From: Thiolapillus brandeum
Lineage (GTDB): Bacteria; Pseudomonadota; Gammaproteobacteria; Chromatiales; Chromatiaceae
Direction: 5' to 3'
Length of the DNA stretch: 64,000 nucleotides
NCBI RefSeq assembly: GCF_000828615.1
Contig: NZ_AP012273.1
Location: 806,001-870,000, forward strand
Position numbers and translations under genes: made by a program. Within the stretch, counting starts at the first letter, position 1. Every line of letters begins with the position of its first letter. This document shows, piece after piece, positions 1 to 64,000 of this stretch. Under the pieces are notes generated by a model, which saw nothing but the letters and a program-made list of their open reading frames with translations, had not been told where the DNA came from and ran no database searches.

Positions 1-2
1 AT

Positions 3-734
3 CCCCTGGGGCATGGCCGGCTGGAATATTTTCTGCTGCGCCGCTCGGCGCCTTTTTGTCATCATATTTTCAGTGTCAACCGGGATAATGTCGCCGTGCT
101 GGGCGAAAGGGTGCGCTTTGTCGGCAACTTTGTTCCACAGTGGTTTTTTCCGCAGCCGGGAGAGGCCCGGCCGGAAAAGACCCACGATTTCCTGTTCGTC
201 GGGCGTTTTGCCCGTCAAAAGAATTTGCCGTTGTTCCTGCGCCTTCTGAAAAATCTCAGGGATACCCGGGGACGGCGCTGCACAGCCCTGTTGCTGGGGG
301 AGGGCGAGGAATGGGAAAGTATCCAGCGGCTTGTAAAGGAATGGGGCCTGCAGGGACAGGTCGACTTCTCGCCCTGGGTATCTCGTGAAAATCTGCCGCA
401 CTGTTACGACCGGGGCCGCTGTTTTGTCATCAGCAGCCTGCATGAGGGTTTTGCCACCACGCTTCTCGAAGCCCATGCCAGAGGCGTGCCCGCGCTGGTT
501 ACGCGCTCCTCGGGCTTTTGCGCGGAGTTTGTCGAGGAATACGGCCAGCCCACGGGCAGGGTGTTCGTACCGGAAGACGTTCATGATGAAGAGTTTCTGA
601 AAGCAGTGGAGCGGCTGCTGGATCGATCCCCGGATCTAGTCGGTGCCTGCATGGACAAGGCGCGACTGTTCGATGAAGACCGGGTGCTGGGTCCTATTGC
701 CGAGTGCCTGCGTTACACCAGTGGGACGGTCTGA
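3..734 (+). CDS. GT4 glycosyltransferase, 3' part (runs off left edge)
   Basis: The frame is open from base 3, so the N-terminal acceptor-binding half lies outside the window. The visible part is the nucleotide-sugar-binding Rossmann half of a GT-B retaining glycosyltransferase. It shows the strand FLFVGRFARQKNL, where such enzymes begin their C-terminal domain, and the E-x7-E signature in EGFATTLLEA. By family it should transfer a sugar from an NDP-sugar to a lipid-linked or growing polysaccharide on the cytoplasmic face of the membrane. The stop codon is immediately followed by the ATG of the next glycosyltransferase, so the two are probably co-transcribed. Sugar specificity cannot be read from the sequence. 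Confidence 0.85.
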   Translation, partial: PLGHGRLEYFLLRRSAPFCHHIFSVNRDNVAVLGERVRFVGNFVPQWFFPQPGEARPEKTHDFLFVGRFARQKNLPLFLRLLKNLRDTRGRRCTALLLGEGEEWESIQRLVKEWGLQGQVDFSPWVSRENLPHCYDRGRCFVISSLHEGFATTLLEAHARGVPALVTRSSGFCAEFVEEYGQPTGRVFVPEDVHDEEFLKAVERLLDRSPDLVGACMDKARLFDEDRVLGPIAECLRYTSGTV

Positions 735-1787
735 ATGAAACACGCTGTACATCTGATTCCCGCAGACGGCATTGGTGGCGTGGAAGTGGCTGCCCGGGCT
801 TTGCAGGCAGTCCGTCCCGACCGCTGCCATGTGTCGGTCCTGTTCGTGGCGGGTGGCCCGGCACAGACGGATTCCACTGCCAAATACCTTTCACCGGCGC
901 TGTCGGTCAATAATCCCCTGGCCTGGTGGCGGGCCTTACGCTACCTGTGGCGGCAGAAACCCGAAGTGCTGGTCTGTTCCCTTTGGCGTACAGTCCCTGT
1001 GGGACTGCTGATAAAACTGTTGCGGCCAAAGACCCGGTTGGTGTTCTTTTTGCACCTGTCCTCACATGCACACTTTGTAGACAAGCTACTGGATCTTCCC
1101 ATGCTGTTGGTGGCGGACGTTGTCTGGGCAGACAGTCAGGCCACGCTTGCTGCCCGCATGGGACGGCATAAAAAACCGGCGCGGGTGATTTCATTCATCA
1201 CCCATGCTGTTGAGCCCCCACCGAAAACCTGCCGCCTCGGGCCCCGGTTTGTTTTCTGGGGTCGGCTGAACCGGCAAAAGGGTCTGGATCGGGCCATTGG
1301 CCTGGTGGCTGCATTGGCTTCCCTGGATGTTGATGCCCGGTTCGAGATCTGGGGTCCGGATGATGGCGAAAAAAATGCCCTGGAACAGCAGGCGCAGCAA
1401 GCCGGATTGAAAGACCGGGTTGTTTTCAAAGGTGTAACGAGCCGTGAGGCCCTTCCAGCCTTGGCTGCCTCTCACTGTTTTTATCTGCAGCTCAGCCGCA
1501 CCGAGGGCATGGCAATGTCGGTCGTGGAGGCCATGCAACTGGGCCTGGTGCCGGTAGTGACCCCGGTGGGGGAAATGGCCCGGTATTGCCGTGACAATGA
1601 GAATGCAGTGGTGGTGAATGATGTCGAACACCCGGCTGCCTGCGCCAGGCAACTCCTGGCCTTGTTACAGGATGAGAATCACTACTTGCGTTTGAGCCGC
1701 AACGCGCGAAAAACCTGGGAGAAGCATCCCCTGTACCAGGATGATTTCTGTGCCGCCCTGGAGGAACTCATGGAGCACCGGGGCTGA
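735..1787 (+). CDS. GT4 family glycosyltransferase
   Basis: This 350-residue protein has the usual full length of a GT4 enzyme. The N-terminus reads HLIPADGIGGVEVAARAL, the glycine-rich opening of the acceptor domain. The middle contains FVFWGRLNRQKGLDRAI, the start of the donor-binding domain, and the C-terminal third carries the E-x7-E motif in SRTEGMAMSVVEAMQLG. It probably adds one sugar to a polysaccharide repeat unit. It starts with no gap after the upstream glycosyltransferase, and its TGA overlaps the ATG of the asparagine synthase by one base (TGATG), which indicates translational coupling in one operon. Donor and acceptor are unknown. Confidence 0.88.
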   Translation: MKHAVHLIPADGIGGVEVAARALQAVRPDRCHVSVLFVAGGPAQTDSTAKYLSPALSVNNPLAWWRALRYLWRQKPEVLVCSLWRTVPVGLLIKLLRPKTRLVFFLHLSSHAHFVDKLLDLPMLLVADVVWADSQATLAARMGRHKKPARVISFITHAVEPPPKTCRLGPRFVFWGRLNRQKGLDRAIGLVAALASLDVDARFEIWGPDDGEKNALEQQAQQAGLKDRVVFKGVTSREALPALAASHCFYLQLSRTEGMAMSVVEAMQLGLVPVVTPVGEMARYCRDNENAVVVNDVEHPAACARQLLALLQDENHYLRLSRNARKTWEKHPLYQDDFCAALEELMEHRG

Positions 1788-3784
1788 TGTGCGGCATCAC
1801 AGGATGGCTGGCGTCGGATATGCCGGGTGAGCTGGACCAGGTCATTCATGCCATGACCGATGCACTGGCCCATCGCGGCCCCGATGATAAGGGTGTCTGG
1901 TTCAATCCTGAACAGGGTGTCGCCCTGGGGCACCGGCGGTTGGCTGTGGTGGATCTTTCTCCCACCGGCCATCAGCCCATGCCATCCGCCTCGGGCCGCT
2001 ATGTCCTGGTATTCAACGGCGAGATTTACAATCACCAGGATCTTCGACGCCGGATCGGGAACGAAGGAGGGGTGGTTTCCCCTTGGCGGGGGCATTCGGA
2101 TACGGAATCCTTGTTGGCAGCAGTGGAACGCTGGGGATTGGAAGCGACCCTGCCGCGCCTCAGGGGCATGTTCGCCCTGGCGCTGTGGGATCGCAGGGAA
2201 CGGGAATTGTGCCTGGCCCGTGATCGCATGGGCGAGAAACCCCTCTATTATGGCTGGTGTGGAGGTGGGTTTGCTTTTGCTTCAGAGCTGAAAGCCTTGA
2301 AGCAAATTCCGGGTTTTTCAAACCCCGTGTCCCGGGATGTGTTGTGCCTGTATCTGCGCCATGCATATGTACCCGCGCCCTATTCCATTTATGAGGATAT
2401 CTACAAACTGGAGCCGGGCTGCATGCTGCGTATTCGTATCGATGCTTCGGTTTCTGCCCCCGTTCGGGTGCCTCAAGCACCTTGTCGGGAGAGCGGTTTT
2501 GAGATTGGCCGCTACTGGGCACTGAAAAAGCAGGTTGAGAGAGGGAAGACATCATCCCAAAAGAGCGAACAGGAATATGTGCATGACCTTGAAAGTGTAC
2601 TGATCCAGTCCATCAGCCTGCAATCCGTGGCCGATGTACCCCTTGGTGTATTCCTCTCTGGTGGCGTGGATTCATCGCTTATCACTGCCCTCATGCAGCG
2701 ACACGCGGATCAGCAGGTAAAGACTTTCACCATCGGATTCGAGGAACAAGGATATGATGAAGCCGTCTATGCCAGGGCGGTAGCGGAGTATTTGCAAACC
2801 GGGCATACCGAGCTCTATGTAAACGCCCGGCAGGCCAGGGAGGTTATACCGCGATTGCCGGATATCTATGATGAGCCCTTTGCGGACTCTTCCCAGATTC
2901 CCACCTTCCTGGTGGCGCAGATGGCCCGGCAGCATGTCACGGTGGCTCTGTCGGGGGACGGAGGAGACGAACTCTTTGGCGGTTACAACCGCTACCTGTG
3001 GGCGCCTGGGATATGGCGCAAGTTTTCATTGGCACCAGGATGGCTGCGGCGCAGGCTGGTCAGGGCCATGATCGGTGCGTCTCGCGGCATGGGAGAGGGG
3101 GGACGCCTGGGCCGGCTGTTGTCCCGGCGTATGCCCGTGGCAAGGTTTGGCGAAAAGCTGCAAAAGCTGGGGCAGGTGCTGGATGGAGTTGACGACCTGG
3201 ATGAACTGTACCTGAGCATGGTATCCACATGGCGGGATCCCGGGGTGTTGGTCATCGATGGCCACGAACCATCGACACTATTGTTACAAAAGGATGCCTG
3301 GCCTGAATTCGAGAGTGCCGAGCAACGCATGATGTACCTGGATGCCATGACTTACCTGCCGGATGATATTCTTTGTAAAGTGGACAGAGCGGCGATGGCG
3401 GTGAGCCTTGAGACCCGCGAGCCCTTCCTGGATTATCGCGTGGTGGAGGCGGCCTGGCGGCTGCCGTCGAATATGAAGATTCGAGATGGCCAGGGCAAGT
3501 GGGCCTTACGCCGGATATTGTATAAGCATGTGCCCAGGGAACTGATCGAAAGGCCCAAGCAGGGGTTCGGCATCCCCCTGGGGCAATGGTTGCGAGGGCC
3601 ACTGAGGGATTGGGCGGAAAGCCTCATCGGGGTTTCACGCCTCGAACGTGAAGGGTATTTTCGGGTGGAACCCTTGCGCCACACCTGGGAGGCCCACCTG
3701 GCAGGCAAGCGTAATCATGAGCATGCCTTGTGGCCGGTATTGATGTTTCAGGCCTGGCTGGACAGGCAAGAGGCTGGAGACTGA
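1787..3784 (+). CDS. asnB: Asparagine synthase (glutamine-hydrolysing), polysaccharide-locus type
   Basis: This 665-residue enzyme has two domains. The N-terminal class II glutaminase begins MCGITGW, with Cys2 as the expected nucleophile. The C-terminal synthetase domain has the ATP-pyrophosphatase loop SGGVDSS near residue 291. The canonical reaction makes asparagine from aspartate, glutamine and ATP. Copies inside exopolysaccharide loci are often thought to amidate a sugar acid or another carboxyl group, and that is an inference here. It overlaps the upstream glycosyltransferase by one base and sits 3 bases before the polymerase gene. The intact glutaminase Cys distinguishes it from lasso-peptide cyclases, which are degenerate relatives. 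Confidence 0.9.
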   Translation: MCGITGWLASDMPGELDQVIHAMTDALAHRGPDDKGVWFNPEQGVALGHRRLAVVDLSPTGHQPMPSASGRYVLVFNGEIYNHQDLRRRIGNEGGVVSPWRGHSDTESLLAAVERWGLEATLPRLRGMFALALWDRRERELCLARDRMGEKPLYYGWCGGGFAFASELKALKQIPGFSNPVSRDVLCLYLRHAYVPAPYSIYEDIYKLEPGCMLRIRIDASVSAPVRVPQAPCRESGFEIGRYWALKKQVERGKTSSQKSEQEYVHDLESVLIQSISLQSVADVPLGVFLSGGVDSSLITALMQRHADQQVKTFTIGFEEQGYDEAVYARAVAEYLQTGHTELYVNARQAREVIPRLPDIYDEPFADSSQIPTFLVAQMARQHVTVALSGDGGDELFGGYNRYLWAPGIWRKFSLAPGWLRRRLVRAMIGASRGMGEGGRLGRLLSRRMPVARFGEKLQKLGQVLDGVDDLDELYLSMVSTWRDPGVLVIDGHEPSTLLLQKDAWPEFESAEQRMMYLDAMTYLPDDILCKVDRAAMAVSLETREPFLDYRVVEAAWRLPSNMKIRDGQGKWALRRILYKHVPRELIERPKQGFGIPLGQWLRGPLRDWAESLIGVSRLEREGYFRVEPLRHTWEAHLAGKRNHEHALWPVLMFQAWLDRQEAGD

Positions 3785-3787
3785 ACC

Positions 3788-4828
3788 ATGTGGCCCTACT
3801 GGTTGATGTATTTCCTGCCTGCATTTCCTGCCCTTATGACGGGGCGCAGGCCCCGGCACCTCAATTGGCTGCCCTGGATACTGCTGGGGGCGGTGTTCGT
3901 CCTGCTGGTTGGTTACCGTTACCAGGTTGGGGGGGATTGGGGAACCTACCTCATCCACTATGACCGGGAAATCGGTGCTTCCCTTACGGATCCCATCACC
4001 AGCGGCGATCCCGGCTATGTCATGCTCAACCGGATCATGGTGCAGCTGGACTGGGACATCTATGGCGTAAACCTGGTCAGTGGCTTGATTTTCATCAGTG
4101 GCCTGATCGTTTTCTGCCGGGCCCAGTCCCGTCCCTGGTTGGCTTTTACCGTGGCGGTGCCCTACCTGGTGATTGTGGTGGCCATGGGGTACACCCGGCA
4201 GAGTGTGGCGCTGGGTTTCATTTTCTGGGCTTTGACCTATCTTGAGCGGGGCCGGTTTGTGCCCTACGTACTGTTCATAGTGGCCGCCACCCTGTTTCAC
4301 AAAACGGCCATCATCATGATTCCTCTTGGCATATTCCTTTACAGCAAAGGCTGGTTGCTGAGAATTATCGCGGTAGCGCTGATTGGTTATGGAATGTGGG
4401 ATGCATTGGTGGCACCGGAACAGGAAAAGTTGTGGAATACCTACGTGGAGCAGCAGATGCAGTCCGAAGGTGCCCGAATCCGTGTGCTGATGAATTTTGT
4501 GCCGGCGGTATTCCTGTTGCTTAATTGGAAACAGTGGAAGCGGATTTATCCGAATGCCCTGCTTTGGTTGTGGATGGCACTGGGTGCCATTGCCTGCGTA
4601 TTCCTGGTCGGTTTTGCTTCCACGGCCGTTGATCGTATTGCCTTGTACCTGACTCCTCTGCAGGTGGTGGTGTTTGCGCGCCTGCCATTCCTTGCCAGAA
4701 ACAGGATACGTCCCGGGACCATGGTGTTACTGCTGATACTGGGATACGCTGCTGTTTTGTTCGTATGGCTGAACTACGCAACTCACGCAGTTTATTGGTT
4801 GCCTTATCAGAATGCGTTGTTCAACTAG
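3788..4828 (+). CDS. EpsG/Wzy-like polysaccharide polymerase; 3' end abuts IS110
   Basis: The protein has 346 residues and is almost entirely hydrophobic, with about ten predicted membrane segments. It has the short polar motif VGYRYQVGGDWGTYL after the first segments and YTRQSVALGFIF in the middle, both typical of EpsG/O-antigen polymerase-like proteins. It should link repeat units at the periplasmic face of the inner membrane. It follows asnB by 3 bases. The stop codon TAG (4826-4828) lies inside the sequence shared with the second IS110 end at 8803, so the last residues and the stop may be supplied by the insertion. The loss, if any, is only a few residues because the length is normal for the family. 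Confidence 0.75.
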   Translation: MWPYWLMYFLPAFPALMTGRRPRHLNWLPWILLGAVFVLLVGYRYQVGGDWGTYLIHYDREIGASLTDPITSGDPGYVMLNRIMVQLDWDIYGVNLVSGLIFISGLIVFCRAQSRPWLAFTVAVPYLVIVVAMGYTRQSVALGFIFWALTYLERGRFVPYVLFIVAATLFHKTAIIMIPLGIFLYSKGWLLRIIAVALIGYGMWDALVAPEQEKLWNTYVEQQMQSEGARIRVLMNFVPAVFLLLNWKQWKRIYPNALLWLWMALGAIACVFLVGFASTAVDRIALYLTPLQVVVFARLPFLARNRIRPGTMVLLLILGYAAVLFVWLNYATHAVYWLPYQNALFN

Positions 4829-4852
4829 GAGCAACTGTGTTTTCAAGAAGCC

Positions 4853-5572
<720 letters not shown>

Positions 5573-5591
5573 TTACCAACAGGAGCAGATC

Positions 5592-5891
5592 ATGAACAAA
5601 CAACGCCGCAAGAACGAGTGGCAACGTCTGATTGAGGAGCAGGCAGCCAGCGGCCTGACCCAGAAGGCCTTCTGTGAACAAGCCGGTATAGCAGTGGCGA
5701 CCTTTGGCTATTGGAAGCGCAAGCTCCGGGCCGAAGGGGATAAGGCGGGTCTCGACGAGGTGGCGAGTACACGGCGTGTCTCACTGGACGACTGGATCGA
5801 GCTCTCGCCGCCGGTGACGGAGCCAGCGCCCGGGTGGCACATCGAACTCGATCTCGGCAACGGGCTCTGCCTGCGCCTGCACCAGGGATAG
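5592..5891 (+). CDS. tnpA: IS66 accessory protein TnpA
   Basis: This 99-residue protein has a helix-turn-helix-like N-terminus (SGLTQKAFCEQAGIAVATF, about residues 19-37) followed by YWKRKL, typical of the IS66 orf1 product. It is required with TnpB and TnpC for transposition in characterised IS66 elements. A good ribosome site (AGGAGCAG) precedes the ATG at 5592. Its stop precedes the tnpB ATG by two bases. Confidence 0.9.
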   Translation: MNKQRRKNEWQRLIEEQAASGLTQKAFCEQAGIAVATFGYWKRKLRAEGDKAGLDEVASTRRVSLDDWIELSPPVTEPAPGWHIELDLGNGLCLRLHQG

Positions 5892-5893
5892 CC

Positions 5894-6253
5894 ATGCTGT
5901 TGCCCGAGTCCGGTGTCCGGCTGTGGCTGTATGCACCACCGACGGACATGCGCAAGTCCTTCGATGGGCTCTCGGCCCTGGTACGGCAGAAGCTGGCCGA
6001 GGATCCGACCAGTGGCCCGCTGTTTGTCTTTATCAACCGCAAGCGCACCCAGCTGAAGGTGCTCTACTTCGAACAGGGCGGTTACTGCCTGTGGAGCAAG
6101 CGCCTGGAGCAAGGGCGCTTCCACTTCAATGCCCAGGGTGGCGACAAACAGGCGCTGAGCTGGACGGATCTGAAGCTGATTATCGAGGGTATCGATCTGC
6201 GGTCCGTGCGCCGCTTCAAGCGTTATCGATGTGGCCGAAAAGGGCGTGTCTAG
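5894..6253 (+). CDS. tnpB: IS66 accessory protein TnpB
   Basis: This 119-residue protein matches the IS66 orf2 (TnpB) family, with RLWLYAPPTDMRKSFDGLSA near the N-terminus and GPLFVFINRKRTQLKVLYF in the middle, followed by GGYCLWSKRLEQGRF. It is an accessory transposition protein. The ATG at 5894 was chosen because the family begins just before the WLY..P.DMR motif and because it sits 2 bases after the tnpA stop. A longer in-frame extension overlaps tnpA and is unlikely. Confidence 0.92.
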   Translation: MLLPESGVRLWLYAPPTDMRKSFDGLSALVRQKLAEDPTSGPLFVFINRKRTQLKVLYFEQGGYCLWSKRLEQGRFHFNAQGGDKQALSWTDLKLIIEGIDLRSVRRFKRYRCGRKGRV

Positions 6254-6267
6254 GTATAATATGCGTC

Positions 6268-7824
6268 ATGCAAGTAACGGATTGCACAGCAAAAAACACC
6301 ACTTCCACCGAAGCCGATCCTGCTGCTGTGATCCGCGCCCTTCAAGCTGAAGTCGCTTCCCTCCAACAGCAACTCGACTGGTTCAAAAGACAACTCTTTG
6401 GGCGCAAGTCCGAGAAGCGCATTATCGACAACCCGGACCAGCTCGACCTGGGCGCCCTGCTGGGTGATACCCCAGCTCCCACCGAGCCGGAACCCACTGA
6501 AGAGATCACCTATCGCCGTCGCAAGCGTAAGCAGCGGAACGCAGACGATGTCACCGACAGCGGCCTGCGCTTCGGCCCGGACGTACCCATTGAAGTCATC
6601 GAGCTCTCTGCGCCGCAACTCAATGGCCCGGAGGCCGATCAGTACGAGGTCATCGACACCAAGATCAGCCGCCGTCTGGCCCAGCGTCCCGGCAGCTACG
6701 TGGTGCTGGAGTACCGCCGCCCGGTGCTGCGGCACAAGCCCGGCCGCCACCTGATGGAAGTCCCGGCCCCCTCGGCGGTGTTCGAGGGCAGCCTGGCGGA
6801 CGTCAGCCTGCTGGCCGGCATCCTGGTGGACAAGTTCTGTTATCACCTGCCGTTGTATCGCCAGCACCAGCGCCTCAAGGATGCCGGGATCACCCTGAGC
6901 CGGTCCACCCTGACGAACTATGTGCAGCGCAGCATCGAACTGCTGGAACCTATCGTCGATGCCCAATGGCGGCACATCCTGCAAAGCCGGGTGCTGGCCA
7001 TGGACGAAACACCAATAAAAGCGGGGCGCAAGAAGAAAGGCCAGATGCAATCGACCTGGTACTGGCCGATCTATGGCGAGGACGACGAGCTCTGCTTCAC
7101 CTGGTCGAGCAGTCGCGGCAGCGCGCACATCGAACAACAGCTCAAGAGCTTCGCCGGCGTGCTGCTCAGCGACGGCTATGCCGCCTATGACCGCTATGCA
7201 AAGAACAAGCCACAGATCACCCAGGCTCAATGCTGGGCGCATACCCGGCGCTACTTCGAGCGGGCGCAAAAGAGCGATCCACTCGCCCAGGAGGCCCTGA
7301 CCCTGATCGGCGGTCTTTACCGGGTGGAGCAACAGATCCGGGAAAAAGGACTCGAAGGCCAGAAGAAACTGGACTACCGCAGCCGCCATGCCCTGCCGAT
7401 CTTCGAGGCCTTCTTCGCCTGGTGCCACCAGCAGCGCCAGCGCATGGACCTGGTCAACACCGATCCCCTGGCCAAGGCTCTGGTGTACGCCGACAACCAC
7501 CGGGAACAGCTGAAGATCTATCTCGGTGACCCGGAGGTGCCCATCGACACCAACCACCTGGAGCGGGCCCTGCGGGTGATCCCCATGGGACGCAAGAACT
7601 GGCTGTTCTGCTGGAGCGAGGTGGGGGCGAAGCACGTGGGCATCATCCAGAGCCTGCTCACCACTTGCCGGCTGCACAACGTGGATCCTTATACCTATCT
7701 GGTCGATGTGCTGCAGCGGGTAGCTCTGCATCCGGCCCGCGATGTCGAGGAACTGACGCCGCGTTGCTGGAAGGAACACTTCGCCGCCAACCCCCTGCGC
7801 TCGGATCTTGAACATGTCCATTGA
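6268..7824 (+). CDS. tnpC: IS66 transposase TnpC (DDE)
   Basis: The protein has 518 residues. An N-terminal leucine-zipper-like coiled coil (LQAEVASLQQQLDWFKRQLF) is followed by the FGRKSEK motif, a zinc-ribbon-like and helix-turn-helix region, and the DDE catalytic core. Catalytic acids are visible in LAMDETPIKAG, LLSDGYAAYDRY and NHLERALRVIPMGRKNWLF. It cuts and joins the element ends. The ATG at 6268 lies 14 bases after tnpB. Reading upstream of it in the same frame overlaps tnpB and does not resemble the family. Confidence 0.93.
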   Translation: MQVTDCTAKNTTSTEADPAAVIRALQAEVASLQQQLDWFKRQLFGRKSEKRIIDNPDQLDLGALLGDTPAPTEPEPTEEITYRRRKRKQRNADDVTDSGLRFGPDVPIEVIELSAPQLNGPEADQYEVIDTKISRRLAQRPGSYVVLEYRRPVLRHKPGRHLMEVPAPSAVFEGSLADVSLLAGILVDKFCYHLPLYRQHQRLKDAGITLSRSTLTNYVQRSIELLEPIVDAQWRHILQSRVLAMDETPIKAGRKKKGQMQSTWYWPIYGEDDELCFTWSSSRGSAHIEQQLKSFAGVLLSDGYAAYDRYAKNKPQITQAQCWAHTRRYFERAQKSDPLAQEALTLIGGLYRVEQQIREKGLEGQKKLDYRSRHALPIFEAFFAWCHQQRQRMDLVNTDPLAKALVYADNHREQLKIYLGDPEVPIDTNHLERALRVIPMGRKNWLFCWSEVGAKHVGIIQSLLTTCRLHNVDPYTYLVDVLQRVALHPARDVEELTPRCWKEHFAANPLRSDLEHVH

Positions 7825-8137
7825 TATCGACGGCCTGAGCTTCGAGGAGCTGCTGGAGCTCAACCAGCGCGTGGTGGCGCGCCTGAAGATGCTCGAATCG
7901 ATGCAGGCCCACATCGAGATGATGGCCTTCAACATCGGCCAGCGGGTCAGCTTCGAGCACGGCGGCGGTCGCCTGATGGGGACTCTGGTCAAATACAACC
8001 GCAAGACCGTCACCGTGGTCACTGACAACGGCCAGCGATGGAATATCCCGCCTCACCTGCTGGCGCCGGTGAAGGATGCCGGCACCGCTGAGCCGCAACA
8101 GCCGCCGACCGGCAAGAAGAAAAAGCGACTCAGATAA
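7814..8137 (+). CDS. Small fourth protein of the IS66 element, unknown function
   Basis: This 107-residue protein starts inside the 3' end of tnpC (overlap of 11 bases). An acidic helical N-terminus (FEELLELNQRVVARLKMLE) precedes a beta-rich centre (GQRVSFEHGGGRLMGTLVKY, then TVTVVTDNGQRWNIPP) that looks like an SH3/KOW-type barrel. A basic tail ends in KKKKRLR. Some IS66 elements carry an extra small gene at this position, and its role in transposition is not known to me. The basic tail suggests nucleic-acid contact. A TTG start at 7808 is an alternative. Confidence 0.75.
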   Translation: MSIDIDGLSFEELLELNQRVVARLKMLESMQAHIEMMAFNIGQRVSFEHGGGRLMGTLVKYNRKTVTVVTDNGQRWNIPPHLLAPVKDAGTAEPQQPPTGKKKKRLR

Positions 8138-8176
8138 TCCAGGTTGGCGCAATAGCGGTCTGGAATGGACGGTTAC

Positions 8177-8184
8177 ATTCGGTC
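8177..8184. repeat. 8-bp target site duplication of the IS66 element (right copy)
   Basis: ATTCGGTC directly follows the right IS66 end and is identical to 5502-5509. It encodes the last codons of the interrupted IS110 transposase N-terminal piece. Confidence 0.93.
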
Positions 8185-8478
8185 AGTCTTGGCGAGTAGG
8201 CCCAGGGCCCGGGCGAAGTCCCTGGCTCGTTTCGGATTGATTCTGGCTGTGGGAATGTCAGCGGCGCACAGGGCCTGCCAGAGGGACACTTCGTAGCCCC
8301 CTGAGGCTTCTACAACGACCAAATCAATAGTTCCGCTTTCATTCAGCCATTGGATCAGCTCAGCGATACCGGCAGGTGTATGTTGGAATTGTCGATATTG
8401 TTGTATTCCGTTGTGGAAAACATCCAGGTTGGACTTGCAAACATCGATACCAACTGCGATTCTTTCATTGAGGCTCAT
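8177..8478 (-). pseudogene. IS110 transposase, N-terminal part (split by IS66)
   Basis: This is the 5' third of the IS110 transposase, starting at 8478 with MSLNERIAVGIDVCKSN after a GGGAG ribosome site. It contains the first DEDD acidic motif (GIDVCKSNLDVF), the second (VVVEASGGYEVSLWQAL) and the beginning of the conserved AKTDR-IDA segment, whose second half is on the other side of the IS66 at 5501. The native protein would be 316 residues. The piece alone should be non-functional. Confidence 0.9.
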
Positions 8479-8802
8479 ATTCTGATCTCCCATTCTTGTG
8501 AGGATACGGGCTGTTAGCCCAGGCAACTGTTCGGGTTATGGTCAGAAGAGGGAGAGGCGATCCGTGCTCCTAACGGTGTGTTTCACCAAGGCTGTGTCGA
8601 TCTGCCTCTCCCGAGCCTCAACATACTACTTTTTGGACATACAAGTCTGTCGGGTTTGACCGTTTGAAGCGAAAATCACTGGGGGCGAATTAAATCAGTT
8701 TATTGAGCGAGGCGAATAGCAGGGCTATTTAACGAGTTCGATAAGCTGAGTTAATCGCCATCCAGGGATTTGTAGCCAAACAGCGTTAAATCCGACAGAC
8801 TC
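8479..8802 (-). ncRNA. Candidate bridge-RNA region of the IS110 element
   Basis: This noncoding leader of the IS110 element lies upstream of its transposase. IS110-group elements encode a structured guide (bridge) RNA in this position, transcribed in the same direction as the transposase. The sequence supports structure: GGGAGAGGC at 8550-8558 pairs with GCCTCTCCC at 8604-8612, GATC segments extend the stem, and an inner hairpin GGTG-TGTTT-CACC lies within it. The RNA identity and its ends are inference. The structure itself is visible. Confidence 0.5.
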
Positions 8803-8930
8803 CTAGGAGCAACTGTGTTTTCAAGAAGCCCTATTCTGCTTGGAGGACACGGTATGGTTCGCCACTTCGGAATACGGCGTTGATGATGATCAATAGCTTA
8901 CGCACTGCGGCAATCAGGCTGCCGAAAGGG
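8803..8930 (-). mobile_element. Remnant 3' end of a second, diverged IS110 copy
   Basis: This stretch repeats 4825-4950 in the same orientation with scattered substitutions. On the minus strand it encodes the last residues of an IS110 transposase ([20 protein letters not shown], then QAE and stop), against [16 protein letters not shown] in the larger copy. The rest of that copy is absent. It sits head-to-tail against the left (5') end of the interrupted IS110, so a right-end/left-end junction has formed. Similarity fades after about 8925. Confidence 0.85.
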
Positions 8931-8985
8931 TGTTTTTCAAAAGCTAGTGCTGGTTAATGCGTCGAAGTTCCGTAACAATCCCCCT

Positions 8986-10113
8986 ATGAAAATCATCTTC
9001 TTCGCCAATACGGACTGGTATCTGTACAACTTCCGTCTTGGGCTTGCCCATTACCTGTCAAATCAGGGTGTCGAGGTGGTGATGATGTCGCCGCCTGGTG
9101 ATTATGGGGCACAGCTGGAGGAACAGGGCTTTCGCTGGATTCCCTTGCCCATGGAGCGGCGCAGCCTCAATCCCCTGGCCGAGTGGAAATTGCTCAGGTT
9201 TATCCGCAGTGTATTTCGGGCGGAACAGCCGGATGCGGTGCACAGTTTCACCATCAAGAGTGTTGTCTATGGCGGACTGGCAGCCCAGTCGGCGGGCATA
9301 CCTAACCGGATTCATGCCGTTACCGGGCTGGGACATGTGTTTGTCAGCAATACGCCCCGGGCGCGCCTTTTGCGGCCTCTGGTCAAGCGGCTGCTCAAGC
9401 TTGCGTTGCGGGGCAGCCGGAGTCGATTGATTCTGCAGAATCCCGATGACCGCCAGCTGTTCATTGACCTGAAGCTTATCAATCCGAATCATATTCACCT
9501 GGTGAAGAGCTCCGGTGTGGATACGGAGGTATTCGTTCCCACGCGGCATAAGCGGGGAAAGCGTTTCCGGGTGCTTCTGGCAGCGCGCCTGCTCTGGGAA
9601 AAAGGTATACGTGAGTATGCCTATGCGGCGCAGAAGCTGGCTATCCATGCGGAAAAGATAGAGTTTCTTCTGGCAGGGGCCACGGATCCCGGTAATCCCA
9701 GCGCCGTTGAAGAAAATGATATACGCATCTGGCAATCGAGCGGCCTGATAAAGGTGTTGGGACACGTGGACGACCTGCAGTATCTGATGCGGGAAGTGGA
9801 TCTGATGGTGCTGCCCAGTCACCGCGAGGGTGTGCCCCGGGGACTCATCGAGGCGGCGGCGATGGGACTGCCCATTGTCACCACGGATGCGCCGGGGTGC
9901 CGGGAAGTAGTGGATGATGGCGTCAACGGCTTGCTGGTGCCTGTGGGGGATGGCGACGCCCTGGCCCATGCCATCGAGTATCTTCTGAACAACCCCGACA
10001 AGTGCCGGGAGTTCGGCGCCGCCGGGCGGAAGAAGGTGCTGCGTGAGTTCGATCAGAAAATCGTATTTGCTCTGACTGGTGAGGTGTACCGGGAACTGGG
10101 GCTGCTGCCATGA
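8986..10113 (+). CDS. GT4 family glycosyltransferase
   Basis: The 375-residue enzyme begins MKIIFFANTDWYLYNFRLGL, characteristic of one GT4 branch that includes N-acetylgalactosaminyl-type transferases acting on undecaprenyl-linked sugars. The donor half starts at FRVLLAARLLWEKGIREY, and the E-x7-E motif is in SHREGVPRGLIEAAAMGLP. The ATG at 8986 was chosen over an earlier in-frame codon at 8947, because the upstream codons derive from IS-flanking sequence and the family starts at MKI. It ends with an ATGA overlap with the next gene. It belongs to the same polysaccharide locus as genes 3-4828, now separated from them by the insertions. Confidence 0.88.
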   Translation: MKIIFFANTDWYLYNFRLGLAHYLSNQGVEVVMMSPPGDYGAQLEEQGFRWIPLPMERRSLNPLAEWKLLRFIRSVFRAEQPDAVHSFTIKSVVYGGLAAQSAGIPNRIHAVTGLGHVFVSNTPRARLLRPLVKRLLKLALRGSRSRLILQNPDDRQLFIDLKLINPNHIHLVKSSGVDTEVFVPTRHKRGKRFRVLLAARLLWEKGIREYAYAAQKLAIHAEKIEFLLAGATDPGNPSAVEENDIRIWQSSGLIKVLGHVDDLQYLMREVDLMVLPSHREGVPRGLIEAAAMGLPIVTTDAPGCREVVDDGVNGLLVPVGDGDALAHAIEYLLNNPDKCREFGAAGRKKVLREFDQKIVFALTGEVYRELGLLP

Positions 10114-11246
10114 GGCTGGATCTCATCCATGCCGGCACGGCGGACCTGCTGCGCGGCCTGTGGCGGCGCGAGATACTGCCCTGGCCCGGTGATGGGGAAC
10201 TGACGGCGAAAAGGTTTCTTGATGATCTGGATGCCCAGGGGATGTCGCCCCTGGTATGGCATCAGCTCAACAAGCATACGCTTGCCATGGATTGGCCCGC
10301 GGAGGTGGTGGAAGGGTTGCGTGACCGCGCCTTTCGGGAGGCGGCGGCGGAACTGGTCTGGGATGCGGAGTTGCAGTCGGTATTGAAATCGCTGGCTGCC
10401 GAGGGCATCTCGCCCCTGTTGTTCAAGGGATCCGCCCTGTCTCGCATGTGTTATCCCCAGCCCGGGCTGAGACCCCGTTGCGATACGGATCTGCTGGTTC
10501 CCGAGTCCATGAAACAGCTGGCGCAATCGGTGATGCGCAAACGGGGTTACCAGCCATTGTACGAAGCCAGTGTCGAGCAGATCAGTGGTCAGATGAACTG
10601 GTTCAAGCCGGGCAGAACCCGGGTCGGGCACAGCTATGACCTGCATTGGCGCATCCGTAACAATGATTGCGAGTTTGTGCGTGTCTTCAACTACGACTAC
10701 CTGCTCGATGGTGCGGTGATGCTGGAAGGCCTGGGTGAGCATGCACGCGCCCTGAATCCCGCAGATGCGCTGCTGCTGGCCTGTGTGCATCGGGCGGGAC
10801 ATTTTTCCCATAGTGGCGACCGGCTGGTATGGCTGCATGATATCCATCTGTTGGCGGCGGCGCTGACAGCGGAGGACATTGAACGTTTCCAGTCCAATGC
10901 GGAAAAGCTCGGCCTTCACGCGCTTTGTGCGGATGCATTCGGCGTGACTGCTTCCTGGTTCGGAACGGTCTTTCCGCCGCCTTTGGATGTCCTGCGGCGT
11001 TCAGGCCGGAAAGGCAGGGAAGGGCAGGCATACCTGCAGCTCGACCGGGCTTCAGGCATAAGGCGTTCCGTGCGCCGTGAACTCAAGGCCATGACCTGGT
11101 CCGAAGGGTTGAGATTCCTGATCCAGAATCTGTTTCCGCCCCCCGCGTACATGTACTGGCGCTACGGTACGGATGACAAACTGCGGCTACCCGGGCTTTA
11201 CATCAAGCGATTGCTCCAGGGAATGCGCATTGTAATTGGAAAATAG
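10110..11246 (+). CDS. Nucleotidyltransferase-fold protein (NTP_transf_5-like)
   Basis: This 378-residue protein shows the nucleotidyltransferase signature LLFKGSALSRMCYP followed by RPRCDTDLLV, whose D-x-D would bind metal and NTP. The rest resembles the uncharacterised nucleotidyltransferase family found in polysaccharide, exosortase and some RiPP loci, where it is often near HprK-like kinases and PqqD-like proteins. Substrate and product are unknown. It overlaps the preceding glycosyltransferase by four bases (ATGA), which implies coupled translation, and is followed after 14 bases by a YdcF-like gene. The HprK/PqqD pair lies about 13.6 kb downstream on the same strand. Confidence 0.75.
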   Translation: MRLDLIHAGTADLLRGLWRREILPWPGDGELTAKRFLDDLDAQGMSPLVWHQLNKHTLAMDWPAEVVEGLRDRAFREAAAELVWDAELQSVLKSLAAEGISPLLFKGSALSRMCYPQPGLRPRCDTDLLVPESMKQLAQSVMRKRGYQPLYEASVEQISGQMNWFKPGRTRVGHSYDLHWRIRNNDCEFVRVFNYDYLLDGAVMLEGLGEHARALNPADALLLACVHRAGHFSHSGDRLVWLHDIHLLAAALTAEDIERFQSNAEKLGLHALCADAFGVTASWFGTVFPPPLDVLRRSGRKGREGQAYLQLDRASGIRRSVRRELKAMTWSEGLRFLIQNLFPPPAYMYWRYGTDDKLRLPGLYIKRLLQGMRIVIGK

Positions 11247-11260
11247 GAGCGGTTTTTATC

Positions 11261-12010
11261 ATGAGTTACCTGATGACCAAGTTGCTGCCCTTGCTGGTTT
11301 ATCCTTTGGGGTTGTCGATACTGTTGCTGCTGGGGGCGCTGCTGTGGCAGCGGCGCAAACCCCTTGCCACCCTATTTGTGGTGACGGCGGTGATGTTGCT
11401 CTGGATCTGTTCCACACCGCGTTTTTCCGACTGGCTCATGGCGACTCTGGAGGATGATTATCCGCCGACATCCGCATCCACAGCGCCTGAAGCAGATGCC
11501 ATTGTGCTGCTGGGGGGGATGATTCGGGGCAGGGTTCCCGGCGCTGACCTGCCGGATCTTTCTGACAGCGTGGATCGTCTGTTTCATGCCGCGGCGCTGT
11601 ATCGGGCGGGAAAGGCGCCGGTGCTGGTACTCACCGGTGGCAATGCGGAAGGTTATGAACCGGAGGCGGTGGCCATGGGCAGGGTGCTGGAAACCATGGG
11701 TATCAACCGTGAAGTCATGGTGCTGGAGGACAAGAGCCGCAATACCCATCAGAACGCCCGGAATACGGCGCCCATACTAAACTCCCTTCAGGCCCATAGT
11801 ATTCTGCTGGTGACTTCCGCCTATCACATGTCCAGGGCGATGATGGAATTCAGGGACAAGGGGGTGAAAGTGTATGCCGCGGCAACGGACTACCGGGTGG
11901 TGGATACCCCGCGTACCATGTTGGACTGGCTGCCTTCTTCGGGTGCGTTGAACCAGACCACCATTGCGATAAAGGAATACCTGGGTATGCTGGTCGCGCC
12001 GTTGCGATAA
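11261..12010 (+). CDS. YdcF/ElyC-like DUF218 membrane protein
   Basis: This 249-residue protein has two N-terminal membrane segments (LLPLLVYPLGLSILLLLGAL and a second around residues 36-52). A DUF218 domain follows with AIVLLGGMIRG, VLVLTGGNAEG, SRNTHQNARNTAPIL and VTSAYHMSRAMM. Relatives such as ElyC and SanA act in envelope biogenesis and affect lipid-carrier-dependent steps, but the reaction is not established. AGGAGCGG precedes the ATG. It is the last gene of the polysaccharide block before a roughly 300-bp gap. Confidence 0.82.
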   Translation: MSYLMTKLLPLLVYPLGLSILLLLGALLWQRRKPLATLFVVTAVMLLWICSTPRFSDWLMATLEDDYPPTSASTAPEADAIVLLGGMIRGRVPGADLPDLSDSVDRLFHAAALYRAGKAPVLVLTGGNAEGYEPEAVAMGRVLETMGINREVMVLEDKSRNTHQNARNTAPILNSLQAHSILLVTSAYHMSRAMMEFRDKGVKVYAAATDYRVVDTPRTMLDWLPSSGALNQTTIAIKEYLGMLVAPLR

Positions 12011-12308
12011 CTTCTTGAGTTGGAAGCCGGAATCAAGATAAAACCGGTGGTATCTCCAACAGCTTCCCTGCCATTGAAATGGAAGCACTGGACCCATCCA
12101 AGAGACGTCTGTCACAAATTAGACAAGTGCACATTGAATCATGCATAATCTCATTAGCGTAATGGGGGGACTGTTTAAGCTGAAGGTGGCACAAGGATCC
12201 AGTGTTTTGCTCTATTGCTTGCAATAGGGAAGGTTGGCGTATGCGCGATATACAACATGTTATTAGCATACCCTCATTTTATTCTACCTCTAACATTGGA
12301 TTAAAACT
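12011..12308 (+). promoter_or_regulatory. AT-rich 298-bp intergenic leader with a perfect short palindrome
   Basis: No coding frame is convincing here. The stretch is clearly more AT-rich than the flanking genes and probably contains the promoter of the large exported protein gene. A perfect inverted repeat CTATTGC-TT-GCAATAG lies at 12212-12227, followed by a weaker one with arms GTATGC (12239-12244) and GCATAC (12266-12271). Either could be an operator. No convincing sigma70 -35/-10 pair was found. Confidence 0.4.
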
Positions 12309-15300
12309 GTGATCGATATTGGGTTGTTGTGTCGTGGGAATGCCATCAAGACATTGTTCCGGGGCTTGCTGGGTGCGCTGGTGATTTGGACTGCCGCAGT
12401 CAATGCGGATTCGAACATCTGTTACGTGGTTGCCGACAGTGGTGATCAGCTGGAAGAGGTCAACAGAACCGGTGGTGCCCCCATATGGTCGGATATCGGC
12501 GCCACAGGCACTGCGAGCATAGAAGCGGCAGCCATCTATCTGGATGGCATAACGCTGTACGCTGCCGATGCAGATCAATTGGGCATCCTGGATACGGCTA
12601 CAGGTAACTTTACACCCACGTCCAGTACTTTCGGAACCGGCTCCGGTGCGCAAGGCAATATTCCATTTACTGACGTGGATGGATTGGCCTTCGATGCCCT
12701 GACCGGCTATTTCTATGGTTCCGAGCGCCAAGGTGCCGAAGACCTGCTGTTTCGTATCGATCGCACCACTGGCGCACACGTACCTGATGCCTTTGGTCCG
12801 GGGGTGGATTATGTTGTGATTCAGACCCAGGCCGAGTTTGGCGGGCTGAACCTCGATGATATCGACGATATTGCCATCGATCCCCGGGATGGGCAGATGT
12901 ATGCCGTGGCCAATAACGGTGGCACTGCGGACCATTTGGTCAAGGTGGACAAGATGACCGGCGCCGTCACTGATGTGGCGGTGTTCACCAATGCCAGCGG
13001 TGGCGCCAATGTCACCGACATGGAGGGATTGGGTTTCTATAACAATGGCGTGTTCTACGGAACGACCGGAACGTCAAGTACCAGCGGCAACAGCAATTCA
13101 CTCTGGGAAATCGATTTGGCCACGGCGACGGCCACGCGCATTCTGGATATAAATTCCCAGTCCGGTAGATCAGATTACGAAGGGGTTGGCTGCCTGACCG
13201 GCGGTGGAAATCACATCACCGGCAAGGTGTTCGTGGACAACAATCGTGATGGTGTCGATGATGGCGGCAACGGCTGGGCCAACGTGGATGTACAACTGTT
13301 TCGTGACCTGAACGGCAACGGCGTGGTCGATGCAGGGGACTTGCTGGTTCAGACACAAACCACGGCTGCTGACGGTACCTACGATTTTCTCACCGCTTCC
13401 CAGGGGCCATTCGTCGTCAGGCTCGATATCAATACCCTGCCGGCCAATAATTCCTTTACCACGGATAACGTGGAAACAGCGGTGTTTCCCATTCCTCCTT
13501 CCACCTCGCCTACCTTTGGTGCGACGGACTCCGGCAACGACTTTGGCCTGGGACCCGGCGTGAAGACCATTTCGGGTACGGTGTTTGAAGACATTCTGGA
13601 CGGTGACGGCGTACGGGATACCGGCGAACCCGGCCAGGCGGGTGTGACGGTGCACCTGTACGAGGATACGAACAACAATGGCATCGTCGATGCAGGCGAC
13701 CATCTCAGTGGTTCCACGGTGACGGACGCCAACGGCGACTACAGCTTCGTCGCAGGCCCCGGAAATTTTGTGCTGGATGTGGACCCGACGACTCTGCCAT
13801 CAGGCGCCACGCAGACCACGAATCCGCCTGACCATACCCAGACGGCAAGTTTCACCAACAGCACGACGAATGAAACCGACAGCGGCAATGATTTTGGTTT
13901 CACCTTGCCGCCTGGGGTCCTGGGCGTCACCAAGACAAGCAATATTCCCGGAACGGTCAGCTTGGGTGATACCATCGATTACACGATTACAATCACAAAC
14001 AATGGCTCAATAAAGGTGACAAATATCATCGTCACTGATGACTTACCGACGGAAACTAGTTACCAGGCAAACTCAACAGTGGTGCAAGGATATATCCCAA
14101 GCGGATCCGATTACTTCGAAGACGATTTCTCAACCGGAGGATATGGTGGGAACAGTGGAACGCTAAGCTTCTCTGGAGGCTGGGTGGAAACGACGGCGTC
14201 AGGTAGTAATATCCATATCGATAATGATGCCGACTGCCCTGTAAACGGTGATGATTGTCTTGAGATCCATACTTACGCTGTCGGAGACAATATCTATCGG
14301 GAGCTCGACCTAAGCGCCTATAACGCCGCTCAACTCAGCTATGACTTCAATCAAGAAAATTTTGGGTCGGTAGAAGGCATTGCCGTGGAGGTATCCTCAG
14401 ATGGTGGTGCGACCTATACAGTACTGAAGTACTATTCCGGTGCCGCGCTGATCGATAGTGACACGTTCGATATTACGCCGTATATATCGGCCAATACGCG
14501 TATCCGTTTTCGCACGAATGGTCTCGTTAGTGGAGGCAACCTGAATGTCGACAATGTCAGGATTGACGTAAAAACCTTCACGGCTGCAACAAAAGATAAT
14601 GTTGCGGGAGGGGTAAACCCTGATCTGGACAGTGGTGTGCCATCGACGCTGGTAACTGGCAACGATGACTTTGGCTTGGCTCCGGGACAGTCCATGACGG
14701 TAACCTACAGCATTCAAGTCAATGATCCGGTTGCGGCGGCATTTACTGAGGTGAACAATGTGGTGTCGGTCACCAGTGACCAGACGCCGACACCTGTCCA
14801 TGCCATGGTATCCGATCCCATCGCTTACGAATATGGTGACACTCCGGCGGATGGCGATACCATTGCCAATGGTGCGACTGCGGCTTACGGCGATCCATCC
14901 CACATGCTGTCCAGCCTGCTGTACATGGGCTCTGCCGCTGATGGCGCGCCGGATGATGAAGCCGGCACCCAGCATTCTGCCGATGCAACCGGTGATGATG
15001 GCAACGGCACCGACGACGACAATGGCGTGGTGTTCAGTTACAGCGCAGACTATTCCCAGATCACCGCAACCGTCACCTACAACAATACGACGGGGGCGGA
15101 TGCGGTTATCTGTGGCTGGCTGGATGGCGCGGAACAGGCCACAGGACTGGCCGATGGCAGTTTTGATGCCGTGGAAGGCAAGTGCATCACCGTGCCGGAC
15201 AACAGTGGTTCGCCCAACAGTACCGTGAGCTTCACCTGGGACAATTCCGGGGCGGGTAATTACATTCCTGTCGGCGACACCTTTGCGCGCTTCCGTATCA

Positions 15301-16391
15301 GTTCCGATACCACCATGGGCACGGGCGATGCGGCAACCGCAGCCGTGCTTTCCGGAGAGGTCGAGGACTACCAGCTTGCCGGCAGCCGCGACTACGATGA
15401 CCTGCCTGCCGGTTATGGTTCGGTATCCCATGCCCTGCCTCACCTGGGAGATACCACTACCGCTTCTCCCTCGGCAGTATGGCTTGGTGATGCGTCTGGC
15501 AGCCCGGATGCTGAAGCCTCCACGCAGGCTGGTGACGGTGACGACACTGACGGAAACGATGATGAAGCGGGCGTGGCTTTCCGTTCTCCGGGTGGAACCA
15601 ACCACAGCGTTTTTGCCGACGTAACCGTCAATAACAACACGGGTGGCACGGTCACCGTATGTGGCTGGTTTGACGTGCCCTCGGCGGGGGACACAACTCC
15701 ACTGAGCGGTCCCTTTACCGCGAGTGATGGCATCTGCCAGACGGTCAGCACCCAGGGCCAGAGCGTGGTGACGCTAAGCTGGCCGAATATGCCCACGGAC
15801 AAGGCTTACACTACCTATGCGCGCTTCAGGGTCAGTTCCGGTACCCTGACCACGGCGGATTTCACGGGGGATGCCATCGACGGGGAAGTGGAAGGCTATC
15901 CTGTAAACATCGATTTCACGCCAACAGTGGTAACCATTGGCAGTGTGGAACTTGGCGCATTCACCTTGAGCGATTACATGGCCGGGTTGGGCCTATCTGA
16001 CCTGGGGCGTCAGGCTTTGCTGGATATTCTTGCCAAGTGGAGCCCTGAACAGGCCGACGCATTATCCGAGGCGAATCGCGAAGCCATCCTGGAGGCGCTG
16101 GCCGATTACCTTGATCCGGATGGCGATGGCCAGGTTGCGGTGTTGAACTGGGATACCCTGGAAGAACGCGGAACCATTGGTTTCTGGGTGGAGCGCAGGC
16201 AGGACAGCGGTGACTGGGTACAGATCAACCAACGCCTGCTTCCAGGGCTGATTACCGCGCCAATGGGAGGGGAATACCTGCTGGCCGATCCGGAAGCCAA
16301 ACCAGGCAATACCTACCACTACCGATTGATTGAACAGGAGGCCACGGGCAACACCCGTGTTTATGGGCCTTACACCGTGGAGATGCCATGA
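12309..16391 (+). CDS. Large exported protein: beta-propeller, SdrD_B, DUF11 and GEVED domains
   Basis: The protein has 1360 residues. The start is GTG at 12309; no ATG precedes the signal sequence (LFRGLLGALVIWTAAVNA, probable cleavage before DSN). Domains in order: a propeller-like region to about residue 300; two SdrD_B-type calcium-binding repeats (about 301-414 and 419-534, with DGDGVRDTGEPG and NNNGIVDAGD); a DUF11 domain (about 537-830) split by an inserted jelly-roll-like segment (about 596-759); two GEVED domains (about 840-1200, with SGEVEDYQL and DGEVEGYP); and a C-terminal Fn3-like region. It is likely secreted or surface-exposed and may bind ligand or partner proteins. Its stop overlaps the following C25 peptidase start, so the two are probably partners. 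No C-terminal sorting signal is seen. Confidence 0.8.
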   Translation: MIDIGLLCRGNAIKTLFRGLLGALVIWTAAVNADSNICYVVADSGDQLEEVNRTGGAPIWSDIGATGTASIEAAAIYLDGITLYAADADQLGILDTATGNFTPTSSTFGTGSGAQGNIPFTDVDGLAFDALTGYFYGSERQGAEDLLFRIDRTTGAHVPDAFGPGVDYVVIQTQAEFGGLNLDDIDDIAIDPRDGQMYAVANNGGTADHLVKVDKMTGAVTDVAVFTNASGGANVTDMEGLGFYNNGVFYGTTGTSSTSGNSNSLWEIDLATATATRILDINSQSGRSDYEGVGCLTGGGNHITGKVFVDNNRDGVDDGGNGWANVDVQLFRDLNGNGVVDAGDLLVQTQTTAADGTYDFLTASQGPFVVRLDINTLPANNSFTTDNVETAVFPIPPSTSPTFGATDSGNDFGLGPGVKTISGTVFEDILDGDGVRDTGEPGQAGVTVHLYEDTNNNGIVDAGDHLSGSTVTDANGDYSFVAGPGNFVLDVDPTTLPSGATQTTNPPDHTQTASFTNSTTNETDSGNDFGFTLPPGVLGVTKTSNIPGTVSLGDTIDYTITITNNGSIKVTNIIVTDDLPTETSYQANSTVVQGYIPSGSDYFEDDFSTGGYGGNSGTLSFSGGWVETTASGSNIHIDNDADCPVNGDDCLEIHTYAVGDNIYRELDLSAYNAAQLSYDFNQENFGSVEGIAVEVSSDGGATYTVLKYYSGAALIDSDTFDITPYISANTRIRFRTNGLVSGGNLNVDNVRIDVKTFTAATKDNVAGGVNPDLDSGVPSTLVTGNDDFGLAPGQSMTVTYSIQVNDPVAAAFTEVNNVVSVTSDQTPTPVHAMVSDPIAYEYGDTPADGDTIANGATAAYGDPSHMLSSLLYMGSAADGAPDDEAGTQHSADATGDDGNGTDDDNGVVFSYSADYSQITATVTYNNTTGADAVICGWLDGAEQATGLADGSFDAVEGKCITVPDNSGSPNSTVSFTWDNSGAGNYIPVGDTFARFRISSDTTMGTGDAATAAVLSGEVEDYQLAGSRDYDDLPAGYGSVSHALPHLGDTTTASPSAVWLGDASGSPDAEASTQAGDGDDTDGNDDEAGVAFRSPGGTNHSVFADVTVNNNTGGTVTVCGWFDVPSAGDTTPLSGPFTASDGICQTVSTQGQSVVTLSWPNMPTDKAYTTYARFRVSSGTLTTADFTGDAIDGEVEGYPVNIDFTPTVVTIGSVELGAFTLSDYMAGLGLSDLGRQALLDILAKWSPEQADALSEANREAILEALADYLDPDGDGQVAVLNWDTLEERGTIGFWVERRQDSGDWVQINQRLLPGLITAPMGGEYLLADPEAKPGNTYHYRLIEQEATGNTRVYGPYTVEMP

Positions 16392-18733
16392 TGAAGAAGC
16401 TGGGAATAATTGGAAGCATAACCATCCTGGCCGGCATGATGTTGCTTTGGGGTGAAGCCAGCGCGACAACGGACGCTCTTTCAAAGAATACGGGCTGGGG
16501 TGCGTGGCAGGCCTTGTCCGGCGGATTCATGGCTCGGCGGAAACAGCCGCCGGCTGCTGAGTTGCCTCGCAAGCTTCGTGCCCAGGCCGTCAAGGCGGCG
16601 CCAGGCGCCCAAACCAACACAAACCTGAATATCGGTCCGTCCGCTAATAAGGGTGTCTGGCTCAGGGTTCGTGGAGAAGGACTGGTTGCGGTGGTCATTG
16701 CCGATGCCGCATCCGTCATGGGCTTTCCCGCAAGCGCATTGAGGCAGCTTGCCGCTAAAGGCAGGTTGTCCCTGCTGAACCGGGGAAACCCCGTATCCTG
16801 GTATTACGATGCGGACGATGACCGTATTTTGTTTGCGGCCCAGGCCCTGGACAGTTTCTATACCGATGAAAATGCCTACTATCTTTCGCGGGATTCCCGG
16901 GATGCCAGACCCATGTCCATTGCGATGGCGCAGAGCAGCGATACCGTGCCTGCAGACAACCAGGGAATGAGCTTCGTCGATACCATCAGGTTCGAGGAAG
17001 AACCTGATTTCATGTACGCTACCTGGTCTGTACGCGATGAGCCGGATGCGGATTACTGGTTCTGGGATTACCTGTTCGGCGGTAGCAGGGATCAGATCAG
17101 TGTCAACCTGGAACTGCCTGATCCTGCTCAGGAGGGCAATGTTCAGATGAACGTGCACCTGCGCGGCTTTACCGATACGGACGTCCCTAACGAACACAAG
17201 ATCCATGCCCGGTTGCAGGATACGAATGTCAGCCAGATGGCGAGCTTCGACGGTTTCGGTGAAATTGTGCTGTCACTAAGTTTTGATGGCAGCATGCTCA
17301 AAGCCGACGGTTCCAATACCTTGCTTCTGACTTCGGTGCATGCACCAGACCAGGCGCCCGGTGAGTGGCTGGATGCCGTGGAGGTTCGTTATCTGCGGAA
17401 GCCTGTGGCCCGTGACGGGCGTCTTTGGGTACACGGTGGGTCTACCGGCATGCAAACGGTACGGGGTTTCAACAGTGATGATATCCTGGTTATTGAATCG
17501 CCGGCTGGTGATGCGAGTTTGCGCCGTGATGCCGCTATCGAACCCGACGGTGATGGTGGCTGGATAGTCAGTTTTCAGACCCTGGCCGGTACAGATTATC
17601 TTGTGGCGCAGGCGGATTCGGCCCTGCAGCCGAATATCGTGCCAGACTACCGGGATGGACGGCGCCTTGCAGACCTGGATGCGGACTACCTGATTATCGC
17701 GCCCCGGACTTTTTCCGGGACTGCGGGAAAGCTTCAGCGTTACCATGAGCAAATTTCCAGGAGGCAATCCGGCAAAAGCAAAGCACAGATCGCCTGGCTG
17801 GAAGATATCTATGCCGAGTTCAGTGATGGCATTGAAGATCCCCACGCGATTACGCGCTTCATGGACAGTGTCCTTGCCAGCCGATGGAACCGGCAGCCCA
17901 TGCAGGTGGTGCTGGTAGGCAAGGGCAGCCTGGATCACAAGAACCGCATGGGATATGGCGACAGCTTCCTGCCCGTGCTCCTGGATGCCACCCCGTGGGC
18001 ATTGGCTGCTTCCGATGCCCGTTTGTTAGCCGGATCGCGTGCCCCGGGATTTGCCATTGGCCGTTTACCGATCACCAGCGATGCTGAAGGTATGGCATAC
18101 GTAGACAAGTTGGCCGGTTACCAGGCTTCTTCTGAAGAAACCGCTTCCCGTGCAGTGCTGGTGGCGGACAATCCGGATGATGCAGGTGATTTTGTTCAGA
18201 ACTCGGATCTTCTGGCGGATCGGCTGGTTTTCGAACTGGGCATGTCGGATGTCGAAAAACTCTACCATCCCGATGACCCGGTGAGAGACCACTTTATTCA
18301 GTCTTCCACCTGGGAATCGGTCTATGTCAATTATGATGGACATGGTTCTACGACTCAGCTGGGGGATCGTAGGGAAAAGTTTATGACTGCTGGTGATGCA
18401 GCTATGCTCAACAACAGCAGCTATCCGATATTTACCGCGCTTACTTGTGCTGCTGGCGATGACAGTCAACCCGGCATGCGCTCGCTGGCCAGCAGTCTGG
18501 TGTTGAATCCCCGCGGGGGTGCCATTGCTTCACTGGCGCCGACGGGTTTGTCCCTCGATGCAGACGCCCAGGTGTTGGGCAATGCTTTTATAGAGCACTT
18601 GTTTATAGATGGCCGGGACATCGGTGATGCGGTTCGAGGCGCTCAGCAGGAGACGGCGGGGAAAATCTCCTATTTCATGTCAAGGATCTACTCGGTGATC
18701 GGCGACCCTGCACTCAAGGTGCGCAGAAAGTAA
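16388..18733 (+). CDS. Exported C25 (gingipain-like) cysteine peptidase
   Basis: This 781-residue protein has a signal peptide (IIGSITILAGMMLLWGEASA). Its C-terminal half is a caspase-fold C25 peptidase: YVNYDGHGSTTQLG gives the catalytic His652 and FTALTCAAGDDS gives Cys687. It ends with the family motif VIGDPALKV. The N-terminal half is beta-rich and aligns with the middle of the 1595-residue protein downstream. C25 enzymes cleave after basic residues in the known gingipains, but specificity here is unknown. The start ATGATG overlaps the upstream stop, so the GEVED protein and the peptidase are translationally coupled. The second ATG (16391) is equally possible. Confidence 0.85.
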   Translation: MMKKLGIIGSITILAGMMLLWGEASATTDALSKNTGWGAWQALSGGFMARRKQPPAAELPRKLRAQAVKAAPGAQTNTNLNIGPSANKGVWLRVRGEGLVAVVIADAASVMGFPASALRQLAAKGRLSLLNRGNPVSWYYDADDDRILFAAQALDSFYTDENAYYLSRDSRDARPMSIAMAQSSDTVPADNQGMSFVDTIRFEEEPDFMYATWSVRDEPDADYWFWDYLFGGSRDQISVNLELPDPAQEGNVQMNVHLRGFTDTDVPNEHKIHARLQDTNVSQMASFDGFGEIVLSLSFDGSMLKADGSNTLLLTSVHAPDQAPGEWLDAVEVRYLRKPVARDGRLWVHGGSTGMQTVRGFNSDDILVIESPAGDASLRRDAAIEPDGDGGWIVSFQTLAGTDYLVAQADSALQPNIVPDYRDGRRLADLDADYLIIAPRTFSGTAGKLQRYHEQISRRQSGKSKAQIAWLEDIYAEFSDGIEDPHAITRFMDSVLASRWNRQPMQVVLVGKGSLDHKNRMGYGDSFLPVLLDATPWALAASDARLLAGSRAPGFAIGRLPITSDAEGMAYVDKLAGYQASSEETASRAVLVADNPDDAGDFVQNSDLLADRLVFELGMSDVEKLYHPDDPVRDHFIQSSTWESVYVNYDGHGSTTQLGDRREKFMTAGDAAMLNNSSYPIFTALTCAAGDDSQPGMRSLASSLVLNPRGGAIASLAPTGLSLDADAQVLGNAFIEHLFIDGRDIGDAVRGAQQETAGKISYFMSRIYSVIGDPALKVRRK

Positions 18734-18796
18734 ATAGAGGCTTGAAAGTGCAGATTTCGAGTGCTTGTTATAGCGAAACGGAAACCAGGTAAAGAG

Positions 18797-19702
18797 ATGA
18801 TGCGAATATTTACTATTCTGCTGTTCTGTCTGCAGTTGCTGCTGTCATTCCCGGTGCTGGCCGGGGAAAAAGCAGACACCAACGCCGTGTTGTCCGAAGT
18901 CGAAGGCGAAGTGCTGCTTTACCAGGGAGACCGATACCTTCCGGTGCAGGCCGGCCAGCGCCTCAAGGACGGGGACCGCCTGATGATCATGGAGAAGTCG
19001 AAGGCCCATGTGGTTTTCGACAATGATTGTGAGCAGACCTGGGAAGGCGCCAAAATCGTGGATGTGAACCAGGAGAGCTGCTCTGGTGTGGCTGCGTTGT
19101 GGGTTCCCTGCCTGGGCGTGGCCGGGGGTGCGGCGGATGATGAAGAGATTGTCCTGACCCAACTGGCCGGCTCGGCCCTGGTGCGGCGCAATGGCCAGAA
19201 TCTGGTGGCGAAAGAAGGGCAGGTGCTGGAAGAAGGTGACGAACTCAAGCTGGATGGGGAAGCGGAGATCAGCTACGAGGGGGCCTGTGTGACCAGTCAC
19301 AATGGCAAGATCACGGTAAAGATCAGCCGGGGCAACTGTCCCATAGCCGAGTTGCGCAAGGTGGAGGGCAAGGTACTGGTCAATCAGGGCACGGGTTTTG
19401 TTGCTGCGGGGGAAGGCTACAAGCTCAAGGATGGCTGGAAAGTCGAAGTAGCCGAGCAGGCACATACAGACATCATCTATTACAATGGTTGCGATGAATC
19501 CTGGGACGGCCATGAAATCGTTGCCGTGGATGCGGACAAATGTCCATTGGGCGCAGCGGTGCCCATGGCCTGCACTCCGGCGGTATTCGGCAACATGACC
19601 CTGGGTGATACAGGTGTTTTCGTCGGGAGTGGTATTCTGATCGGGGTATCCCCCAAACCCGATGACCAACCACCCGTTACGCCCCGTCCCGTCAGTCCCT
19701 GA
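18797..19702 (+). CDS. Exported protein with three FecR-like repeats
   Basis: The protein has 301 residues with a signal peptide (FTILLFCLQLLLSFPVLAG). It then has three copies of a FecR-like beta unit: LSEVEGEVLLYQGD...LKDGDRL (about 32-95), LTQLAGSALVRRNGQ...LEEGDELKL (about 118-183) and LRKVEGKVLVNQGT...LKDGWKV (about 186-250). Each ends with a Cys pair such as DCEQTWEG...ESC and GCDESWDG...KCP, suggesting disulfides in the periplasm or outside. A Gly-rich hydrophobic stretch and a proline-rich tail follow. The ATG at 18797 (or 18800) follows GGTAAAGAG. It lies between the split and the fused C25 systems and is probably co-transcribed with the peptidase. Function is unknown. Confidence 0.7.
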   Translation: MMRIFTILLFCLQLLLSFPVLAGEKADTNAVLSEVEGEVLLYQGDRYLPVQAGQRLKDGDRLMIMEKSKAHVVFDNDCEQTWEGAKIVDVNQESCSGVAALWVPCLGVAGGAADDEEIVLTQLAGSALVRRNGQNLVAKEGQVLEEGDELKLDGEAEISYEGACVTSHNGKITVKISRGNCPIAELRKVEGKVLVNQGTGFVAAGEGYKLKDGWKVEVAEQAHTDIIYYNGCDESWDGHEIVAVDADKCPLGAAVPMACTPAVFGNMTLGDTGVFVGSGILIGVSPKPDDQPPVTPRPVSP

Positions 19703-19876
19703 GGTGTTCGCATGACAACTGTTGGACCAAGGCTAAGGATGGTGTGCCGGTTGCGCAAGTGGGACAGACTGTGGAGAACATAATAAATGCAATAAACAGG
19801 CCTGCTAGGGTCTTGATTCCCAACTGAGGCAATCGGATTAGGGCTGGGACGGGTTATAAGCGAGAGGGAAGCAGCC

Positions 19877-22800
19877 ATGTTGAAAATCCAAAAAAAATTA
19901 TCAGATATCTCCATAGCGCCCGGGCGCTCTCTGTGCTGCGCAATTGGCCTGCTGATGATTCTTCTGGCGGGCGTTCCAACTGCCGCAGTGGCAGCCGGCG
20001 ATATTTTGTGGAGTACCGAGGTAACCACCACCCCCATCAACACCCCTGCGCCGGCCACGGATAACTTTGTCCAGGATGGTGTCTCTGTCTCTATCGATTA
20101 CATTTTTCCGGATGCGCCAAATCCGGCTTCCTATCCAACAAATTATTTTGAAACCAATCCGGGTACACTGGGAGCGGAAGCCGGGATTCTCCTCTTGGGC
20201 ATGGACGCCGTGGCTGGCGCCAGCGGTGGCAATACCGAGTGTACGCGACTGCGATTCCATTTTTCGCCCGCGGTTTCCGATCTGAGATTTCCTTTGCTGG
20301 ATGCCGATTATGGAAGCTGGCGTGATATGGCCCTGGTCCGCGCCACCTATAACGGTGTACAGGTACCCGGAACGGGCACCATCGTGGATCCCTCGCCCAC
20401 GGTTCAGGCCGGTACACCGGCAGGCGTGACCCAGTACACTTGCGCGGATATACAAAACGAGTTTGGCAGTGGTTTGTGCTTTACGGGACATACGGACAAC
20501 GCTAGTGCTACGGAAACCCGCGGCAACGTGGATCTTGCCTTTACCGGATTTGTCGATCAGCTGGAGATCAGCTATTGTGAATCGGATAACCCCGACAATA
20601 ACGGGCAAATACTAGGGGTTGGCGACATGTTCTGGGGGGACAACGCCGCGGATAACAGCAAGGACTATGGCGATGCGCCCGCCAGCTACGGTGATGCCGC
20701 ACATGACGTGTCCGATCTTTCCTACCTGGAAACCGTTACCGTCGACAATGTGGATGAAGCCTGGCAGACAGTGGCCCTGCGCAACACTTACACCAATCCG
20801 GTCATCGCCTGTACCTATAATCTGCCATCCACCGCAGATGCGCCCGCCGTGGTGCGTATCCGCAATGCCAGCGCCACGAGCTTTGAGCTGCGGGCGCAAA
20901 ACCCCGGGGATGGTAGTGCCGTGACGCCTTCCAACGTGAATTGTCTGGTTGCGGAGCAAGGTCTGCATACCTTGCCGGATGGCAGAATATTTGAAGCTCA
21001 CCGGGTGGCGTCCGGCATTGTGGATCACGCGACTTCTACCTGGACTGGACAGACCGCCGTGGTGAACGGCACTTATACCAATCCTGTTGTGCTGGGGCAG
21101 GTGATGACCTTCAATGATGTCCGTTGGAGTGCGTTCTGGAGTTACGACTGTAGCAGTCGCCAGGATCCGCCCGCCGCCGGCGCGGGTAATATCTGCATCG
21201 GCAAGCATGTGGGGGAAGATCCGGACATTACCCGGGCGTCTGAAGACCTGGGCTATTTTATTATCGAAGCAGGCACAGGATCATTCGGTGGCATATCCTA
21301 TGAAGCGGCGTTGGGCGGCGATACTGTTCTGGGGGTGGATAACGCACCGCCTTACAGCTATGCGTTGAGCCAGACCTTTGATTTCGCAGTGGCCAGCCAG
21401 GCCGCCATGGATGGCAACAATGGCGGTTGGGCCCAGTTATTTGGCGCCAGCCCGGTAGGCGCCACTCTCGACCTGGTGATTGATGAAGACCAGATTGGAG
21501 ATGCTGAAAGATGGCATACGAGTGAGCAAGTGGGATATTGGGCGTTCACTAAATCGCAATTCAATACGCCTTATATCGGAGCGCTGCAAGGTGACACGGA
21601 AGCCGGCACCCAAAGCACCGCGGATGCCGATGGTGATGATAACAACGGCGTGGATGACGAAGAAGGCGTTGCCTTCCGTTCCCCGGCCGGTGGCGATCGT
21701 GCGGAAGTCTATGCTGATGTGGCGGTGGTCAATGATAGTGGCGGTGACGCCTATATCTGTGCCTGGCTGGATCGTTGGACGGACGGGGGCGGCACGGCCG
21801 TGATCGATGGCAGTTTCGATGCAGCAGATATCGCGGACACGCCTGCCCAGGCTTGCCAGACGGTGGCTGATAACGGCGGTGTGGCCACCACGGTCACTTT
21901 CCATTGGACGGGTATGCCCAATGTATCCGGGTTTACTTATGCGCGCTTCCGCACCTGTACTAACCCGTCAGATTGCAGCTCGCCTGCGACCGTTGCCGGT
22001 GACGGTGAAGTGGAAGACTACCGCATCGATTTTGATTTTACGCCCACCAGCGCCGTAGTGGATGGTTTCCGGGTGAGCTGGCGTCGCGTGGGGGATCTGA
22101 AGCGCGAAGAGCCTGGCCTGTCGGCGGCCTTGTCTGACCTGGATGATGCCACAAGCGTGGCCGTGGTAAGCTGGGAAACCCTGCAGGAACATGGCACCCT
22201 GGGCTTCCAGGTGGAACGGCGCCAGGATTCCGGTGATTGGCAGGCGGTGGACGCGGGCCGTTTCCTCCCTGGCCTGATCACCGCTCCTTTGGGTGGGGAA
22301 TATCTGTTGCTGGATGATGGTGTCAAGGCGGGAGAGCACTGGACTTACCGCCTCACGGAGAAAGAAGTCTGGGGCAGTGAACGTCACTACGGACCCTGGG
22401 AGGTGACCGTGGGGGATGCACGGCAAACTCTTGAGTCCGCAGCCCGGCTTGAACAATCGGAAGCCAGGGAAAATTGGCATCCCTGGCGTGAGCTGATGCC
22501 CGGTTACATGGGCCGGGCCCGGGAATCCGCGCCGCCTTCGGAGCGTACAACGGATTCGCAGGCGTTATCCGAGCCTGTTACCAGTGGCGCCGCCACCCGG
22601 TTGCGCCTGCGCACGCATGAAGAAGGGCTGCATCGTGTTGACTTGGCGTCGCTGGCTGCACTTTTGACTGTGCCCGAAGATCAGCTCGTGACGCAACTGT
22701 TATCGGGTGAATGGGGGCTATACCGCGGGGGGCGCTTGCTGTCCTATTTTTACGCGCCAGGAGAGCAGGCGCTGTATTTCGCCGGGGAGCCCTACCGGAA

Positions 22801-24664
22801 TATCGATACGGTGGAAAACGTTTACCAGTTGCGTCCGGGGGCGGGGCATGCCATGTCCCTGCTCATGAGTACCGAGGAGATGGCACCGGTTGAGCCGGGC
22901 AGCTTCCGTGACAGCCTGCATTTTGAAGAAGAAAACTGGCTGCTGACCTATGTGCATCAGGATGAAAATGCTGACTATGGTTATTGGGACTATATCTATA
23001 CGCTCAACAAGCCCACGGCAGACTTGCATATCCAGGTGCCCGGACCTGCGGCATCTGCGGTGTCTTCCGGTCGTCTCCGGGTGACTTTGCGTGGCCAGAG
23101 CGACCTGGTGCCCGGGAGCGATCATCGGGCTCGTGTTTACCTCAATGACCAGCCCCTGGCCGGGGAAGTGGAATGGAACGGCAATGAGCAGGCCGTACTG
23201 AATGTATCTTTCGATCAGGCCCAGCTGCTGTCGGGAAATACCCTCGGCGATATGCTTGACGTAAAGATCACCGTGGAAGGTGAAGCTGCCAATGGCGCGG
23301 AGTACAGCCTGTTCTTTATCGAAAGCGTGGATATCGATTATGAACGCCGCTATCAGGCCCATGGGGGCAATCTGTGGATGCATGGGGCGGCGCCCGGGGT
23401 GGTGACGGTAACGGGTTTTGATTCACAAAATATCCGCGTCATCGAGAACCCGCTGGCCACGGAACCGGTTTGGTATTCATCTCCCAGCGTCACGCCGGAT
23501 GGCAATGGCGGATGGCAGGTGAGCTTCATGAGTCACGGCGGTGATTATCTTCTCAGCAGCAACCCCATGACGCCCAGGGTCGAAGCCGACGAGCCTTCCT
23601 CCCTCTCCGATTGGGCGAACCAGGCGGATTATCTGATCATCGCGCCCCGCGCCCTGTCCCGGGGCGCGCAGGCCCTGGCGGCCTACCGGCGGGGGCAGTT
23701 TGGCAGGGTGAAGGTGGTCTGGTTGCAGGACATCTACGACGAGTTCAGTTATGGCCGTACCGACAGTGGTGCCATCCAGGCTTTCCTGAAACAGGTAAAA
23801 CAGCGCTGGAGACAGGTTCCGCAGTATGTAGTGCTGGCCGGTCGCGGTACCCTGGATCACGCCAATCGCCGCGGATATGGTGAGAGCCTGATTCCCCTGC
23901 GCATGGCCGCCACGCCTTGGGGACTGGCTCCCAGTGACAACAGGTACGCGGATGTTGACGGTGATCATTTGCCCGATTTCATTCTCGGGCGTATTGCCGT
24001 GTCCCAGGATGCACAGCTATTGTCTTACGTGGACAAGCTTGGAAATTATGAAACTGTAGCGCCGGGTGCCTGGGCGACAACGGCCGCGGTGGTTGCCGAC
24101 AATCCTGACGAGGCCGGCGATTTCCATGCCAATGCGGAAACCTTGAGCACATTGCTGGAAAACGAGGCTTATAACGTCGACAAACTCTATTATCCGGAAC
24201 AGCCCGTAGGCAGTTTGCTGCGCAGTAACTGGGCATCCGGCAGTTATGGCTACGTGACCTATGACGGCCACGGCAGCGCCACCATGATGGGCACGCGTTC
24301 CGAGGATTTTCTGTCTGCGGCTGCGGTGGAAAATCTGGACAATGGTGATTATCTGCCGGTATTTACCGCCTTCAGCTGTGCCGTGGGCGACAGCAGTTAT
24401 CCGGGGCAACTGAGCCTGAGTGATACCCTGACCCTCAAGGCCGGCGGTGGGGCCATTGCCGGGTTTGTTCCCAGCGGGCTTTCCCTGGATCAATCCGCAA
24501 ACCTGCTCAGCCTTTATTTTGGTAAAGCCCTGCTGGGTGAGGGGATGAGCGTTGGTGAAGCCGCACGCACCAGTTTGCAGTCGGCTGAACAGCAGGGAGT
24601 GGGTGCATTCATGCTGGACATATACGGCATATCAGGCGATCCTGCCGTGGAAATGCCACATTGA
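19877..24664 (+). CDS. Giant exported GEVED-C25 peptidase fusion
   Basis: The protein has 1595 residues. A signal peptide (LCCAIGLLMILLAGVPTAAV) leads into an N-terminal beta domain. A GEVED domain starts at DYGDAPASYGDA (about 261), is interrupted by an inserted lectin-like segment (about 285-568, with NTYTNPVIACTY), and resumes to DGEVEDYRIDFDFTPT. A region homologous to the C-terminus of the 1360-residue protein follows (ERRQDSGDW, LPGLITAPLGGEYLL). The final part is a full C25 peptidase homologous to the 781-residue protein, with His1465 in YDGHGSATMMG, Cys1501 in FTAFSCAVGDSS and terminal ISGDPAVEM. It corresponds to a fusion of the two upstream genes. The small precursor gene starts 13 bases later. 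Confidence 0.85.
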   Translation: MLKIQKKLSDISIAPGRSLCCAIGLLMILLAGVPTAAVAAGDILWSTEVTTTPINTPAPATDNFVQDGVSVSIDYIFPDAPNPASYPTNYFETNPGTLGAEAGILLLGMDAVAGASGGNTECTRLRFHFSPAVSDLRFPLLDADYGSWRDMALVRATYNGVQVPGTGTIVDPSPTVQAGTPAGVTQYTCADIQNEFGSGLCFTGHTDNASATETRGNVDLAFTGFVDQLEISYCESDNPDNNGQILGVGDMFWGDNAADNSKDYGDAPASYGDAAHDVSDLSYLETVTVDNVDEAWQTVALRNTYTNPVIACTYNLPSTADAPAVVRIRNASATSFELRAQNPGDGSAVTPSNVNCLVAEQGLHTLPDGRIFEAHRVASGIVDHATSTWTGQTAVVNGTYTNPVVLGQVMTFNDVRWSAFWSYDCSSRQDPPAAGAGNICIGKHVGEDPDITRASEDLGYFIIEAGTGSFGGISYEAALGGDTVLGVDNAPPYSYALSQTFDFAVASQAAMDGNNGGWAQLFGASPVGATLDLVIDEDQIGDAERWHTSEQVGYWAFTKSQFNTPYIGALQGDTEAGTQSTADADGDDNNGVDDEEGVAFRSPAGGDRAEVYADVAVVNDSGGDAYICAWLDRWTDGGGTAVIDGSFDAADIADTPAQACQTVADNGGVATTVTFHWTGMPNVSGFTYARFRTCTNPSDCSSPATVAGDGEVEDYRIDFDFTPTSAVVDGFRVSWRRVGDLKREEPGLSAALSDLDDATSVAVVSWETLQEHGTLGFQVERRQDSGDWQAVDAGRFLPGLITAPLGGEYLLLDDGVKAGEHWTYRLTEKEVWGSERHYGPWEVTVGDARQTLESAARLEQSEARENWHPWRELMPGYMGRARESAPPSERTTDSQALSEPVTSGAATRLRLRTHEEGLHRVDLASLAALLTVPEDQLVTQLLSGEWGLYRGGRLLSYFYAPGEQALYFAGEPYRNIDTVENVYQLRPGAGHAMSLLMSTEEMAPVEPGSFRDSLHFEEENWLLTYVHQDENADYGYWDYIYTLNKPTADLHIQVPGPAASAVSSGRLRVTLRGQSDLVPGSDHRARVYLNDQPLAGEVEWNGNEQAVLNVSFDQAQLLSGNTLGDMLDVKITVEGEAANGAEYSLFFIESVDIDYERRYQAHGGNLWMHGAAPGVVTVTGFDSQNIRVIENPLATEPVWYSSPSVTPDGNGGWQVSFMSHGGDYLLSSNPMTPRVEADEPSSLSDWANQADYLIIAPRALSRGAQALAAYRRGQFGRVKVVWLQDIYDEFSYGRTDSGAIQAFLKQVKQRWRQVPQYVVLAGRGTLDHANRRGYGESLIPLRMAATPWGLAPSDNRYADVDGDHLPDFILGRIAVSQDAQLLSYVDKLGNYETVAPGAWATTAAVVADNPDEAGDFHANAETLSTLLENEAYNVDKLYYPEQPVGSLLRSNWASGSYGYVTYDGHGSATMMGTRSEDFLSAAAVENLDNGDYLPVFTAFSCAVGDSSYPGQLSLSDTLTLKAGGGAIAGFVPSGLSLDQSANLLSLYFGKALLGEGMSVGEAARTSLQSAEQQGVGAFMLDIYGISGDPAVEMPH

Positions 24665-24677
24665 GAGATGATGAGAG

Positions 24678-24851
24678 ATGAGTGAGAAAGAGCAACAGGC
24701 AAACAATGAGAAAACTGCACAGAAAAAAACCTGGGAAGCGCCGCGTATCCTGAGCGATGAACCCCTGGAAGCCGCCGCCGCCACCTGTAACGGGGCTGGG
24801 GGGTATGGGAAGTCGGTGCCGCAATGTAACCCCCAGACTCTGGGTTCCTGA
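24678..24851 (+). CDS. Putative RiPP precursor peptide, 57 aa
   Basis: The short reading frame encodes a polar leader (MSEKEQQANNEKTAQKK), then TWEAPRILSDEPLEAAAA, then a small-residue and Cys-containing core TCNGAGGYGKSVPQCNPQTL ending in Gly-Ser. W19-x-x-P22-x-I/L resembles the aromatic-x-x-P-x-L recognition motif of lasso-type and related leaders bound by PqqD-like RRE domains. The core has two cysteines (37 and 50) and a C-terminal Ser57. It begins 13 bases after the giant C25 gene and ends 3 bases before the HprK-like kinase gene. Its position, size and leader/core contrast support a modified-peptide precursor. The modification is not known. GAGAG at 24663-24667 may serve as the ribosome site. 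Confidence 0.72.
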   Translation: MSEKEQQANNEKTAQKKTWEAPRILSDEPLEAAAATCNGAGGYGKSVPQCNPQTLGS

Positions 24852-24854
24852 GCC

Positions 24855-25787
24855 TTGCAGAATGTCCAAAGGTTGAATGAACAAACGTCAGCCTGCGGCG
24901 GCGAACCCTGGGGGAACAGGGAACTGGTTCTGGAATTCGCGGCTACGGTATTCCGCTTTCAGGGCTTGAGCGATGCGCAGGTATTTCGGATCGAACAGCG
25001 TTACGGACGTGCCATTCCGGAACAGCACACCCGTGTAGAGGCCATTCAGACCGGGGTTTGCAAAGGTGATCTGCCGGTTCATGACGATCCCCTGCGTTAC
25101 AGCGAGAACAACCTCTATACGCCACTTACGCGGCAGGATGCCCGGGGATTGGATGTGGAAGGTTATGGTTTCCAGGCGCGCATTGATCTGAAACCGGGTT
25201 TTCATGGCCAGCTGTGGGGGGAGAATGAGATACTGCTGGCCCGTTCCATCGTGTTCGAAAACTACCTTCGCACGGTTGCCGCTTACGCCGCCTTGCAGCG
25301 CCGGGGCCTGTTTTTGCACAGTGCCGGAATCGTCGTCGATAACCAGGCATGGTTGTTTCTTGGGCGCTCCGGCGCCGGCAAGACAACCCTTTCCCGGCTG
25401 GCCCTGAAGCAGGGTGCTGACATACTCAGCGATGATGCCAACATGCTGCTGCCGGATGCGGCGGGGCGTTATCATGCCGGCCCTGTTCCTTTCGCAGGTG
25501 AACTGGGTGATGTCAACAAGGATGCCCGGCAGGATTATCCCGTGGCAGGTCTGCTCTGGCTCGAACAGGATGACTGCCTGGAATGCGCGGACCTGCCACC
25601 CGCGCAGCAACTGGCGCGCACCATGGCCTGCTGTCCGGTGGTGAACGTGGATCCCTTCCGTGGTGAAAAACTGCTGGATGTGATCGAAAACCTTTTGAAA
25701 CAGGTGCCCATGCGGGTGCTGCATTTCCGAAAAACCGACCCGTTTGAGGCGATACTCAAAGCAATTGGTGTGAAGACTGATGCATGA
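24855..25787 (+). CDS. HPr kinase-like peptide/protein kinase (HprK-related)
   Basis: The protein has 310 residues. The C-terminal half carries the HprK-type P-loop GRSGAGKTT (residues 170-178, Lys176) and the following LSDDANMLLPD, where HprK has its catalytic Asp region. The N-terminal half resembles that of the HprK-related proteins found next to PqqD-like genes (the HPr-rel-A type as I recall the naming). Relatives in lasso-peptide clusters phosphorylate a C-terminal serine of the precursor, and the adjacent peptide here ends in Ser. The start is a TTG at 24855, with another TTG at 24873 possible; neither has a strong ribosome site, so coupling to the precursor is likely. It overlaps the PqqD gene by 8 bases. 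Confidence 0.8.
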   Translation: MQNVQRLNEQTSACGGEPWGNRELVLEFAATVFRFQGLSDAQVFRIEQRYGRAIPEQHTRVEAIQTGVCKGDLPVHDDPLRYSENNLYTPLTRQDARGLDVEGYGFQARIDLKPGFHGQLWGENEILLARSIVFENYLRTVAAYAALQRRGLFLHSAGIVVDNQAWLFLGRSGAGKTTLSRLALKQGADILSDDANMLLPDAAGRYHAGPVPFAGELGDVNKDARQDYPVAGLLWLEQDDCLECADLPPAQQLARTMACCPVVNVDPFRGEKLLDVIENLLKQVPMRVLHFRKTDPFEAILKAIGVKTDA

Positions 25788-26046
25788 AGAAGACAACTTG
25801 AACCTGCACCCGGATATCCTGTTTCGCGCAGTGCCTCCGGAAGGCGTATTGGTGGATCAGCGGGTGCCTTCCGTGATGGTCGTCAATGCGACGGGCCTGC
25901 GCATGCTGGAGATGATTCGTGAGAAGGGTTCCCGAAAGGCGGTGATTCTTGCCCTGGCCGACGAGTATGAGGCGCTAGCAGAGACCATAAGTGCCGATGT
26001 GGATGCCTTTCTCGACGACCTGCGCAGCCGGGACATGCTCAGCTGA
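25780..26046 (+). CDS. PqqD-like peptide chaperone (RRE domain)
   Basis: This 88-residue protein fits the PqqD/RRE fold: a beta-hairpin N-terminus (LFRAVPPEGVLVDQR, then SVMVVNATGLRML) and a C-terminal three-helix wing (ALADEYEALAETISADVDAF). PqqD-like domains bind the leader of a ribosomal peptide and present it to a modifying enzyme, usually radical SAM. It overlaps the kinase gene upstream by 8 bases and the radical SAM gene by one base (TGATG), so the three proteins are made from one message. Expected partner: the 57-residue peptide at 24678. Confidence 0.85.
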   Translation: MHEEDNLNLHPDILFRAVPPEGVLVDQRVPSVMVVNATGLRMLEMIREKGSRKAVILALADEYEALAETISADVDAFLDDLRSRDMLS

Positions 26047-27047
26047 TGTACCACTCGGTCATCAGGCGCCGCATCCGCGAACAGGGGCTGCTGCACGGCA
26101 TCATGTTGGAACTGACCTATGCCTGCAACCTGGATTGCTTCTTTTGTTACAACGACAAACAAGCTCAGGGTAAACCGCTGGCCCTCGAACAATATCGGCA
26201 ACTGCTGGATGATTTGGCGGCCATGAATGTCATGTTCGTCACCTTTACCGGCGGCGAACCCTTGCTCTATCCTCGCTTCTTTGAGCTGGCGCGTATGGCC
26301 CGGGACAGGGGATTTGCCATCCGCATCAAGACCAACGGCCATGCCGTGCGTGGCGCTACCGCAGCGAGATTGCGGGAAGAGATCAATCCCCTATTGGTGG
26401 AAATGAGTCTGCACGGCGCCAGGGCGGAAACCCATGACCGCCAGACCCGGGTGCCCGGGAGTTTTGACAGGCTGGTGCAAAATATCCGCGAGATGCATGA
26501 ACTTGACCTGCGGCCCGGGCTGGTGAGTACGCCTACCGCCTGGAACGAGAAGGAACTGGAAGCCATGTACGAACTGGCCCGGGAACTCCATGTTCCCCTG
26601 CGTTTTCAGGGGCCGGTTGGCCCCAGGGACAACGGGGACCAGACCCCTCTGGAGATACAGCCGTCACGCGACAGCTGGACGCATCTCCTGGAGCTGGGCA
26701 AGCGTTATCAGCAGGAACCTCACGCCACGGCATTTTCCGCCCCTTTCGAAGAAACCAGCGATGGGGAAGACAATGAACGGGCCTGGTGTGGTGCAGGCAG
26801 CGAGGAAATCATCGTCGATCCCTTTGGGAATGTCTTTCCCTGCCTGCATTTGCGCTGGTCTGCCGGGAATTTGCATGAGCAGGGCATTCGGGAGATATGG
26901 CGCAATGCCCAGGCTTTCCCGGCCGCCAGGAATCTGTCTGCGGAAACCGCCGATCAGTTGCAGGATAAAGAACCCCGGCAACTCGGCGCCCCTTTGTTCT
27001 GTCCCGGTCTCGCGCTGAAGGGCTGCGGCGGCTGTGAAAACAGCTGA
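26046..27047 (+). CDS. Radical SAM/SPASM peptide-modifying enzyme
   Basis: The protein has 333 residues. The radical SAM cluster motif is C27-x3-C31-x2-C34 (YACNLDCFFC), followed by the SAM-binding FTGGEPLLYP. The C-terminal part is SPASM-like: WCGAGSEEIIVDPFGNVFPC, LHLRWSAGNL, then FCPG and GCGGC supply cysteines for an auxiliary FeS cluster. Such enzymes, with PqqD partners, make C-C, C-S or C-O crosslinks or epimerise residues in ribosomal peptides. The specific reaction cannot be read. It is translationally coupled to the PqqD-like gene. A convergent peptidase gene ends 4 bases beyond its stop. Confidence 0.9.
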   Translation: MYHSVIRRRIREQGLLHGIMLELTYACNLDCFFCYNDKQAQGKPLALEQYRQLLDDLAAMNVMFVTFTGGEPLLYPRFFELARMARDRGFAIRIKTNGHAVRGATAARLREEINPLLVEMSLHGARAETHDRQTRVPGSFDRLVQNIREMHELDLRPGLVSTPTAWNEKELEAMYELARELHVPLRFQGPVGPRDNGDQTPLEIQPSRDSWTHLLELGKRYQQEPHATAFSAPFEETSDGEDNERAWCGAGSEEIIVDPFGNVFPCLHLRWSAGNLHEQGIREIWRNAQAFPAARNLSAETADQLQDKEPRQLGAPLFCPGLALKGCGGCENS

Positions 27048-27050
27048 GCC

Positions 27051-27455
27051 TTAGGGCCTCCTGATGCCCCGTTTCCATAACCAGGTAGCCGCATAAACCA
27101 CGAATCCTGTCCTGCAGTGCAGGCGTTGCCGGGGGGAAACATGCTGTGACAGTTTTCCCAAGATCTGCTCCCGGCTGATACTTGCATCAGGATTCCGGCT
27201 GTTGTCCGCGCGGGTAAGATAACGTCTTTCACCCGCGCGGCGAAAGCTGCCCAGCATTCGGTGCGCGATCAGGTTTCCCCGGTTGTCAGCGAATACCAGG
27301 ATATCTCCCGCCCGATAGCTGCGAGCTCGCTTTACTTCGACCTTCTGTCCATCCTCGAGCATGGGAGCCATACAATGGCCCTTGATGCGGATATGCAGGG
27401 TCTCGCCGGAGAATGCCTTGAGATTTTCCAGTGTTTTGGATGGCAACATTTTCAT
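27051..27455 (-). CDS. S24/S26-type peptidase with Cys in place of the catalytic Ser
   Basis: The 134-residue protein has the fold signature of S24/S26 (LexA/signal-peptidase-like) enzymes: IRIKGHCMAPMLEDGQKV and YRAGDILVFADNRGNLIAHR. In the usual G-x-S-M-x-P motif the Ser is Cys28. The general base position carries His65, as in Sec11-type signal peptidases, rather than Lys. A hydrophobic C-terminal stretch (GFVVYAATWLW) may contact the membrane. It lies 6 bases downstream of oppF on the same strand and converges with the radical SAM gene. It may be the leader peptidase of the peptide system or simply the last gene of the opp operon. S24/S26 proteins also occur near HprK/PqqD genes elsewhere. 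Confidence 0.75.
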   Translation of the reverse strand: MKMLPSKTLENLKAFSGETLHIRIKGHCMAPMLEDGQKVEVKRARSYRAGDILVFADNRGNLIAHRMLGSFRRAGERRYLTRADNSRNPDASISREQILGKLSQHVSPRQRLHCRTGFVVYAATWLWKRGIRRP

Positions 27456-27461
27456 GATGGC

Positions 27462-28445
27462 TTACGCCACCTCTGGAAAATGGCACATGATCTGATGACC
27501 ATTGCCCGCATCATGAACCGGCGGTTCCTGTTTGGCGCATAATGCCGTGGCCTGGGGACAGCGGGTGCGGAAGCTGCAGCCACTGGGAGGGTCCAGGGGA
27601 GAAGGCAGATCTCCCTGCAGCGGGGTGAATGTCTTGTTGCGTTCGATCTGCGGGTCGGGAATGGGGATGGCCTGGATGAGGGCGCGGGTGTAGGGATGCC
27701 CGGGGTTTCGGTACAGGTCATCCCGGGTGGCGGTTTCCACCACCTTGCCCAGGTACATGACCATGACCCGGTGGCTGATCTGCTTGACCACGCTCAGATC
27801 ATGGGCGATGAACAGCATGGACAGTTCCATTTCCTTCTGCAGATCCATGAGCAGGTTGATGATTTGTGCCTGTATGGAAACGTCCAGGGCGCTGACGGGC
27901 TCGTCGCAGATCAGCAGTTTGGGGCGCAGAATCAATGCCCGGGCGATGCCAATGCGCTGGCATTGGCCGCCGGAAAACTCATGGGGATAGCGGTTGATCT
28001 GGTTGGGCAGCAGGCCCACGCGTTCCATGATTTGCCGCACACGCTGTTTGCGTTCCTTTTTGCCAAGTCGGGATTCGAATGCCTGCATGGGTTCGGTGAT
28101 GATTTCGCTGACGGTCATGCGCGGGTCCAGGGAGGCAAGGGGGTCCTGGAACACGATCTGCATCCGCTGGCGATAACTGCGCAGCTGCCGGGTGTTCAGC
28201 CCGGAAATGTTTTGTCCCTCAAGGATCACATCACCCGATGTGGGAGATACCAGTCCCAGGATGCCCCGGGCCAGGGTGGATTTACCGCAACCGGATTCAC
28301 CCACGATACCCAGGGTCTCACCAGGTGCCAGTGACAGGCTGACACCATCCACGGCCTTGAGCAAACGGTGACCGGGGCGCAGCAGGCCTTCGCCGGGAAG
28401 CCTGAAATGTACCTTGAGGTCGTCTACCTGCAGCAGCTCAGTCAT
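27462..28445 (-). CDS. oppF: Oligopeptide ABC transporter ATP-binding protein
   Basis: This 327-residue ATPase has Walker A GIVGESGCGKSTLARGIL, the signature EFSGGQCQRIGIARAL and Walker B LLICDEPVSALD. The C-terminal oligopeptide-transporter extension contains the cysteines of GCSFRTRCPQA that bind a FeS cluster in some relatives. It energises peptide import through the OppBC channel. The ATG at 28445 matches the family start MTELLQVDDLKV. It lies 24 bases after oppD in the same operon. Confidence 0.92.
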   Translation of the reverse strand: MTELLQVDDLKVHFRLPGEGLLRPGHRLLKAVDGVSLSLAPGETLGIVGESGCGKSTLARGILGLVSPTSGDVILEGQNISGLNTRQLRSYRQRMQIVFQDPLASLDPRMTVSEIITEPMQAFESRLGKKERKQRVRQIMERVGLLPNQINRYPHEFSGGQCQRIGIARALILRPKLLICDEPVSALDVSIQAQIINLLMDLQKEMELSMLFIAHDLSVVKQISHRVMVMYLGKVVETATRDDLYRNPGHPYTRALIQAIPIPDPQIERNKTFTPLQGDLPSPLDPPSGCSFRTRCPQATALCAKQEPPVHDAGNGHQIMCHFPEVA

Positions 28446-28469
28446 GATGGTTTTTCCGGGCGACAAGCA

Positions 28470-29435
28470 TCATTGGGCGGCCTCCAGGTGACAGGCGTTG
28501 AGATGCCCGGGACTCACTTCACGCAGTGCAGGCTGCCGGGTAGTGCAGATCGCCAGCCGTTCCTCGCAGCGGTCGGCAAAAGCGCAGCCCGGCGGCAGCT
28601 GCAGCAGATTGGGGGGATTGCCGGGAATACTGTGCAGTTGCATGCTGCCAGCCAGGTCGAGGCGGGGTACGGACTGCAGCAGTCCCCGGGTGTAGGGGTG
28701 GCGGGGGTGCTGAAACAGCTCGAATACCGGCGCATATTCGCAGATGCGCCCCCCGTACATGACCATGACATTGTCGCTGATACCCGCGATGACTCCCAGG
28801 TCGTGGGTGATCATGACAATGCTCATGCCGAACTCCTGCTGCAGTTCGTTCATGAGCTGGATGATCTGGGCCTGTACCGTGACATCCAGAGCGGTGGTGG
28901 GCTCGTCGGCAATGAGCAGATCCGGCTGGCAAAGCAGTGCCATGGCGATCATCACCCGCTGGCGCATGCCCCCGGAGAACTCATGGGGGTAACGTTTCAG
29001 CCGGTTGGCTGCGTCCGGGATATGTACCGCATCGAGCATTTCGGTGCTGCGTTGGCGGGCGGCCCGGCGGTCCAGGCCCTGGTGCAGCATCAGCACCTCG
29101 GTCATCTGCCGCTCGATAGTGAGGTAGGGGTTCAGGCAGGTCATGGGATCCTGGAAGATCATGCCGATACGGTTGCCGCGGATGCGGTTGATCTCTCCGG
29201 GCTTCATGCCCACCAGTTCCTGACCCTGGAAGCGGATGCTGCCTTCGGCGCGGCCGTTGCTGGCCAGAAGGTTGATGATGCTCAGCACCAGCTGGCTCTT
29301 GCCCGAACCGGACTCGCCCACCACCCCCAGGGTTTCGCCTTTTTCCAGGCTGAAGGACAGGTCATTGACGGCATAGACCTCGCCGTCGTTGGTGTGGAAC
29401 ACCGTACGTAGATTCTCGACTTCCAGCAACGGCAT
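28470..29435 (-). CDS. oppD: Oligopeptide ABC transporter ATP-binding protein
   Basis: This 321-residue ATPase shows Walker [19 protein letters not shown], the signature [16 protein letters not shown], Walker [13 protein letters not shown], and the C-terminal oligopeptide domain with [15 protein letters not shown]. It pairs with the following ATPase as the heterodimeric motor of the peptide importer. It starts one base after the oppC stop region, so it is tightly coupled. Confidence 0.92.
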
Positions 29436-29436
29436 C

Positions 29437-30318
29437 TCAGCGATCCTTGGGGTCCAGGGCGTCGCGCAGGCCGTCGCCGATGAAGTTGAAGCAGAACAGG
29501 GTGGTGGCCAGGAAGCCTGCCGGGAACAGCAGGGCCCAGGGCGCGCTCTCCATGTCCTGGGCGCCCTCGTTGACCAGGGCGCCCCAACTGGTCATGGGTT
29601 CCTGCACGCCCAGTCCCAGAAAGCTGAGAAAGGATTCCACCAGGATCACCTGGGGAATGGTCAGGGTGACGTACACCACCACGATGCCCAGCAGGTTGGG
29701 CACGATATGGCGCAGGATGATGCGTGGCGTGCTCACTCCGCAGGCCATGGCCGCCTCCACGTATTCCTTGCCCTTGAGGGTCAGGGTCTGGCCGCGCACG
29801 ATGCGCGCCATGTCCAGCCAGTTGATGGCGCCAATGGCGATGAAGATAAGGTAGATATTGCGCCCGAAGAACACCATCAGCAGGATCACGAAGAACATGA
29901 AGGGCATGGCGTAGAGAATGTCCACGATGCGCATCATGAGACCATCCACCCGGCCGCCCACATAACCTGCCGTTGCGCCCCAGGTGATGCCGATGATCAG
30001 ACTCACCAGGGTGGCGATGATACCCACCATGAGGGACATGCGCCCGCCGTAAAGGGTGCGAACGAACAGATCCCGGCCCACGCTGTCCGTGCCGAAGATA
30101 TGGCCATTCTCAAGGCTTGGGGGCGTGGAGATCAGTTCCCAGTCGATGGCATCGAATTCAAAAGGACTCAGCCAGGGGGCGGCGATGACCAGCACGGAGA
30201 TGATCAGCAGCAGCACCATGGCAGTGAGGGCGGCCCTGTTGCGCAGCAGCCGCGCCCAGGCGTCCTGCCACAGGCTGCGGCCCTTGATGGCCTCATGGCC
30301 TGCCAGTGCCTGATTCAT
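29437..30318 (-). CDS. oppC: Oligopeptide ABC transporter permease
   Basis: This 293-residue permease has an N-terminal cytoplasmic segment (SLWQDAWARLLRNRAALTAM), about six membrane helices, and the EAA loop for ATPase contact (EYVEAAMACGVSTPRIILRH). HIFGTDSVGRDLFVRTLYGG is the conserved OppC/DppC periplasmic signature. It forms the transmembrane channel with OppB and overlaps the oppB stop by four bases. Confidence 0.92.
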   Translation of the reverse strand: MNQALAGHEAIKGRSLWQDAWARLLRNRAALTAMVLLLIISVLVIAAPWLSPFEFDAIDWELISTPPSLENGHIFGTDSVGRDLFVRTLYGGRMSLMVGIIATLVSLIIGITWGATAGYVGGRVDGLMMRIVDILYAMPFMFFVILLMVFFGRNIYLIFIAIGAINWLDMARIVRGQTLTLKGKEYVEAAMACGVSTPRIILRHIVPNLLGIVVVYVTLTIPQVILVESFLSFLGLGVQEPMTSWGALVNEGAQDMESAPWALLFPAGFLATTLFCFNFIGDGLRDALDPKDR

Positions 30319-31238
30319 GCGTAACGCACCTTGGGGTCGAGGAGAGCGTACACCAGATCCACGATGAAATTGAACAGGATGATCAATGCCCCGTAGAACA
30401 CCACCACGCCCATGACCAGAGTGTAGTCACGGTTGAGGGCGCCCTGGACGAAATAGCGTCCCAGACCGGGAATGCCGAAGATCTGCTCAATGACCACGGA
30501 GCCGGTGATCACGGCAGCGGTGGCCGGACCGAGGAAGGAGACCACCGGCAGCAGGGCGGGCTTGAGGGCATGGCGCAGGATCACCACCCGTTCCGGCAGG
30601 CCCTTGGCCCGGGCGGTGCGTATGGGGTTGCTGCGCAGCACTTCGATCATGCTGCCGCGCATGAGCCGCGAAATATAGGCGACCTGCGGCAGTGCCAGGC
30701 CGATGATGGGCAGAATGGTGTTCCTGAATGCGCCATCGTTCCAGCCGCCCGCCGGCAGCCAGCCCAGGTACACGGCGAACACCAGGATCATAATGGGGGC
30801 GAGGACGAAGTTGGGTATGGAGATGCCGGTCATGGCCAGGGTCATGACTGAATAGTCCGTGGCGCTGTTCTGGCGCAGGGCGGCCAGGGTTCCCAGGCCC
30901 ACGCCGATGATCAATGCAATGGCGATGGCGCTCAGTCCCAGGCGCAGGGATACGGGAAAGCCCGTGGCAATAAGCTCATTGACACTGTAGTCCTTGTACT
31001 GGAAAGACGGGCCAAAATCCCCGTGAGCCAGATCCCAGAGGTAGCGGCCATACTGCTGAACCAGAGGTTCATCGAGGTGGTATTTCTTGTCCAGGTTGGC
31101 CTGGATCTCCGGTGGCAGGGTCTTTTCCGTATCAAAAGGGCCGCCGGGCGCGGCACGCATCATGAAAAACGCCAGGGTCATCAGGATGAGCAGGGTCGGT
31201 ATGGCACCCAGCAGCCTTTTCAGGGAGTAGCGGAGCAT
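30315..31238 (-). CDS. oppB: Oligopeptide ABC transporter permease
   Basis: This 307-residue permease begins MLRYSLKRLLGAIPTLLIL, a classic OppB/DppB N-terminus, and has the EAA-like loop SNPIRTARAKGLPERVVI near the C-terminus. It has about six membrane segments. Its ATG directly abuts the stop codon of the M3 peptidase gene, so translation is probably coupled across the operon. Confidence 0.92.
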   Translation of the reverse strand: MLRYSLKRLLGAIPTLLILMTLAFFMMRAAPGGPFDTEKTLPPEIQANLDKKYHLDEPLVQQYGRYLWDLAHGDFGPSFQYKDYSVNELIATGFPVSLRLGLSAIAIALIIGVGLGTLAALRQNSATDYSVMTLAMTGISIPNFVLAPIMILVFAVYLGWLPAGGWNDGAFRNTILPIIGLALPQVAYISRLMRGSMIEVLRSNPIRTARAKGLPERVVILRHALKPALLPVVSFLGPATAAVITGSVVIEQIFGIPGLGRYFVQGALNRDYTLVMGVVVFYGALIILFNFIVDLVYALLDPKVRYA

Positions 31239-33356
31239 TTATTTCTTCAGGCCGATGAACTCGAAGAAGGGTTCCAGGGAGCGCTCGCGTTGCAGGAAGG
31301 CACGAATCGAATCCTCGATTTCCCGGCTGCTGCCCGTGGCATAGATCTCCTTGCGCAGGCGCATGCCTGTGGGTTTGTCCATGAAGCCCTTGGGGGCCTT
31401 GCGGAATACCGAGGCCATGTCCGCAGCAATGGCATCCGCCCAGGCGTAGCCGTAGTAGCCGGCATCGTAACCGCCTCCCAGGTGGCCAAAAGAGGCGATC
31501 AGTCCGCTGCCCTCGGGTACGGGGATATAGACCTCGCCGATGACCTTGTTGGTGACGTCCACCACGTTGTCGAACACCTTGGGGTCGGTGGTCATATGAA
31601 CGGTCAGATCCAGGAGTCCATAGGCCAGCTGACCCTTGTAATGCGTGGCGATGGTGGCCAGGCGCACCTGCTCCAGCTTGTTGAGGATATCCCCGGGGAT
31701 CTTGGTCTTGCCGTCGCGATAATCCACGGCGAAGCGGTCCAGGACCTTTTTGTCGCGCACCCAGTTCTCCAACATCTGGGAGGGGGCTTCCACGAAATCC
31801 CGGGGTACGGAGGTGCCGGAAAGCTCCATGTAATCCACCTGGGTGAGCACCGTATGCAGGGCATGGCCAAACTCGTGAAACAGGGTTTCCACGTCATCGT
31901 AGGTGAGCAGGGAAGGTTTTCCATTGCCGGGGGGAGGGAAGTTGCAGATCAGGGCGGCAACCGGCCGTTGATACTTGCCGTTTTGCAGGCGCAGGGCAGG
32001 GGTGACGCCAAACTGGGCAAAGTGGTTGTATTTGCCTTCCCGGGGGAACATGTCCATGTACAGTAATCCCAGGGGAGCGCCGCTGCCGGCATCGCTGATG
32101 GCATACAGGCGCAGATCGTCCACCCATTTATAGGGCGCTTCCACGGGCTCGATGCGGATGTTGAAGATCTCTTCGAAGATGGCGAACATGCCGTTCAGGG
32201 TATGCTCCAGTTCGAAGTACACCTTGAGCTTGTCCTTGTCCACCTGGTAGCGGCTTTTGGTCAGCTGGTTCTTGTAATAGCCAACATCCCAGTAGTGGAT
32301 CTGCGCATCGGTCTGGCCGGTTTCTGCAGCCTTGAGTTCTGCATAGGTGGCCAGCTCCTGCTGGAATTTTGGTGTCAGGCCGGTGTTGAGTTTCTGCAGG
32401 AAATCCCAGGCGGTCTTGCCATTCTTGGCCATTTTGGTTTCGATGCGATAATCCGCCCAGTTCTTGTATCCAAGGAGGGTGGCGATTTCCGCCCGAGTCT
32501 TGAGGATCTTCACGAACAGAGGGGTATTCTTCTTCAGCACCCGGCTGGTGCGTGCGATGGACAGGCGCTTGCGGGTTTGTTCCTGCCTGGCGTTGCGCAT
32601 GACCTCGACAACCTGCCAGGTGACATTGGCATTGATCCGGTATTTGCCGTCTTTGCCGTGGATTTCCTTGTTGTTGAGGAAATCTTCGCTGACACCTTCG
32701 AGTTCTTCCCGGGTAAATTCAACCAGGGGTTTGGCAGCAGAGATATTTCGTTTGAATTGCAGTCCCAGCTCGTTGAGCCGGTTCTTCAGGAGTTGTAGCC
32801 GGTCGCGCTGCTCTTTGGGCAGATCCATGCCATTGCGCCGATAGTCGCGCAGCACCTTCTTCAGGTACATGGCGTCGGCACCGCTGACCTTGGGATGGGT
32901 ATCGGCAAAGCTCCTGATGGCCTGATACAGATCCCGGCGGAAGCTGGTGTCCACGAACCAAGTTTCCAGGCGCCGGGTGGCTGCGGCGGCGATATCGCGC
33001 ATTTCTTTGGAGGGGCTGGTCTCCTGGATCACATCGATGCGTTCTGCAGCAGCAGTGACCGGAAAATAGGCCTTGTCCAGCGCGGTGATGGTATTGGCGA
33101 AAGTGCGCTGCTCCGGTTTCAGGGCAACAATGGCATTCAGCCGCTGGTCGGCGATAGACATGACCGTTTCCATGGTCGCCTGCAACTGGGCGGGGGTTTT
33201 TTCCCAATGAGGCAGGTTGAAGATGACATTGGCTTTGGTGGCAGCTGCCTGGTAGTCAGAGAGTTGTTTTACGGAGGCAGAAGTCATACCTGGCACGCAG
33301 CCGAGGCTGAGAAGCCCCGCCAGGAGAATGGAGCCTGCTCTTGAGTTCTGAAGCAT
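31239..33356 (-). CDS. Exported M3-family zinc metallopeptidase
   Basis: This 705-residue protein has a signal sequence (AGSILLAGLLSLGC...). A long helical M3 (thimet oligopeptidase/Dcp-like) fold carries the zinc site HEFGHALH (His494, Glu495, His498). The third ligand is expected in the segment FVEAPSQMLENW. It should degrade short peptides in the periplasm. Its place between oppA and oppB suggests that it trims or supplies peptides for the importer. The ATG at 33356 follows GAGGAAAAC. An atypical SLGC near the signal end leaves lipidation open. Confidence 0.88.
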   Translation of the reverse strand: MLQNSRAGSILLAGLLSLGCVPGMTSASVKQLSDYQAAATKANVIFNLPHWEKTPAQLQATMETVMSIADQRLNAIVALKPEQRTFANTITALDKAYFPVTAAAERIDVIQETSPSKEMRDIAAAATRRLETWFVDTSFRRDLYQAIRSFADTHPKVSGADAMYLKKVLRDYRRNGMDLPKEQRDRLQLLKNRLNELGLQFKRNISAAKPLVEFTREELEGVSEDFLNNKEIHGKDGKYRINANVTWQVVEVMRNARQEQTRKRLSIARTSRVLKKNTPLFVKILKTRAEIATLLGYKNWADYRIETKMAKNGKTAWDFLQKLNTGLTPKFQQELATYAELKAAETGQTDAQIHYWDVGYYKNQLTKSRYQVDKDKLKVYFELEHTLNGMFAIFEEIFNIRIEPVEAPYKWVDDLRLYAISDAGSGAPLGLLYMDMFPREGKYNHFAQFGVTPALRLQNGKYQRPVAALICNFPPPGNGKPSLLTYDDVETLFHEFGHALHTVLTQVDYMELSGTSVPRDFVEAPSQMLENWVRDKKVLDRFAVDYRDGKTKIPGDILNKLEQVRLATIATHYKGQLAYGLLDLTVHMTTDPKVFDNVVDVTNKVIGEVYIPVPEGSGLIASFGHLGGGYDAGYYGYAWADAIAADMASVFRKAPKGFMDKPTGMRLRKEIYATGSSREIEDSIRAFLQRERSLEPFFEFIGLKK

Positions 33357-33366
33357 GATGTTTTCC

Positions 33367-34968
33367 TCAATGTTTGAGAATGTACAGGTCTTTGCTGTAG
33401 TTGTGATCCAGCACATTGGGTACGTAATTGCCTACCCAGGGCTTGATCAAATGGCTGGAGACATAGGAATAGATGGGCATGACCGGGTGATCACGCAGCA
33501 CCAGAGCTTCTGCCCGATGCATGAGTTCAAAGCGTTTTTTGGGATCACTTTCCATGCTGGCCTGGTGGAGCAATTCATCGTACTCGGGATTCACATAGGC
33601 CGAGTCATTGAGGCCATGGGTGCTCAGCAGGATCTCCATGAAGTTGTAGGGATCGTTGTAATCGCCAATCCAGCCCGCACGGAACACCTGGGTGACCTGT
33701 TTCTGCTTGCGGTTTTCCAGGAATACCTTCCATTCCTCATTGACCAGCCGGGTTTTTACCCCCAGAGCCTGTTTCCACATGGCGGCGATGGCGATGGCGA
33801 TCTTCTTGTGGTTCTCGCTGGTGTTATAACGGATCTCTACCGTCAGGGGATTGCCTTTTGAATAGCCGGCTTCCTGGTATAGTTTGCGCGCTTCCGCCAC
33901 ACGTTTTTTCTGTGGCCAGTCGGCATAGTCGAGACGTGCGGCCTCGTAGCCGTTGATTCCCGGTGGTACCCAGGAATAGAGGGGTTTCTCTCCCAGCCCG
34001 GTGATGTGCCTGGTAATGATATCCCGGTCTATGGCCATGGACAGGGCGCGGCGCAGCTTGGGATTGTCCTTGAACGGCGGGCGGGTGAGGTTGAAGCCAA
34101 AATAGTAGCTGCCCAGATAGGGAGCAATCTGCAGTTCATCGGCAAGATTTTTCCTGATCCACTTGATCTGCTGGCTGGGTACGTCTTCAGTACGGTCGAT
34201 TTCTCCGGCGCGGTAGCGCTTGAGTTCCGTGGACTGATCCTCGATGGGATAGTAGTACACGGTATCGATGATGGTATCGTCGTTGTCCCAGTAATAGGGA
34301 TTGCGTTCCAGCTTGATGTGGGACTGGATCACCCATTCCTTGAGGGTATAGGCGCCATTGGACACCAGCTTGCCGGGACGTGAGAACTGATCACCATATT
34401 TCTCCACGCTGGCCTTGTGTACCGGGTAGGTGCTGGAATGATTGAGCAGCCCCAGGAGATAGGGTGTACTGGCCTTGAGGCGGATCTCCAGGGTGTAATC
34501 ATCCAGGGCTTTCACTCCGAGGCTCTCCACCGGCTGCCTGCCGGCAATGACATCTTCGGCGTTGAGTATGGGCGCAAGAATCTGGGAATATTTTGAGGCC
34601 GTGGCCGGATCCACGGAACGGCGCAGGCCATAGACGAAATCGTGGGCGGTCACGGGATCGCCGTTGGACCACCTGGCGTTGTGACGGATATGAAAGACAT
34701 AGGTCTTGCCATCGTCACTGATATCCCAGGACTTGGCGGTGCCGGGGATAACCTTGCCGTCCGGTGCTTCGATGGTCAGGCCTTCGTAAAGATCCCGCAG
34801 GATGTTGGAGGAAGGCACGCCTTCCGCCTTGTGGGGATCGAGGGTCTGGACTTCGGCGCCGTTGCCCCTGCGCAGCACCTGTTCGCTGGCCAGGTTATCG
34901 GGGCGGGAAGATGCCGTGACAGAGTAAACAAGGACTGCAACGAGCAACATGGTGAATGAGCTGCGCAT
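33367..34968 (-). CDS. oppA: Periplasmic oligopeptide-binding protein
   Basis: This 533-residue solute-binding protein of the SBP_5 family has a signal peptide (FTMLLVAVLVYSVTASS). It contains the family motif LDPHKAEGVPSSNILRDLYE and the conserved segment KVIPGTAKSWDISDDGKTYV, followed by FHIRHNARWSNGDPVTAHDF. It captures peptides for OppBCDF. The ATG at 34968 follows GAGGATATTTT; upstream in-frame codons overlap mltD and are not native. It is the first gene of the operon. Confidence 0.92.
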   Translation of the reverse strand: MRSSFTMLLVAVLVYSVTASSRPDNLASEQVLRRGNGAEVQTLDPHKAEGVPSSNILRDLYEGLTIEAPDGKVIPGTAKSWDISDDGKTYVFHIRHNARWSNGDPVTAHDFVYGLRRSVDPATASKYSQILAPILNAEDVIAGRQPVESLGVKALDDYTLEIRLKASTPYLLGLLNHSSTYPVHKASVEKYGDQFSRPGKLVSNGAYTLKEWVIQSHIKLERNPYYWDNDDTIIDTVYYYPIEDQSTELKRYRAGEIDRTEDVPSQQIKWIRKNLADELQIAPYLGSYYFGFNLTRPPFKDNPKLRRALSMAIDRDIITRHITGLGEKPLYSWVPPGINGYEAARLDYADWPQKKRVAEARKLYQEAGYSKGNPLTVEIRYNTSENHKKIAIAIAAMWKQALGVKTRLVNEEWKVFLENRKQKQVTQVFRAGWIGDYNDPYNFMEILLSTHGLNDSAYVNPEYDELLHQASMESDPKKRFELMHRAEALVLRDHPVMPIYSYVSSHLIKPWVGNYVPNVLDHNYSKDLYILKH

Positions 34969-35069
34969 AAAATATCCTCGGGAAGCGAGTAGTGGATGTT
35001 GGTGTTTTTCTACTGAATCCTGCGGAGTTTGGCATTCCTTGTGGACGATGTCCATACGGAATTTTTGGG

Positions 35070-36419
35070 TTACATGGTGCGTACCACGGTGAGTTTCTGT
35101 CCTGGATGCAGACGGTCGCTGGCAAGTTGGTTCCATTTCTTCAAGTCGGTGATCCTTACACCGAACTGGCGGGCAATAGCGTACAGGGAATCACCTTTGC
35201 GCACCTGGTAGCGGAGCTTGCGTCTGGCGTTGGGTGTGGCATTGAAAGCGGCCAGGCTGGCGCCGGTGGACAGAGGGATCAGAAGATGTGAACCGGCGCG
35301 AATGCGATGATTTCTCAGATGGTTGGCCTGCATCAATGCCTGCACACTGACGCCGTGTTTTCTGGCGATGCTTCCCAGGTTGTCACCCCGTTGAATGTGG
35401 TAACGCGTCCAGCGCATACGCTGATCGTCCGGCAGGGCAGCCAGTTTTTCGGCAAATCCAGAAGCCTTGTCTGCCGGGAGCAGCAGATAGTGAGGGCCTT
35501 CCGGATGGGTGGCCCAGCGGTTGTAGCCCGCATTCAGCTGCAACAGTTCTTCTGCGTTCATTCCGGCCAGCCCTGCCGCGACCTTCAAATCGATCTGCTC
35601 ACCGATTTCAACCTTGACGAATCGGGGGTCATTGTCGATGGGGGGCAACGCCAGACCGTATTGCCGGGGTTGGTCGATGATGCGTGCCAGTGCCAGCAGC
35701 CGGGGTACATATTGCCGGGTTTCGGCAGGTAGATCCAGAGACCAGAAGTCCACGGGCTTGTCCTGCTCCAGGTTCTTGCGTATGGCCCGGGCAACAGTGC
35801 CACCTCCGGCATTGTAGGCTGCAATGGCCAGCAGCCAGTCGCCATCAAAGCGTTTGTTGAGCTTTTGCAGATAGCTCAGGGCAGCGTTGGTGGAAGCAAC
35901 CGGATCGCGCCGGGCGTCATACCACCAGTCTTGCTTGAGTCCAAAATACCGGCCCGTGGCGGGCATGAACTGCCACAGGCCCGCTGCGCCATGCCGGGAG
36001 TAGGCAGTAGGTCGAAAGCCGCTTTCCACTCCTGGCAGCAAGGCAATCTCTGCGGGCATATTGCGTTGCCTGACTTCCTGAAGTATGTAGTAGAGATAGG
36101 GTTCGCCCTTGCGTAGCTGGCGTATCAGGGAGTCGCCCCGGCCAAGAAAAATCTGTACTTCTGTGTCGATTGCGGGGTGTTGAATCTGCCGGAGTTGGTA
36201 ACCCATCGTCAGAAGTTTCCACAGGTCGGTTTCTTCCGGGATCTGGGGTTGCTGGTCGGCCAAAGCATGACCCAGGGGATCGAAATAGTCATCCGACAGA
36301 GCAATCATCGGATCATTTGGTGCAGTGTTCATCGCTGCGTTCTTGTCCTTCGGGGGATTGCTCATGCAGCCGCCCAGCAGCAGGAGCACAAGAGCGAAAG
36401 ACAGTATTCTGAATAGCAT
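35070..36419 (-). CDS. mltD: Membrane-bound lytic murein transglycosylase with LysM domains
   Basis: This 449-residue lipoprotein begins MLFRILSFALVLLLLGGC, with a lipobox ending in Cys. The SLT domain has the catalytic Glu in LLPGVESGFRPTAYSRHG and the conserved GLWQFMPATG. Two C-terminal LysM repeats (YHIQRGDNLGSIARKHGVSV and YQVRKGDSLYAIARQFGVRI) bind peptidoglycan, and a weaker third lies before them. It cleaves glycan strands with 1,6-anhydro product formation at the outer membrane. It is divergent from the methyltransferase gene. Confidence 0.92.
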   Translation of the reverse strand: MLFRILSFALVLLLLGGCMSNPPKDKNAAMNTAPNDPMIALSDDYFDPLGHALADQQPQIPEETDLWKLLTMGYQLRQIQHPAIDTEVQIFLGRGDSLIRQLRKGEPYLYYILQEVRQRNMPAEIALLPGVESGFRPTAYSRHGAAGLWQFMPATGRYFGLKQDWWYDARRDPVASTNAALSYLQKLNKRFDGDWLLAIAAYNAGGGTVARAIRKNLEQDKPVDFWSLDLPAETRQYVPRLLALARIIDQPRQYGLALPPIDNDPRFVKVEIGEQIDLKVAAGLAGMNAEELLQLNAGYNRWATHPEGPHYLLLPADKASGFAEKLAALPDDQRMRWTRYHIQRGDNLGSIARKHGVSVQALMQANHLRNHRIRAGSHLLIPLSTGASLAAFNATPNARRKLRYQVRKGDSLYAIARQFGVRITDLKKWNQLASDRLHPGQKLTVVRTM

Positions 36420-36511
36420 GACAATCGTAACCACGACAGGATTAATCCCCCAACTATACGAAAAATGGGCCACCGGTTCCACATTGTTGACTCAAGCTCT
36501 ACAATGCAGGC

Positions 36512-37273
36512 ATGAAACCGGTGGATGACTACGCCCCACAGATTGCAGCCCTGAACCAGTGGTTTGAATCCAATATGGGAAAAATGGTGCTGGAGCATGA
36601 GCGTGAGGTTTTGCAGCGGGTGGTCGAAGGCCTGTTCGGCTATTACCTGCTGGAGTTGAGCTGGTTGTGTAACATGCCGTCTTATTCCCAGGTTTCTCCT
36701 ATCCGAAGTTTTTATCGCATCAGTCCCTGTATTGATGCTGAAAGCCAGTTGGCGGCTTTACCGGAAATGCTGCCTGTCGCCGGAGATAGCGTGGATGCCG
36801 TGGTGTTGCCTCACACCCTGGACTTTGCCGTCGATCCCCGGCAGGTGTTGCGTGAAGTGGAGCGCATACTGATTCCTGAGGGCAGGGTAGTGATTGTGGG
36901 GTTCAACCCTTATAGTTTGTGGGGATTGCGCCGCAGCCTGCCGGGAGCCAGCAGGCGGTTGCCTTGGCGCGGCCATTTTATCTCTGCAAGACGCCTGCAG
37001 GACTGGCTCTCCCTGCTGGGGTTCGATACCGGGGAGGAATTCAGCCTGTTGTTCCGTCCCCCCTGGAAGAAGGCTTTCCTGCGCCAGCGTTTTCCCCGCC
37101 TGGACAGCTTGTCCCAGCGCTATCTTTCCCGGTTTTCGGGCGTCTATGTGCTGGTTGCGGTAAAACGGGTTTCCACCCTGACTCCCGTAGGAATGCGTTG
37201 GAAATTGCGTTCGGCACCGGCAGGAGCTCCTGTTCAACCTGTCGCCAATATGCATAAAGGAGTGGATGAATGA
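36512..37273 (+). CDS. Class I SAM-dependent methyltransferase (YafS-like)
   Basis: The protein has 253 residues. The visible methyltransferase core includes [20 protein letters not shown] and [20 protein letters not shown]. The glycine-rich motif I near the N-terminus is poorly preserved, where [20 protein letters not shown] takes its place. Position upstream of rnhA and dnaQ, with a four-base overlap, is the arrangement seen in many gammaproteobacteria, where the gene is often called yafS-like. The substrate is unknown. Confidence 0.8.
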
Positions 37274-37710
37274 GTGAGGGCAAAGTGATGTTGTACACGG
37301 ATGGCGCCTGCAAGGGCAATCCCGGCCCTGGAGGCTGGGGGGCTTTGTTGCGCTACCGGGGCAGGGAGAAGGAGTTGTGGGGTGGAGAAAACGACACGAC
37401 CAACAACCGTATGGAACTACAGGCAGTGATCGAGGGACTGGGGGCGCTCACCCGGCCCAGTACGGTTACCGTGGTGACTGACTCCCAATATGTGAAAAAC
37501 GGAATGAATCAGTGGATACACAACTGGAAACGCAATGGCTGGAAGACCGCAGCCAGGAAGCCGGTGAAGAATGCGGACCTGTGGCAACAGCTTGATGCCC
37601 TGGTGCAGCAGCACCAGGTGGACTGGGAATGGGTCAAGGGACATAGTGGTCATCCTGAAAATGAACGCGCCGATGAACTGGCCAACCGGGGAATCGAGGA
37701 GCTGCAATGA
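37270..37710 (+). CDS. rnhA: Ribonuclease HI
   Basis: This 146-residue enzyme has the DEDD active-site motifs of RNase [41 protein letters not shown] and [11 protein letters not shown], plus the basic handle region [20 protein letters not shown]. It degrades the RNA strand of RNA-DNA hybrids. It overlaps the methyltransferase and dnaQ by four bases each (ATGA). Confidence 0.97.
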
Positions 37711-38414
37711 ACACTCTCAGCAGGCAGATTGTGCTGGACACGGAAACCACTGGCCTGGAACCGTCCCGGGGGCACCGCATCATTGAGATCGGCTGCGTAG
37801 AGCTGGTGGACCGGCGCCTTACCGGCAATGATTTCCACCAGTATCTGCAGCCGGATCGGGAAATTGATGCGGCGGCTGTGGAAGTTCATGGCATTACCAA
37901 CGAGTTTCTTGCAGACAAGCCCCGTTTCGAGGACGTGGTGCAGGACTTCATGGACTATGTGCAAGGCGCTGAGCTGATCATTCACAATGCGCCTTTCGAC
38001 GTGGGCTTCATCGATGCGGAGTTGGAGCGGGTAGGGGGCTGGAACCGGCTGGACAGCTATTGCCGCATCACCGATACCCTGGTCATGGCGCGTAACAAGC
38101 ACCCGGGGCAGCGCAACAGTCTGGATGCCCTGTGCGGCCGTTACGACATCGACAATTCCCAGCGCCAGAAGCACGGCGCACTGCTGGATGCGGAGATCCT
38201 GGCGGAAGTTTACCTGGCCATGACCGGCGGCCAGTCTGTTCTGTTTCAGGAAGAGCAGGGGGGAGATGAGGGCCATGGTCAGGGCCAAGCGATTCGTCGC
38301 CTGGCCGCTGACCGGGGATCCCTGCGGGTGGTCAGGGCCACTGACCAGGAGGTGCTGGAACACCAGCGTTTTCTCCAGGAAATGGGAGACAGTCTCTGGA
38401 TGAAACAGACCTGA
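37707..38414 (+). CDS. dnaQ: DNA polymerase III epsilon subunit (3'-5' proofreading exonuclease)
   Basis: This 235-residue DEDDh exonuclease has Exo I in [11 protein letters not shown], Exo II in [17 protein letters not shown] and Exo III in [16 protein letters not shown]. It proofreads within the Pol III core. The C-terminal tail, which binds the alpha subunit, is present. The order rnhA-dnaQ in one direction with a four-base overlap is derived from the common divergent gammaproteobacterial pair. Confidence 0.96.
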
Positions 38415-38429
38415 CCGGGCCCGTATGGA

Positions 38430-41400
38430 TCAGGCCACCTGTTTTTCTTCGCGGGCGGTTGCGGCGCCTGCCGTCGCCGAGGGCCGCAGGGGATCGGCAC
38501 CAATGGTGCCCACCAGGGATTCCAGGTAATCCGGGCTGCGGGTACGGGCCAGCCTTGCTCTGGCGCTCTCCAATCGTTGCGCGATGTTCAGGCGCCGCGC
38601 TTCGTCCTCATAGCCGGGTTGGGCCAGGAAGCTCTCCAGAGCAGCAATATGCCCTTCCCAGAGCGTGACATCACGCTGCTGTTTCACTTCCAGACGCTCA
38701 TGGTACCAGTCCGAGGCCAGCAGGGATTCGCGGGTGAACATGGCACGGATCTCGGGATGGTGGGCATCTTTCCCTTCATATTCACCCGTGGCCATGATGT
38801 ACAGCAGGGCGCGCAGGGGCGGACAGGCTTCGTCAATGGAGCCATCATCCAGATAGCGCTGGGCTACCTTGCGCTGGGCTTCCACGATGTTGCCTACACC
38901 ATCGGCGAATATATCCATATTCTGGGTTTCCGGCTTGAGAATCTCATCCGTGAATACCTGGTTGGGGTTGTCGAAGATCTTGCCCAGGAAGCCATGCACG
39001 AAGCGGTCGGTAATGCGGTATCCCAGGCGGCTGGCCAGCACTTTTTCGCCCTTGTGTTCGAAGTCGTGCAGAGGTTCCAGGTAACCGTGCTCGATAAGAT
39101 TTTTCGGATCCCTCTGGCTGGGGTGCAGGCGCGCCCAGATCTCGGGAATGAGCAGGCTGATGTCATGATCCACTCGCAGGTCGGGACCGATGAAGCCCGC
39201 AGAACTGGAGTAGCCGGCGTAACCCGTGAGTATGAAGGACACCAGGGCGTTGTTCAGGTCTGCCGTGGGCCGCAGGGCATTGAACGGCCCTTTGGTCAGA
39301 GCGCCTTCGCTGCCGGCACCCGTGGTGGATGGTGACTTGCCCGTGAGGGAACAGATGAAGTCCATGAACAGCTCGGGCAGTTCCTGGTAGTGAATGGGGT
39401 TGTACACCGCCAGGGGGCGGATGCCCGGTTCCGGCGGGTTGTTGCGGCGCCCGGCCAGAACAGCATCAACGGGTTGGCATACGGGCTCGCCCAGGGGCAG
39501 CTTGCGGTGCAGACGTGCGCCCATCTCGGCCACGTATTTGCGCATGGGGTTGATCAGGTCCGGACGGGTCTGAAGATAGCGGGGATTTTTGGAGGGCTTG
39601 CCATCCACCAGGCGGGGATGGGCGGAAGACACCACGTAGCCCTTGCCCTTCTTGTAAGCAGATTCCAGCAGCTTGCGCATGGGCGGGGTGAAACTGCACA
39701 GGGTCATCACGTCTTCCACCACGGCGGCCAGGGCCTTGCCCGTGAGAGGCTCGTAGTTGGCCAGGAAGTTGCCGGGCTGGGACATGTCCTTTTCCGTCTG
39801 CTTGTCATAGCCGGGGATGACGGCGTCATCCGGACGCTGGAACAGGCGGTATTCGCAGTTCTTCACCAGCTTTACGCTGTGGGAATGCTCGTCACCGGGG
39901 CTGCAGTGGCTGATGGCCTTGACGGGTACCACCACGGAAGCGCTGATATCGTCCTCCATCTGCACCTTTTCTGCGGCGATGAAATCCTGGCGCACCTTGA
40001 ATACCCGCCACTTGTTGGCGCGGTCGAAGCCCACCCGCAGGTAGGAGGCGATGACTTTGCGGTCGTGCAGTTTGAGTTCATGGCCGGGAGCACCATCCAC
40101 CACGTCCACGGTGAGATGCTGGCGCCACTGTTGTCCCCATTCCTGGCGATAGAAACGCTTGATCATGAGTACCAGGGCCAGGATGCGTGGCGGAATGGAT
40201 TCCAGCCATTCATTGTATTCATCCGTGTAGCTGGATGAGGGGGTAAGGAGCTTGATCACTGAGCCAAGGCTGCGTTCTTCGCTCAGGGGTTTGCGCGAGG
40301 GATCACGATCTTCATTTTCGTGGCCGGATTTGAAGCGGGTGCTGTAGTCCCTGTCGAAGATTTCCTGAACCCGGTCCAGGTCCGCCTGAAGTTCGTCAAC
40401 GAACAGAGGGGAATAAATCACTGCATCGTTCAGAGACTTGGATATCTCGGACTTTCCGCCGCCGGAAACCGTGCTGGGTTTATGGCAGAAAGTCCCTTCG
40501 GGATCCATGCCCACCAGTCGCCAGGAGGGTGCGCCGGGATGCTTCTTCATCTCGATCTTGTAGCCGTTGGGCTGAACGTAGATCTTGCCCGGTTGCAGAC
40601 GGATCTGCTGTTTCTTGCCGTCTTTCCACCAGCTGATGGTTTGCTTGTTGAGGTTCATGCGCAGGTCCTGAGGCACATAGATCACGTCAGGGAACTTGCG
40701 GTCGATGGCGTAACCCTTGGATTTCACCTTCATCAGGGGGCCATAGTTTTCGATCATTTCCTCGAAGCTGTAGTTGGGATCGCGGGTGCGGCTGTCCACG
40801 CCGAATTCCTCGCCGTGGTTGCGGCGCGGGAAGGCCAGGGCGCCCCCGGCATGCTCTTCCTCGGCCAGACCAAACAGGTTGGCGGAATAGCCGATCTGGG
40901 TTTTCACTTCCTTCTTGCAGTAACCATAATAGTTGTCGGCAAGAATGGTGACGATAACGCCGCGCTCGTCCCGGGCCGTGATCTTGAAGGCCTGGCCGTC
41001 ATTGTACAATTCCCCTTCGTCTTTCCAGCACATGCCTTCCCTGCGTTGCCGTTCACTGGCTTCTTCCCACCGGGGCAGGCCCAGTTCCTTCTTCGTGAAG
41101 TTCACCAGATGCGGGGCCAGGATCACGCAGCCCGTGTGGCCGGTCCAGTGTTCCACGTCCAGGGCGGAGTCGAACTTGGGCAAATAAGGATTGCCTCCGT
41201 TGCCGAAGATGCTTTCCACGAAGTCCAGGTTGCTCACCAGGTTGCCCGGAGCGAAGAAGCGGATTTCCATGGTCTTCTCCGCATCCATTCCGGGAATCTC
41301 CGGACACACTACCGGACGCAACAGCAGGGAGACGAACATGCGCGCCGGCGTTTCTTCATCGGCTGTGAAGGGGATGGTGAGCAGGGAATCCGGTGGCGTC

Positions 41401-41930
41401 AGGGCGCGGCTGAGTAAGGCGGCAAATACGTCCCTGGGAACGGCTTTCTTGTCCCCTGGAATCGGCAATCCCCCCTCGGCAATGTGGAAAGAACCCTTGG
41501 TGGTGCGCCGGTCGCTGGCCGGGTTGTGCAAGACGCCCTGCCTGACCCGGTAGCTGGACACGATATCGGATTTGAATTCGTCTTTCCCCATGGGCAGAGA
41601 CAATTCCCGGGCGACGCCATGCCGGTCCAATACAAAAGTGGTGCTGGGCAGGCGGGGGAGATCCATATCCAGGTCACCCAGATAATCCTGCAGGTAATTC
41701 TCGATACGCCGGTCTACGGGACACCGGTAGTCCGTGAGCAACCGATTCTTCTCCCGGTAGGTGCGCAACAAGTCATCAGCGGTGGAGAGAAAGGCTGTGG
41801 CATAGCCATCAGCACAGGTCGGCTGGCCGGAAGAGGCCAGCTTGAGATTGATGTACATGTGGAGCTTTTTTCGTTCTTTTTTTGCGCTGGTGTCTGGTGT
41901 ATCCAGACCGAGAGCCCTTTGGAGATCCAT
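38430..41930 (-). CDS. Probable PPi-type phosphoenolpyruvate carboxykinase
   Basis: This single-domain-looking cytosolic protein has 1166 residues, no signal peptide and no membrane segments. The loop HKPSTVSGGGKSEISKSLND is P-loop-like and resembles the kinase loop of PEP carboxykinases. The size (about 130 kDa) matches the pyrophosphate-dependent PEPCK class described in Propionibacterium and Entamoeba, which interconverts oxaloacetate plus PPi with PEP plus phosphate and CO2. I assign it from length and remembered similarity, not from an alignment. The start at 41930 is uncertain because no clear ribosome site is seen; an internal ATG (MYINLKLAS, at 41858) is an alternative. It converges with dnaQ, 15 bases apart. 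Confidence 0.55.
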   Translation of the reverse strand: MDLQRALGLDTPDTSAKKERKKLHMYINLKLASSGQPTCADGYATAFLSTADDLLRTYREKNRLLTDYRCPVDRRIENYLQDYLGDLDMDLPRLPSTTFVLDRHGVARELSLPMGKDEFKSDIVSSYRVRQGVLHNPASDRRTTKGSFHIAEGGLPIPGDKKAVPRDVFAALLSRALTPPDSLLTIPFTADEETPARMFVSLLLRPVVCPEIPGMDAEKTMEIRFFAPGNLVSNLDFVESIFGNGGNPYLPKFDSALDVEHWTGHTGCVILAPHLVNFTKKELGLPRWEEASERQRREGMCWKDEGELYNDGQAFKITARDERGVIVTILADNYYGYCKKEVKTQIGYSANLFGLAEEEHAGGALAFPRRNHGEEFGVDSRTRDPNYSFEEMIENYGPLMKVKSKGYAIDRKFPDVIYVPQDLRMNLNKQTISWWKDGKKQQIRLQPGKIYVQPNGYKIEMKKHPGAPSWRLVGMDPEGTFCHKPSTVSGGGKSEISKSLNDAVIYSPLFVDELQADLDRVQEIFDRDYSTRFKSGHENEDRDPSRKPLSEERSLGSVIKLLTPSSSYTDEYNEWLESIPPRILALVLMIKRFYRQEWGQQWRQHLTVDVVDGAPGHELKLHDRKVIASYLRVGFDRANKWRVFKVRQDFIAAEKVQMEDDISASVVVPVKAISHCSPGDEHSHSVKLVKNCEYRLFQRPDDAVIPGYDKQTEKDMSQPGNFLANYEPLTGKALAAVVEDVMTLCSFTPPMRKLLESAYKKGKGYVVSSAHPRLVDGKPSKNPRYLQTRPDLINPMRKYVAEMGARLHRKLPLGEPVCQPVDAVLAGRRNNPPEPGIRPLAVYNPIHYQELPELFMDFICSLTGKSPSTTGAGSEGALTKGPFNALRPTADLNNALVSFILTGYAGYSSSAGFIGPDLRVDHDISLLIPEIWARLHPSQRDPKNLIEHGYLEPLHDFEHKGEKVLASRLGYRITDRFVHGFLGKIFDNPNQVFTDEILKPETQNMDIFADGVGNIVEAQRKVAQRYLDDGSIDEACPPLRALLYIMATGEYEGKDAHHPEIRAMFTRESLLASDWYHERLEVKQQRDVTLWEGHIAALESFLAQPGYEDEARRLNIAQRLESARARLARTRSPDYLESLVGTIGADPLRPSATAGAATAREEKQVA

Positions 41931-42165
41931 GATCTCGAATACCTCCGGGTAGCACCGCAGAACCCGAAGCCTGGGATTCGGGAAAACATCGGGCGCTGAC
42001 CACTGTTCAATTGGACAATGAACCGGTAAGGTTGCCCGAAGTGGCGGCCCGGTTCAAGTCTGAAGGCCTTTCAAAACCTTATTGCAGTTATGACTATATG
42101 TTTAATTAATCAGCCAAAACAATGAGTAAAGAAAACAACATGAACTGCTGCATTAGGAATGCTGA

Positions 42166-43077
42166 TTGGGGCCGCTGGTGGAGTTGAAGCGACGTATTCA
42201 GGCCAGCTACCTGGCTGTGATGCTGATCTGGAGCACCACGCCCCTGGCTATTCAGTGGAGTGCAACGAAGGTCGATTTCCTGTTTGGAGTGTCTTCCAGG
42301 ATGGTGATTGGACTGGTGATCGCCCTGATGTTGATGCGTTTTCTGGGGCTGTCATTCCATACCCACAGGAAAGCGCTACAGACCTACCTTGCAGCCGGGC
42401 TGGGAATATTCGGGGCCATGATCTGTGTGTACTGGGGGGCTCAGTACATTCCTTCAGGATGGATCTCGGTGCTGTTTGGCCTGACCCCCATCATGACGGG
42501 TCTGATGGCGCGGCGTTATCTGGGGGAGCATGCCTTGAGTGGTAAGCGCCTGGTGGGGGTGTTCCTGGGGATTGCCGGGCTGGTGGTGGTTTTCTGGGGC
42601 AGCTTGCATTTTTCCGCAGACGCCTGGCTGGGTGTGGCAGCGCTGATGATCGCGGTAACCCTGCATTCCGTCAGCACGGTGTGGACCAAAGCGGTAGGTT
42701 GGCAGGGACATGGCGTGGAAATTACCGCGGGTGCGCTGGTGGTGGCCGTTCCCCTGTACCTGATTACCTGGTGGCTGTCTGGTGGGCATTGGCCGGAGGT
42801 GATTCCCCTCAAGGCAGCGCTTTCCATACTTTATCTGGGGTCGGTGGCAACCGTGTTGGGTTTTGGCGCGTTCTATTATGTACTCCGGCATGTGGATGCC
42901 ACACGGGTAGCCCTGCTGACCCTGATGACGCCCATTATCGCCCTGTGGCTGGGGAGCTGGCTGAATGAGGAGAAACTGACCTGGATGGTGGTTGCAGGCA
43001 CTTTGTTGATATTGTCCGGGTTGATACTATACGAGTCTGGAGAAAGACATGGCAAGGGAGCGGGCGGCAAATTGTAG
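42166..43077 (+). CDS. EamA/DMT-superfamily transporter
   Basis: The protein has 303 residues and about ten membrane segments in two EamA halves (the first contains YLAVMLIWSTTPLAIQW, the second starts near VAALMIAVTLHSVSTVW). It is probably an exporter of small metabolites or amino acids; the substrate is unknown. The start is TTG at 42166 with AGGA about 8 bases upstream; no suitable ATG exists. The 235 bp upstream, shared with the divergent carboxykinase gene, are AT-rich and probably hold both promoters. Confidence 0.82.
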   Translation: MGPLVELKRRIQASYLAVMLIWSTTPLAIQWSATKVDFLFGVSSRMVIGLVIALMLMRFLGLSFHTHRKALQTYLAAGLGIFGAMICVYWGAQYIPSGWISVLFGLTPIMTGLMARRYLGEHALSGKRLVGVFLGIAGLVVVFWGSLHFSADAWLGVAALMIAVTLHSVSTVWTKAVGWQGHGVEITAGALVVAVPLYLITWWLSGGHWPEVIPLKAALSILYLGSVATVLGFGAFYYVLRHVDATRVALLTLMTPIIALWLGSWLNEEKLTWMVVAGTLLILSGLILYESGERHGKGAGGKL

Positions 43078-43137
43078 CCGCGCCGTGACATGTCATTTGA
43101 AATGCAGAATGAACACCATTGGAAGTCTCGTACACGG

Positions 43138-43156
43138 CATGCCAGCAGATGGCATG
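43138..43156. repeat. Short perfect inverted repeat between transporter and peroxidase genes
   Basis: CATGCCA-GCAGA-TGGCATG lies 61 bases after the EamA stop and 78 bases before the peroxidase gene. It has no T-tract, so it fits an operator better than an intrinsic terminator. Its role is unknown. Confidence 0.3.
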
Positions 43157-43234
43157 AATGGAACTTAAACCTATGGATTCAGGCAGAAGGGAAAAATGGA
43201 AAAGTTGTGGTTATGCCATGCACAAGTGTGAAGG

Positions 43235-44209
43235 ATGAGATTCAGGGAACTGTTGCTGACTAGGGTGTTTGCAGGGCTGTGTGCGCTGAACGTGGTTCGG
43301 GCGGATTCGGTTGTAGAGCCTGTACAGCCATTGGCGCCTGCGTCCGGGCTGCGTCCTGAAGTAGTGTCTTTGGGTAAGCGGCTTTTCCACGATCCGCGGT
43401 TGTCCAGGGACAATACGGTGAGCTGTGCTCATTGCCACAAGCTTTCCCTGGGGGGTGTTGACAACATGCCGGTTTCCATTGGTATCCGGGGTCAGCAGGG
43501 TGGAATCAATGCCCCAACGGTGTTCAATCTCAACAGCCATATTGCTTATTTCTGGGATGGGCGGGCGCCTGACCTGGAATCCCAGATACAAGACCCGTTG
43601 CGCAACCCTGTGGAGATGGACAGTGACTGGCCGGAGGTGACCCGGAAGCTAAAACGGGATCCATCCATGCAGGAAGCTTTTGAGAGGGCTTTTCCAAAGG
43701 AGGATATCGGCAAGACCACCATTTCCAGGGCGCTGGCGGATTTCATGCGTTCTCTGGTTACCCTCGATTCACCCATGGATCGGTGGCTGCGGGGCGACAA
43801 GATGGCACTTACTCCGCAACAGATCAGAGGATACGGACTCTTCAAGGACTATGGTTGTATTGCCTGCCATCAGGGAGCAGCTGTTGGTGGAAACATGTAT
43901 GCCACCATGGGAGTCATGGGAGACTATTTCAGAAATCGGGGAAAACCCGTGACGGAAAAAGACTATGGACGCTTCAACGTGACCGGCCTCGAAGAGGATC
44001 GTCATGTTTTCAAGGTTCCCAGTTTGCGTCTGGTGGCCTGGACCGCGCCTTATTTCCATGATGCCGGCGCTGATACTCTGGAAAAAGCCATAACCATCAT
44101 GGGGCGTTACCAGCTGGGGCGCGAGATTCCCCCGAAAGACGTGCAGGACATCAAGGCTTTTCTTCTGGGTCTTTCGGGGAAGCATCCTCTGTTCAGGGCT
44201 ACTGAATGA
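43235..44209 (+). CDS. Di-haem cytochrome c peroxidase (CcpA/MauG family)
   Basis: The 324-residue exported protein has a signal-like N-terminus (LLLTRVFAGLCALNVVRA). Two c-type haem motifs, CAHCHK and CIACHQ, are spaced as in bacterial cytochrome c peroxidases, with conserved segments LGKRLFHDPRLSRDNTVSC and APTVFNLNSHIAYFWDGR. It should reduce hydrogen peroxide in the periplasm or carry out a MauG-like oxidation. Its stop overlaps the GGDEF/EAL gene by four bases, suggesting functional coupling. Confidence 0.9.
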   Translation: MRFRELLLTRVFAGLCALNVVRADSVVEPVQPLAPASGLRPEVVSLGKRLFHDPRLSRDNTVSCAHCHKLSLGGVDNMPVSIGIRGQQGGINAPTVFNLNSHIAYFWDGRAPDLESQIQDPLRNPVEMDSDWPEVTRKLKRDPSMQEAFERAFPKEDIGKTTISRALADFMRSLVTLDSPMDRWLRGDKMALTPQQIRGYGLFKDYGCIACHQGAAVGGNMYATMGVMGDYFRNRGKPVTEKDYGRFNVTGLEEDRHVFKVPSLRLVAWTAPYFHDAGADTLEKAITIMGRYQLGREIPPKDVQDIKAFLLGLSGKHPLFRATE

Positions 44210-47109
44210 AGACGCATGGCGCCCGCCGTGGGATGGTTCTGGTGCTGATTTTTGTGGTACTGGTTTCCGGCTATCTGTACGACCGAATCAATGTTCTGAA
44301 AGAGCGTAGCGCCTTCTATGGATTGCTGTTCCAGATACAGGAGCAGGACAATCGTCTGTCAAGGGATCTGGAATACATGATTTCCTTCCGTCTGCCTCAC
44401 TATGATTCCCTGGTTCGAACGAGCAAGAAACTGCAGGAGCTGTTGCATCAGATGCAACGGCAGAACACGCTTCTGAACAATGGGTACATCCGGAAGCTTT
44501 CTTCCCAACTTGAACGGTATTTGACAGCCATTGAACGCAAGCTCCATCTGATCGAGCGCACTCAATCCCACGTGGCCCAGGTAAGAAACAGTCTTTTATA
44601 TCTGCCCAGTCTGCTCGATGAGAAGGAGGATTCCTCTTTGGGAGAGGACAGTGAGAAGCTGTTGTATTCTCTGGTGGTCAATACCTATGCCCACTATATG
44701 TTTCCTGACAAGGTATCCGCGGCCAGCCTGGAGAAGATGCTGAGGCCATTGAAGAAACAGGGGCAGACCAACTTACGCAACAGTAGTTTGCTCCGGCATG
44801 TCGGGGTAATTCTGGACAACGTTGAAAAAATACATGCCTTGCAGCGCCAGATAGCATCTCTTGAAATCGATGCCAAGCGCTCACGGCTGCGTGATGCTTT
44901 TATCGAGCAGCGCGAAGTTGATGACAGGAATGCTCTGTGGCTTGGCGTGCTGTTGCTGGTTACCGTGCTTCTGTTGCTGGCCTGGTTGTGGCGTACCCTG
45001 AACGGCCTGGATCAGGCCAGACGTATTTCAGAGCGTTCTCATAGCCGCTTGCAGGATGCCGTGGAAAGTCTTGGAGAAGCTTTTGCTCTGTTCAACAGCG
45101 AGCATCGCCTGGTATTGTGGAATGCCACTTTCGAAACCTTTTATCCCTGGTTGAAGGAGAGCCTGAAACCGGGAGCCCGTCTGGATGACTTGTGCAAGCT
45201 GAATTGTGCCCGGATGAGTTGCTCCACCATGAGGGGCGAAAAGATCATGGGACAGTGCAGCTTGTACATGGATGAGGATGATCCCTATTACTTCGAGCGA
45301 TTGGGCAGGGAAAAATGGTATCTGGCCAGCAATCGGCGTACCAAGGAAGGCGGTTTGGTATGTGTGCGTACGGATATCACTGAATCGCGCAGGGCTGAGC
45401 AGGAGTTGCAAAAACTGGGCATGGCCCTGGAGCAAAGCCCTGCCTCAGTGGTGATCACCGATACCAATGGCGTTATCGAGTACGTCAATCCCAAATTCGA
45501 GGAGGTGTCCGGTTATGCCAGGGAGGAAGCCATAGGCCAGAAACCTTCCCTTCTGAAGAGTGGCGACAAGACCCCGGAAGAGTACGCCGACATGTGGCGT
45601 ACCTTGAAAGCAGGAAAAGAATGGCGGGGTGTTTTCCACAACCAACGCAAGGATGGCAGCTTGTACTGGGAGTCTGCCAGGATTTCTCCGGTACGTGATG
45701 AAGATGGCCAGATCGCCTATTTTATTGGCGTGAAGGAGGACATCACCCAACGGCGCAATGATGAGGAACAAATACGCTATCAGGCCAATTATGATTTGCT
45801 CACAGGCCTTCCCAACCGGACCCTGCTCATGGATCGTCTGCGGCAGAATGTGTTGCAGGGACAGCGTGGGAAACGGCCTTTTGTGGTGTTCTTCATCGAT
45901 TTGGACCGATTCAAGAGTGTCAATGATCTCTACGGTCACGCAGTGGGAGACGAGTTGATGAAAGTGGTGGGCCGTCGTCTGGAGTCGGAGCTGCGGGAAA
46001 CCGATACGGTGGCCCGTTTCGGCGGTGATGAGTTTGTGGTGCTGCTCATGGGGGTGGACAATGCAGACTTTGCTGCAGTGATAGCCCGCAAACTCATTGA
46101 TTCACTGTGTCGGCCATTTGTTCTGGGTGAGCGGAAGATAACCATTGGTGCCAGTATTGGTATCACCCTGTTCCCTGCAGATGTGAGCCACGAAACCCAT
46201 GACAGGGAAAGTATTGTCGGTGCGCTGTTGAGCAACGCCGATATGGCCATGTATCAGGCCAAGGCATTGGGACCCAATCGCTTCCAGTTTTTCGAACAGG
46301 AGATGCAGGACAGGGTTAAGAAGCATGTGGCTCTCGAGCAGGATTTGCGCTCGGCGCTCAGGAATGGTGAGCTGCATGTGTTCTACCAGCCCATTATCGA
46401 AGCTTACAGCAATGAGATGGTTGGCATGGAAGCACTGATGCGCTGGGAGCACCCCGTACATGGCATGATAAGCCCCGAGCGCTTTATTCCCCTTGCCGAG
46501 GAAACCGGACTCATAGGAGAACTGGGAGCCTGGATGTTTGCTGAAGCCTGCCGCCAGGTGCATGAATGGCAGAAGCGTCACCAGGTGTTTGTCAGCCTGT
46601 CGGTCAATCTTTCAGTGAGACAGAGAGACAAGGGGTTTGGCGCCGGGATGTTGAAACAGATTCTCGATGAAAGTGGGCTGGACGCTCAGTACCTGATGCT
46701 GGAGATCACCGAAAACCTGCTGCTCAAGGAATCCGATCAGGCTATCCAGTGGCTGTATTCGCTCAAGGAATGCGGTGTGAAGCTGGCAATCGACGATTTT
46801 GGCACCGGTTATTCTTCCCTGAGCTATTTGAAGCGTTTTCCTGTGGATACCCTCAAGGTGGATCGCAGTTTCATTCAGGATCTGCCTGAGGGTAAGGATG
46901 ATGTCTCATTGGTTACAGCCATGGTCGCCATGGCGGACAGCCTGGGGATAGGGGTGGTTGCGGAAGGGGTGGAAACCGAAGAACAGCGACTGTTTCTCCG
47001 GGAAGTCGGCTGTGATTACATGCAGGGCTTCCTGTTCGGCAAACCGCTTCCTGCGGCGCAAATGGAAGAACGCCTTTCCGGCTCGAAGGTGGCAGCGGAA
47101 CCCTCATAG
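44206..47109 (+). CDS. Membrane sensor with PAS, GGDEF and EAL domains
   Basis: This 967-residue inner-membrane protein has a first membrane segment near residues 10-24 and a long helical periplasmic region (DAHL-like, about 25-240). A second segment (ALWLGVLLLVTVLLLLAWLW) is followed by a Cys-containing PAS-like domain, a second PAS (VVITDTNGVIEYVNPKFEEV), a GGDEF domain with intact RFGGDEFV (motif near 606) and an EAL domain with MEALMRWEH (Glu742) and DDFGTGYSSLSYLKRF. It probably makes and/or degrades cyclic di-GMP in response to a periplasmic or redox cue. It overlaps the peroxidase gene upstream (ATGA), and its 3' end overlaps the convergent ClC gene by six bases. Confidence 0.93.
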   Translation: MKTHGARRGMVLVLIFVVLVSGYLYDRINVLKERSAFYGLLFQIQEQDNRLSRDLEYMISFRLPHYDSLVRTSKKLQELLHQMQRQNTLLNNGYIRKLSSQLERYLTAIERKLHLIERTQSHVAQVRNSLLYLPSLLDEKEDSSLGEDSEKLLYSLVVNTYAHYMFPDKVSAASLEKMLRPLKKQGQTNLRNSSLLRHVGVILDNVEKIHALQRQIASLEIDAKRSRLRDAFIEQREVDDRNALWLGVLLLVTVLLLLAWLWRTLNGLDQARRISERSHSRLQDAVESLGEAFALFNSEHRLVLWNATFETFYPWLKESLKPGARLDDLCKLNCARMSCSTMRGEKIMGQCSLYMDEDDPYYFERLGREKWYLASNRRTKEGGLVCVRTDITESRRAEQELQKLGMALEQSPASVVITDTNGVIEYVNPKFEEVSGYAREEAIGQKPSLLKSGDKTPEEYADMWRTLKAGKEWRGVFHNQRKDGSLYWESARISPVRDEDGQIAYFIGVKEDITQRRNDEEQIRYQANYDLLTGLPNRTLLMDRLRQNVLQGQRGKRPFVVFFIDLDRFKSVNDLYGHAVGDELMKVVGRRLESELRETDTVARFGGDEFVVLLMGVDNADFAAVIARKLIDSLCRPFVLGERKITIGASIGITLFPADVSHETHDRESIVGALLSNADMAMYQAKALGPNRFQFFEQEMQDRVKKHVALEQDLRSALRNGELHVFYQPIIEAYSNEMVGMEALMRWEHPVHGMISPERFIPLAEETGLIGELGAWMFAEACRQVHEWQKRHQVFVSLSVNLSVRQRDKGFGAGMLKQILDESGLDAQYLMLEITENLLLKESDQAIQWLYSLKECGVKLAIDDFGTGYSSLSYLKRFPVDTLKVDRSFIQDLPEGKDDVSLVTAMVAMADSLGIGVVAEGVETEEQRLFLREVGCDYMQGFLFGKPLPAAQMEERLSGSKVAAEPS

Positions 47110-48918
47110 GCGGTACGAGGACTCTATCTGCTCCCGGGTCAGTATGCCATAGATGCGCCAGATACCCGGCGCAGACATGCGTCGTACGTACAAGGCCTCG
47201 CCTTCACCCTTGTCCAGCTTTTCCAGTGCTTCCTGCAGGGTCTCGTGCAACTGTATGGGGGCAAGTTCGAGACGCTTTCCGGGAATACGATTCAGATCGA
47301 TGAGGGCGGCATTCTGCTCCTCTTCTTCACCGGAAGCGCCTTCCAGGTTTTCACCTTCCTGCAGGGCTTCCAGATAACCGGCCAGGGCGATGCCGGGCAA
47401 CAAGGTTCTGGGTTCCTTGTTTTCCACGATGACGATCCAGCGCGGCTTGTTCTCCAGCAATTTTCGGGCTTGTTCCAGGGTGATTTCAGGGGCGCTACGG
47501 ACAAAGCGCTTGTCCATGACACTGGCCACTCCCATGCGACGCAGTGCAGCGATAACCGGATGCTGCCGGTAATCCAGTCCCTTGGCCTTGAGCATGGTGA
47601 TGAACAGGGATTCCTGGCCGAACAGTTCGCTGGCAGTGACTCCGGCCACCACTACCACCAGCATGCCTGGCATGATGATCTGTGGGTTGTCCGTCAATTC
47701 CAGCAGGGCGGTGAGGGCGGCCAGGGGCGCCTGCAGGCTGGCGCCCATGAGCGCGCTCATGCCCAGCATGGCATAGATACCGGGCTGGATCTCCAGGCCG
47801 GGTAGCCACTGGGCCATGATGTGACCGAAGCCCCCTCCCAGGGTGGCGCCAACAAAGAAGGACGGGCCAATCATGCCGCCAGGGACATTCAGAGCCGAGC
47901 AGATGCTGGTGGCGATGAGTTTGGCGCCAGCCATGAGCAGCAGGATGCCCGCGCCATAGCCCCCCACCAGGGTCAGGTTGATGGTGTCATAGCCAATGCC
48001 CATTATCTCGGGAATCCACATGCCCAGCAGGGCCGTGGAGAGTCCGGCAGCCAACATCTGCCATTCAATGGACCAGGCTTTGCCTCGGCTGGCGATACTG
48101 CGCACCAGGCGAATAAAACCTGCCGCCAGGGCGCCACTGAGTAATCCCAGGATGACCACCAGGGGGATCTCCCTGAGGCTGGAAAGTGCCATCACGGGCA
48201 CACTGAAGACTGCGGCGTTACCCAGGGCGGCGTTGGACACCACGGTAGCGGTAACGGCACTGAGAATCACGGGAATGAAACTGGCCAGCTGGTAGTCCAT
48301 CATGACCACTTCCAGAGAGAAGATCACTCCCGCCAGGGGAGTGTTGAAGGAAGCGGCAATGCCGGCTGCAGTACCGCAGCCTACCAGAGTGCGCACGGCA
48401 TTGTTGGGCAGCTCCAGCTTTTGTCCCAGGAGGCTGCCGGCGCAGGCGCCGAGAAAGATGTGTGCCCCCTCGCGGCCCACGGAATGCCCCCCCACCAGGG
48501 CGATGGCTACACCGAAGAACTGCAACAGGAAACCCCGCAAGCTGAGATGTCCCTGGTGGTAGGCCATGCGTTCCAACACCCGGGCCACCCCCAGCACATA
48601 CAGGCCTTTGGCAAACCAGCGGAACATCAGGGCCAGGAGGATGGCGCCCAGCAGGGGGTAACCGAAACGCTCCAGCAGAGACAGGGATTCGAATGCGTCG
48701 GCCCCCTGGCCATGCAGGGCCAGATTCTGAATGTATTCCACCAGCACCCGGAACAGGACGATGACTCCTCCCGCCAGCAGACCCGTGAGCAGACCCAGCA
48801 GGGCCAGCTGGATCAGGGCATCGGGACGTGCAAGATGCAGGCGCATGTCCTCCAACTGCGCTCCCAGCCATTCCCGCGTTTTCTGGTACAGATTCACTTG
48901 CCCGGTCATACATTGCAT
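47104..48918 (-). CDS. ClC-family chloride channel/transporter with CBS domains
   Basis: The protein has 604 residues. The ClC core has GGHSVGREGAHIF (gating-Glu motif), GTAAGIAASFNTPLAGVIFS and GGMIGPSFFVGATLGGGFGH. The cytoplasmic C-terminus carries a pair of CBS-like units (ASVMDKRFVRSAPEITLEQA onwards). It moves chloride across the inner membrane, possibly coupled to protons; the CBS pair may sense nucleotides. It is divergent from the ATPase gene with only 32 bases between the starts. Confidence 0.9.
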   Translation of the reverse strand: MQCMTGQVNLYQKTREWLGAQLEDMRLHLARPDALIQLALLGLLTGLLAGGVIVLFRVLVEYIQNLALHGQGADAFESLSLLERFGYPLLGAILLALMFRWFAKGLYVLGVARVLERMAYHQGHLSLRGFLLQFFGVAIALVGGHSVGREGAHIFLGACAGSLLGQKLELPNNAVRTLVGCGTAAGIAASFNTPLAGVIFSLEVVMMDYQLASFIPVILSAVTATVVSNAALGNAAVFSVPVMALSSLREIPLVVILGLLSGALAAGFIRLVRSIASRGKAWSIEWQMLAAGLSTALLGMWIPEIMGIGYDTINLTLVGGYGAGILLLMAGAKLIATSICSALNVPGGMIGPSFFVGATLGGGFGHIMAQWLPGLEIQPGIYAMLGMSALMGASLQAPLAALTALLELTDNPQIIMPGMLVVVVAGVTASELFGQESLFITMLKAKGLDYRQHPVIAALRRMGVASVMDKRFVRSAPEITLEQARKLLENKPRWIVIVENKEPRTLLPGIALAGYLEALQEGENLEGASGEEEEQNAALIDLNRIPGKRLELAPIQLHETLQEALEKLDKGEGEALYVRRMSAPGIWRIYGILTREQIESSYRL

Positions 48919-48950
48919 AATACGGCATCATTCCTGTTTTTGGATAACAC

Positions 48951-49799
48951 ATGAAGTTCACCCCTGAATCTTTCCGCGCCTGGGAGCACAAGAAGATCAC
49001 CCTGCTGGGCATGTCCGGTGTGGGCAAGACCTACATCTCCAACATGCTGCGCCAGCACGACTGGTTTCATTACTCCGGCGACTACCGTATTGGTACCCGC
49101 TATCTGGATGAACTGATCATGGATCTGGTGAAAGCCCAGGCCATGCAGCAGCCCTTCCTCCGCGACTTGTTGCGCAAGGACTGGATTTATATCCGCAACA
49201 ACATCAAGGTGGACGATCTGGGGCCGGTGTTGAGCTTTGTGGGCAAACTGGGTAATCCTGAGCAGGGCGGGGTTCCGCTGGAGGACTTCGTGCGCCGTCA
49301 GGCCCAGTACCGGGAGGCCGAGATCGCCGCTGTGAGGGATGTGCCGGATTTTGTCCGCAAGGCCCAGGAAGTGTATGGCTACAAGCATTTCATCAATGAC
49401 ATGGGTGGCAGCTTGTGTGAGCTGGATGAGCCCGGCATCATTGATTTGCTGGCGGAACATACTTTGATTCTGTATATCAAGATCACTGATGAAGAACAGG
49501 AACGACAGCTCATCGCACGCGCCCAGTCGGCTCCCAAGCCCCTCTACTACCGCCCGGAGTTTCTGCTGGAACAGCTGGATATCTACCTGCGGGAGCAGAA
49601 TCTGGAGTATGCCGCGCAAATGAATCCGGACGATTTTACGCGCTGGGTATTTCCGCGATTGTTCCATTCGCGCATTCCGCGTTACGAAGCGATTGCCCGG
49701 CACGGCTATACGGTCACGTCGAAGGAGTTGTCTGAAGTGAAGACAGAAGGGGAGTTTATCGAATTACTGGAAAGGGCGATTGCCCGGGAGGATGACTGA
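48951..49799 (+). CDS. P-loop ATPase (shikimate kinase-like fold), metA neighbour
   Basis: The 282-residue protein starts with a nucleotide-binding loop ITLLGMSGVGKTYISNML at about residues 16-33, followed by HYSGDYRIGTRYLDE, which gives it a small-molecule-kinase look. No further family motif is recognised, and a catalytic role is not established. Its stop overlaps the metA ATG by one base, so the two are translationally coupled, which suggests a role in methionine or homoserine metabolism (inference). Confidence 0.7.
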   Translation: MKFTPESFRAWEHKKITLLGMSGVGKTYISNMLRQHDWFHYSGDYRIGTRYLDELIMDLVKAQAMQQPFLRDLLRKDWIYIRNNIKVDDLGPVLSFVGKLGNPEQGGVPLEDFVRRQAQYREAEIAAVRDVPDFVRKAQEVYGYKHFINDMGGSLCELDEPGIIDLLAEHTLILYIKITDEEQERQLIARAQSAPKPLYYRPEFLLEQLDIYLREQNLEYAAQMNPDDFTRWVFPRLFHSRIPRYEAIARHGYTVTSKELSEVKTEGEFIELLERAIAREDD

Positions 49800-50878
49800 T
49801 GCCCCTGGTTGCCCACAATGATCTTCCTTCCTTCGAGCGCCTGCGCCAGGAAGGACTGCTGGTGCTGCCCACCGGGCGCGCCATGCATCAGCATATCCGC
49901 GAACTGCATATTGGCCTGCTCAACATGATGCCGGACAAGGCCCTGGCGGCCACCGAGCGCCAGTTCTTCCGCCTGGTGGGGGAGAGCAATCCCATTGCCC
50001 AGTTCTATGTGCATCCTTTCACCCTGCCGGAACTGCCGCGCAGCCCTGAGGCACAGGCGCATATCGATGCTTATTATGAAACTTTCGATGAAATCCGGGA
50101 GAAGGGGCTGGATGCCCTGATCATCACCGGTGCCAATGTCACCGGCCCGGAACTGGCCAATCAGCCGTTTTGGGAGCCTTTGATCAGGGTCATCGACTGG
50201 GCCTGGGAGAATGTCACTTCCACGCTTTGCTCCTGCCTGGCCACCCATGCGGTGTTGCAATTCCGATATGCACAACATCGTCAACCCCAGGAACGGAAGA
50301 TCTGGGGCGTATTCCCACACCGGGTGATGGACAAGATTCATCCTCTGGTGAGTGATGTGAATAGCCGTTTTCATGTGCCCCATTCCCGCTGGAATGCCGT
50401 GACCCCGGAACAATTCCGGGATGCCGGTCTGCGGGTGCTGGTAGAGAGTGATGACATTGGCGTGCACCTGGCCACCAGCCATGACGGCCTGCGGTTCGTG
50501 TTTTTCCAGGGGCATCCGGAATATGACACTGTGTCCCTGCTCAAGGAATATAAGCGTGAGGTCCTGCTATGGATCGCCGGTGAACGGAAGGATTATCCAC
50601 CCATGCCGGACAACTATTTCAGCCTGCAGCAGAAAGCCATATTCGATGAGTACGCCTGGCGCCTCCAACGTGCCCGGGAAGCCGGGAATGCACTGCCTGA
50701 GTTTCCCGAGAATCTGGTGGCGGGCAACATCGATAATATCTGGCATGATACTGCGGAAGCGGTAATCGCCAACTGGATCGGCCTTGTTTATCAGGTGACC
50801 CACCGTGAGCGGCATCTGCCCTTCATGGAAGGGGTGGATTCCGAAGATCCTCTGGGATTGCAACAGATACCCGAATAG
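49799..50878 (+). CDS. metA: Homoserine O-acyltransferase (MetA type)
   Basis: The 359-residue enzyme has the MetA amidotransferase-like fold: LLNMMPDKALAATERQFFRL, DALIITGANVTGPELA, the nucleophile Cys146 in CSCLATHAVLQF, and FFQGHPEYDTVSLLKEY. It transfers an acyl group (succinyl in most gammaproteobacteria, acetyl in some) to homoserine, the first committed step of methionine synthesis. Acyl specificity cannot be told by eye. It is coupled to the upstream ATPase. Confidence 0.92.
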   Translation: MPLVAHNDLPSFERLRQEGLLVLPTGRAMHQHIRELHIGLLNMMPDKALAATERQFFRLVGESNPIAQFYVHPFTLPELPRSPEAQAHIDAYYETFDEIREKGLDALIITGANVTGPELANQPFWEPLIRVIDWAWENVTSTLCSCLATHAVLQFRYAQHRQPQERKIWGVFPHRVMDKIHPLVSDVNSRFHVPHSRWNAVTPEQFRDAGLRVLVESDDIGVHLATSHDGLRFVFFQGHPEYDTVSLLKEYKREVLLWIAGERKDYPPMPDNYFSLQQKAIFDEYAWRLQRAREAGNALPEFPENLVAGNIDNIWHDTAEAVIANWIGLVYQVTHRERHLPFMEGVDSEDPLGLQQIPE

Positions 50879-50931
50879 CCGCCTTTGTGGTAAATTCGAC
50901 CTGAATCCGGGTACGGGCAGGAGGAGGAATG

Positions 50932-51663
50932 ATGCGTACATTGGCTTTGGGTGTAATAGTGGTTGGATTGGCAGCTTCCAGCCTGGTGGTTGCGGATGGT
51001 TTCTATCCGCCAGCGGAAGGGCCAGGGTCCATCAACTGGCCACCTCCCGGTGGCGTCACCCGCCGTCCTTCACCAGGGGCGGGAACCTGGAATGCGCCCA
51101 TGGAGCAGGATTTTCGTCCTTACCCCAACTATCCGCAAGCGCCGCGATTCCATAACCCCTCCACCCGCCAGTTCAGAAAGGAACTCATAGCACCACCAGG
51201 CTCGGATTGGCCCGGTGCGGATTACTATCAAGAAGGCCAGGACTCTACCGCGAAACACCGGCCAGACGAGTTGCATCCCGCACCTATGGAAAGAGGGGAA
51301 CCGGTGGAAGTTGTCCCCCCTCCCAGTGTGCCTGTGGATGAAATCAATGCTTCCATCTCTGATAAGCCCGAACACGGCTGGCGTCCCATGAAGGAGAAAG
51401 AGGCTTTGGAAGCCATGGAGGAAAGTGCCATTCCTCCCAAGCCGAAAGCGGCCAGGCCTTTGAAGATGCGCGAGATAACAAAGCCTTCCTCTCCCCTTCA
51501 AGGTACTACGGAACCTGCCCCGCAACCGGTGGAAGCTCCTGCCGTGGAAACCCTTCCTCCCCCAGTCCCCGGGAAACGGGGGGAAATGCCAAAGCCTTTT
51601 GTTTCCGGTATGAGTGTGACACCTTCAGAACGGGGCGCGGAACCAGCGCCGGTGGCCAGATAA
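50932..51663 (+). CDS. Exported proline-rich protein of unknown function
   Basis: This 243-residue protein has a signal peptide (TLALGVIVVGLAASSLVVAD). The mature part is low in hydrophobics and rich in Pro, Glu and Lys, with no recognisable domain (for example SINWPPPGG, EVVPPPSVPVDE). It probably lies in the periplasm or envelope. AGGAGG at 50919-50924 places the second of two adjacent ATGs (50932) at a better spacing than 50929. It starts 53 bases after metA. Confidence 0.65.
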   Translation: MRTLALGVIVVGLAASSLVVADGFYPPAEGPGSINWPPPGGVTRRPSPGAGTWNAPMEQDFRPYPNYPQAPRFHNPSTRQFRKELIAPPGSDWPGADYYQEGQDSTAKHRPDELHPAPMERGEPVEVVPPPSVPVDEINASISDKPEHGWRPMKEKEALEAMEESAIPPKPKAARPLKMREITKPSSPLQGTTEPAPQPVEAPAVETLPPPVPGKRGEMPKPFVSGMSVTPSERGAEPAPVAR

Positions 51664-51707
51664 TCGATTTTTGGGTTTTCGTGCCGGAACGGGATGCCGG
51701 ACATAAA

Positions 51708-51866
51708 GGAACCTCTGATTAAGCCATGAACTCGTATCTTGCGCCCAGAATGTCCAGCTTCCGTGTTGCAAATCTTCGCAATAGCCTGCTATTACGTGCG
51801 ATTTGCGCCTTGAATCTGGTCATTCTGAGTCACAATCTACTTCGTCCAGACTTGATCAGAGGTTCC
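51708..51866. mobile_element. MITE-like element with 16-bp terminal inverted repeats
   Basis: The 159-bp element has ends GGAACCTCTGATTAAG and, at the right, CTTGATCAGAGGTTCC, which match as inverted repeats at 15 of 16 positions. TAAA flanks both sides (51704-51707 and 51867-51870) as a probable target duplication. It has no coding capacity. The interior contains a hairpin formed by GCAAATC...ATAGC and GCTAT...GATTTGC. The ends resemble IS5-type elements; the parent transposase is not in the window. Confidence 0.7.
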
Positions 51867-51867
51867 T

Positions 51868-51902
51868 AAAAAAAGCCGCCAGCGCAATGCCGGCGGCTTT
51901 TT
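51868..51902 (-). terminator. Intrinsic terminator of adk (possibly bidirectional)
   Basis: A GC-rich stem, GCCGCC(A)GC paired with GC(C)GGCGGC around the loop GCAAT, is flanked by seven A on the left and five T on the right. Read on the minus strand it gives a stem followed by a run of U just after the adk stop. On the plus strand it could also end transcription coming from the proline-rich protein gene. Confidence 0.85.
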
Positions 51903-51928
51903 CGGCTGAAAAACCGGAATGGCCGAAA

Positions 51929-52573
51929 TCAGGCGATGCCCAGCTTTTCCTTGATGACCGCAACCACTTCATCACTGGAGGTGGCGTTGATGTCCCAGAG
52001 CATGCCTTCCTTCTCGTAGAAGCCTACCAGGGGTGCGGTCTGCTCATTGAATACGTCCAGACGCTTGGAAATGGCCTCTTCGGTCTCATCGTCACGCTGT
52101 ACGACCTTGCCGCCACACTTGTCACAAACACCTTCCACCTTGGGTGGGTTGCTCTTGACGTTGTAGATGGCGCCACAGTCTTCGCAGGTGCGGCGGGTGG
52201 TGAGACGATCCAGGATGACGTCGCGGGGTACGTTCAGGTTGACCACGCCGTCCAGTTCGATGTTCAGCTTGGTCAAAAGTTCCTTCAGGGCTTCAGCCTG
52301 GGGAATGGTGCGGGGGAAGCCATCCAGGAGGAAGCCGGACTGGCAGTCATCTTCCAGCAGACGCTCACCCATGATGCCCATGATCAGGGCATCGGGCACC
52401 AGTTCGCCGCGGCTCATGTAGCCTTGTGCTTCCTTGCCCAGGTCGGTGCCTTCCTTGACTGCGGCGCGCAGAATGTCGCCGGTGGAAATCTGTACAGAGC
52501 CGTCGATAGCGGTCAGCATTTTGGCTACGGTGCCCTTGCCGGCGCCGGGGGCGCCCAAAAGAATCAGTCTCAT
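51929..52573 (-). CDS. adk: Adenylate kinase (zinc-type LID)
   Basis: The 214-residue enzyme has P-loop LILLGAPGAGKGTVAKML, the NMP-binding STGDILRAAVKEG, and FLLDGFPRTIPQAE. Its LID domain has four cysteines (TCEDCGAIYN and GVCDKCGG), consistent with structural zinc. It equilibrates ATP, ADP and AMP. The ATG at 52573 is the family start; upstream in-frame codons are not native. Confidence 0.97.
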   Translation of the reverse strand: MRLILLGAPGAGKGTVAKMLTAIDGSVQISTGDILRAAVKEGTDLGKEAQGYMSRGELVPDALIMGIMGERLLEDDCQSGFLLDGFPRTIPQAEALKELLTKLNIELDGVVNLNVPRDVILDRLTTRRTCEDCGAIYNVKSNPPKVEGVCDKCGGKVVQRDDETEEAISKRLDVFNEQTAPLVGFYEKEGMLWDINATSSDEVVAVIKEKLGIA

Positions 52574-52786
52574 TGTGAGTGTGCTCCAAAAAATAAATAA
52601 CAGAAAATTCGAGTGAGCCGACACCAACATCCAGGGCAGGGGCTCAGGTGGCGCGTATTTTAATGGTGTGGCGGGAAAAATGCCACGAATGGTTTTGTCC
52701 GCTCATCCGGCTGACTTGAGCAGAGTCATTGCCTTTCCCGCCATAGAACGCATAATTGTACTTTCATTCCCTGGAATTCATCCCGT

Positions 52787-54112
52787 ATGTACCGCAAGCG
52801 GCTGCGACAATCCGGAAAGCATCTCCTGTCCCGCCGGGTATGGCGCACACGGGCAGTGTTTCTCATTGGCGCCGTTCTGGTGGGCATCGCTGCCAGCCTG
52901 CTGGCCATGGGCAGTGACTGGGCCAGTGAAACCTTTCTGTGGGCCATTGATGATCGCCCCTGGTTGCCCTTTGTCATCACCCCCCTGGGGTTGACCCTGA
53001 TCATCTGGATGACCCGCAACCTGTTCGTCGGTTCCGAGGGCAGTGGCATACCCCAGGCGATTGCCGCCCTGCATCTCAAACGCCACAAGCATTTGCGTCA
53101 CAGGTTGCTATCCCTGCCCATCGCCTTTGGCAAGGGCATCATGATCGTTATGGGGCTGCTCTGTGGTGCCTCCATTGGCCGGGAGGGACCGACCATTCAC
53201 ATTGCCGCCTCCATTTCCTTTGCCCTGACGCGCTTTGCCCGCTTTCCCCACCATGACATCAGCCGGGGACTGATTCTGGCCGGTGGTGCCGCGGGATTGG
53301 CGGCGGCCTTCAACACGCCTCTGGCGGGGGTTATGTTCGCCATCGAGGAAATGGCCAAGAACTTCGAGGAGAAGACCAATGGCACGGTATTCACCGCGGT
53401 CATCATCGCTGGTATTACTGCCTTGTCCATCAACGGCAATTATGCGTATTTTGGCACCGTGTTCGCCGAGGCGGAGTTCCCCGGGATCTTCTCTGCCGTG
53501 GTGCTCTGTGGTGTGGTGGGTGGCCTGATCGGAGGCTCTTTCAGCGCTCTGCTGGTTTACGGTGGACGTTACCTGCGGCCCTGGCGCAGCCGCCATCCCT
53601 ATCTGTTGGCCATGGCCATCGGCCTGTTGCTGGCAACCATTGGCCTGGTATCAGGCGGCCTGACCTGGGGTACGGGGTACACCGAGGCCAAGACCGCCCT
53701 CATGGGTATTGGTCTGGATTCCGAGGGTTATCCCATCTATAAGTATCTGGCCACCCTGTTGTCCTACTGGAGTGGAATTCCCGGGGGTATTTTCGCGCCC
53801 TCCCTGTCCATAGGCGCTGGTCTGGGGGTGGAGCTGTCCCAGTGGTTGCCGGGTGTGAGCGTGGCCACCGTGGCCCTGCTGGGTATGGCCGCCTATTTCA
53901 CCGGAGTGGTACAAACCCCCCTGACAGCGGTCATTATCATCATGGAAATGACGGACAACCAGGGGATTCTTCTGCCAGTGATGGTCGTGGCCCTGATTGC
54001 CGATGGTATATCCAAGCTCATCAATCCTCAGCCCATTTATCGTGCCCTGGCAGAGGATTTCATTCGTGACCTGTCGTCACAACACGGTGCGAACAAAGCC
54101 GGGGAAAAATGA
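52787..54112 (+). CDS. ClC-family chloride channel/transporter, no CBS
   Basis: The 441-residue membrane protein has the ClC signatures GSEGSGIPQAIAAL, GASIGREGPTIHIAASI (gating Glu), FNTPLAGVMFAIEEM and GGIFAPSLSIGAGLG. It has no cytoplasmic CBS tail, unlike the copy at 47104. It transports chloride, probably as an H+/Cl- exchanger. The start ATG at 52787 precedes a basic N-terminus. It overlaps the AEC transporter gene by four bases. Confidence 0.92.
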   Translation: MYRKRLRQSGKHLLSRRVWRTRAVFLIGAVLVGIAASLLAMGSDWASETFLWAIDDRPWLPFVITPLGLTLIIWMTRNLFVGSEGSGIPQAIAALHLKRHKHLRHRLLSLPIAFGKGIMIVMGLLCGASIGREGPTIHIAASISFALTRFARFPHHDISRGLILAGGAAGLAAAFNTPLAGVMFAIEEMAKNFEEKTNGTVFTAVIIAGITALSINGNYAYFGTVFAEAEFPGIFSAVVLCGVVGGLIGGSFSALLVYGGRYLRPWRSRHPYLLAMAIGLLLATIGLVSGGLTWGTGYTEAKTALMGIGLDSEGYPIYKYLATLLSYWSGIPGGIFAPSLSIGAGLGVELSQWLPGVSVATVALLGMAAYFTGVVQTPLTAVIIIMEMTDNQGILLPVMVVALIADGISKLINPQPIYRALAEDFIRDLSSQHGANKAGEK

Positions 54113-55032
54113 CTTCCGTGGTGGGCGCTCTGATGCCTGTGTTCGTCATTATCCTGTTAGGGGTGTGGTTGCGGCGATTCCAGGTGTTCGACCCCCTCGT
54201 CTGGCGGGGATTCGAAAACCTGTGTTATTTCGTGCTCTTTCCCGTGCTCCTGGTCAAGACTCTGGCTACTGCGGAACTGGGAGCTGCCCAGGTACTGGAT
54301 TTTGCCGCTGCCCTGTTGTTCGCCATTGGTGCCATGAGTCTGCTGTTACTGCTCCTGTATCCCTTGCTGCGTCGATTGGGTGTGGGCCCTGCGGCCTTCA
54401 GCAGCCTGTTTCAGGGCGCCACCCGCTGGCATGGCTTTATCGCCCTGTCTATCGTCGGCCTGTTGTACGGGGATCCGGGCGTGACCTGGATGGCCATCGT
54501 CATGGCGGTGATTATTCCGCCCCTGAATATCATCAATGTCGCCATCCTGGCGCATTTTGGCTCCACCGACAGCCGTATGCGGGATGTATTGGGGAAACTG
54601 GCGCGCAATCCTTTCATCATTGCCTGCGTCATTGGCGCCATTCTGAATCTCTCCCATATTGGTCTGCCTGGCCCTTTGTACAATGTGCTGGATATCCTGG
54701 GTGGCGGCGCTCTGGGACTGGGGCTGCTCACCGTGGGGGCAGGGCTGAACATACATCTGGTATTGCAAAACCGTCTGCTGGTGGGCTTTGGCGCCCTGGT
54801 GCGTCTGCTGGGGATGCCGGGGCTGATGTTTCTGGGATGCTGGCTGTTTGGTATCGAGGGAACCGCACGCACCGTGGCGGTGATTGCCGGGGCCGTGCCC
54901 ACAGCGGCCTCTTCCTTCATCCTGGCCCGTCAGATGGGCGGTGACGCCAGCCTCATGGCCAACCTGATCACCGTGCAGGTATTGCTGGCGGTATTTACCC
55001 TGCCATTGATGATGTGGCTGGCAGAGCTTTGA
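54109..55032 (+). CDS. AEC-family (auxin efflux carrier-like) transporter
   Basis: The 307-residue protein has about ten membrane segments in two halves, each with a conserved polar motif. It starts VVGALMPVFVIILLGVWLRR and ends with TAASSFILARQMGGD, both typical of AEC permeases. It is probably an exporter of organic acids or similar anions; the substrate is unknown. The ATGA overlap with the ClC gene suggests one transcript. Confidence 0.88.
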   Translation: MTSVVGALMPVFVIILLGVWLRRFQVFDPLVWRGFENLCYFVLFPVLLVKTLATAELGAAQVLDFAAALLFAIGAMSLLLLLLYPLLRRLGVGPAAFSSLFQGATRWHGFIALSIVGLLYGDPGVTWMAIVMAVIIPPLNIINVAILAHFGSTDSRMRDVLGKLARNPFIIACVIGAILNLSHIGLPGPLYNVLDILGGGALGLGLLTVGAGLNIHLVLQNRLLVGFGALVRLLGMPGLMFLGCWLFGIEGTARTVAVIAGAVPTAASSFILARQMGGDASLMANLITVQVLLAVFTLPLMMWLAEL

Positions 55033-55108
55033 CAGGGCCTGCCTGAGTTGTTTCGTGGTTCCGGCCGGATTGACTGATGACCGGAAGGGATGTTTTTTTG
55101 TGCAAATT

Positions 55109-55123
55109 GTTCTATATTGGTTC
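55109..55123 (+). promoter_or_regulatory. GTTC-N7-GTTC direct repeat upstream of imuA (LexA-type site candidate)
   Basis: GTTC-TATATTG-GTTC lies 29 bases before the imuA ATG, with a possible -10 (TATATT) inside it. The direct repeat GTTC-N7-GTTC is the LexA operator described for alphaproteobacteria. The imuA-imuB-dnaE2 cassette is LexA-controlled in several genera. The site is seen; the regulation is inferred. Confidence 0.55.
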
Positions 55124-55152
55124 TCTATTCGGAGTGAATCGGTTTTTCTGAA

Positions 55153-55764
55153 ATGAGAGCAGAAGCGGAAAAAAATATTGACCATCTGTTGCAACAGGGG
55201 CTGCTCTGGCGGGGCAGGGAGGCCGCTGCCCTGGCCGACAGGGCGGTGCTGCCCAGTGGTTTCTCCCGCCTGGATGAGATCATGGGGGGCGGCTGGCCCC
55301 GGGCATCGCTTGCAGAAATACTTTCCGATGGACCAGGCCTGTCCCTGTTGTTGCCGGCCCTGGCGTCCCTGAGCCGGCAATCCCGTTGGCTGGCCTGGGT
55401 GGATGCTCCCTGGTTGCCCTATGCCCCGGCGCTGGCAGCGCGGGGAGTGGATGTGTCCCGGGTGTTGCTGATTCGTGGCCGGGATGCGGACCAGGGCCTG
55501 TGGGCAGCGGAACAGGCCCTGCGCTCGGGAAATTGCGCCGTGGTGATGTTATGGCCGGGGAAGATTTCCATGGCCCGGGCCCGGCGCCTGCAACTGGCTG
55601 CGGAAGAAGGGGATTGCCTGGGGGTGCTGTTTCGTCCCCGCCGGGCGCTCTCCCAGGCATCCATGGCCGCCCTGCGTCTGGAAGTGAAACCCCGGGAGGA
55701 GCGTCTGGAGATACAGGTGCACAAGCGTCCCGGGGGCTGGGGTGGCAGACGGCTGGTATTGTGA
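55153..55764 (+). CDS. imuA: ImuA, translesion synthesis accessory protein
   Basis: The 203-residue RecA/SulA-related protein has VLPSGFSRLDEIMGGGWPRA near residue 37 and a degenerate nucleotide-binding core (WLAWVDAPWLPYAPALAARG). It takes part in damage-induced mutagenesis with ImuB and DnaE2. Its stop overlaps the imuB ATG by one base. The promoter region carries the GTTC-N7-GTTC repeat described above. Confidence 0.9.
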   Translation: MRAEAEKNIDHLLQQGLLWRGREAAALADRAVLPSGFSRLDEIMGGGWPRASLAEILSDGPGLSLLLPALASLSRQSRWLAWVDAPWLPYAPALAARGVDVSRVLLIRGRDADQGLWAAEQALRSGNCAVVMLWPGKISMARARRLQLAAEEGDCLGVLFRPRRALSQASMAALRLEVKPREERLEIQVHKRPGGWGGRRLVL

Positions 55765-57197
55765 TGCAGTGGTTGGGCCTGTATTTCCCCAATCTTCCTC
55801 TGGATCTGTTTTGGGCGGGAGAAAAGGAACAGCCCGTGGCCGTTACCCGGCGCCACCAGGGACGGGAGATCATCGACCGTTGCAATATTCCGGCGCGGCA
55901 GCAGGGATTGCATCCGGGCATGGTTTTGAACGCGGCTCTGGTTCTGGTGCCCGGGTTGTGCCTGCATGAGCGGGACAGGAAGCGGGAACAGCGGCAGTTG
56001 GAGGCGATTGCCGCCTGGGCCTGGCGCTACAGTTCACGTATCAGTCTCGATCCTCTGCTGTTATTGCTGGAAGTGGGCGGCAGTGCCCGGCTGTTCGGTG
56101 GCCGGGATGCTCTGCTGGAACAATTGCGCGAAGATCCCCTGGCGCCTGCGGCCCTGGAGTACCAGGCTCTGGCGCCTTCTCCTGGCGCAGCGGCCCTGCT
56201 GGCGCGGGTGCGTCCCGGCTGCCGGGTGGAAACTTTCCGGGAGCTGCGGCAAACCCTGGAAACCATTCCCCTGGCACAACTCACCCGGAATGCGCGCCTT
56301 CTGGACTTGATGCGGGGTATCGGGCTGTCCCGTATTGGCGATGCCCTGAGCCTGCCCCGGCCGGAGTTGGCACGCCGGGTGGGGCCGGAACCGGCGCTGT
56401 TGCTGGACCGTCTCCTGGGGCGGGCGCCGGATCCCCGTCCTTTGTGGCAGCCGCCGGAACATTTTCGCCAGTCCCTGCTGTTGCTGGCGGAGATCGAACA
56501 GGCGCCAGCCCTGCAATTTCCCGCCCGGCGTCTGGTGGCGGCTCTGAGCGCCTTTCTGCGTGGCCGGGATGCCGCCACCCAGAAGCTGCGCTGGCGTTTT
56601 CTGCACCGGAATGCTCCGTCTTCCCTGTTGGAACAGGGCATGTTGGCGCCCACCAATGACAGTGATCACATCCTGGAATTGTTCCGCCAGCACCTGGAAC
56701 ATCTGCAGCTGCCCGAGGCGGTAGTGGAGATGGTGCTGGAAGTGGATACCTGGCAGGCGGCGGACAAGACTCATGGCGACCTGTTCAGCGCACCCCGGGA
56801 GGGAGAGCAGGGGTTTCTGGAACGACTGTGTGCGCGTCTGGGAACATCGGCGGTGCGCGGCCTGCAGGGACAGCCGGATCATCGCCCGGAAAAATCCTGG
56901 GCCTACCGGGAGCCGGTGGTGGGGGCGGGTTCCAGGGAAAGCCTTGATGTCGCCGCGAAGGAGGCGCCCCTATGGCTGCTGCCCCAGTCCCGGCGCCTGC
57001 CCCTGCGTAATGGACAGCCCTGGCATGAAGGCCGCCTGGAACTGCGGGCGTTCTCCCGGCGTATTGAAACAGGCTGGTGGGATGACGGGGATATCGCCAG
57101 GGATTATTACCGGGCCACCAACCCCGCTGGCCAGCAACTGTGGGTGTACCGGGACAGGCGCAACGGCCATTGGTATCTGCAGGGGGTGTTCGAATGA
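55764..57197 (+). CDS. imuB: ImuB, catalytically dead Y-family polymerase homologue
   Basis: The 477-residue Y-family relative begins MQWLGLYFPNLPLDLF where active polymerases have the first metal-binding Asp. The SxDE motif is replaced by LLEVGGSARLFGG. Fingers/palm-like and C-terminal adaptor regions follow. In known systems it recruits DnaE2 to the beta clamp rather than polymerising. The ATG at 55764 overlaps the imuA stop; the longer upstream frame overlaps imuA and is spurious. It overlaps dnaE2 by four bases. Confidence 0.92.
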   Translation: MQWLGLYFPNLPLDLFWAGEKEQPVAVTRRHQGREIIDRCNIPARQQGLHPGMVLNAALVLVPGLCLHERDRKREQRQLEAIAAWAWRYSSRISLDPLLLLLEVGGSARLFGGRDALLEQLREDPLAPAALEYQALAPSPGAAALLARVRPGCRVETFRELRQTLETIPLAQLTRNARLLDLMRGIGLSRIGDALSLPRPELARRVGPEPALLLDRLLGRAPDPRPLWQPPEHFRQSLLLLAEIEQAPALQFPARRLVAALSAFLRGRDAATQKLRWRFLHRNAPSSLLEQGMLAPTNDSDHILELFRQHLEHLQLPEAVVEMVLEVDTWQAADKTHGDLFSAPREGEQGFLERLCARLGTSAVRGLQGQPDHRPEKSWAYREPVVGAGSRESLDVAAKEAPLWLLPQSRRLPLRNGQPWHEGRLELRAFSRRIETGWWDDGDIARDYYRATNPAGQQLWVYRDRRNGHWYLQGVFE

Positions 57198-60100
57198 AGC
57201 GCGATCCCGCCTATGCAGAGCTGCATTGCATCAGCAATTACAGTTTTCTGCGGGGTGCCTCCCACCCGGAGGAGCTGGTGGCCCGTGCCGCAGAACAAGG
57301 TTATACGGCCCTGGCACTCACGGATGAATGCAGTCTGGCAGGGGTGGTGCGTGCCCACCAGGAAGCCCGGCGCCAGGGCCTGAAACTGATCATCGGTACA
57401 GAGATCCGTCTGACCGGGGGACCGCGCCTGGTGCTGCTGGCGCGCAATCGCCGGGGCTATGTGCAGCTTTGCCGCTTGATCACCCGGGGACGCCGCCGGG
57501 CGGACAAGGGCCACTATGTGCTGGCGCGGGCCGACCTGGAGCAGGGTTTGGAGGACTGCCTGGCCCTGTTGCTGCTGCGTTGGGGAGAGGATGCTGCCGC
57601 AGGATGGTTCCAGAGCTGTTTTGCCGGACGTGGCTGGCTGGCTTTGGGACTGCTGCGGGATGGCCGGGATACCGGACTGTTGCGACAGGCACGGCATCTG
57701 TCGGAACGCCATAGGCTGCCCCTGGTGGCTGTGGGCCATGTGCTCATGCACCGGCGGGGGCGGCGCATGCTGCGGGATCTGCTCACGGCCATTCGCCATG
57801 GCTGTACCATCGACGCCTTGGGCTGGCGCGCTCTGGACAATGGTGAACGGCACCTGCGTTCCCGGGAGAATCTGGCGGCCCTGTATCCACAGGAACTCAT
57901 GCAGCAGGCGCTGGTCATTGCCGGGCAGTGTGATTTTTCCCTGGATGAATTGGCTTATGAGTATCCCGATGATGTGACCCCGGCGGGTATGAGCGCCCAG
58001 GACTATCTGCGCAGTCTGGTGGAGGAGGGCATCCGGCGCCGCTGGCCACAGGGGTGCCCGGAAAAGGTGCGTCGGCAGATCGAGCATGAATTGCCGCTCA
58101 TTGCCGAACTGAATTATGCCGCTTATTTTCTTACGGTCTGGGATCTGGTGGCGTTTGCCCGTCAGCGCGGCATTCTCTGCCAGGGCCGGGGCTCTGCCGC
58201 CAATTCCGCCGTGTGCTATTGCCTGGGCATCACCGAGGTGGATCCGGCGCGCATGAATCTGTTGTTCGAACGTTTCATTTCCCGGGAACGGGGAGAGCCG
58301 CCGGATATCGACGTGGACTTCGAGCACGAGCGCCGGGAAGAGGTCATTCAATACATCTATGAAAAATATGGCCGGGAGCGGGCGGCTCTGGCGGCTACGG
58401 TCATCAGCTACCGGCCGCGCAGCGCCTTGCGCGATGTGGGCAAGGCCCTGGGTCTGACCACCGGGCAACTGGAGCAGTTGGCCCGGGCGGCTTCGGGCTG
58501 GCGCAGTCACCGGGAGGTACAGGGCGAGTGGTTGCGGGAGCAGGGCTTCGATCCGGACAGCAAACTGATTCGCCGCCTGCTCTACCTGGTGAACGAAATC
58601 CAGGGATTTCCCCGGCATTTGTCCCAGCATGTCGGAGGCTTCGTCATCAGCCGGGGTGGTCTGGATGAACTGGTGCCCGTGGAAAATGCCGCCATGCCGG
58701 ATCGCAGTATCATTCAGTGGGACAAGGATGATCTGGAGGCTCTGGGCCTGCTCAAGGTGGATGTCCTGGCCCTGGGCATGCTCAGCGCCATCCGCCGCGC
58801 CCTGGTGATGCTGGGCAGGGAGTTGCAGGATATACCTGCGGAAGATCCCCGGGTGTATGACATGATCTGCCGGGCGGATACCGTGGGTGTGTTCCAGATC
58901 GAATCCCGGGCGCAGATGTCCATGTTGCCGCGCCTTCGGCCCCGTTGTTTCTACGATCTGGTGGTGGAGGTGGCCATCGTGCGTCCCGGTCCCATTCAGG
59001 GGGACATGGTGCATCCCTACCTGCGCCGCCGCCAGGGCCTGGAGGCGGTGGACTACCCCTCAGATGCCGTGCGGGATGTGCTGGCGCGCACCCTGGGAGT
59101 GCCTATCTTCCAGGAACAGGTGATCCGTCTTACCCAGGTGGCGGCAGGGTTTTCTCCGGGAGAGGCTGATCAGATCCGCCGCTCCATGGCGGCCTGGCGG
59201 CGCCGGGGCGGCATGGAAGTATGGGAACGCAAGCTCAAGGCAGGCATGCAGGCCCGGGGTTACAGCGTGGCGTTTGCCGAGCGCATCTTCCGCCAGATCC
59301 AGGGCTTTGGTGAATATGGCTTTCCCGAATCCCACGCCGCCAGCTTCGCCCTGCTGGTGTATGTGTCTGCCTGGATCAAATGTCATCATCCGGCGGTGTT
59401 CGCCTGCGCCCTGCTCAACAGCCAGCCCATGGGTTTCTATGCCCCGGCCCAGCTGGTGCGGGATGCCCGGGAGCACGGGGTGGAAGTGTTGCCTGTGGAC
59501 GTGTTACACAGTGACTGGGATTGCCGCCTGGAAGGTTCGGTATTGCGCCTGGGATTACGCCTGGTCAAGGGCTTGTCCCGGGCCGGGGCGGAGCGCCTGG
59601 TGACGGAACGTGGCCAGGCGGATTTTTCCAGTGTCCAGGAGCTTGCTGCCCGAACCGGAATCCGCTCATCGGATCTCAAGGCCCTGGCGGCGGCGGATGC
59701 CCTGGCTTCCCTGGAAGCTGACCGGTACCGGGCCAACTGGGCAGTGGCGGGATCGGAATCCGGCCTGCCCCTGTTACAGGCGGCAGCCTTTGCCGAGGCA
59801 AGGCCGGATCTGCCGGTGCCGGACGAGGCTTCCCAGGTGTTGGCGGATTATGCCCATTTGGGCCTGAGCCTGCGTACGCATCCCCTGGCCCTGTTGCGTC
59901 CGGAACTGGGACGGTTGCGCTTTCTTCCCGCCGAGGAGGTGGGGCATCGCAAACCGGGATCGATGGTGCGTGCGGCAGGTTTGGTCCTTACCCGTCAACG
60001 GCCGGGGAAAGGGAATGCCGTGTTCATCACCCTGGAGGATGAAACCGGTACCTTGAATCTCATCGTCTGGCGGCACCTGGCCGAGCGTCAGCGCCAGGTG

Positions 60101-60238
60101 TTGCTGGGGGCAAAACTGTTGGGCGTCTGGGCAGAGATCCAGCGGGCTGAAGGTGTTCAGCACCTGGTGGTGCGGCGCCTGTACGATTACAGCGGCCTGC
60201 TTGGAGAGTTGCCGTTGCATTCACGGGATTTCAGGTGA
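57194..60238 (+). CDS. dnaE2: Error-prone DNA polymerase DnaE2 (ImuC)
   Basis: The 1014-residue C-family polymerase has a PHP domain at the N-terminus (AELHCISNYSFLRGASHPEE, TALALTDECSLAGVVRAH). The polymerase catalytic motif is PDIDVDFEHERREEVIQY, and the segments FPRHLSQHVGGFVISRGGL and PESHAASFALLVYVSAW are family hallmarks. An OB fold lies at the end (ITLEDETGTLNLIVWRHL). It carries out mutagenic lesion bypass with ImuA and ImuB. The ATG at 57194 fits the family start and the ATGA overlap. Confidence 0.95.
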   Translation: MKRDPAYAELHCISNYSFLRGASHPEELVARAAEQGYTALALTDECSLAGVVRAHQEARRQGLKLIIGTEIRLTGGPRLVLLARNRRGYVQLCRLITRGRRRADKGHYVLARADLEQGLEDCLALLLLRWGEDAAAGWFQSCFAGRGWLALGLLRDGRDTGLLRQARHLSERHRLPLVAVGHVLMHRRGRRMLRDLLTAIRHGCTIDALGWRALDNGERHLRSRENLAALYPQELMQQALVIAGQCDFSLDELAYEYPDDVTPAGMSAQDYLRSLVEEGIRRRWPQGCPEKVRRQIEHELPLIAELNYAAYFLTVWDLVAFARQRGILCQGRGSAANSAVCYCLGITEVDPARMNLLFERFISRERGEPPDIDVDFEHERREEVIQYIYEKYGRERAALAATVISYRPRSALRDVGKALGLTTGQLEQLARAASGWRSHREVQGEWLREQGFDPDSKLIRRLLYLVNEIQGFPRHLSQHVGGFVISRGGLDELVPVENAAMPDRSIIQWDKDDLEALGLLKVDVLALGMLSAIRRALVMLGRELQDIPAEDPRVYDMICRADTVGVFQIESRAQMSMLPRLRPRCFYDLVVEVAIVRPGPIQGDMVHPYLRRRQGLEAVDYPSDAVRDVLARTLGVPIFQEQVIRLTQVAAGFSPGEADQIRRSMAAWRRRGGMEVWERKLKAGMQARGYSVAFAERIFRQIQGFGEYGFPESHAASFALLVYVSAWIKCHHPAVFACALLNSQPMGFYAPAQLVRDAREHGVEVLPVDVLHSDWDCRLEGSVLRLGLRLVKGLSRAGAERLVTERGQADFSSVQELAARTGIRSSDLKALAAADALASLEADRYRANWAVAGSESGLPLLQAAAFAEARPDLPVPDEASQVLADYAHLGLSLRTHPLALLRPELGRLRFLPAEEVGHRKPGSMVRAAGLVLTRQRPGKGNAVFITLEDETGTLNLIVWRHLAERQRQVLLGAKLLGVWAEIQRAEGVQHLVVRRLYDYSGLLGELPLHSRDFR

Positions 60239-60274
60239 TATCTGTACGCCTGTGACTGGTTGGACAGGAATGCC

Positions 60275-60751
60275 TTACCAGGAGATATAGCTGAACCCTT
60301 TTTCCTGCAGCAACATGATGTCGTCCACGCCAATGGGAACGATCCTTGCGTAGTCCACCATGTCTTTCTTCGTCCAATGCAGGGACTTCATGGTGTTGTT
60401 ACAGGCGTGAAACGCAATGCCATAGGCGGCCAGGGATGAGGCTTTTTGCCGTAGTTCCGGAGGAATGGGGCGCAGGGGGTGTTTGCCCAGAAGGTGTATG
60501 CCCTCGGCGAAAACCGCAATGACGATTTCCACGTCATCGCCATACTTGCGCAGCATTTCACCGGCAGAGAACAAAATGTGGGAGATATAGACGGGATCCG
60601 CCCTGTTGAGCTGATAGACGATATGGTGTGGGGAGTCGTCTTCAAAATGGGTGTCAGTATGGTGGGCGTATGCCGGGCCAAGAACGGTGGTTCCCGTGAA
60701 AGCCGCCAAGTACTGAAGAAAGTGCCGACGGCCCATGGTTTTTATGGTCAT
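60275..60751 (-). CDS. Tat-exported DsrE-like protein
   Basis: The 158-residue protein has a twin-arginine signal (GRRHFLQYLAAFTGTTVL, cleavage after AYA). The mature part resembles the DsrE fold: HIVYQLNRADPVYISHILFS, a beta strand EIVIAVFAEGIHLL, and a single conserved Cys in GIAFHACNNTMKSL. DsrE relatives take part in sulfur relay; an exported form could act on periplasmic sulfur. The ATG at 60751 follows AGGAGG with ideal spacing. It lies 53 bases downstream of the sulfur globule gene's end. Confidence 0.72.
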   Translation of the reverse strand: MTIKTMGRRHFLQYLAAFTGTTVLGPAYAHHTDTHFEDDSPHHIVYQLNRADPVYISHILFSAGEMLRKYGDDVEIVIAVFAEGIHLLGKHPLRPIPPELRQKASSLAAYGIAFHACNNTMKSLHWTKKDMVDYARIVPIGVDDIMLLQEKGFSYISW

Positions 60752-60803
60752 GATCAATCCTCCTTGAAGGATTATGACCCGAAGCCCCTTGCCCTGTCGA
60801 GAA

Positions 60804-60828
60804 CAGGCCCGGCAATGTGCCGGGCCTG
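60804..60828 (-). terminator. Strong hairpin after the sulfur globule gene
   Basis: CAGGCCCGGCA and TGCCGGGCCTG form a perfect 11-bp stem around a three-base loop, 16 bases beyond the stop of the sulfur globule gene. The following bases (TTCTCG on the minus strand) are a poor U-tract, so it may act as an attenuator or as an mRNA-stabilising hairpin as well as a terminator. Confidence 0.65.
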
Positions 60829-60844
60829 ATAGTTGTCCTTCCGA

Positions 60845-61174
60845 TCAGCGACCGGGCTGGTTTTGGGAAGGTTGCGCCGGTTGTGCCGGTTGTTGGGTTT
60901 GTGGGTATGCCGGTTGGGCAGCATAGGGATAACCACCGTAGGGATAACCATAAGGGGCGTATCCATATCCATAAGGCGCATACCCATAACCATAGGGTGC
61001 GCCATACCCATAAGGATATCCGCCGTAATACCAGGGAGGCGGGTAGTCGTACCAGTCATCGTCATCGAACCAGTTCCATGGCGCCCATCCTCCAAACCAA
61101 GCATTGGCAGAACCTGCCATGAGCAGGCCTCCAGCGACAACAGCGGCAAGTAAAATGCTTTTCACGGATTTCAT
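60845..61174 (-). CDS. Sulfur globule protein (CV1/CV2-type, Gly/Tyr-rich)
   Basis: The 109-residue protein has a signal peptide ([20 protein letters not shown], then GSANA, cleavage before WFGG). An acidic linker ([18 protein letters not shown]) precedes about ten Gly-Tyr-Pro-type repeats ([20 protein letters not shown]), and the tail is Gln/Pro-rich. This composition is that of the envelope proteins of periplasmic sulfur globules in Allochromatium. It suggests sulfur storage during thiosulfate or sulfide oxidation. GGAGGT precedes the ATG at 61174, so high expression is likely. Confidence 0.85.
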
Positions 61175-61204
61175 TGTGCTTACCTCCATATTCAGATCAT
61201 TTTC

Positions 61205-61221
61205 ACTGTATCTACTACAGT
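61205..61221 (-). promoter_or_regulatory. Inverted repeat in the sulfur globule gene leader
   Basis: ACTGTA-TCTAC-TACAGT is a perfect 6-bp inverted repeat 31 bases upstream of the ATG and next to a possible -10 (TATAAC on the minus strand, 61220-61225). It may be an operator or a short 5' UTR hairpin. Confidence 0.35.
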
Positions 61222-61603
61222 TATAGTATGCCCCTGCTGGCGGTGTGGCTAATTGATGGGCATCAAAATCTGGTGAATATATCACTCTGTATTCGTAGGG
61301 TATTCAGGACGGCAGGACGGATCAGACTGGTGGGTCTGCAGGATGGCCCGTGGGTAGTGGGGCCCATGACACCATGCGGGAGGTTTTCGGTGACCGTGTG
61401 ATGGGAATCGATGCCAATGCTGTACCTTGGCGCAGGAAAAGAGGGCACAACCTCATTCCGGGGGATGCAGAGGATCGGGATTTCCGGCAGGGTATCGAAA
61501 GGGGGTAACTATGCCTGGCAAGGTTGGCCATGCCGACTCTGGGGGATATGATGCAGACCTGTGGCGGTTGTTTACTGATATTCCAAGACCAAGAGAGAAC
61601 CCA
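61222..61603. other. Intergenic stretch between the sulfur globule gene and the next gene
   Basis: About 380 bp without a convincing gene. The left part holds the presumed sulfur globule promoter. A plus-strand frame from an ATG at 61511 with a good ribosome site (AGGGGG) runs into the following gene. Its codons look less like the neighbours', so I do not treat it as the start. Confidence 0.4.
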
Positions 61604-62020
61604 ATGCTTGAGTATGTTTTTTTCCACGTCCGGCCTTTTGAGGAATTTGTGGCCTATCTTCATGAACTGGGTCTGCAACCCGGAATCCAGGCCGAAGAGG
61701 ATAGCTGGGAAGCCTCCCTGCCGGAAGATCTTGATGATGAGCTGTCTGAAAAGATCGAGGAACGTTACGACCAGCTGATGGAACTGAACCAGCAGTTGTT
61801 CGATGCCGAACAGCCTGAGGGTTATCACACTGCGGGCGTGGTCGTGAATCTGGCTGGCGGCGAAACCGTCTATGCCCAGGTGGATCCCCTGTTGCTGGGA
61901 AAGATCATGGAGGTACTCACGCCGGAGGAATTTGGCGATGTGGTGAACGCTATTGTGGATGCTGTGGAGCAGCCTGATGAGCGAACACTATGCCAACGCA
62001 TGCGCGACCAGGCGCAATGA
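61604..62020 (+). CDS. Conserved small acidic protein, unknown function
   Basis: The 138-residue cytosolic protein begins MLEYVFFHVRPFEEFVAYL. An acidic helical middle (EEDSWEASLPEDLDDELSEK) is followed by a beta/helix end (TAGVVVNLAGGETVYAQVDP, LTPEEFGDVVNAIVDAVEQP). I recognise it only as a protein type seen in gammaproteobacteria. The ATG at 61604 follows AAGAGAGA. An alternative upstream ATG at 61511 has a stronger ribosome site. It converges with the lipoprotein gene. Confidence 0.65.
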   Translation: MLEYVFFHVRPFEEFVAYLHELGLQPGIQAEEDSWEASLPEDLDDELSEKIEERYDQLMELNQQLFDAEQPEGYHTAGVVVNLAGGETVYAQVDPLLLGKIMEVLTPEEFGDVVNAIVDAVEQPDERTLCQRMRDQAQ

Positions 62021-62060
62021 TCGGCGTCCCGGGGTTCCGGCCGATCATTGCTCTGGAGGT

Positions 62061-62987
62061 TCAGTGCATCTTGTTCATATCCAGCACTTTGCCATTGCGG
62101 CTGTTGATACGACAGCGATAACTTTCCCGTATCGAGCCGCCATCCTCTGTTATGGCATTGACGCTGATGTCCACCTGCTTCCTGTTGTTGCCGATATCAC
62201 GAACGCTGGATCCGGGAAAGCGGATCTTGTGGTAACCAAACAGTTTCAGGCGGTTCTTGAGATTTTTCTGGCAGCGATGTTTGGCATCCTTGTTGGTGAT
62301 GCCGGGCTGATATGAACCATTGCCGCCGGTTCCTGCACCTGGCAGGGGCTTGAGCCAGCGGTAGCCGGCGTTGTCCAGACGCAGGGGGTTGACATGCAGT
62401 TTGCAGTCATAGGAGATCCGGCCTTTGCCGTTCCTGCCCTGGAGAACCGCCTCACCAGTAACATGGCGGCGGCGCTCGGCGGGCGTACTGACATGCTGGC
62501 GGGTGAAGTTCAGGCTGAACTGCTGGTGAATGTTGCGGCTGGTCTGGTAACGGATGCGGTCCTTGCAGGCACGTATGGCCTGCTGGTCCCAGTTGCCGGA
62601 ATGGCTGTCGCCACTGTCATTGTCCAGCTCGATATGAGCGCTGCGCACCCAGGCATCCCGCCGGTTCATCCTGCAGGTGTAGACGAGCTTGTGCTTGCGG
62701 CCATTGTTTCGCGCCTTGCCCTTGCCATTGATGGTGGTTTCGTGTCGGGCGCTGTTGTACATGTCGTACTTGCCCCATTCGATTTTGGCGCCGTATCCCA
62801 GCCGGTTTCTGACTTTCTCTCGGATCTTGCCCTTGCAGTTGGCGACAAGGTCTTTCCTGGGTGCATCATAGTCGCCATAGCCGCCGCCTCCGGAATAGCC
62901 GCCATCATTGTAGTATTCGTCATTACACCCGGACAGGGTCAGGGCAACAAGGGATGCGGCGGCAATCAGTATCAGGCGTTGGGACAT
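62061..62987 (-). CDS. Lipoprotein with three Cys-paired repeats
   Basis: The protein has 308 residues. A lipobox in LVALTLSGC puts the mature N-terminus on lipid. After a Gly/Tyr-rich linker, three units of 70-80 residues each begin with a Cys-containing basic helix (ANCKGKIREKVRNRLGYG, RACKDRIRYQTSRNIHQQF, HRCQKNLKNRLKLFGYHKI) and end with a second Cys (LVYTCRMNRR, ISYDCKLHVN, ESYRCRINSR). Each unit probably holds one disulfide. Function is unknown; the basic helices could bind polyanions. It lies 20 bases downstream of the ABC ATPase gene on the same strand, with GAGGAAG before its ATG. Confidence 0.7.
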   Translation of the reverse strand: MSQRLILIAAASLVALTLSGCNDEYYNDGGYSGGGGYGDYDAPRKDLVANCKGKIREKVRNRLGYGAKIEWGKYDMYNSARHETTINGKGKARNNGRKHKLVYTCRMNRRDAWVRSAHIELDNDSGDSHSGNWDQQAIRACKDRIRYQTSRNIHQQFSLNFTRQHVSTPAERRRHVTGEAVLQGRNGKGRISYDCKLHVNPLRLDNAGYRWLKPLPGAGTGGNGSYQPGITNKDAKHRCQKNLKNRLKLFGYHKIRFPGSSVRDIGNNRKQVDISVNAITEDGGSIRESYRCRINSRNGKVLDMNKMH

Positions 62988-63007
62988 GGAGCTTCCTCGA
63001 TCAGTGG

Positions 63008-63781
63008 CTACAGGAAATAAAAGCAGGTCGTTCCTTTTGCTTGCAGGCGCGATACAGGGTGCTGATAAAGCCAGTGGATGTTTTCTTCCGTGGCAATTTC
63101 CCTGGCCGGTCCCGAGAGCTGCTGGCCGTTACCTTTCAGCAATAGTAAGTGATCACAGAATCGCATGGCAAGATTGATGTCGTGCAGCACCATGATCAAG
63201 GCCCGCCGGGGTTGGATGAATCTGTCCCTGAGCAGGCGCAGCATGAGAATCTGCTGATCCGGATCCAGGTGATTGCTGGGTTCATCCAACAGTGCCAGAT
63301 CCGGTGCCTGGGCCAGGAGCATGGCGATTTCCATGCGTTGGCGTTCTCCTCCCGACAGGGTTTGTACCGTCCGGTCTTTCAGACTCTGCAGTCCGGTGGC
63401 TTCCAGGGCCTTCCGGGCCAGTTCCAGATCTTCCGGTGTTTCCCAGCCCAGGCGTCCCAGGTGGGGATGGCGTCCGGCCAGCACGGTTTCGAACAGGGTG
63501 CCGGGGAAGCTGTGAGCTTCATTCTGGAACAATACCCCGCGCAGGCGTGCCAGTTCCCTGGGAGCAAGATCCGTGACGGGGCGGTTGGCGTACAGAATGC
63601 GCCCGGTATCCGCCCCACGAAGCCCTGCCAGGGTATGTAAAAGGGTGGTTTTGCCCGCGCCATTGGGACCGAGTATGCCCCAGCACTGGCCAGCCTGAAT
63701 ATCCAGATCCAGTGCCTGGCACACCTGGGTGGAACCAATATGCAGGGAAAGTTTCTCCAGGCTCAGCAGAGAAGCATTCAT
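63008..63781 (-). CDS. ABC transporter ATP-binding protein, FecE/BtuD type
   Basis: The 257-residue ATPase has Walker A GILGPNGAGKTTLLHTLAGL, the signature TLSGGERQRMEIAMLL and Walker B LALLDEPSNHLD, with the His-loop in VLHDINLAMRF. Pairing with the FecCD-type permease (overlap ATGA) assigns it to iron-siderophore, haem or cobalamin import. Which substrate is unclear without the binding protein, which is outside the window. Confidence 0.9.
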   Translation of the reverse strand: MNASLLSLEKLSLHIGSTQVCQALDLDIQAGQCWGILGPNGAGKTTLLHTLAGLRGADTGRILYANRPVTDLAPRELARLRGVLFQNEAHSFPGTLFETVLAGRHPHLGRLGWETPEDLELARKALEATGLQSLKDRTVQTLSGGERQRMEIAMLLAQAPDLALLDEPSNHLDPDQQILMLRLLRDRFIQPRRALIMVLHDINLAMRFCDHLLLLKGNGQQLSGPAREIATEENIHWLYQHPVSRLQAKGTTCFYFL

Positions 63782-64000
63782 GAGGTTCTTCCCGGCAGTC
63801 CACGGTTGAGCAGAAACAAAAACAGGGGAACGCCGAGCAGGGCTGTCAATACGCCTACGGGCAACTGCATGGGGGCAATGAGAGTGCGGGCAGCAGTATC
63901 TGCCAGCACCAGCAGAGAACCACCCAGGAGCGCTGTGCCAGGAACCAGGATACGGTGGTCGCTACCTGCGGCCAGGCGCAGCATATGAGGTGAGATGAGG
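63778..64000 (-). CDS. FecCD/BtuC-family permease, 3' end (runs off right edge)
   Basis: Only the C-terminal 73 or so codons are visible. LISPHMLRLAAGSDHRILVP is the conserved end of the FecCD permease family, followed by two membrane helices (TALLGGSLLVLADTAARTLI, PVGVLTALLGVPLFLFLL). The frame remains open to base 64000. It overlaps the ATPase gene by four bases. Confidence 0.9.
   Translation of the reverse strand, partial: LISPHMLRLAAGSDHRILVPGTALLGGSLLVLADTAARTLIAPMQLPVGVLTALLGVPLFLFLLNRGLPGRTS

Follow-up and report, generated by a model that had tools for sequence, protein, structure and literature searches.

A candidate RiPP cassette with a radical SAM enzyme, an HprK-like kinase and neighboring C25 peptidase genes in Thiolapillus brandeum

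Which product is made by a group of small genes that directly follows the gene of a giant C25 peptidase in Thiolapillus brandeum, and does this product have anything to do with the peptidase? The question was raised by a stretch of 64,000 nucleotides (positions 806,001 to 870,000 of contig NZ_AP012273.1), designated here as the window. Reading of its sequence alone had suggested four tightly packed, overlapping genes for a 57-residue precursor-like peptide, an HPr kinase-like protein, a stand-alone PqqD-like domain and a SPASM radical SAM enzyme, with a small peptidase-like gene facing them. As judged from sequences and predicted structures, these genes probably represent an undescribed RiPP cassette, in which an RRE-guided radical SAM modification would be combined with phosphorylation of a C-terminal Ser or Thr, and the product of which would work with a secreted C25 protease.

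Organization and recurrence of the gene set

The whole five-gene set is present in the window. The precursor gene (24678 to 24851, plus strand) and the kinase gene (24855 to 25787, plus strand) are separated by 3 nt; the kinase gene begins with TTG, and its true start is uncertain. It overlaps by 8 nt with the gene of the PqqD-type RRE (25780 to 26046, plus strand), which in turn overlaps by 1 nt with that of the radical SAM maturase (26046 to 27047, plus strand). The overlaps seen by the sequence-only reading are real at these two junctions and do not exist between precursor and kinase. The facing gene (27051 to 27455, minus strand) encodes, in agreement with that reading, a small peptidase, which is of the S24/S26 type (Pfam Peptidase_S24, E 5.4e-6). 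Upstream, the gene of a 1595-aa protein whose C-terminal end is formed by a C25 peptidase domain (19877 to 24664, plus strand) indeed stops 13 nt before the precursor gene, preceded in the same island by the genes of a second C25 peptidase protein of 781 aa (16388 to 18733, plus strand) and of a surface-type protein of 1360 aa, in which SdrD_B, DUF11 and GEVED domains were recognized (12309 to 16391, plus strand).

Hosts of the set are found among Gammaproteobacteria, Acidobacteriota and Myxococcota. With the radical SAM protein as the only query, 30 loci were retrieved, of which 23 contained the genes for precursor, kinase, RRE and radical SAM enzyme, so that the association of these genes is not due to chance; several of the remaining seven loci end at contig edges, and two gave weak or partial matches. 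The 51 loci from a search with the precursor alone contained genes for the radical SAM enzyme in 32 cases, the RRE in 29, the kinase in 20 and C25 in 28. The sequence-only reading had made itself dependent on conservation of the small peptide beside the enzyme trio, and the four genes were found together in distant hosts. The cassette is genuine, and it is broader than had been described. It is also common: the precursor profile was found in at least 51 of 396 Acidobacteriota genomes and in at least one of 398 Pseudomonadota genomes, the window's own, both numbers being lower bounds because at most 16 first-look candidates were scored per genome.

Since greedy ORF calling misnamed some genes in high-GC loci, all counts use profile searches at the level of reading frames. 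A total of 90 loci was scanned, the window included; 85 contained a precursor hit, yielding 93 precursor sites, 92 of them in addition to that of the window. Left out before counting were L001 to L014 (duplicates or short copies of loci refetched with more flank), L053 to L073 and L084 to L108 (short copies of places covered elsewhere), L080 and L109 (duplicates of L019 and L027, respectively), and L041 and L042 (weak or truncated matches). L018, L026, L029, L033, L034, L036 and L040 were replaced by the longer L077, L079, L081, L078, L082, L076 and L083, respectively, and two genomes contribute a second site each (L074 and L075). The precursor of L005 is not covered by its replacement L044 and does not count toward the 93 sites; L161 to L164 were added later and are outside the 93-site counts.

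The set is not complete at every site. Flanks of more than 4.5 kb at each end were available for 55 sites, of which only 29 had radical SAM, RRE and kinase genes all within 6 kb, and this was counted against the cassette. Among 28 genomes, nearly all picked for a site without a nearby kinase or radical SAM gene, a kinase homologue was present in all 28 (E 1e-15) and a radical SAM homologue in 27 (E 1e-30). Some of these homologues, for instance in G269, may be paralogues by their low scores. A search of 72,556 plasmid records (E 1e-30) yielded no match to the radical SAM protein, and no conserved exporter was recognized among the clustered neighbors as named by a rough gene call.

Precursor peptide and its predicted modifications

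The precursor of the window is composed of a leader, WEAPRIL...EPLEAAAAT, and the core CNGAGGYGKSVPQCNPQTLGS, which ends with Ser. The last residue is Ser at 90 of the 93 sites, Thr at three and never another one (86 Ser-ending and three Thr-ending among 89 distinct segments), with a mild bias toward Ser-ending relatives because the profile was made from Ser-ending peptides. A [YW]xxP motif is present in the leader at 92 of the 93 sites and exactly two Cys residues at 90, with a widely differing spacing between them; a Lys between both Cys residues occurs at 84 sites and is not invariant. A conserved leader and C-terminus around a core that varies in length and sequence, encoded beside modification enzymes, is the pattern of a RiPP cassette, so that the peptide had been rightly read as precursor-like. 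Conservation of genes and motifs is supported directly; from this anatomy of the locus we infer the chemical steps.

The peptide is almost certainly the substrate of the RRE and the radical SAM enzyme. The RRE would bind the [YW]xxP leader and offer the core to two enzymes. Its assignment as a stand-alone PqqD-like protein was borne out by Pfam (PF05402, E 6.4e-13), and its best NCBIfam match was the lasso PqqD chaperone NF033530 (E 4.4e-9, 36.4 bits with a cut-off of 70). This below-cut-off match and the leader motif correspond to the YxxPxL leader and B1-type RRE of lasso peptides.

One of these enzymes, the kinase, scored weakly against HprK/PEPCK-type models, with ScmC as the best NCBIfam match (35.1 bits, cut-off 125). 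Its AlphaFold model (pLDDT 90) was matched by Foldseek to PEPCK and HprK/P structures with probabilities of 0.99 to 1.00 in the best 50 matches listed (best E 4.7e-6), and the residues H155, S172, G175, K176, T178 and D193 are invariant. The protein retains, within a predicted HprK/PEPCK fold, the H...GK(S/T)...D set given for lasso kinases in PMC10368454, which upholds its designation as HPr kinase-like. According to PMC10368454 and PMC8498205, HprK-like lasso kinases phosphorylate a C-terminal Ser, and the RRE BsfB1 boosts the kinase BsfK. The kinase of the cassette would likewise phosphorylate the C-terminal Ser, or Thr in the few relatives that have it, and phosphorylation of this residue appears likely.

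The other enzyme matches Radical_SAM (E 5.6e-21) and, above the cut-off, SPASM (E 2.9e-8) in Pfam; NCBIfam, alignment and fold matches also speak for a radical SAM maturase. SPASM enzymes contain seven conserved Cys residues that bind two auxiliary clusters. Following the CxxxCxxC core, only C248, C266 and C319 are invariant in 31 sequences, and because of these three residues the auxiliary domain is, by its sequence, twitch-like and not a full SPASM domain despite the Pfam match. Hence, the radical SAM part of the earlier designation stands and the SPASM part does not. The enzyme would perform an oxidative modification within the two-Cys core, for which a Cys-based cross-link would be the first candidate, and a cross-link at Cys is cautiously favored. 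The nearest models and folds mix the decarboxylase BlsE with the maturases SkfB and SuiB, which was counted against this explanation.

Alternatively, the radical SAM enzyme may act at the C-terminus by oxidative decarboxylation, perhaps together with the kinase, leading to a C-terminally altered peptide with the two Cys residues forming a disulfide after export. The mycofactocin enzyme MftC performs an oxidative decarboxylation at the C-terminus. Among the best 25 of 91 NCBIfam families, the highest scores were those of the mycofactocin maturase (114.1 of 265 bits), AhbD and NirJ2, BlsE was the second fold match, the Ser or Thr end is kept at all 93 sites, and a disulfide could tolerate the wide variation in Cys spacing. 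However, every listed score was below its curated cut-off, including those of the sactipeptide, ranthipeptide, PQQ and mycofactocin families among these best 25, the fold search placed the RiPP maturase SkfB first and ranked SuiB and a sactipeptide thioether enzyme high, and exactly two Cys residues are retained at nearly all sites. Action at the C-terminus is consequently considered unlikely in comparison to modification of the two-Cys core.

The leader would be removed by a cut directly in front of the first Cys. For the type of the window, this may be done by the S24/S26-like peptidase, a variant with Cys in the usual position of the Ser (GHCMAP), plus HR. The leaders of the Acidobacteriota type carry E-x-[R/K]-A at the junction before the first Cys, the S24/S26-like gene is mostly missing nearby, and the leader may perhaps be cut by the C25 protein or another protease. 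Radical-SAM-positive sites with an Arg/Lys junction had an S24/S26-like gene in two cases and none in 25, and those without such a junction had one in 26 cases and none in 17 (P of the association 1e-5); shared ancestry or contig ends may be an alternative cause of this association.

C25 peptidases beside the precursor

The C25 domain of the 1595-aa protein is well defined (Peptidase_C25, PF01364, E 7.5e-59), the protein begins with a signal-peptide-like N-terminus as judged by eye, and it stops three residues past the domain. The host genome contains two C25 matches, both inside the window. His225 and Cys261, the catalytic pair, are invariant in 22 domains, and the closest solved sequence is PorU (6za2). 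The column of RgpB Asp163, the acidic S1 residue, contains acidic and other residues, in a region where the alignment is uncertain. Cleavage after Arg or Lys by these C25 proteins is not supported by this non-conserved column, and the idea that the Lys between the Cys residues serves as P1 bait for a Lys-gingipain-like C25 was given up as a main claim for the same reason and because this Lys is absent at 9 of the 93 sites.

At 52 of the 93 sites, a C25 reading frame is located no more than 300 bp from the precursor, in three different arrangements, and L077 and L078 contain tandem C25-precursor-C25-precursor arrays. At 22 sites with the precursor preceding C25, the gaps are -58 to 194 nt if C25 is taken to begin at the first start codon close to the precursor or beyond it; the frames run from stop to stop, so that the gap to the start of the C25 frame is a lower bound, and for a few overlapping frames (e.g., L141) it is uncertain whether they count as upstream or downstream. 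The recurrent neighborhood agrees with the earlier suggestion that the peptide system belongs to the same island as the C25 genes.

Co-occurrence and parallel divergence are also supported directly. C25 was present in 10 of 12 radical-SAM-positive genomes, the window's own included, and in one of 43 others; among 15 genomes of the genus, given as Sedimenticola, presence or absence of radical SAM and C25 agreed in 14. In Acidobacteriota, C25 was found in 48 of 51 genomes with the precursor and in 88 of 345 without it (Fisher P 7e-22, with no correction for kinship). At loci with an adjacent C25 gene, C25 and the radical SAM enzyme diverged in parallel (Mantel r 0.87, n = 42), as did C25 and the kinase (r 0.91, n = 30), each with 0 of 2,000 permutations. 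From this anatomy we infer that the C25 protein is, with good probability, a functional partner of the peptide: the mature product would work with the secreted PorU/gingipain-like protein of the adjoining gene as substrate, ligand or inhibitor.

The C25 genes could also be passengers of surface-protein islands that gain and lose both modules, the peptide being a separate secreted signal or antimicrobial. In addition to the C25 genes of precursor-negative Acidobacteriota, this would be consistent with L023, L081 and L116, which contain the three enzymes and ample flank without C25, and with precursors behind other secreted-protein genes, as in L161 to L164, where the precursor follows a small secreted-protein gene at 9 to 11 kb from a C25 domain. 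Among the 55 sites with these long flanks (more than 4.5 kb at each end), 24 had no C25 frame within 300 bp and 13 had no radical SAM and no C25 gene in the surrounding sequence, both counted against the main explanation, and no C25 was seen in either of the two Myxococcota loci. The three arrangements with tandem pairs, the parallel divergence and the concordance within the genus argue against independent passengers, which makes this explanation a rather improbable one.

If the C25 protein is the partner, a two-part secreted system may be imagined, in which a giant C25 caspase-fold peptidase or transpeptidase would be served by a dedicated RiPP, radical-SAM-cross-linked and C-terminally phosphorylated, each C25 having its own peptide, as in the tandem pairs, as a surface-attachment substrate or inhibitor. 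This is speculative; it would mean that a RiPP serves or controls the producer's own protease. A testable role for large uncharacterized surface proteins is offered by the frequency with which PorU/gingipain-like peptidases outside Bacteroidota are paired with the cassette. The chemistry is directly testable as well, since the small sizes of precursor, kinase and radical SAM enzyme permit their co-expression.

Relation to known systems

A peptide-derived redox cofactor or electron carrier similar to PQQ or mycofactocin, and not a protease partner, would also agree with a PqqD-type RRE and a radical SAM enzyme nearest to MftC (among the best 25 of 91 NCBIfam families) and PqqE (the nearest solved sequence). 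However, the core varies in length and sequence, which is unexpected for a cofactor core, the precursors are linked to secreted C25 proteins, partly in tandem pairs, and we know of no peptide kinase in the PQQ or mycofactocin pathways; a cofactor is therefore quite improbable. A phosphorylated lasso peptide with cyclase and B2 protease encoded elsewhere, as the leader, the lasso-type PqqD match, the HprK-like kinase and the C-terminal Ser might indicate, is very improbable, since a search of the 90 loci for a lasso cyclase with the Asn-synthase-like protein of the window as single query (E 1e-5) found, besides one ORF at an edge of L160, only the query, which is encoded about 21 kb away from the precursor and has an XrtA/PEP-CTERM amidotransferase model as top score and 217.8 of 525 bits for the lasso cyclase model.

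The sequence-only reading had seen no clear counterpart among the RiPP classes. Counterparts do exist, as two known systems share parts. In our searches, no single described peptide pathway was found in which HprK-type phosphorylation of a C-terminal Ser or Thr and a radical SAM modification are guided by the same RRE. As described in PMC10368454 and PMC8498205, phosphorylated lasso clusters (paeninodin, ThcoK/SyanK, Bsf) possess the YxxPxL leader, a stand-alone RRE (B1), an HprK-like kinase with H...GK(S/T)...DD and a C-terminal Ser as phosphosite, with the exception of Bsf (Ser3). In contrast, the cassette adds the radical SAM enzyme, the S24/S26-like peptidase and the C25 neighbor, and no lasso cyclase was found beside the precursor. 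SynChlorMet, compared by NCBIfam models only, is listed there with ScmC, the PqqD-related ScmD and the radical SAM proteins ScmE and ScmF, and ScmC is the best match of the kinase. However, no window protein exceeded the cut-offs for ScmC to ScmF: ScmF (81.1 of 400 bits) and ScmE (59.2 of 400), like ScmC, remained well below, ScmD was absent among the RRE matches at E 1, and the cassette has a single radical SAM gene. No paper on SynChlorMet was found in the open-licence literature, and among the papers listed from it no title or abstract beginning described the cassette; PMC7470986 and PMC12710340 gave no match to kinase, HPr, S24 or Acidobacteri terms.

The SPASM RiPP maturases SkfB, SuiB and PqqE have the same fold, the three-Cys core and a Cys-containing core peptide, whereas the cassette combines a twitch-like auxiliary domain with a separate RRE, an extra kinase and a cross-link that is only proposed. 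PorU and the gingipains share the C25 domain with its invariant His and Cys; in comparison to these, the proteins described here do not seem to conserve the S1 Asp column of RgpB, that of the window carries no added C-terminal sorting domain, and the genes are located together with a RiPP cassette.

Composition of the cassette and its relation to known systems

Open reading frames were found where the sequence-only reading had placed the genes for the precursor (24678-24851), the HprK-like kinase (24855-25787), the PqqD-type RRE (25780-26046), the radical SAM enzyme (26046-27047) and the facing peptidase (27051-27455, minus strand), in a window located at C1:806001-870000 of the 3.15-Mb genome. 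Pfam confirmed the PqqD, Radical_SAM and SPASM assignments as well as the Peptidase_C25 just upstream, and assigned a Peptidase_S24 domain to the facing small gene. The kinase matched NCBIfam models weakly (ScmC, 35 bits; HprK_rel_B, 23 bits), and its AlphaFold model (pLDDT 90), built from a 28-row alignment, resembled PEPCK and HprK/P structures. At E 1, neither NCBIfam nor Pfam yielded a match for the precursor. Among the matches listed, the radical SAM enzyme (best 25 of 91 families), kinase and RRE of the window were all below the NCBIfam cut-offs, and none of the radical SAM and kinase proteins scanned from Acidobacteriota reached one. Lasso clusters and the SynChlorMet cassette have parts in common with the present cassette, but only some, and none of the papers listed in searches of mainly open-access literature was on it. 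It is best read as a RiPP cassette, with a possibly novel role beside a C25 protease.

Conservation of the precursor and its neighbors

With the radical SAM protein as the sole query, 14 of 55 related genomes matched at E 1e-20, 12 of them (the window's own included) at E <1e-50, and 30 loci were obtained in named genomes of Gammaproteobacteria (including Thiocapsa and Competibacteraceae), Acidobacteriota/Thermoanaerobaculia, two Myxococcota contigs and a few others. The count of the small peptide beside the trio, suggested by the sequence-only reading, gave precursor, kinase and RRE together with the radical SAM gene in 23 of the 30 loci within the stretch examined, in several gene orders and strands, and many loci also contained the S24/S26-like peptidase. 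The first 34 precursors (32 distinct) all possessed a C-terminal Ser and a C..K..C pattern. The closest named loci, from Sedimenticola sp., were 81-82% identical. The versions of other Sedimenticola genomes (46-49% identity to that of the window) were no closer than many from Acidobacteriota (44-48%), so that these sequences fit a spread of the cassette by horizontal transfer.

The precursor profile A1, scored on up to 16 candidates per genome, matched at least 51 of 396 Acidobacteriota genomes and, among 398 Pseudomonadota genomes, at least one, that of the window itself. The Acidobacteriota search added 51 loci (radical SAM in 32, RRE in 29, kinase in 20, S24/S26-like peptidase in 7, C25 in 28), giving a combined set of 93 precursor sites over 90 loci, with two copies per locus in L077, L078, L079, L137, L146, L148, L151 and L157. 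Exactly two Cys were present at 90 of the 93 sites, [YW]xxP at 92, and Lys between the Cys at 84 (Lys or Arg at 89). The 55 well-flanked sites (>4.5 kb either side) had a radical SAM gene within 6 kb in 40 cases, RRE in 37, kinase in 31 and the S24/S26-like peptidase in 16; a C25 frame was within 300 bp in 31, and both radical SAM and C25 were absent from the examined stretch in 13. A genome-wide check of 28 genomes, nearly all picked for precursor sites missing enzyme genes nearby, revealed a kinase homologue in every one (28) and a radical SAM homologue in all but one (27), in some cases on another contig; a few matches, such as those in G269, could be paralogues by score.

Putative modification and maturation of the peptide

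Lasso kinases of the HprK-like type target the precursor's C-terminal Ser, and BsfK, stimulated by its own RRE, phosphorylates Ser3 (PMC10368454, PMC8498205). The residues named for the lasso kinases are retained in the cassette kinase, and the final residue of its presumed substrate was Ser or Thr at all 93 sites (Ser 90, Thr 3). By analogy, the kinase would phosphorylate this C-terminal residue. The radical SAM enzyme has a conserved CxxxCxxC motif and three later Cys. Because its model (pLDDT 88.5) resembles SkfB, BlsE, PqqE and SuiB, formation of a cross-link is likely and decarboxylation possible.

The S24/S26-like gene was present at 26 of 43 radical SAM sites whose leader has no Arg/Lys preceding the first Cys and rare (2 of 27) at those with E-x-[R/K]-A there, which fits two ways of leader removal; this association may also reflect ancestry or contig ends. 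The 31 distinct peptidase sequences all contained HR, and the nucleophile position was Cys in 24, Ser in six and ambiguous in one; a few of the Ser-type sequences appear only distantly related and may be unrelated. In the window peptidase and its relatives, Cys replaces Ser in GxCMxP, possibly a Cys/His variant of signal-peptidase-like enzymes.

The proposed C25 link and the surrounding genes

C25 domains, with PorU the nearest solved sequence and gingipains next, occurred in 11 of 55 relatives, including 10 of the 12 strongly radical SAM-positive genomes; in the remaining two (G014, G023), the contig stops at the cassette. Presence or absence of both was concordant in 14 of 15 genomes of the genus, and both C25 matches of the window genome (16388-18733, 19877-24664) are inside the cassette island. 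C25 was found in 136 of 396 Acidobacteriota genomes and in 48 of the 51 precursor-positive ones. For 52 of the 93 sites, a C25 frame was within 300 bp of the precursor; four of these frames were convergent, and those on the precursor's strand were split about evenly between upstream and downstream. L077 and L078 had tandem C25-precursor-C25-precursor. In adjacent-C25 loci, C25 distances correlated with those of the radical SAM enzyme (r 0.867, n=42) and kinase (r 0.911, n=30), compared to 0.715 (n=61) for RRE and 0.797 (n=46) for kinase versus radical SAM (0/2000 permutations each; all uncorrected for kinship). Against the link, L023, L081 and L116 hold the enzymes with C25 absent nearby, and the precursor in L161-L164 sits behind another secreted-protein gene. 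The peptide may have partners besides C25.

In L161-L164, this small gene without Pfam domain directly precedes the precursor gene, and secreted TSP_3 proteins, in L161 also an FG-GAP repeat protein, are encoded between C25 and precursor. Between the window's C25 genes, a 313-aa protein (18761-19702) weakly matched a LapA-type retention module. A polysaccharide-type cluster (1-12010; glycosyltransferases, Asn-synthase-like protein, EpsG, NTP_transf_5, DUF218) is interrupted by an IS66 transposase (5923-7824); its Asn-synthase-like protein had the XrtA/PEP-CTERM amidotransferase model as nearest match (554.6 bits versus a cut-off of 816.9) and exceeded the general Asn synthase cut-off. Peptidase M3 (oligopeptidase) genes close to the cassette are located behind oligopeptide-type ABC transporter genes, named from sequence by eye (27462-31238), in the window (31239-33416) and directly before the kinase in L029 (2715-4742), which may be chance. 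A second PqqD-like/HprK-like pair near the cassette (L021:9170-12324, with genes for an uncharacterised NTP_transf_5 nucleotidyltransferase and for C25 after it; L023:9396-11150) is perhaps a sister peptide system.
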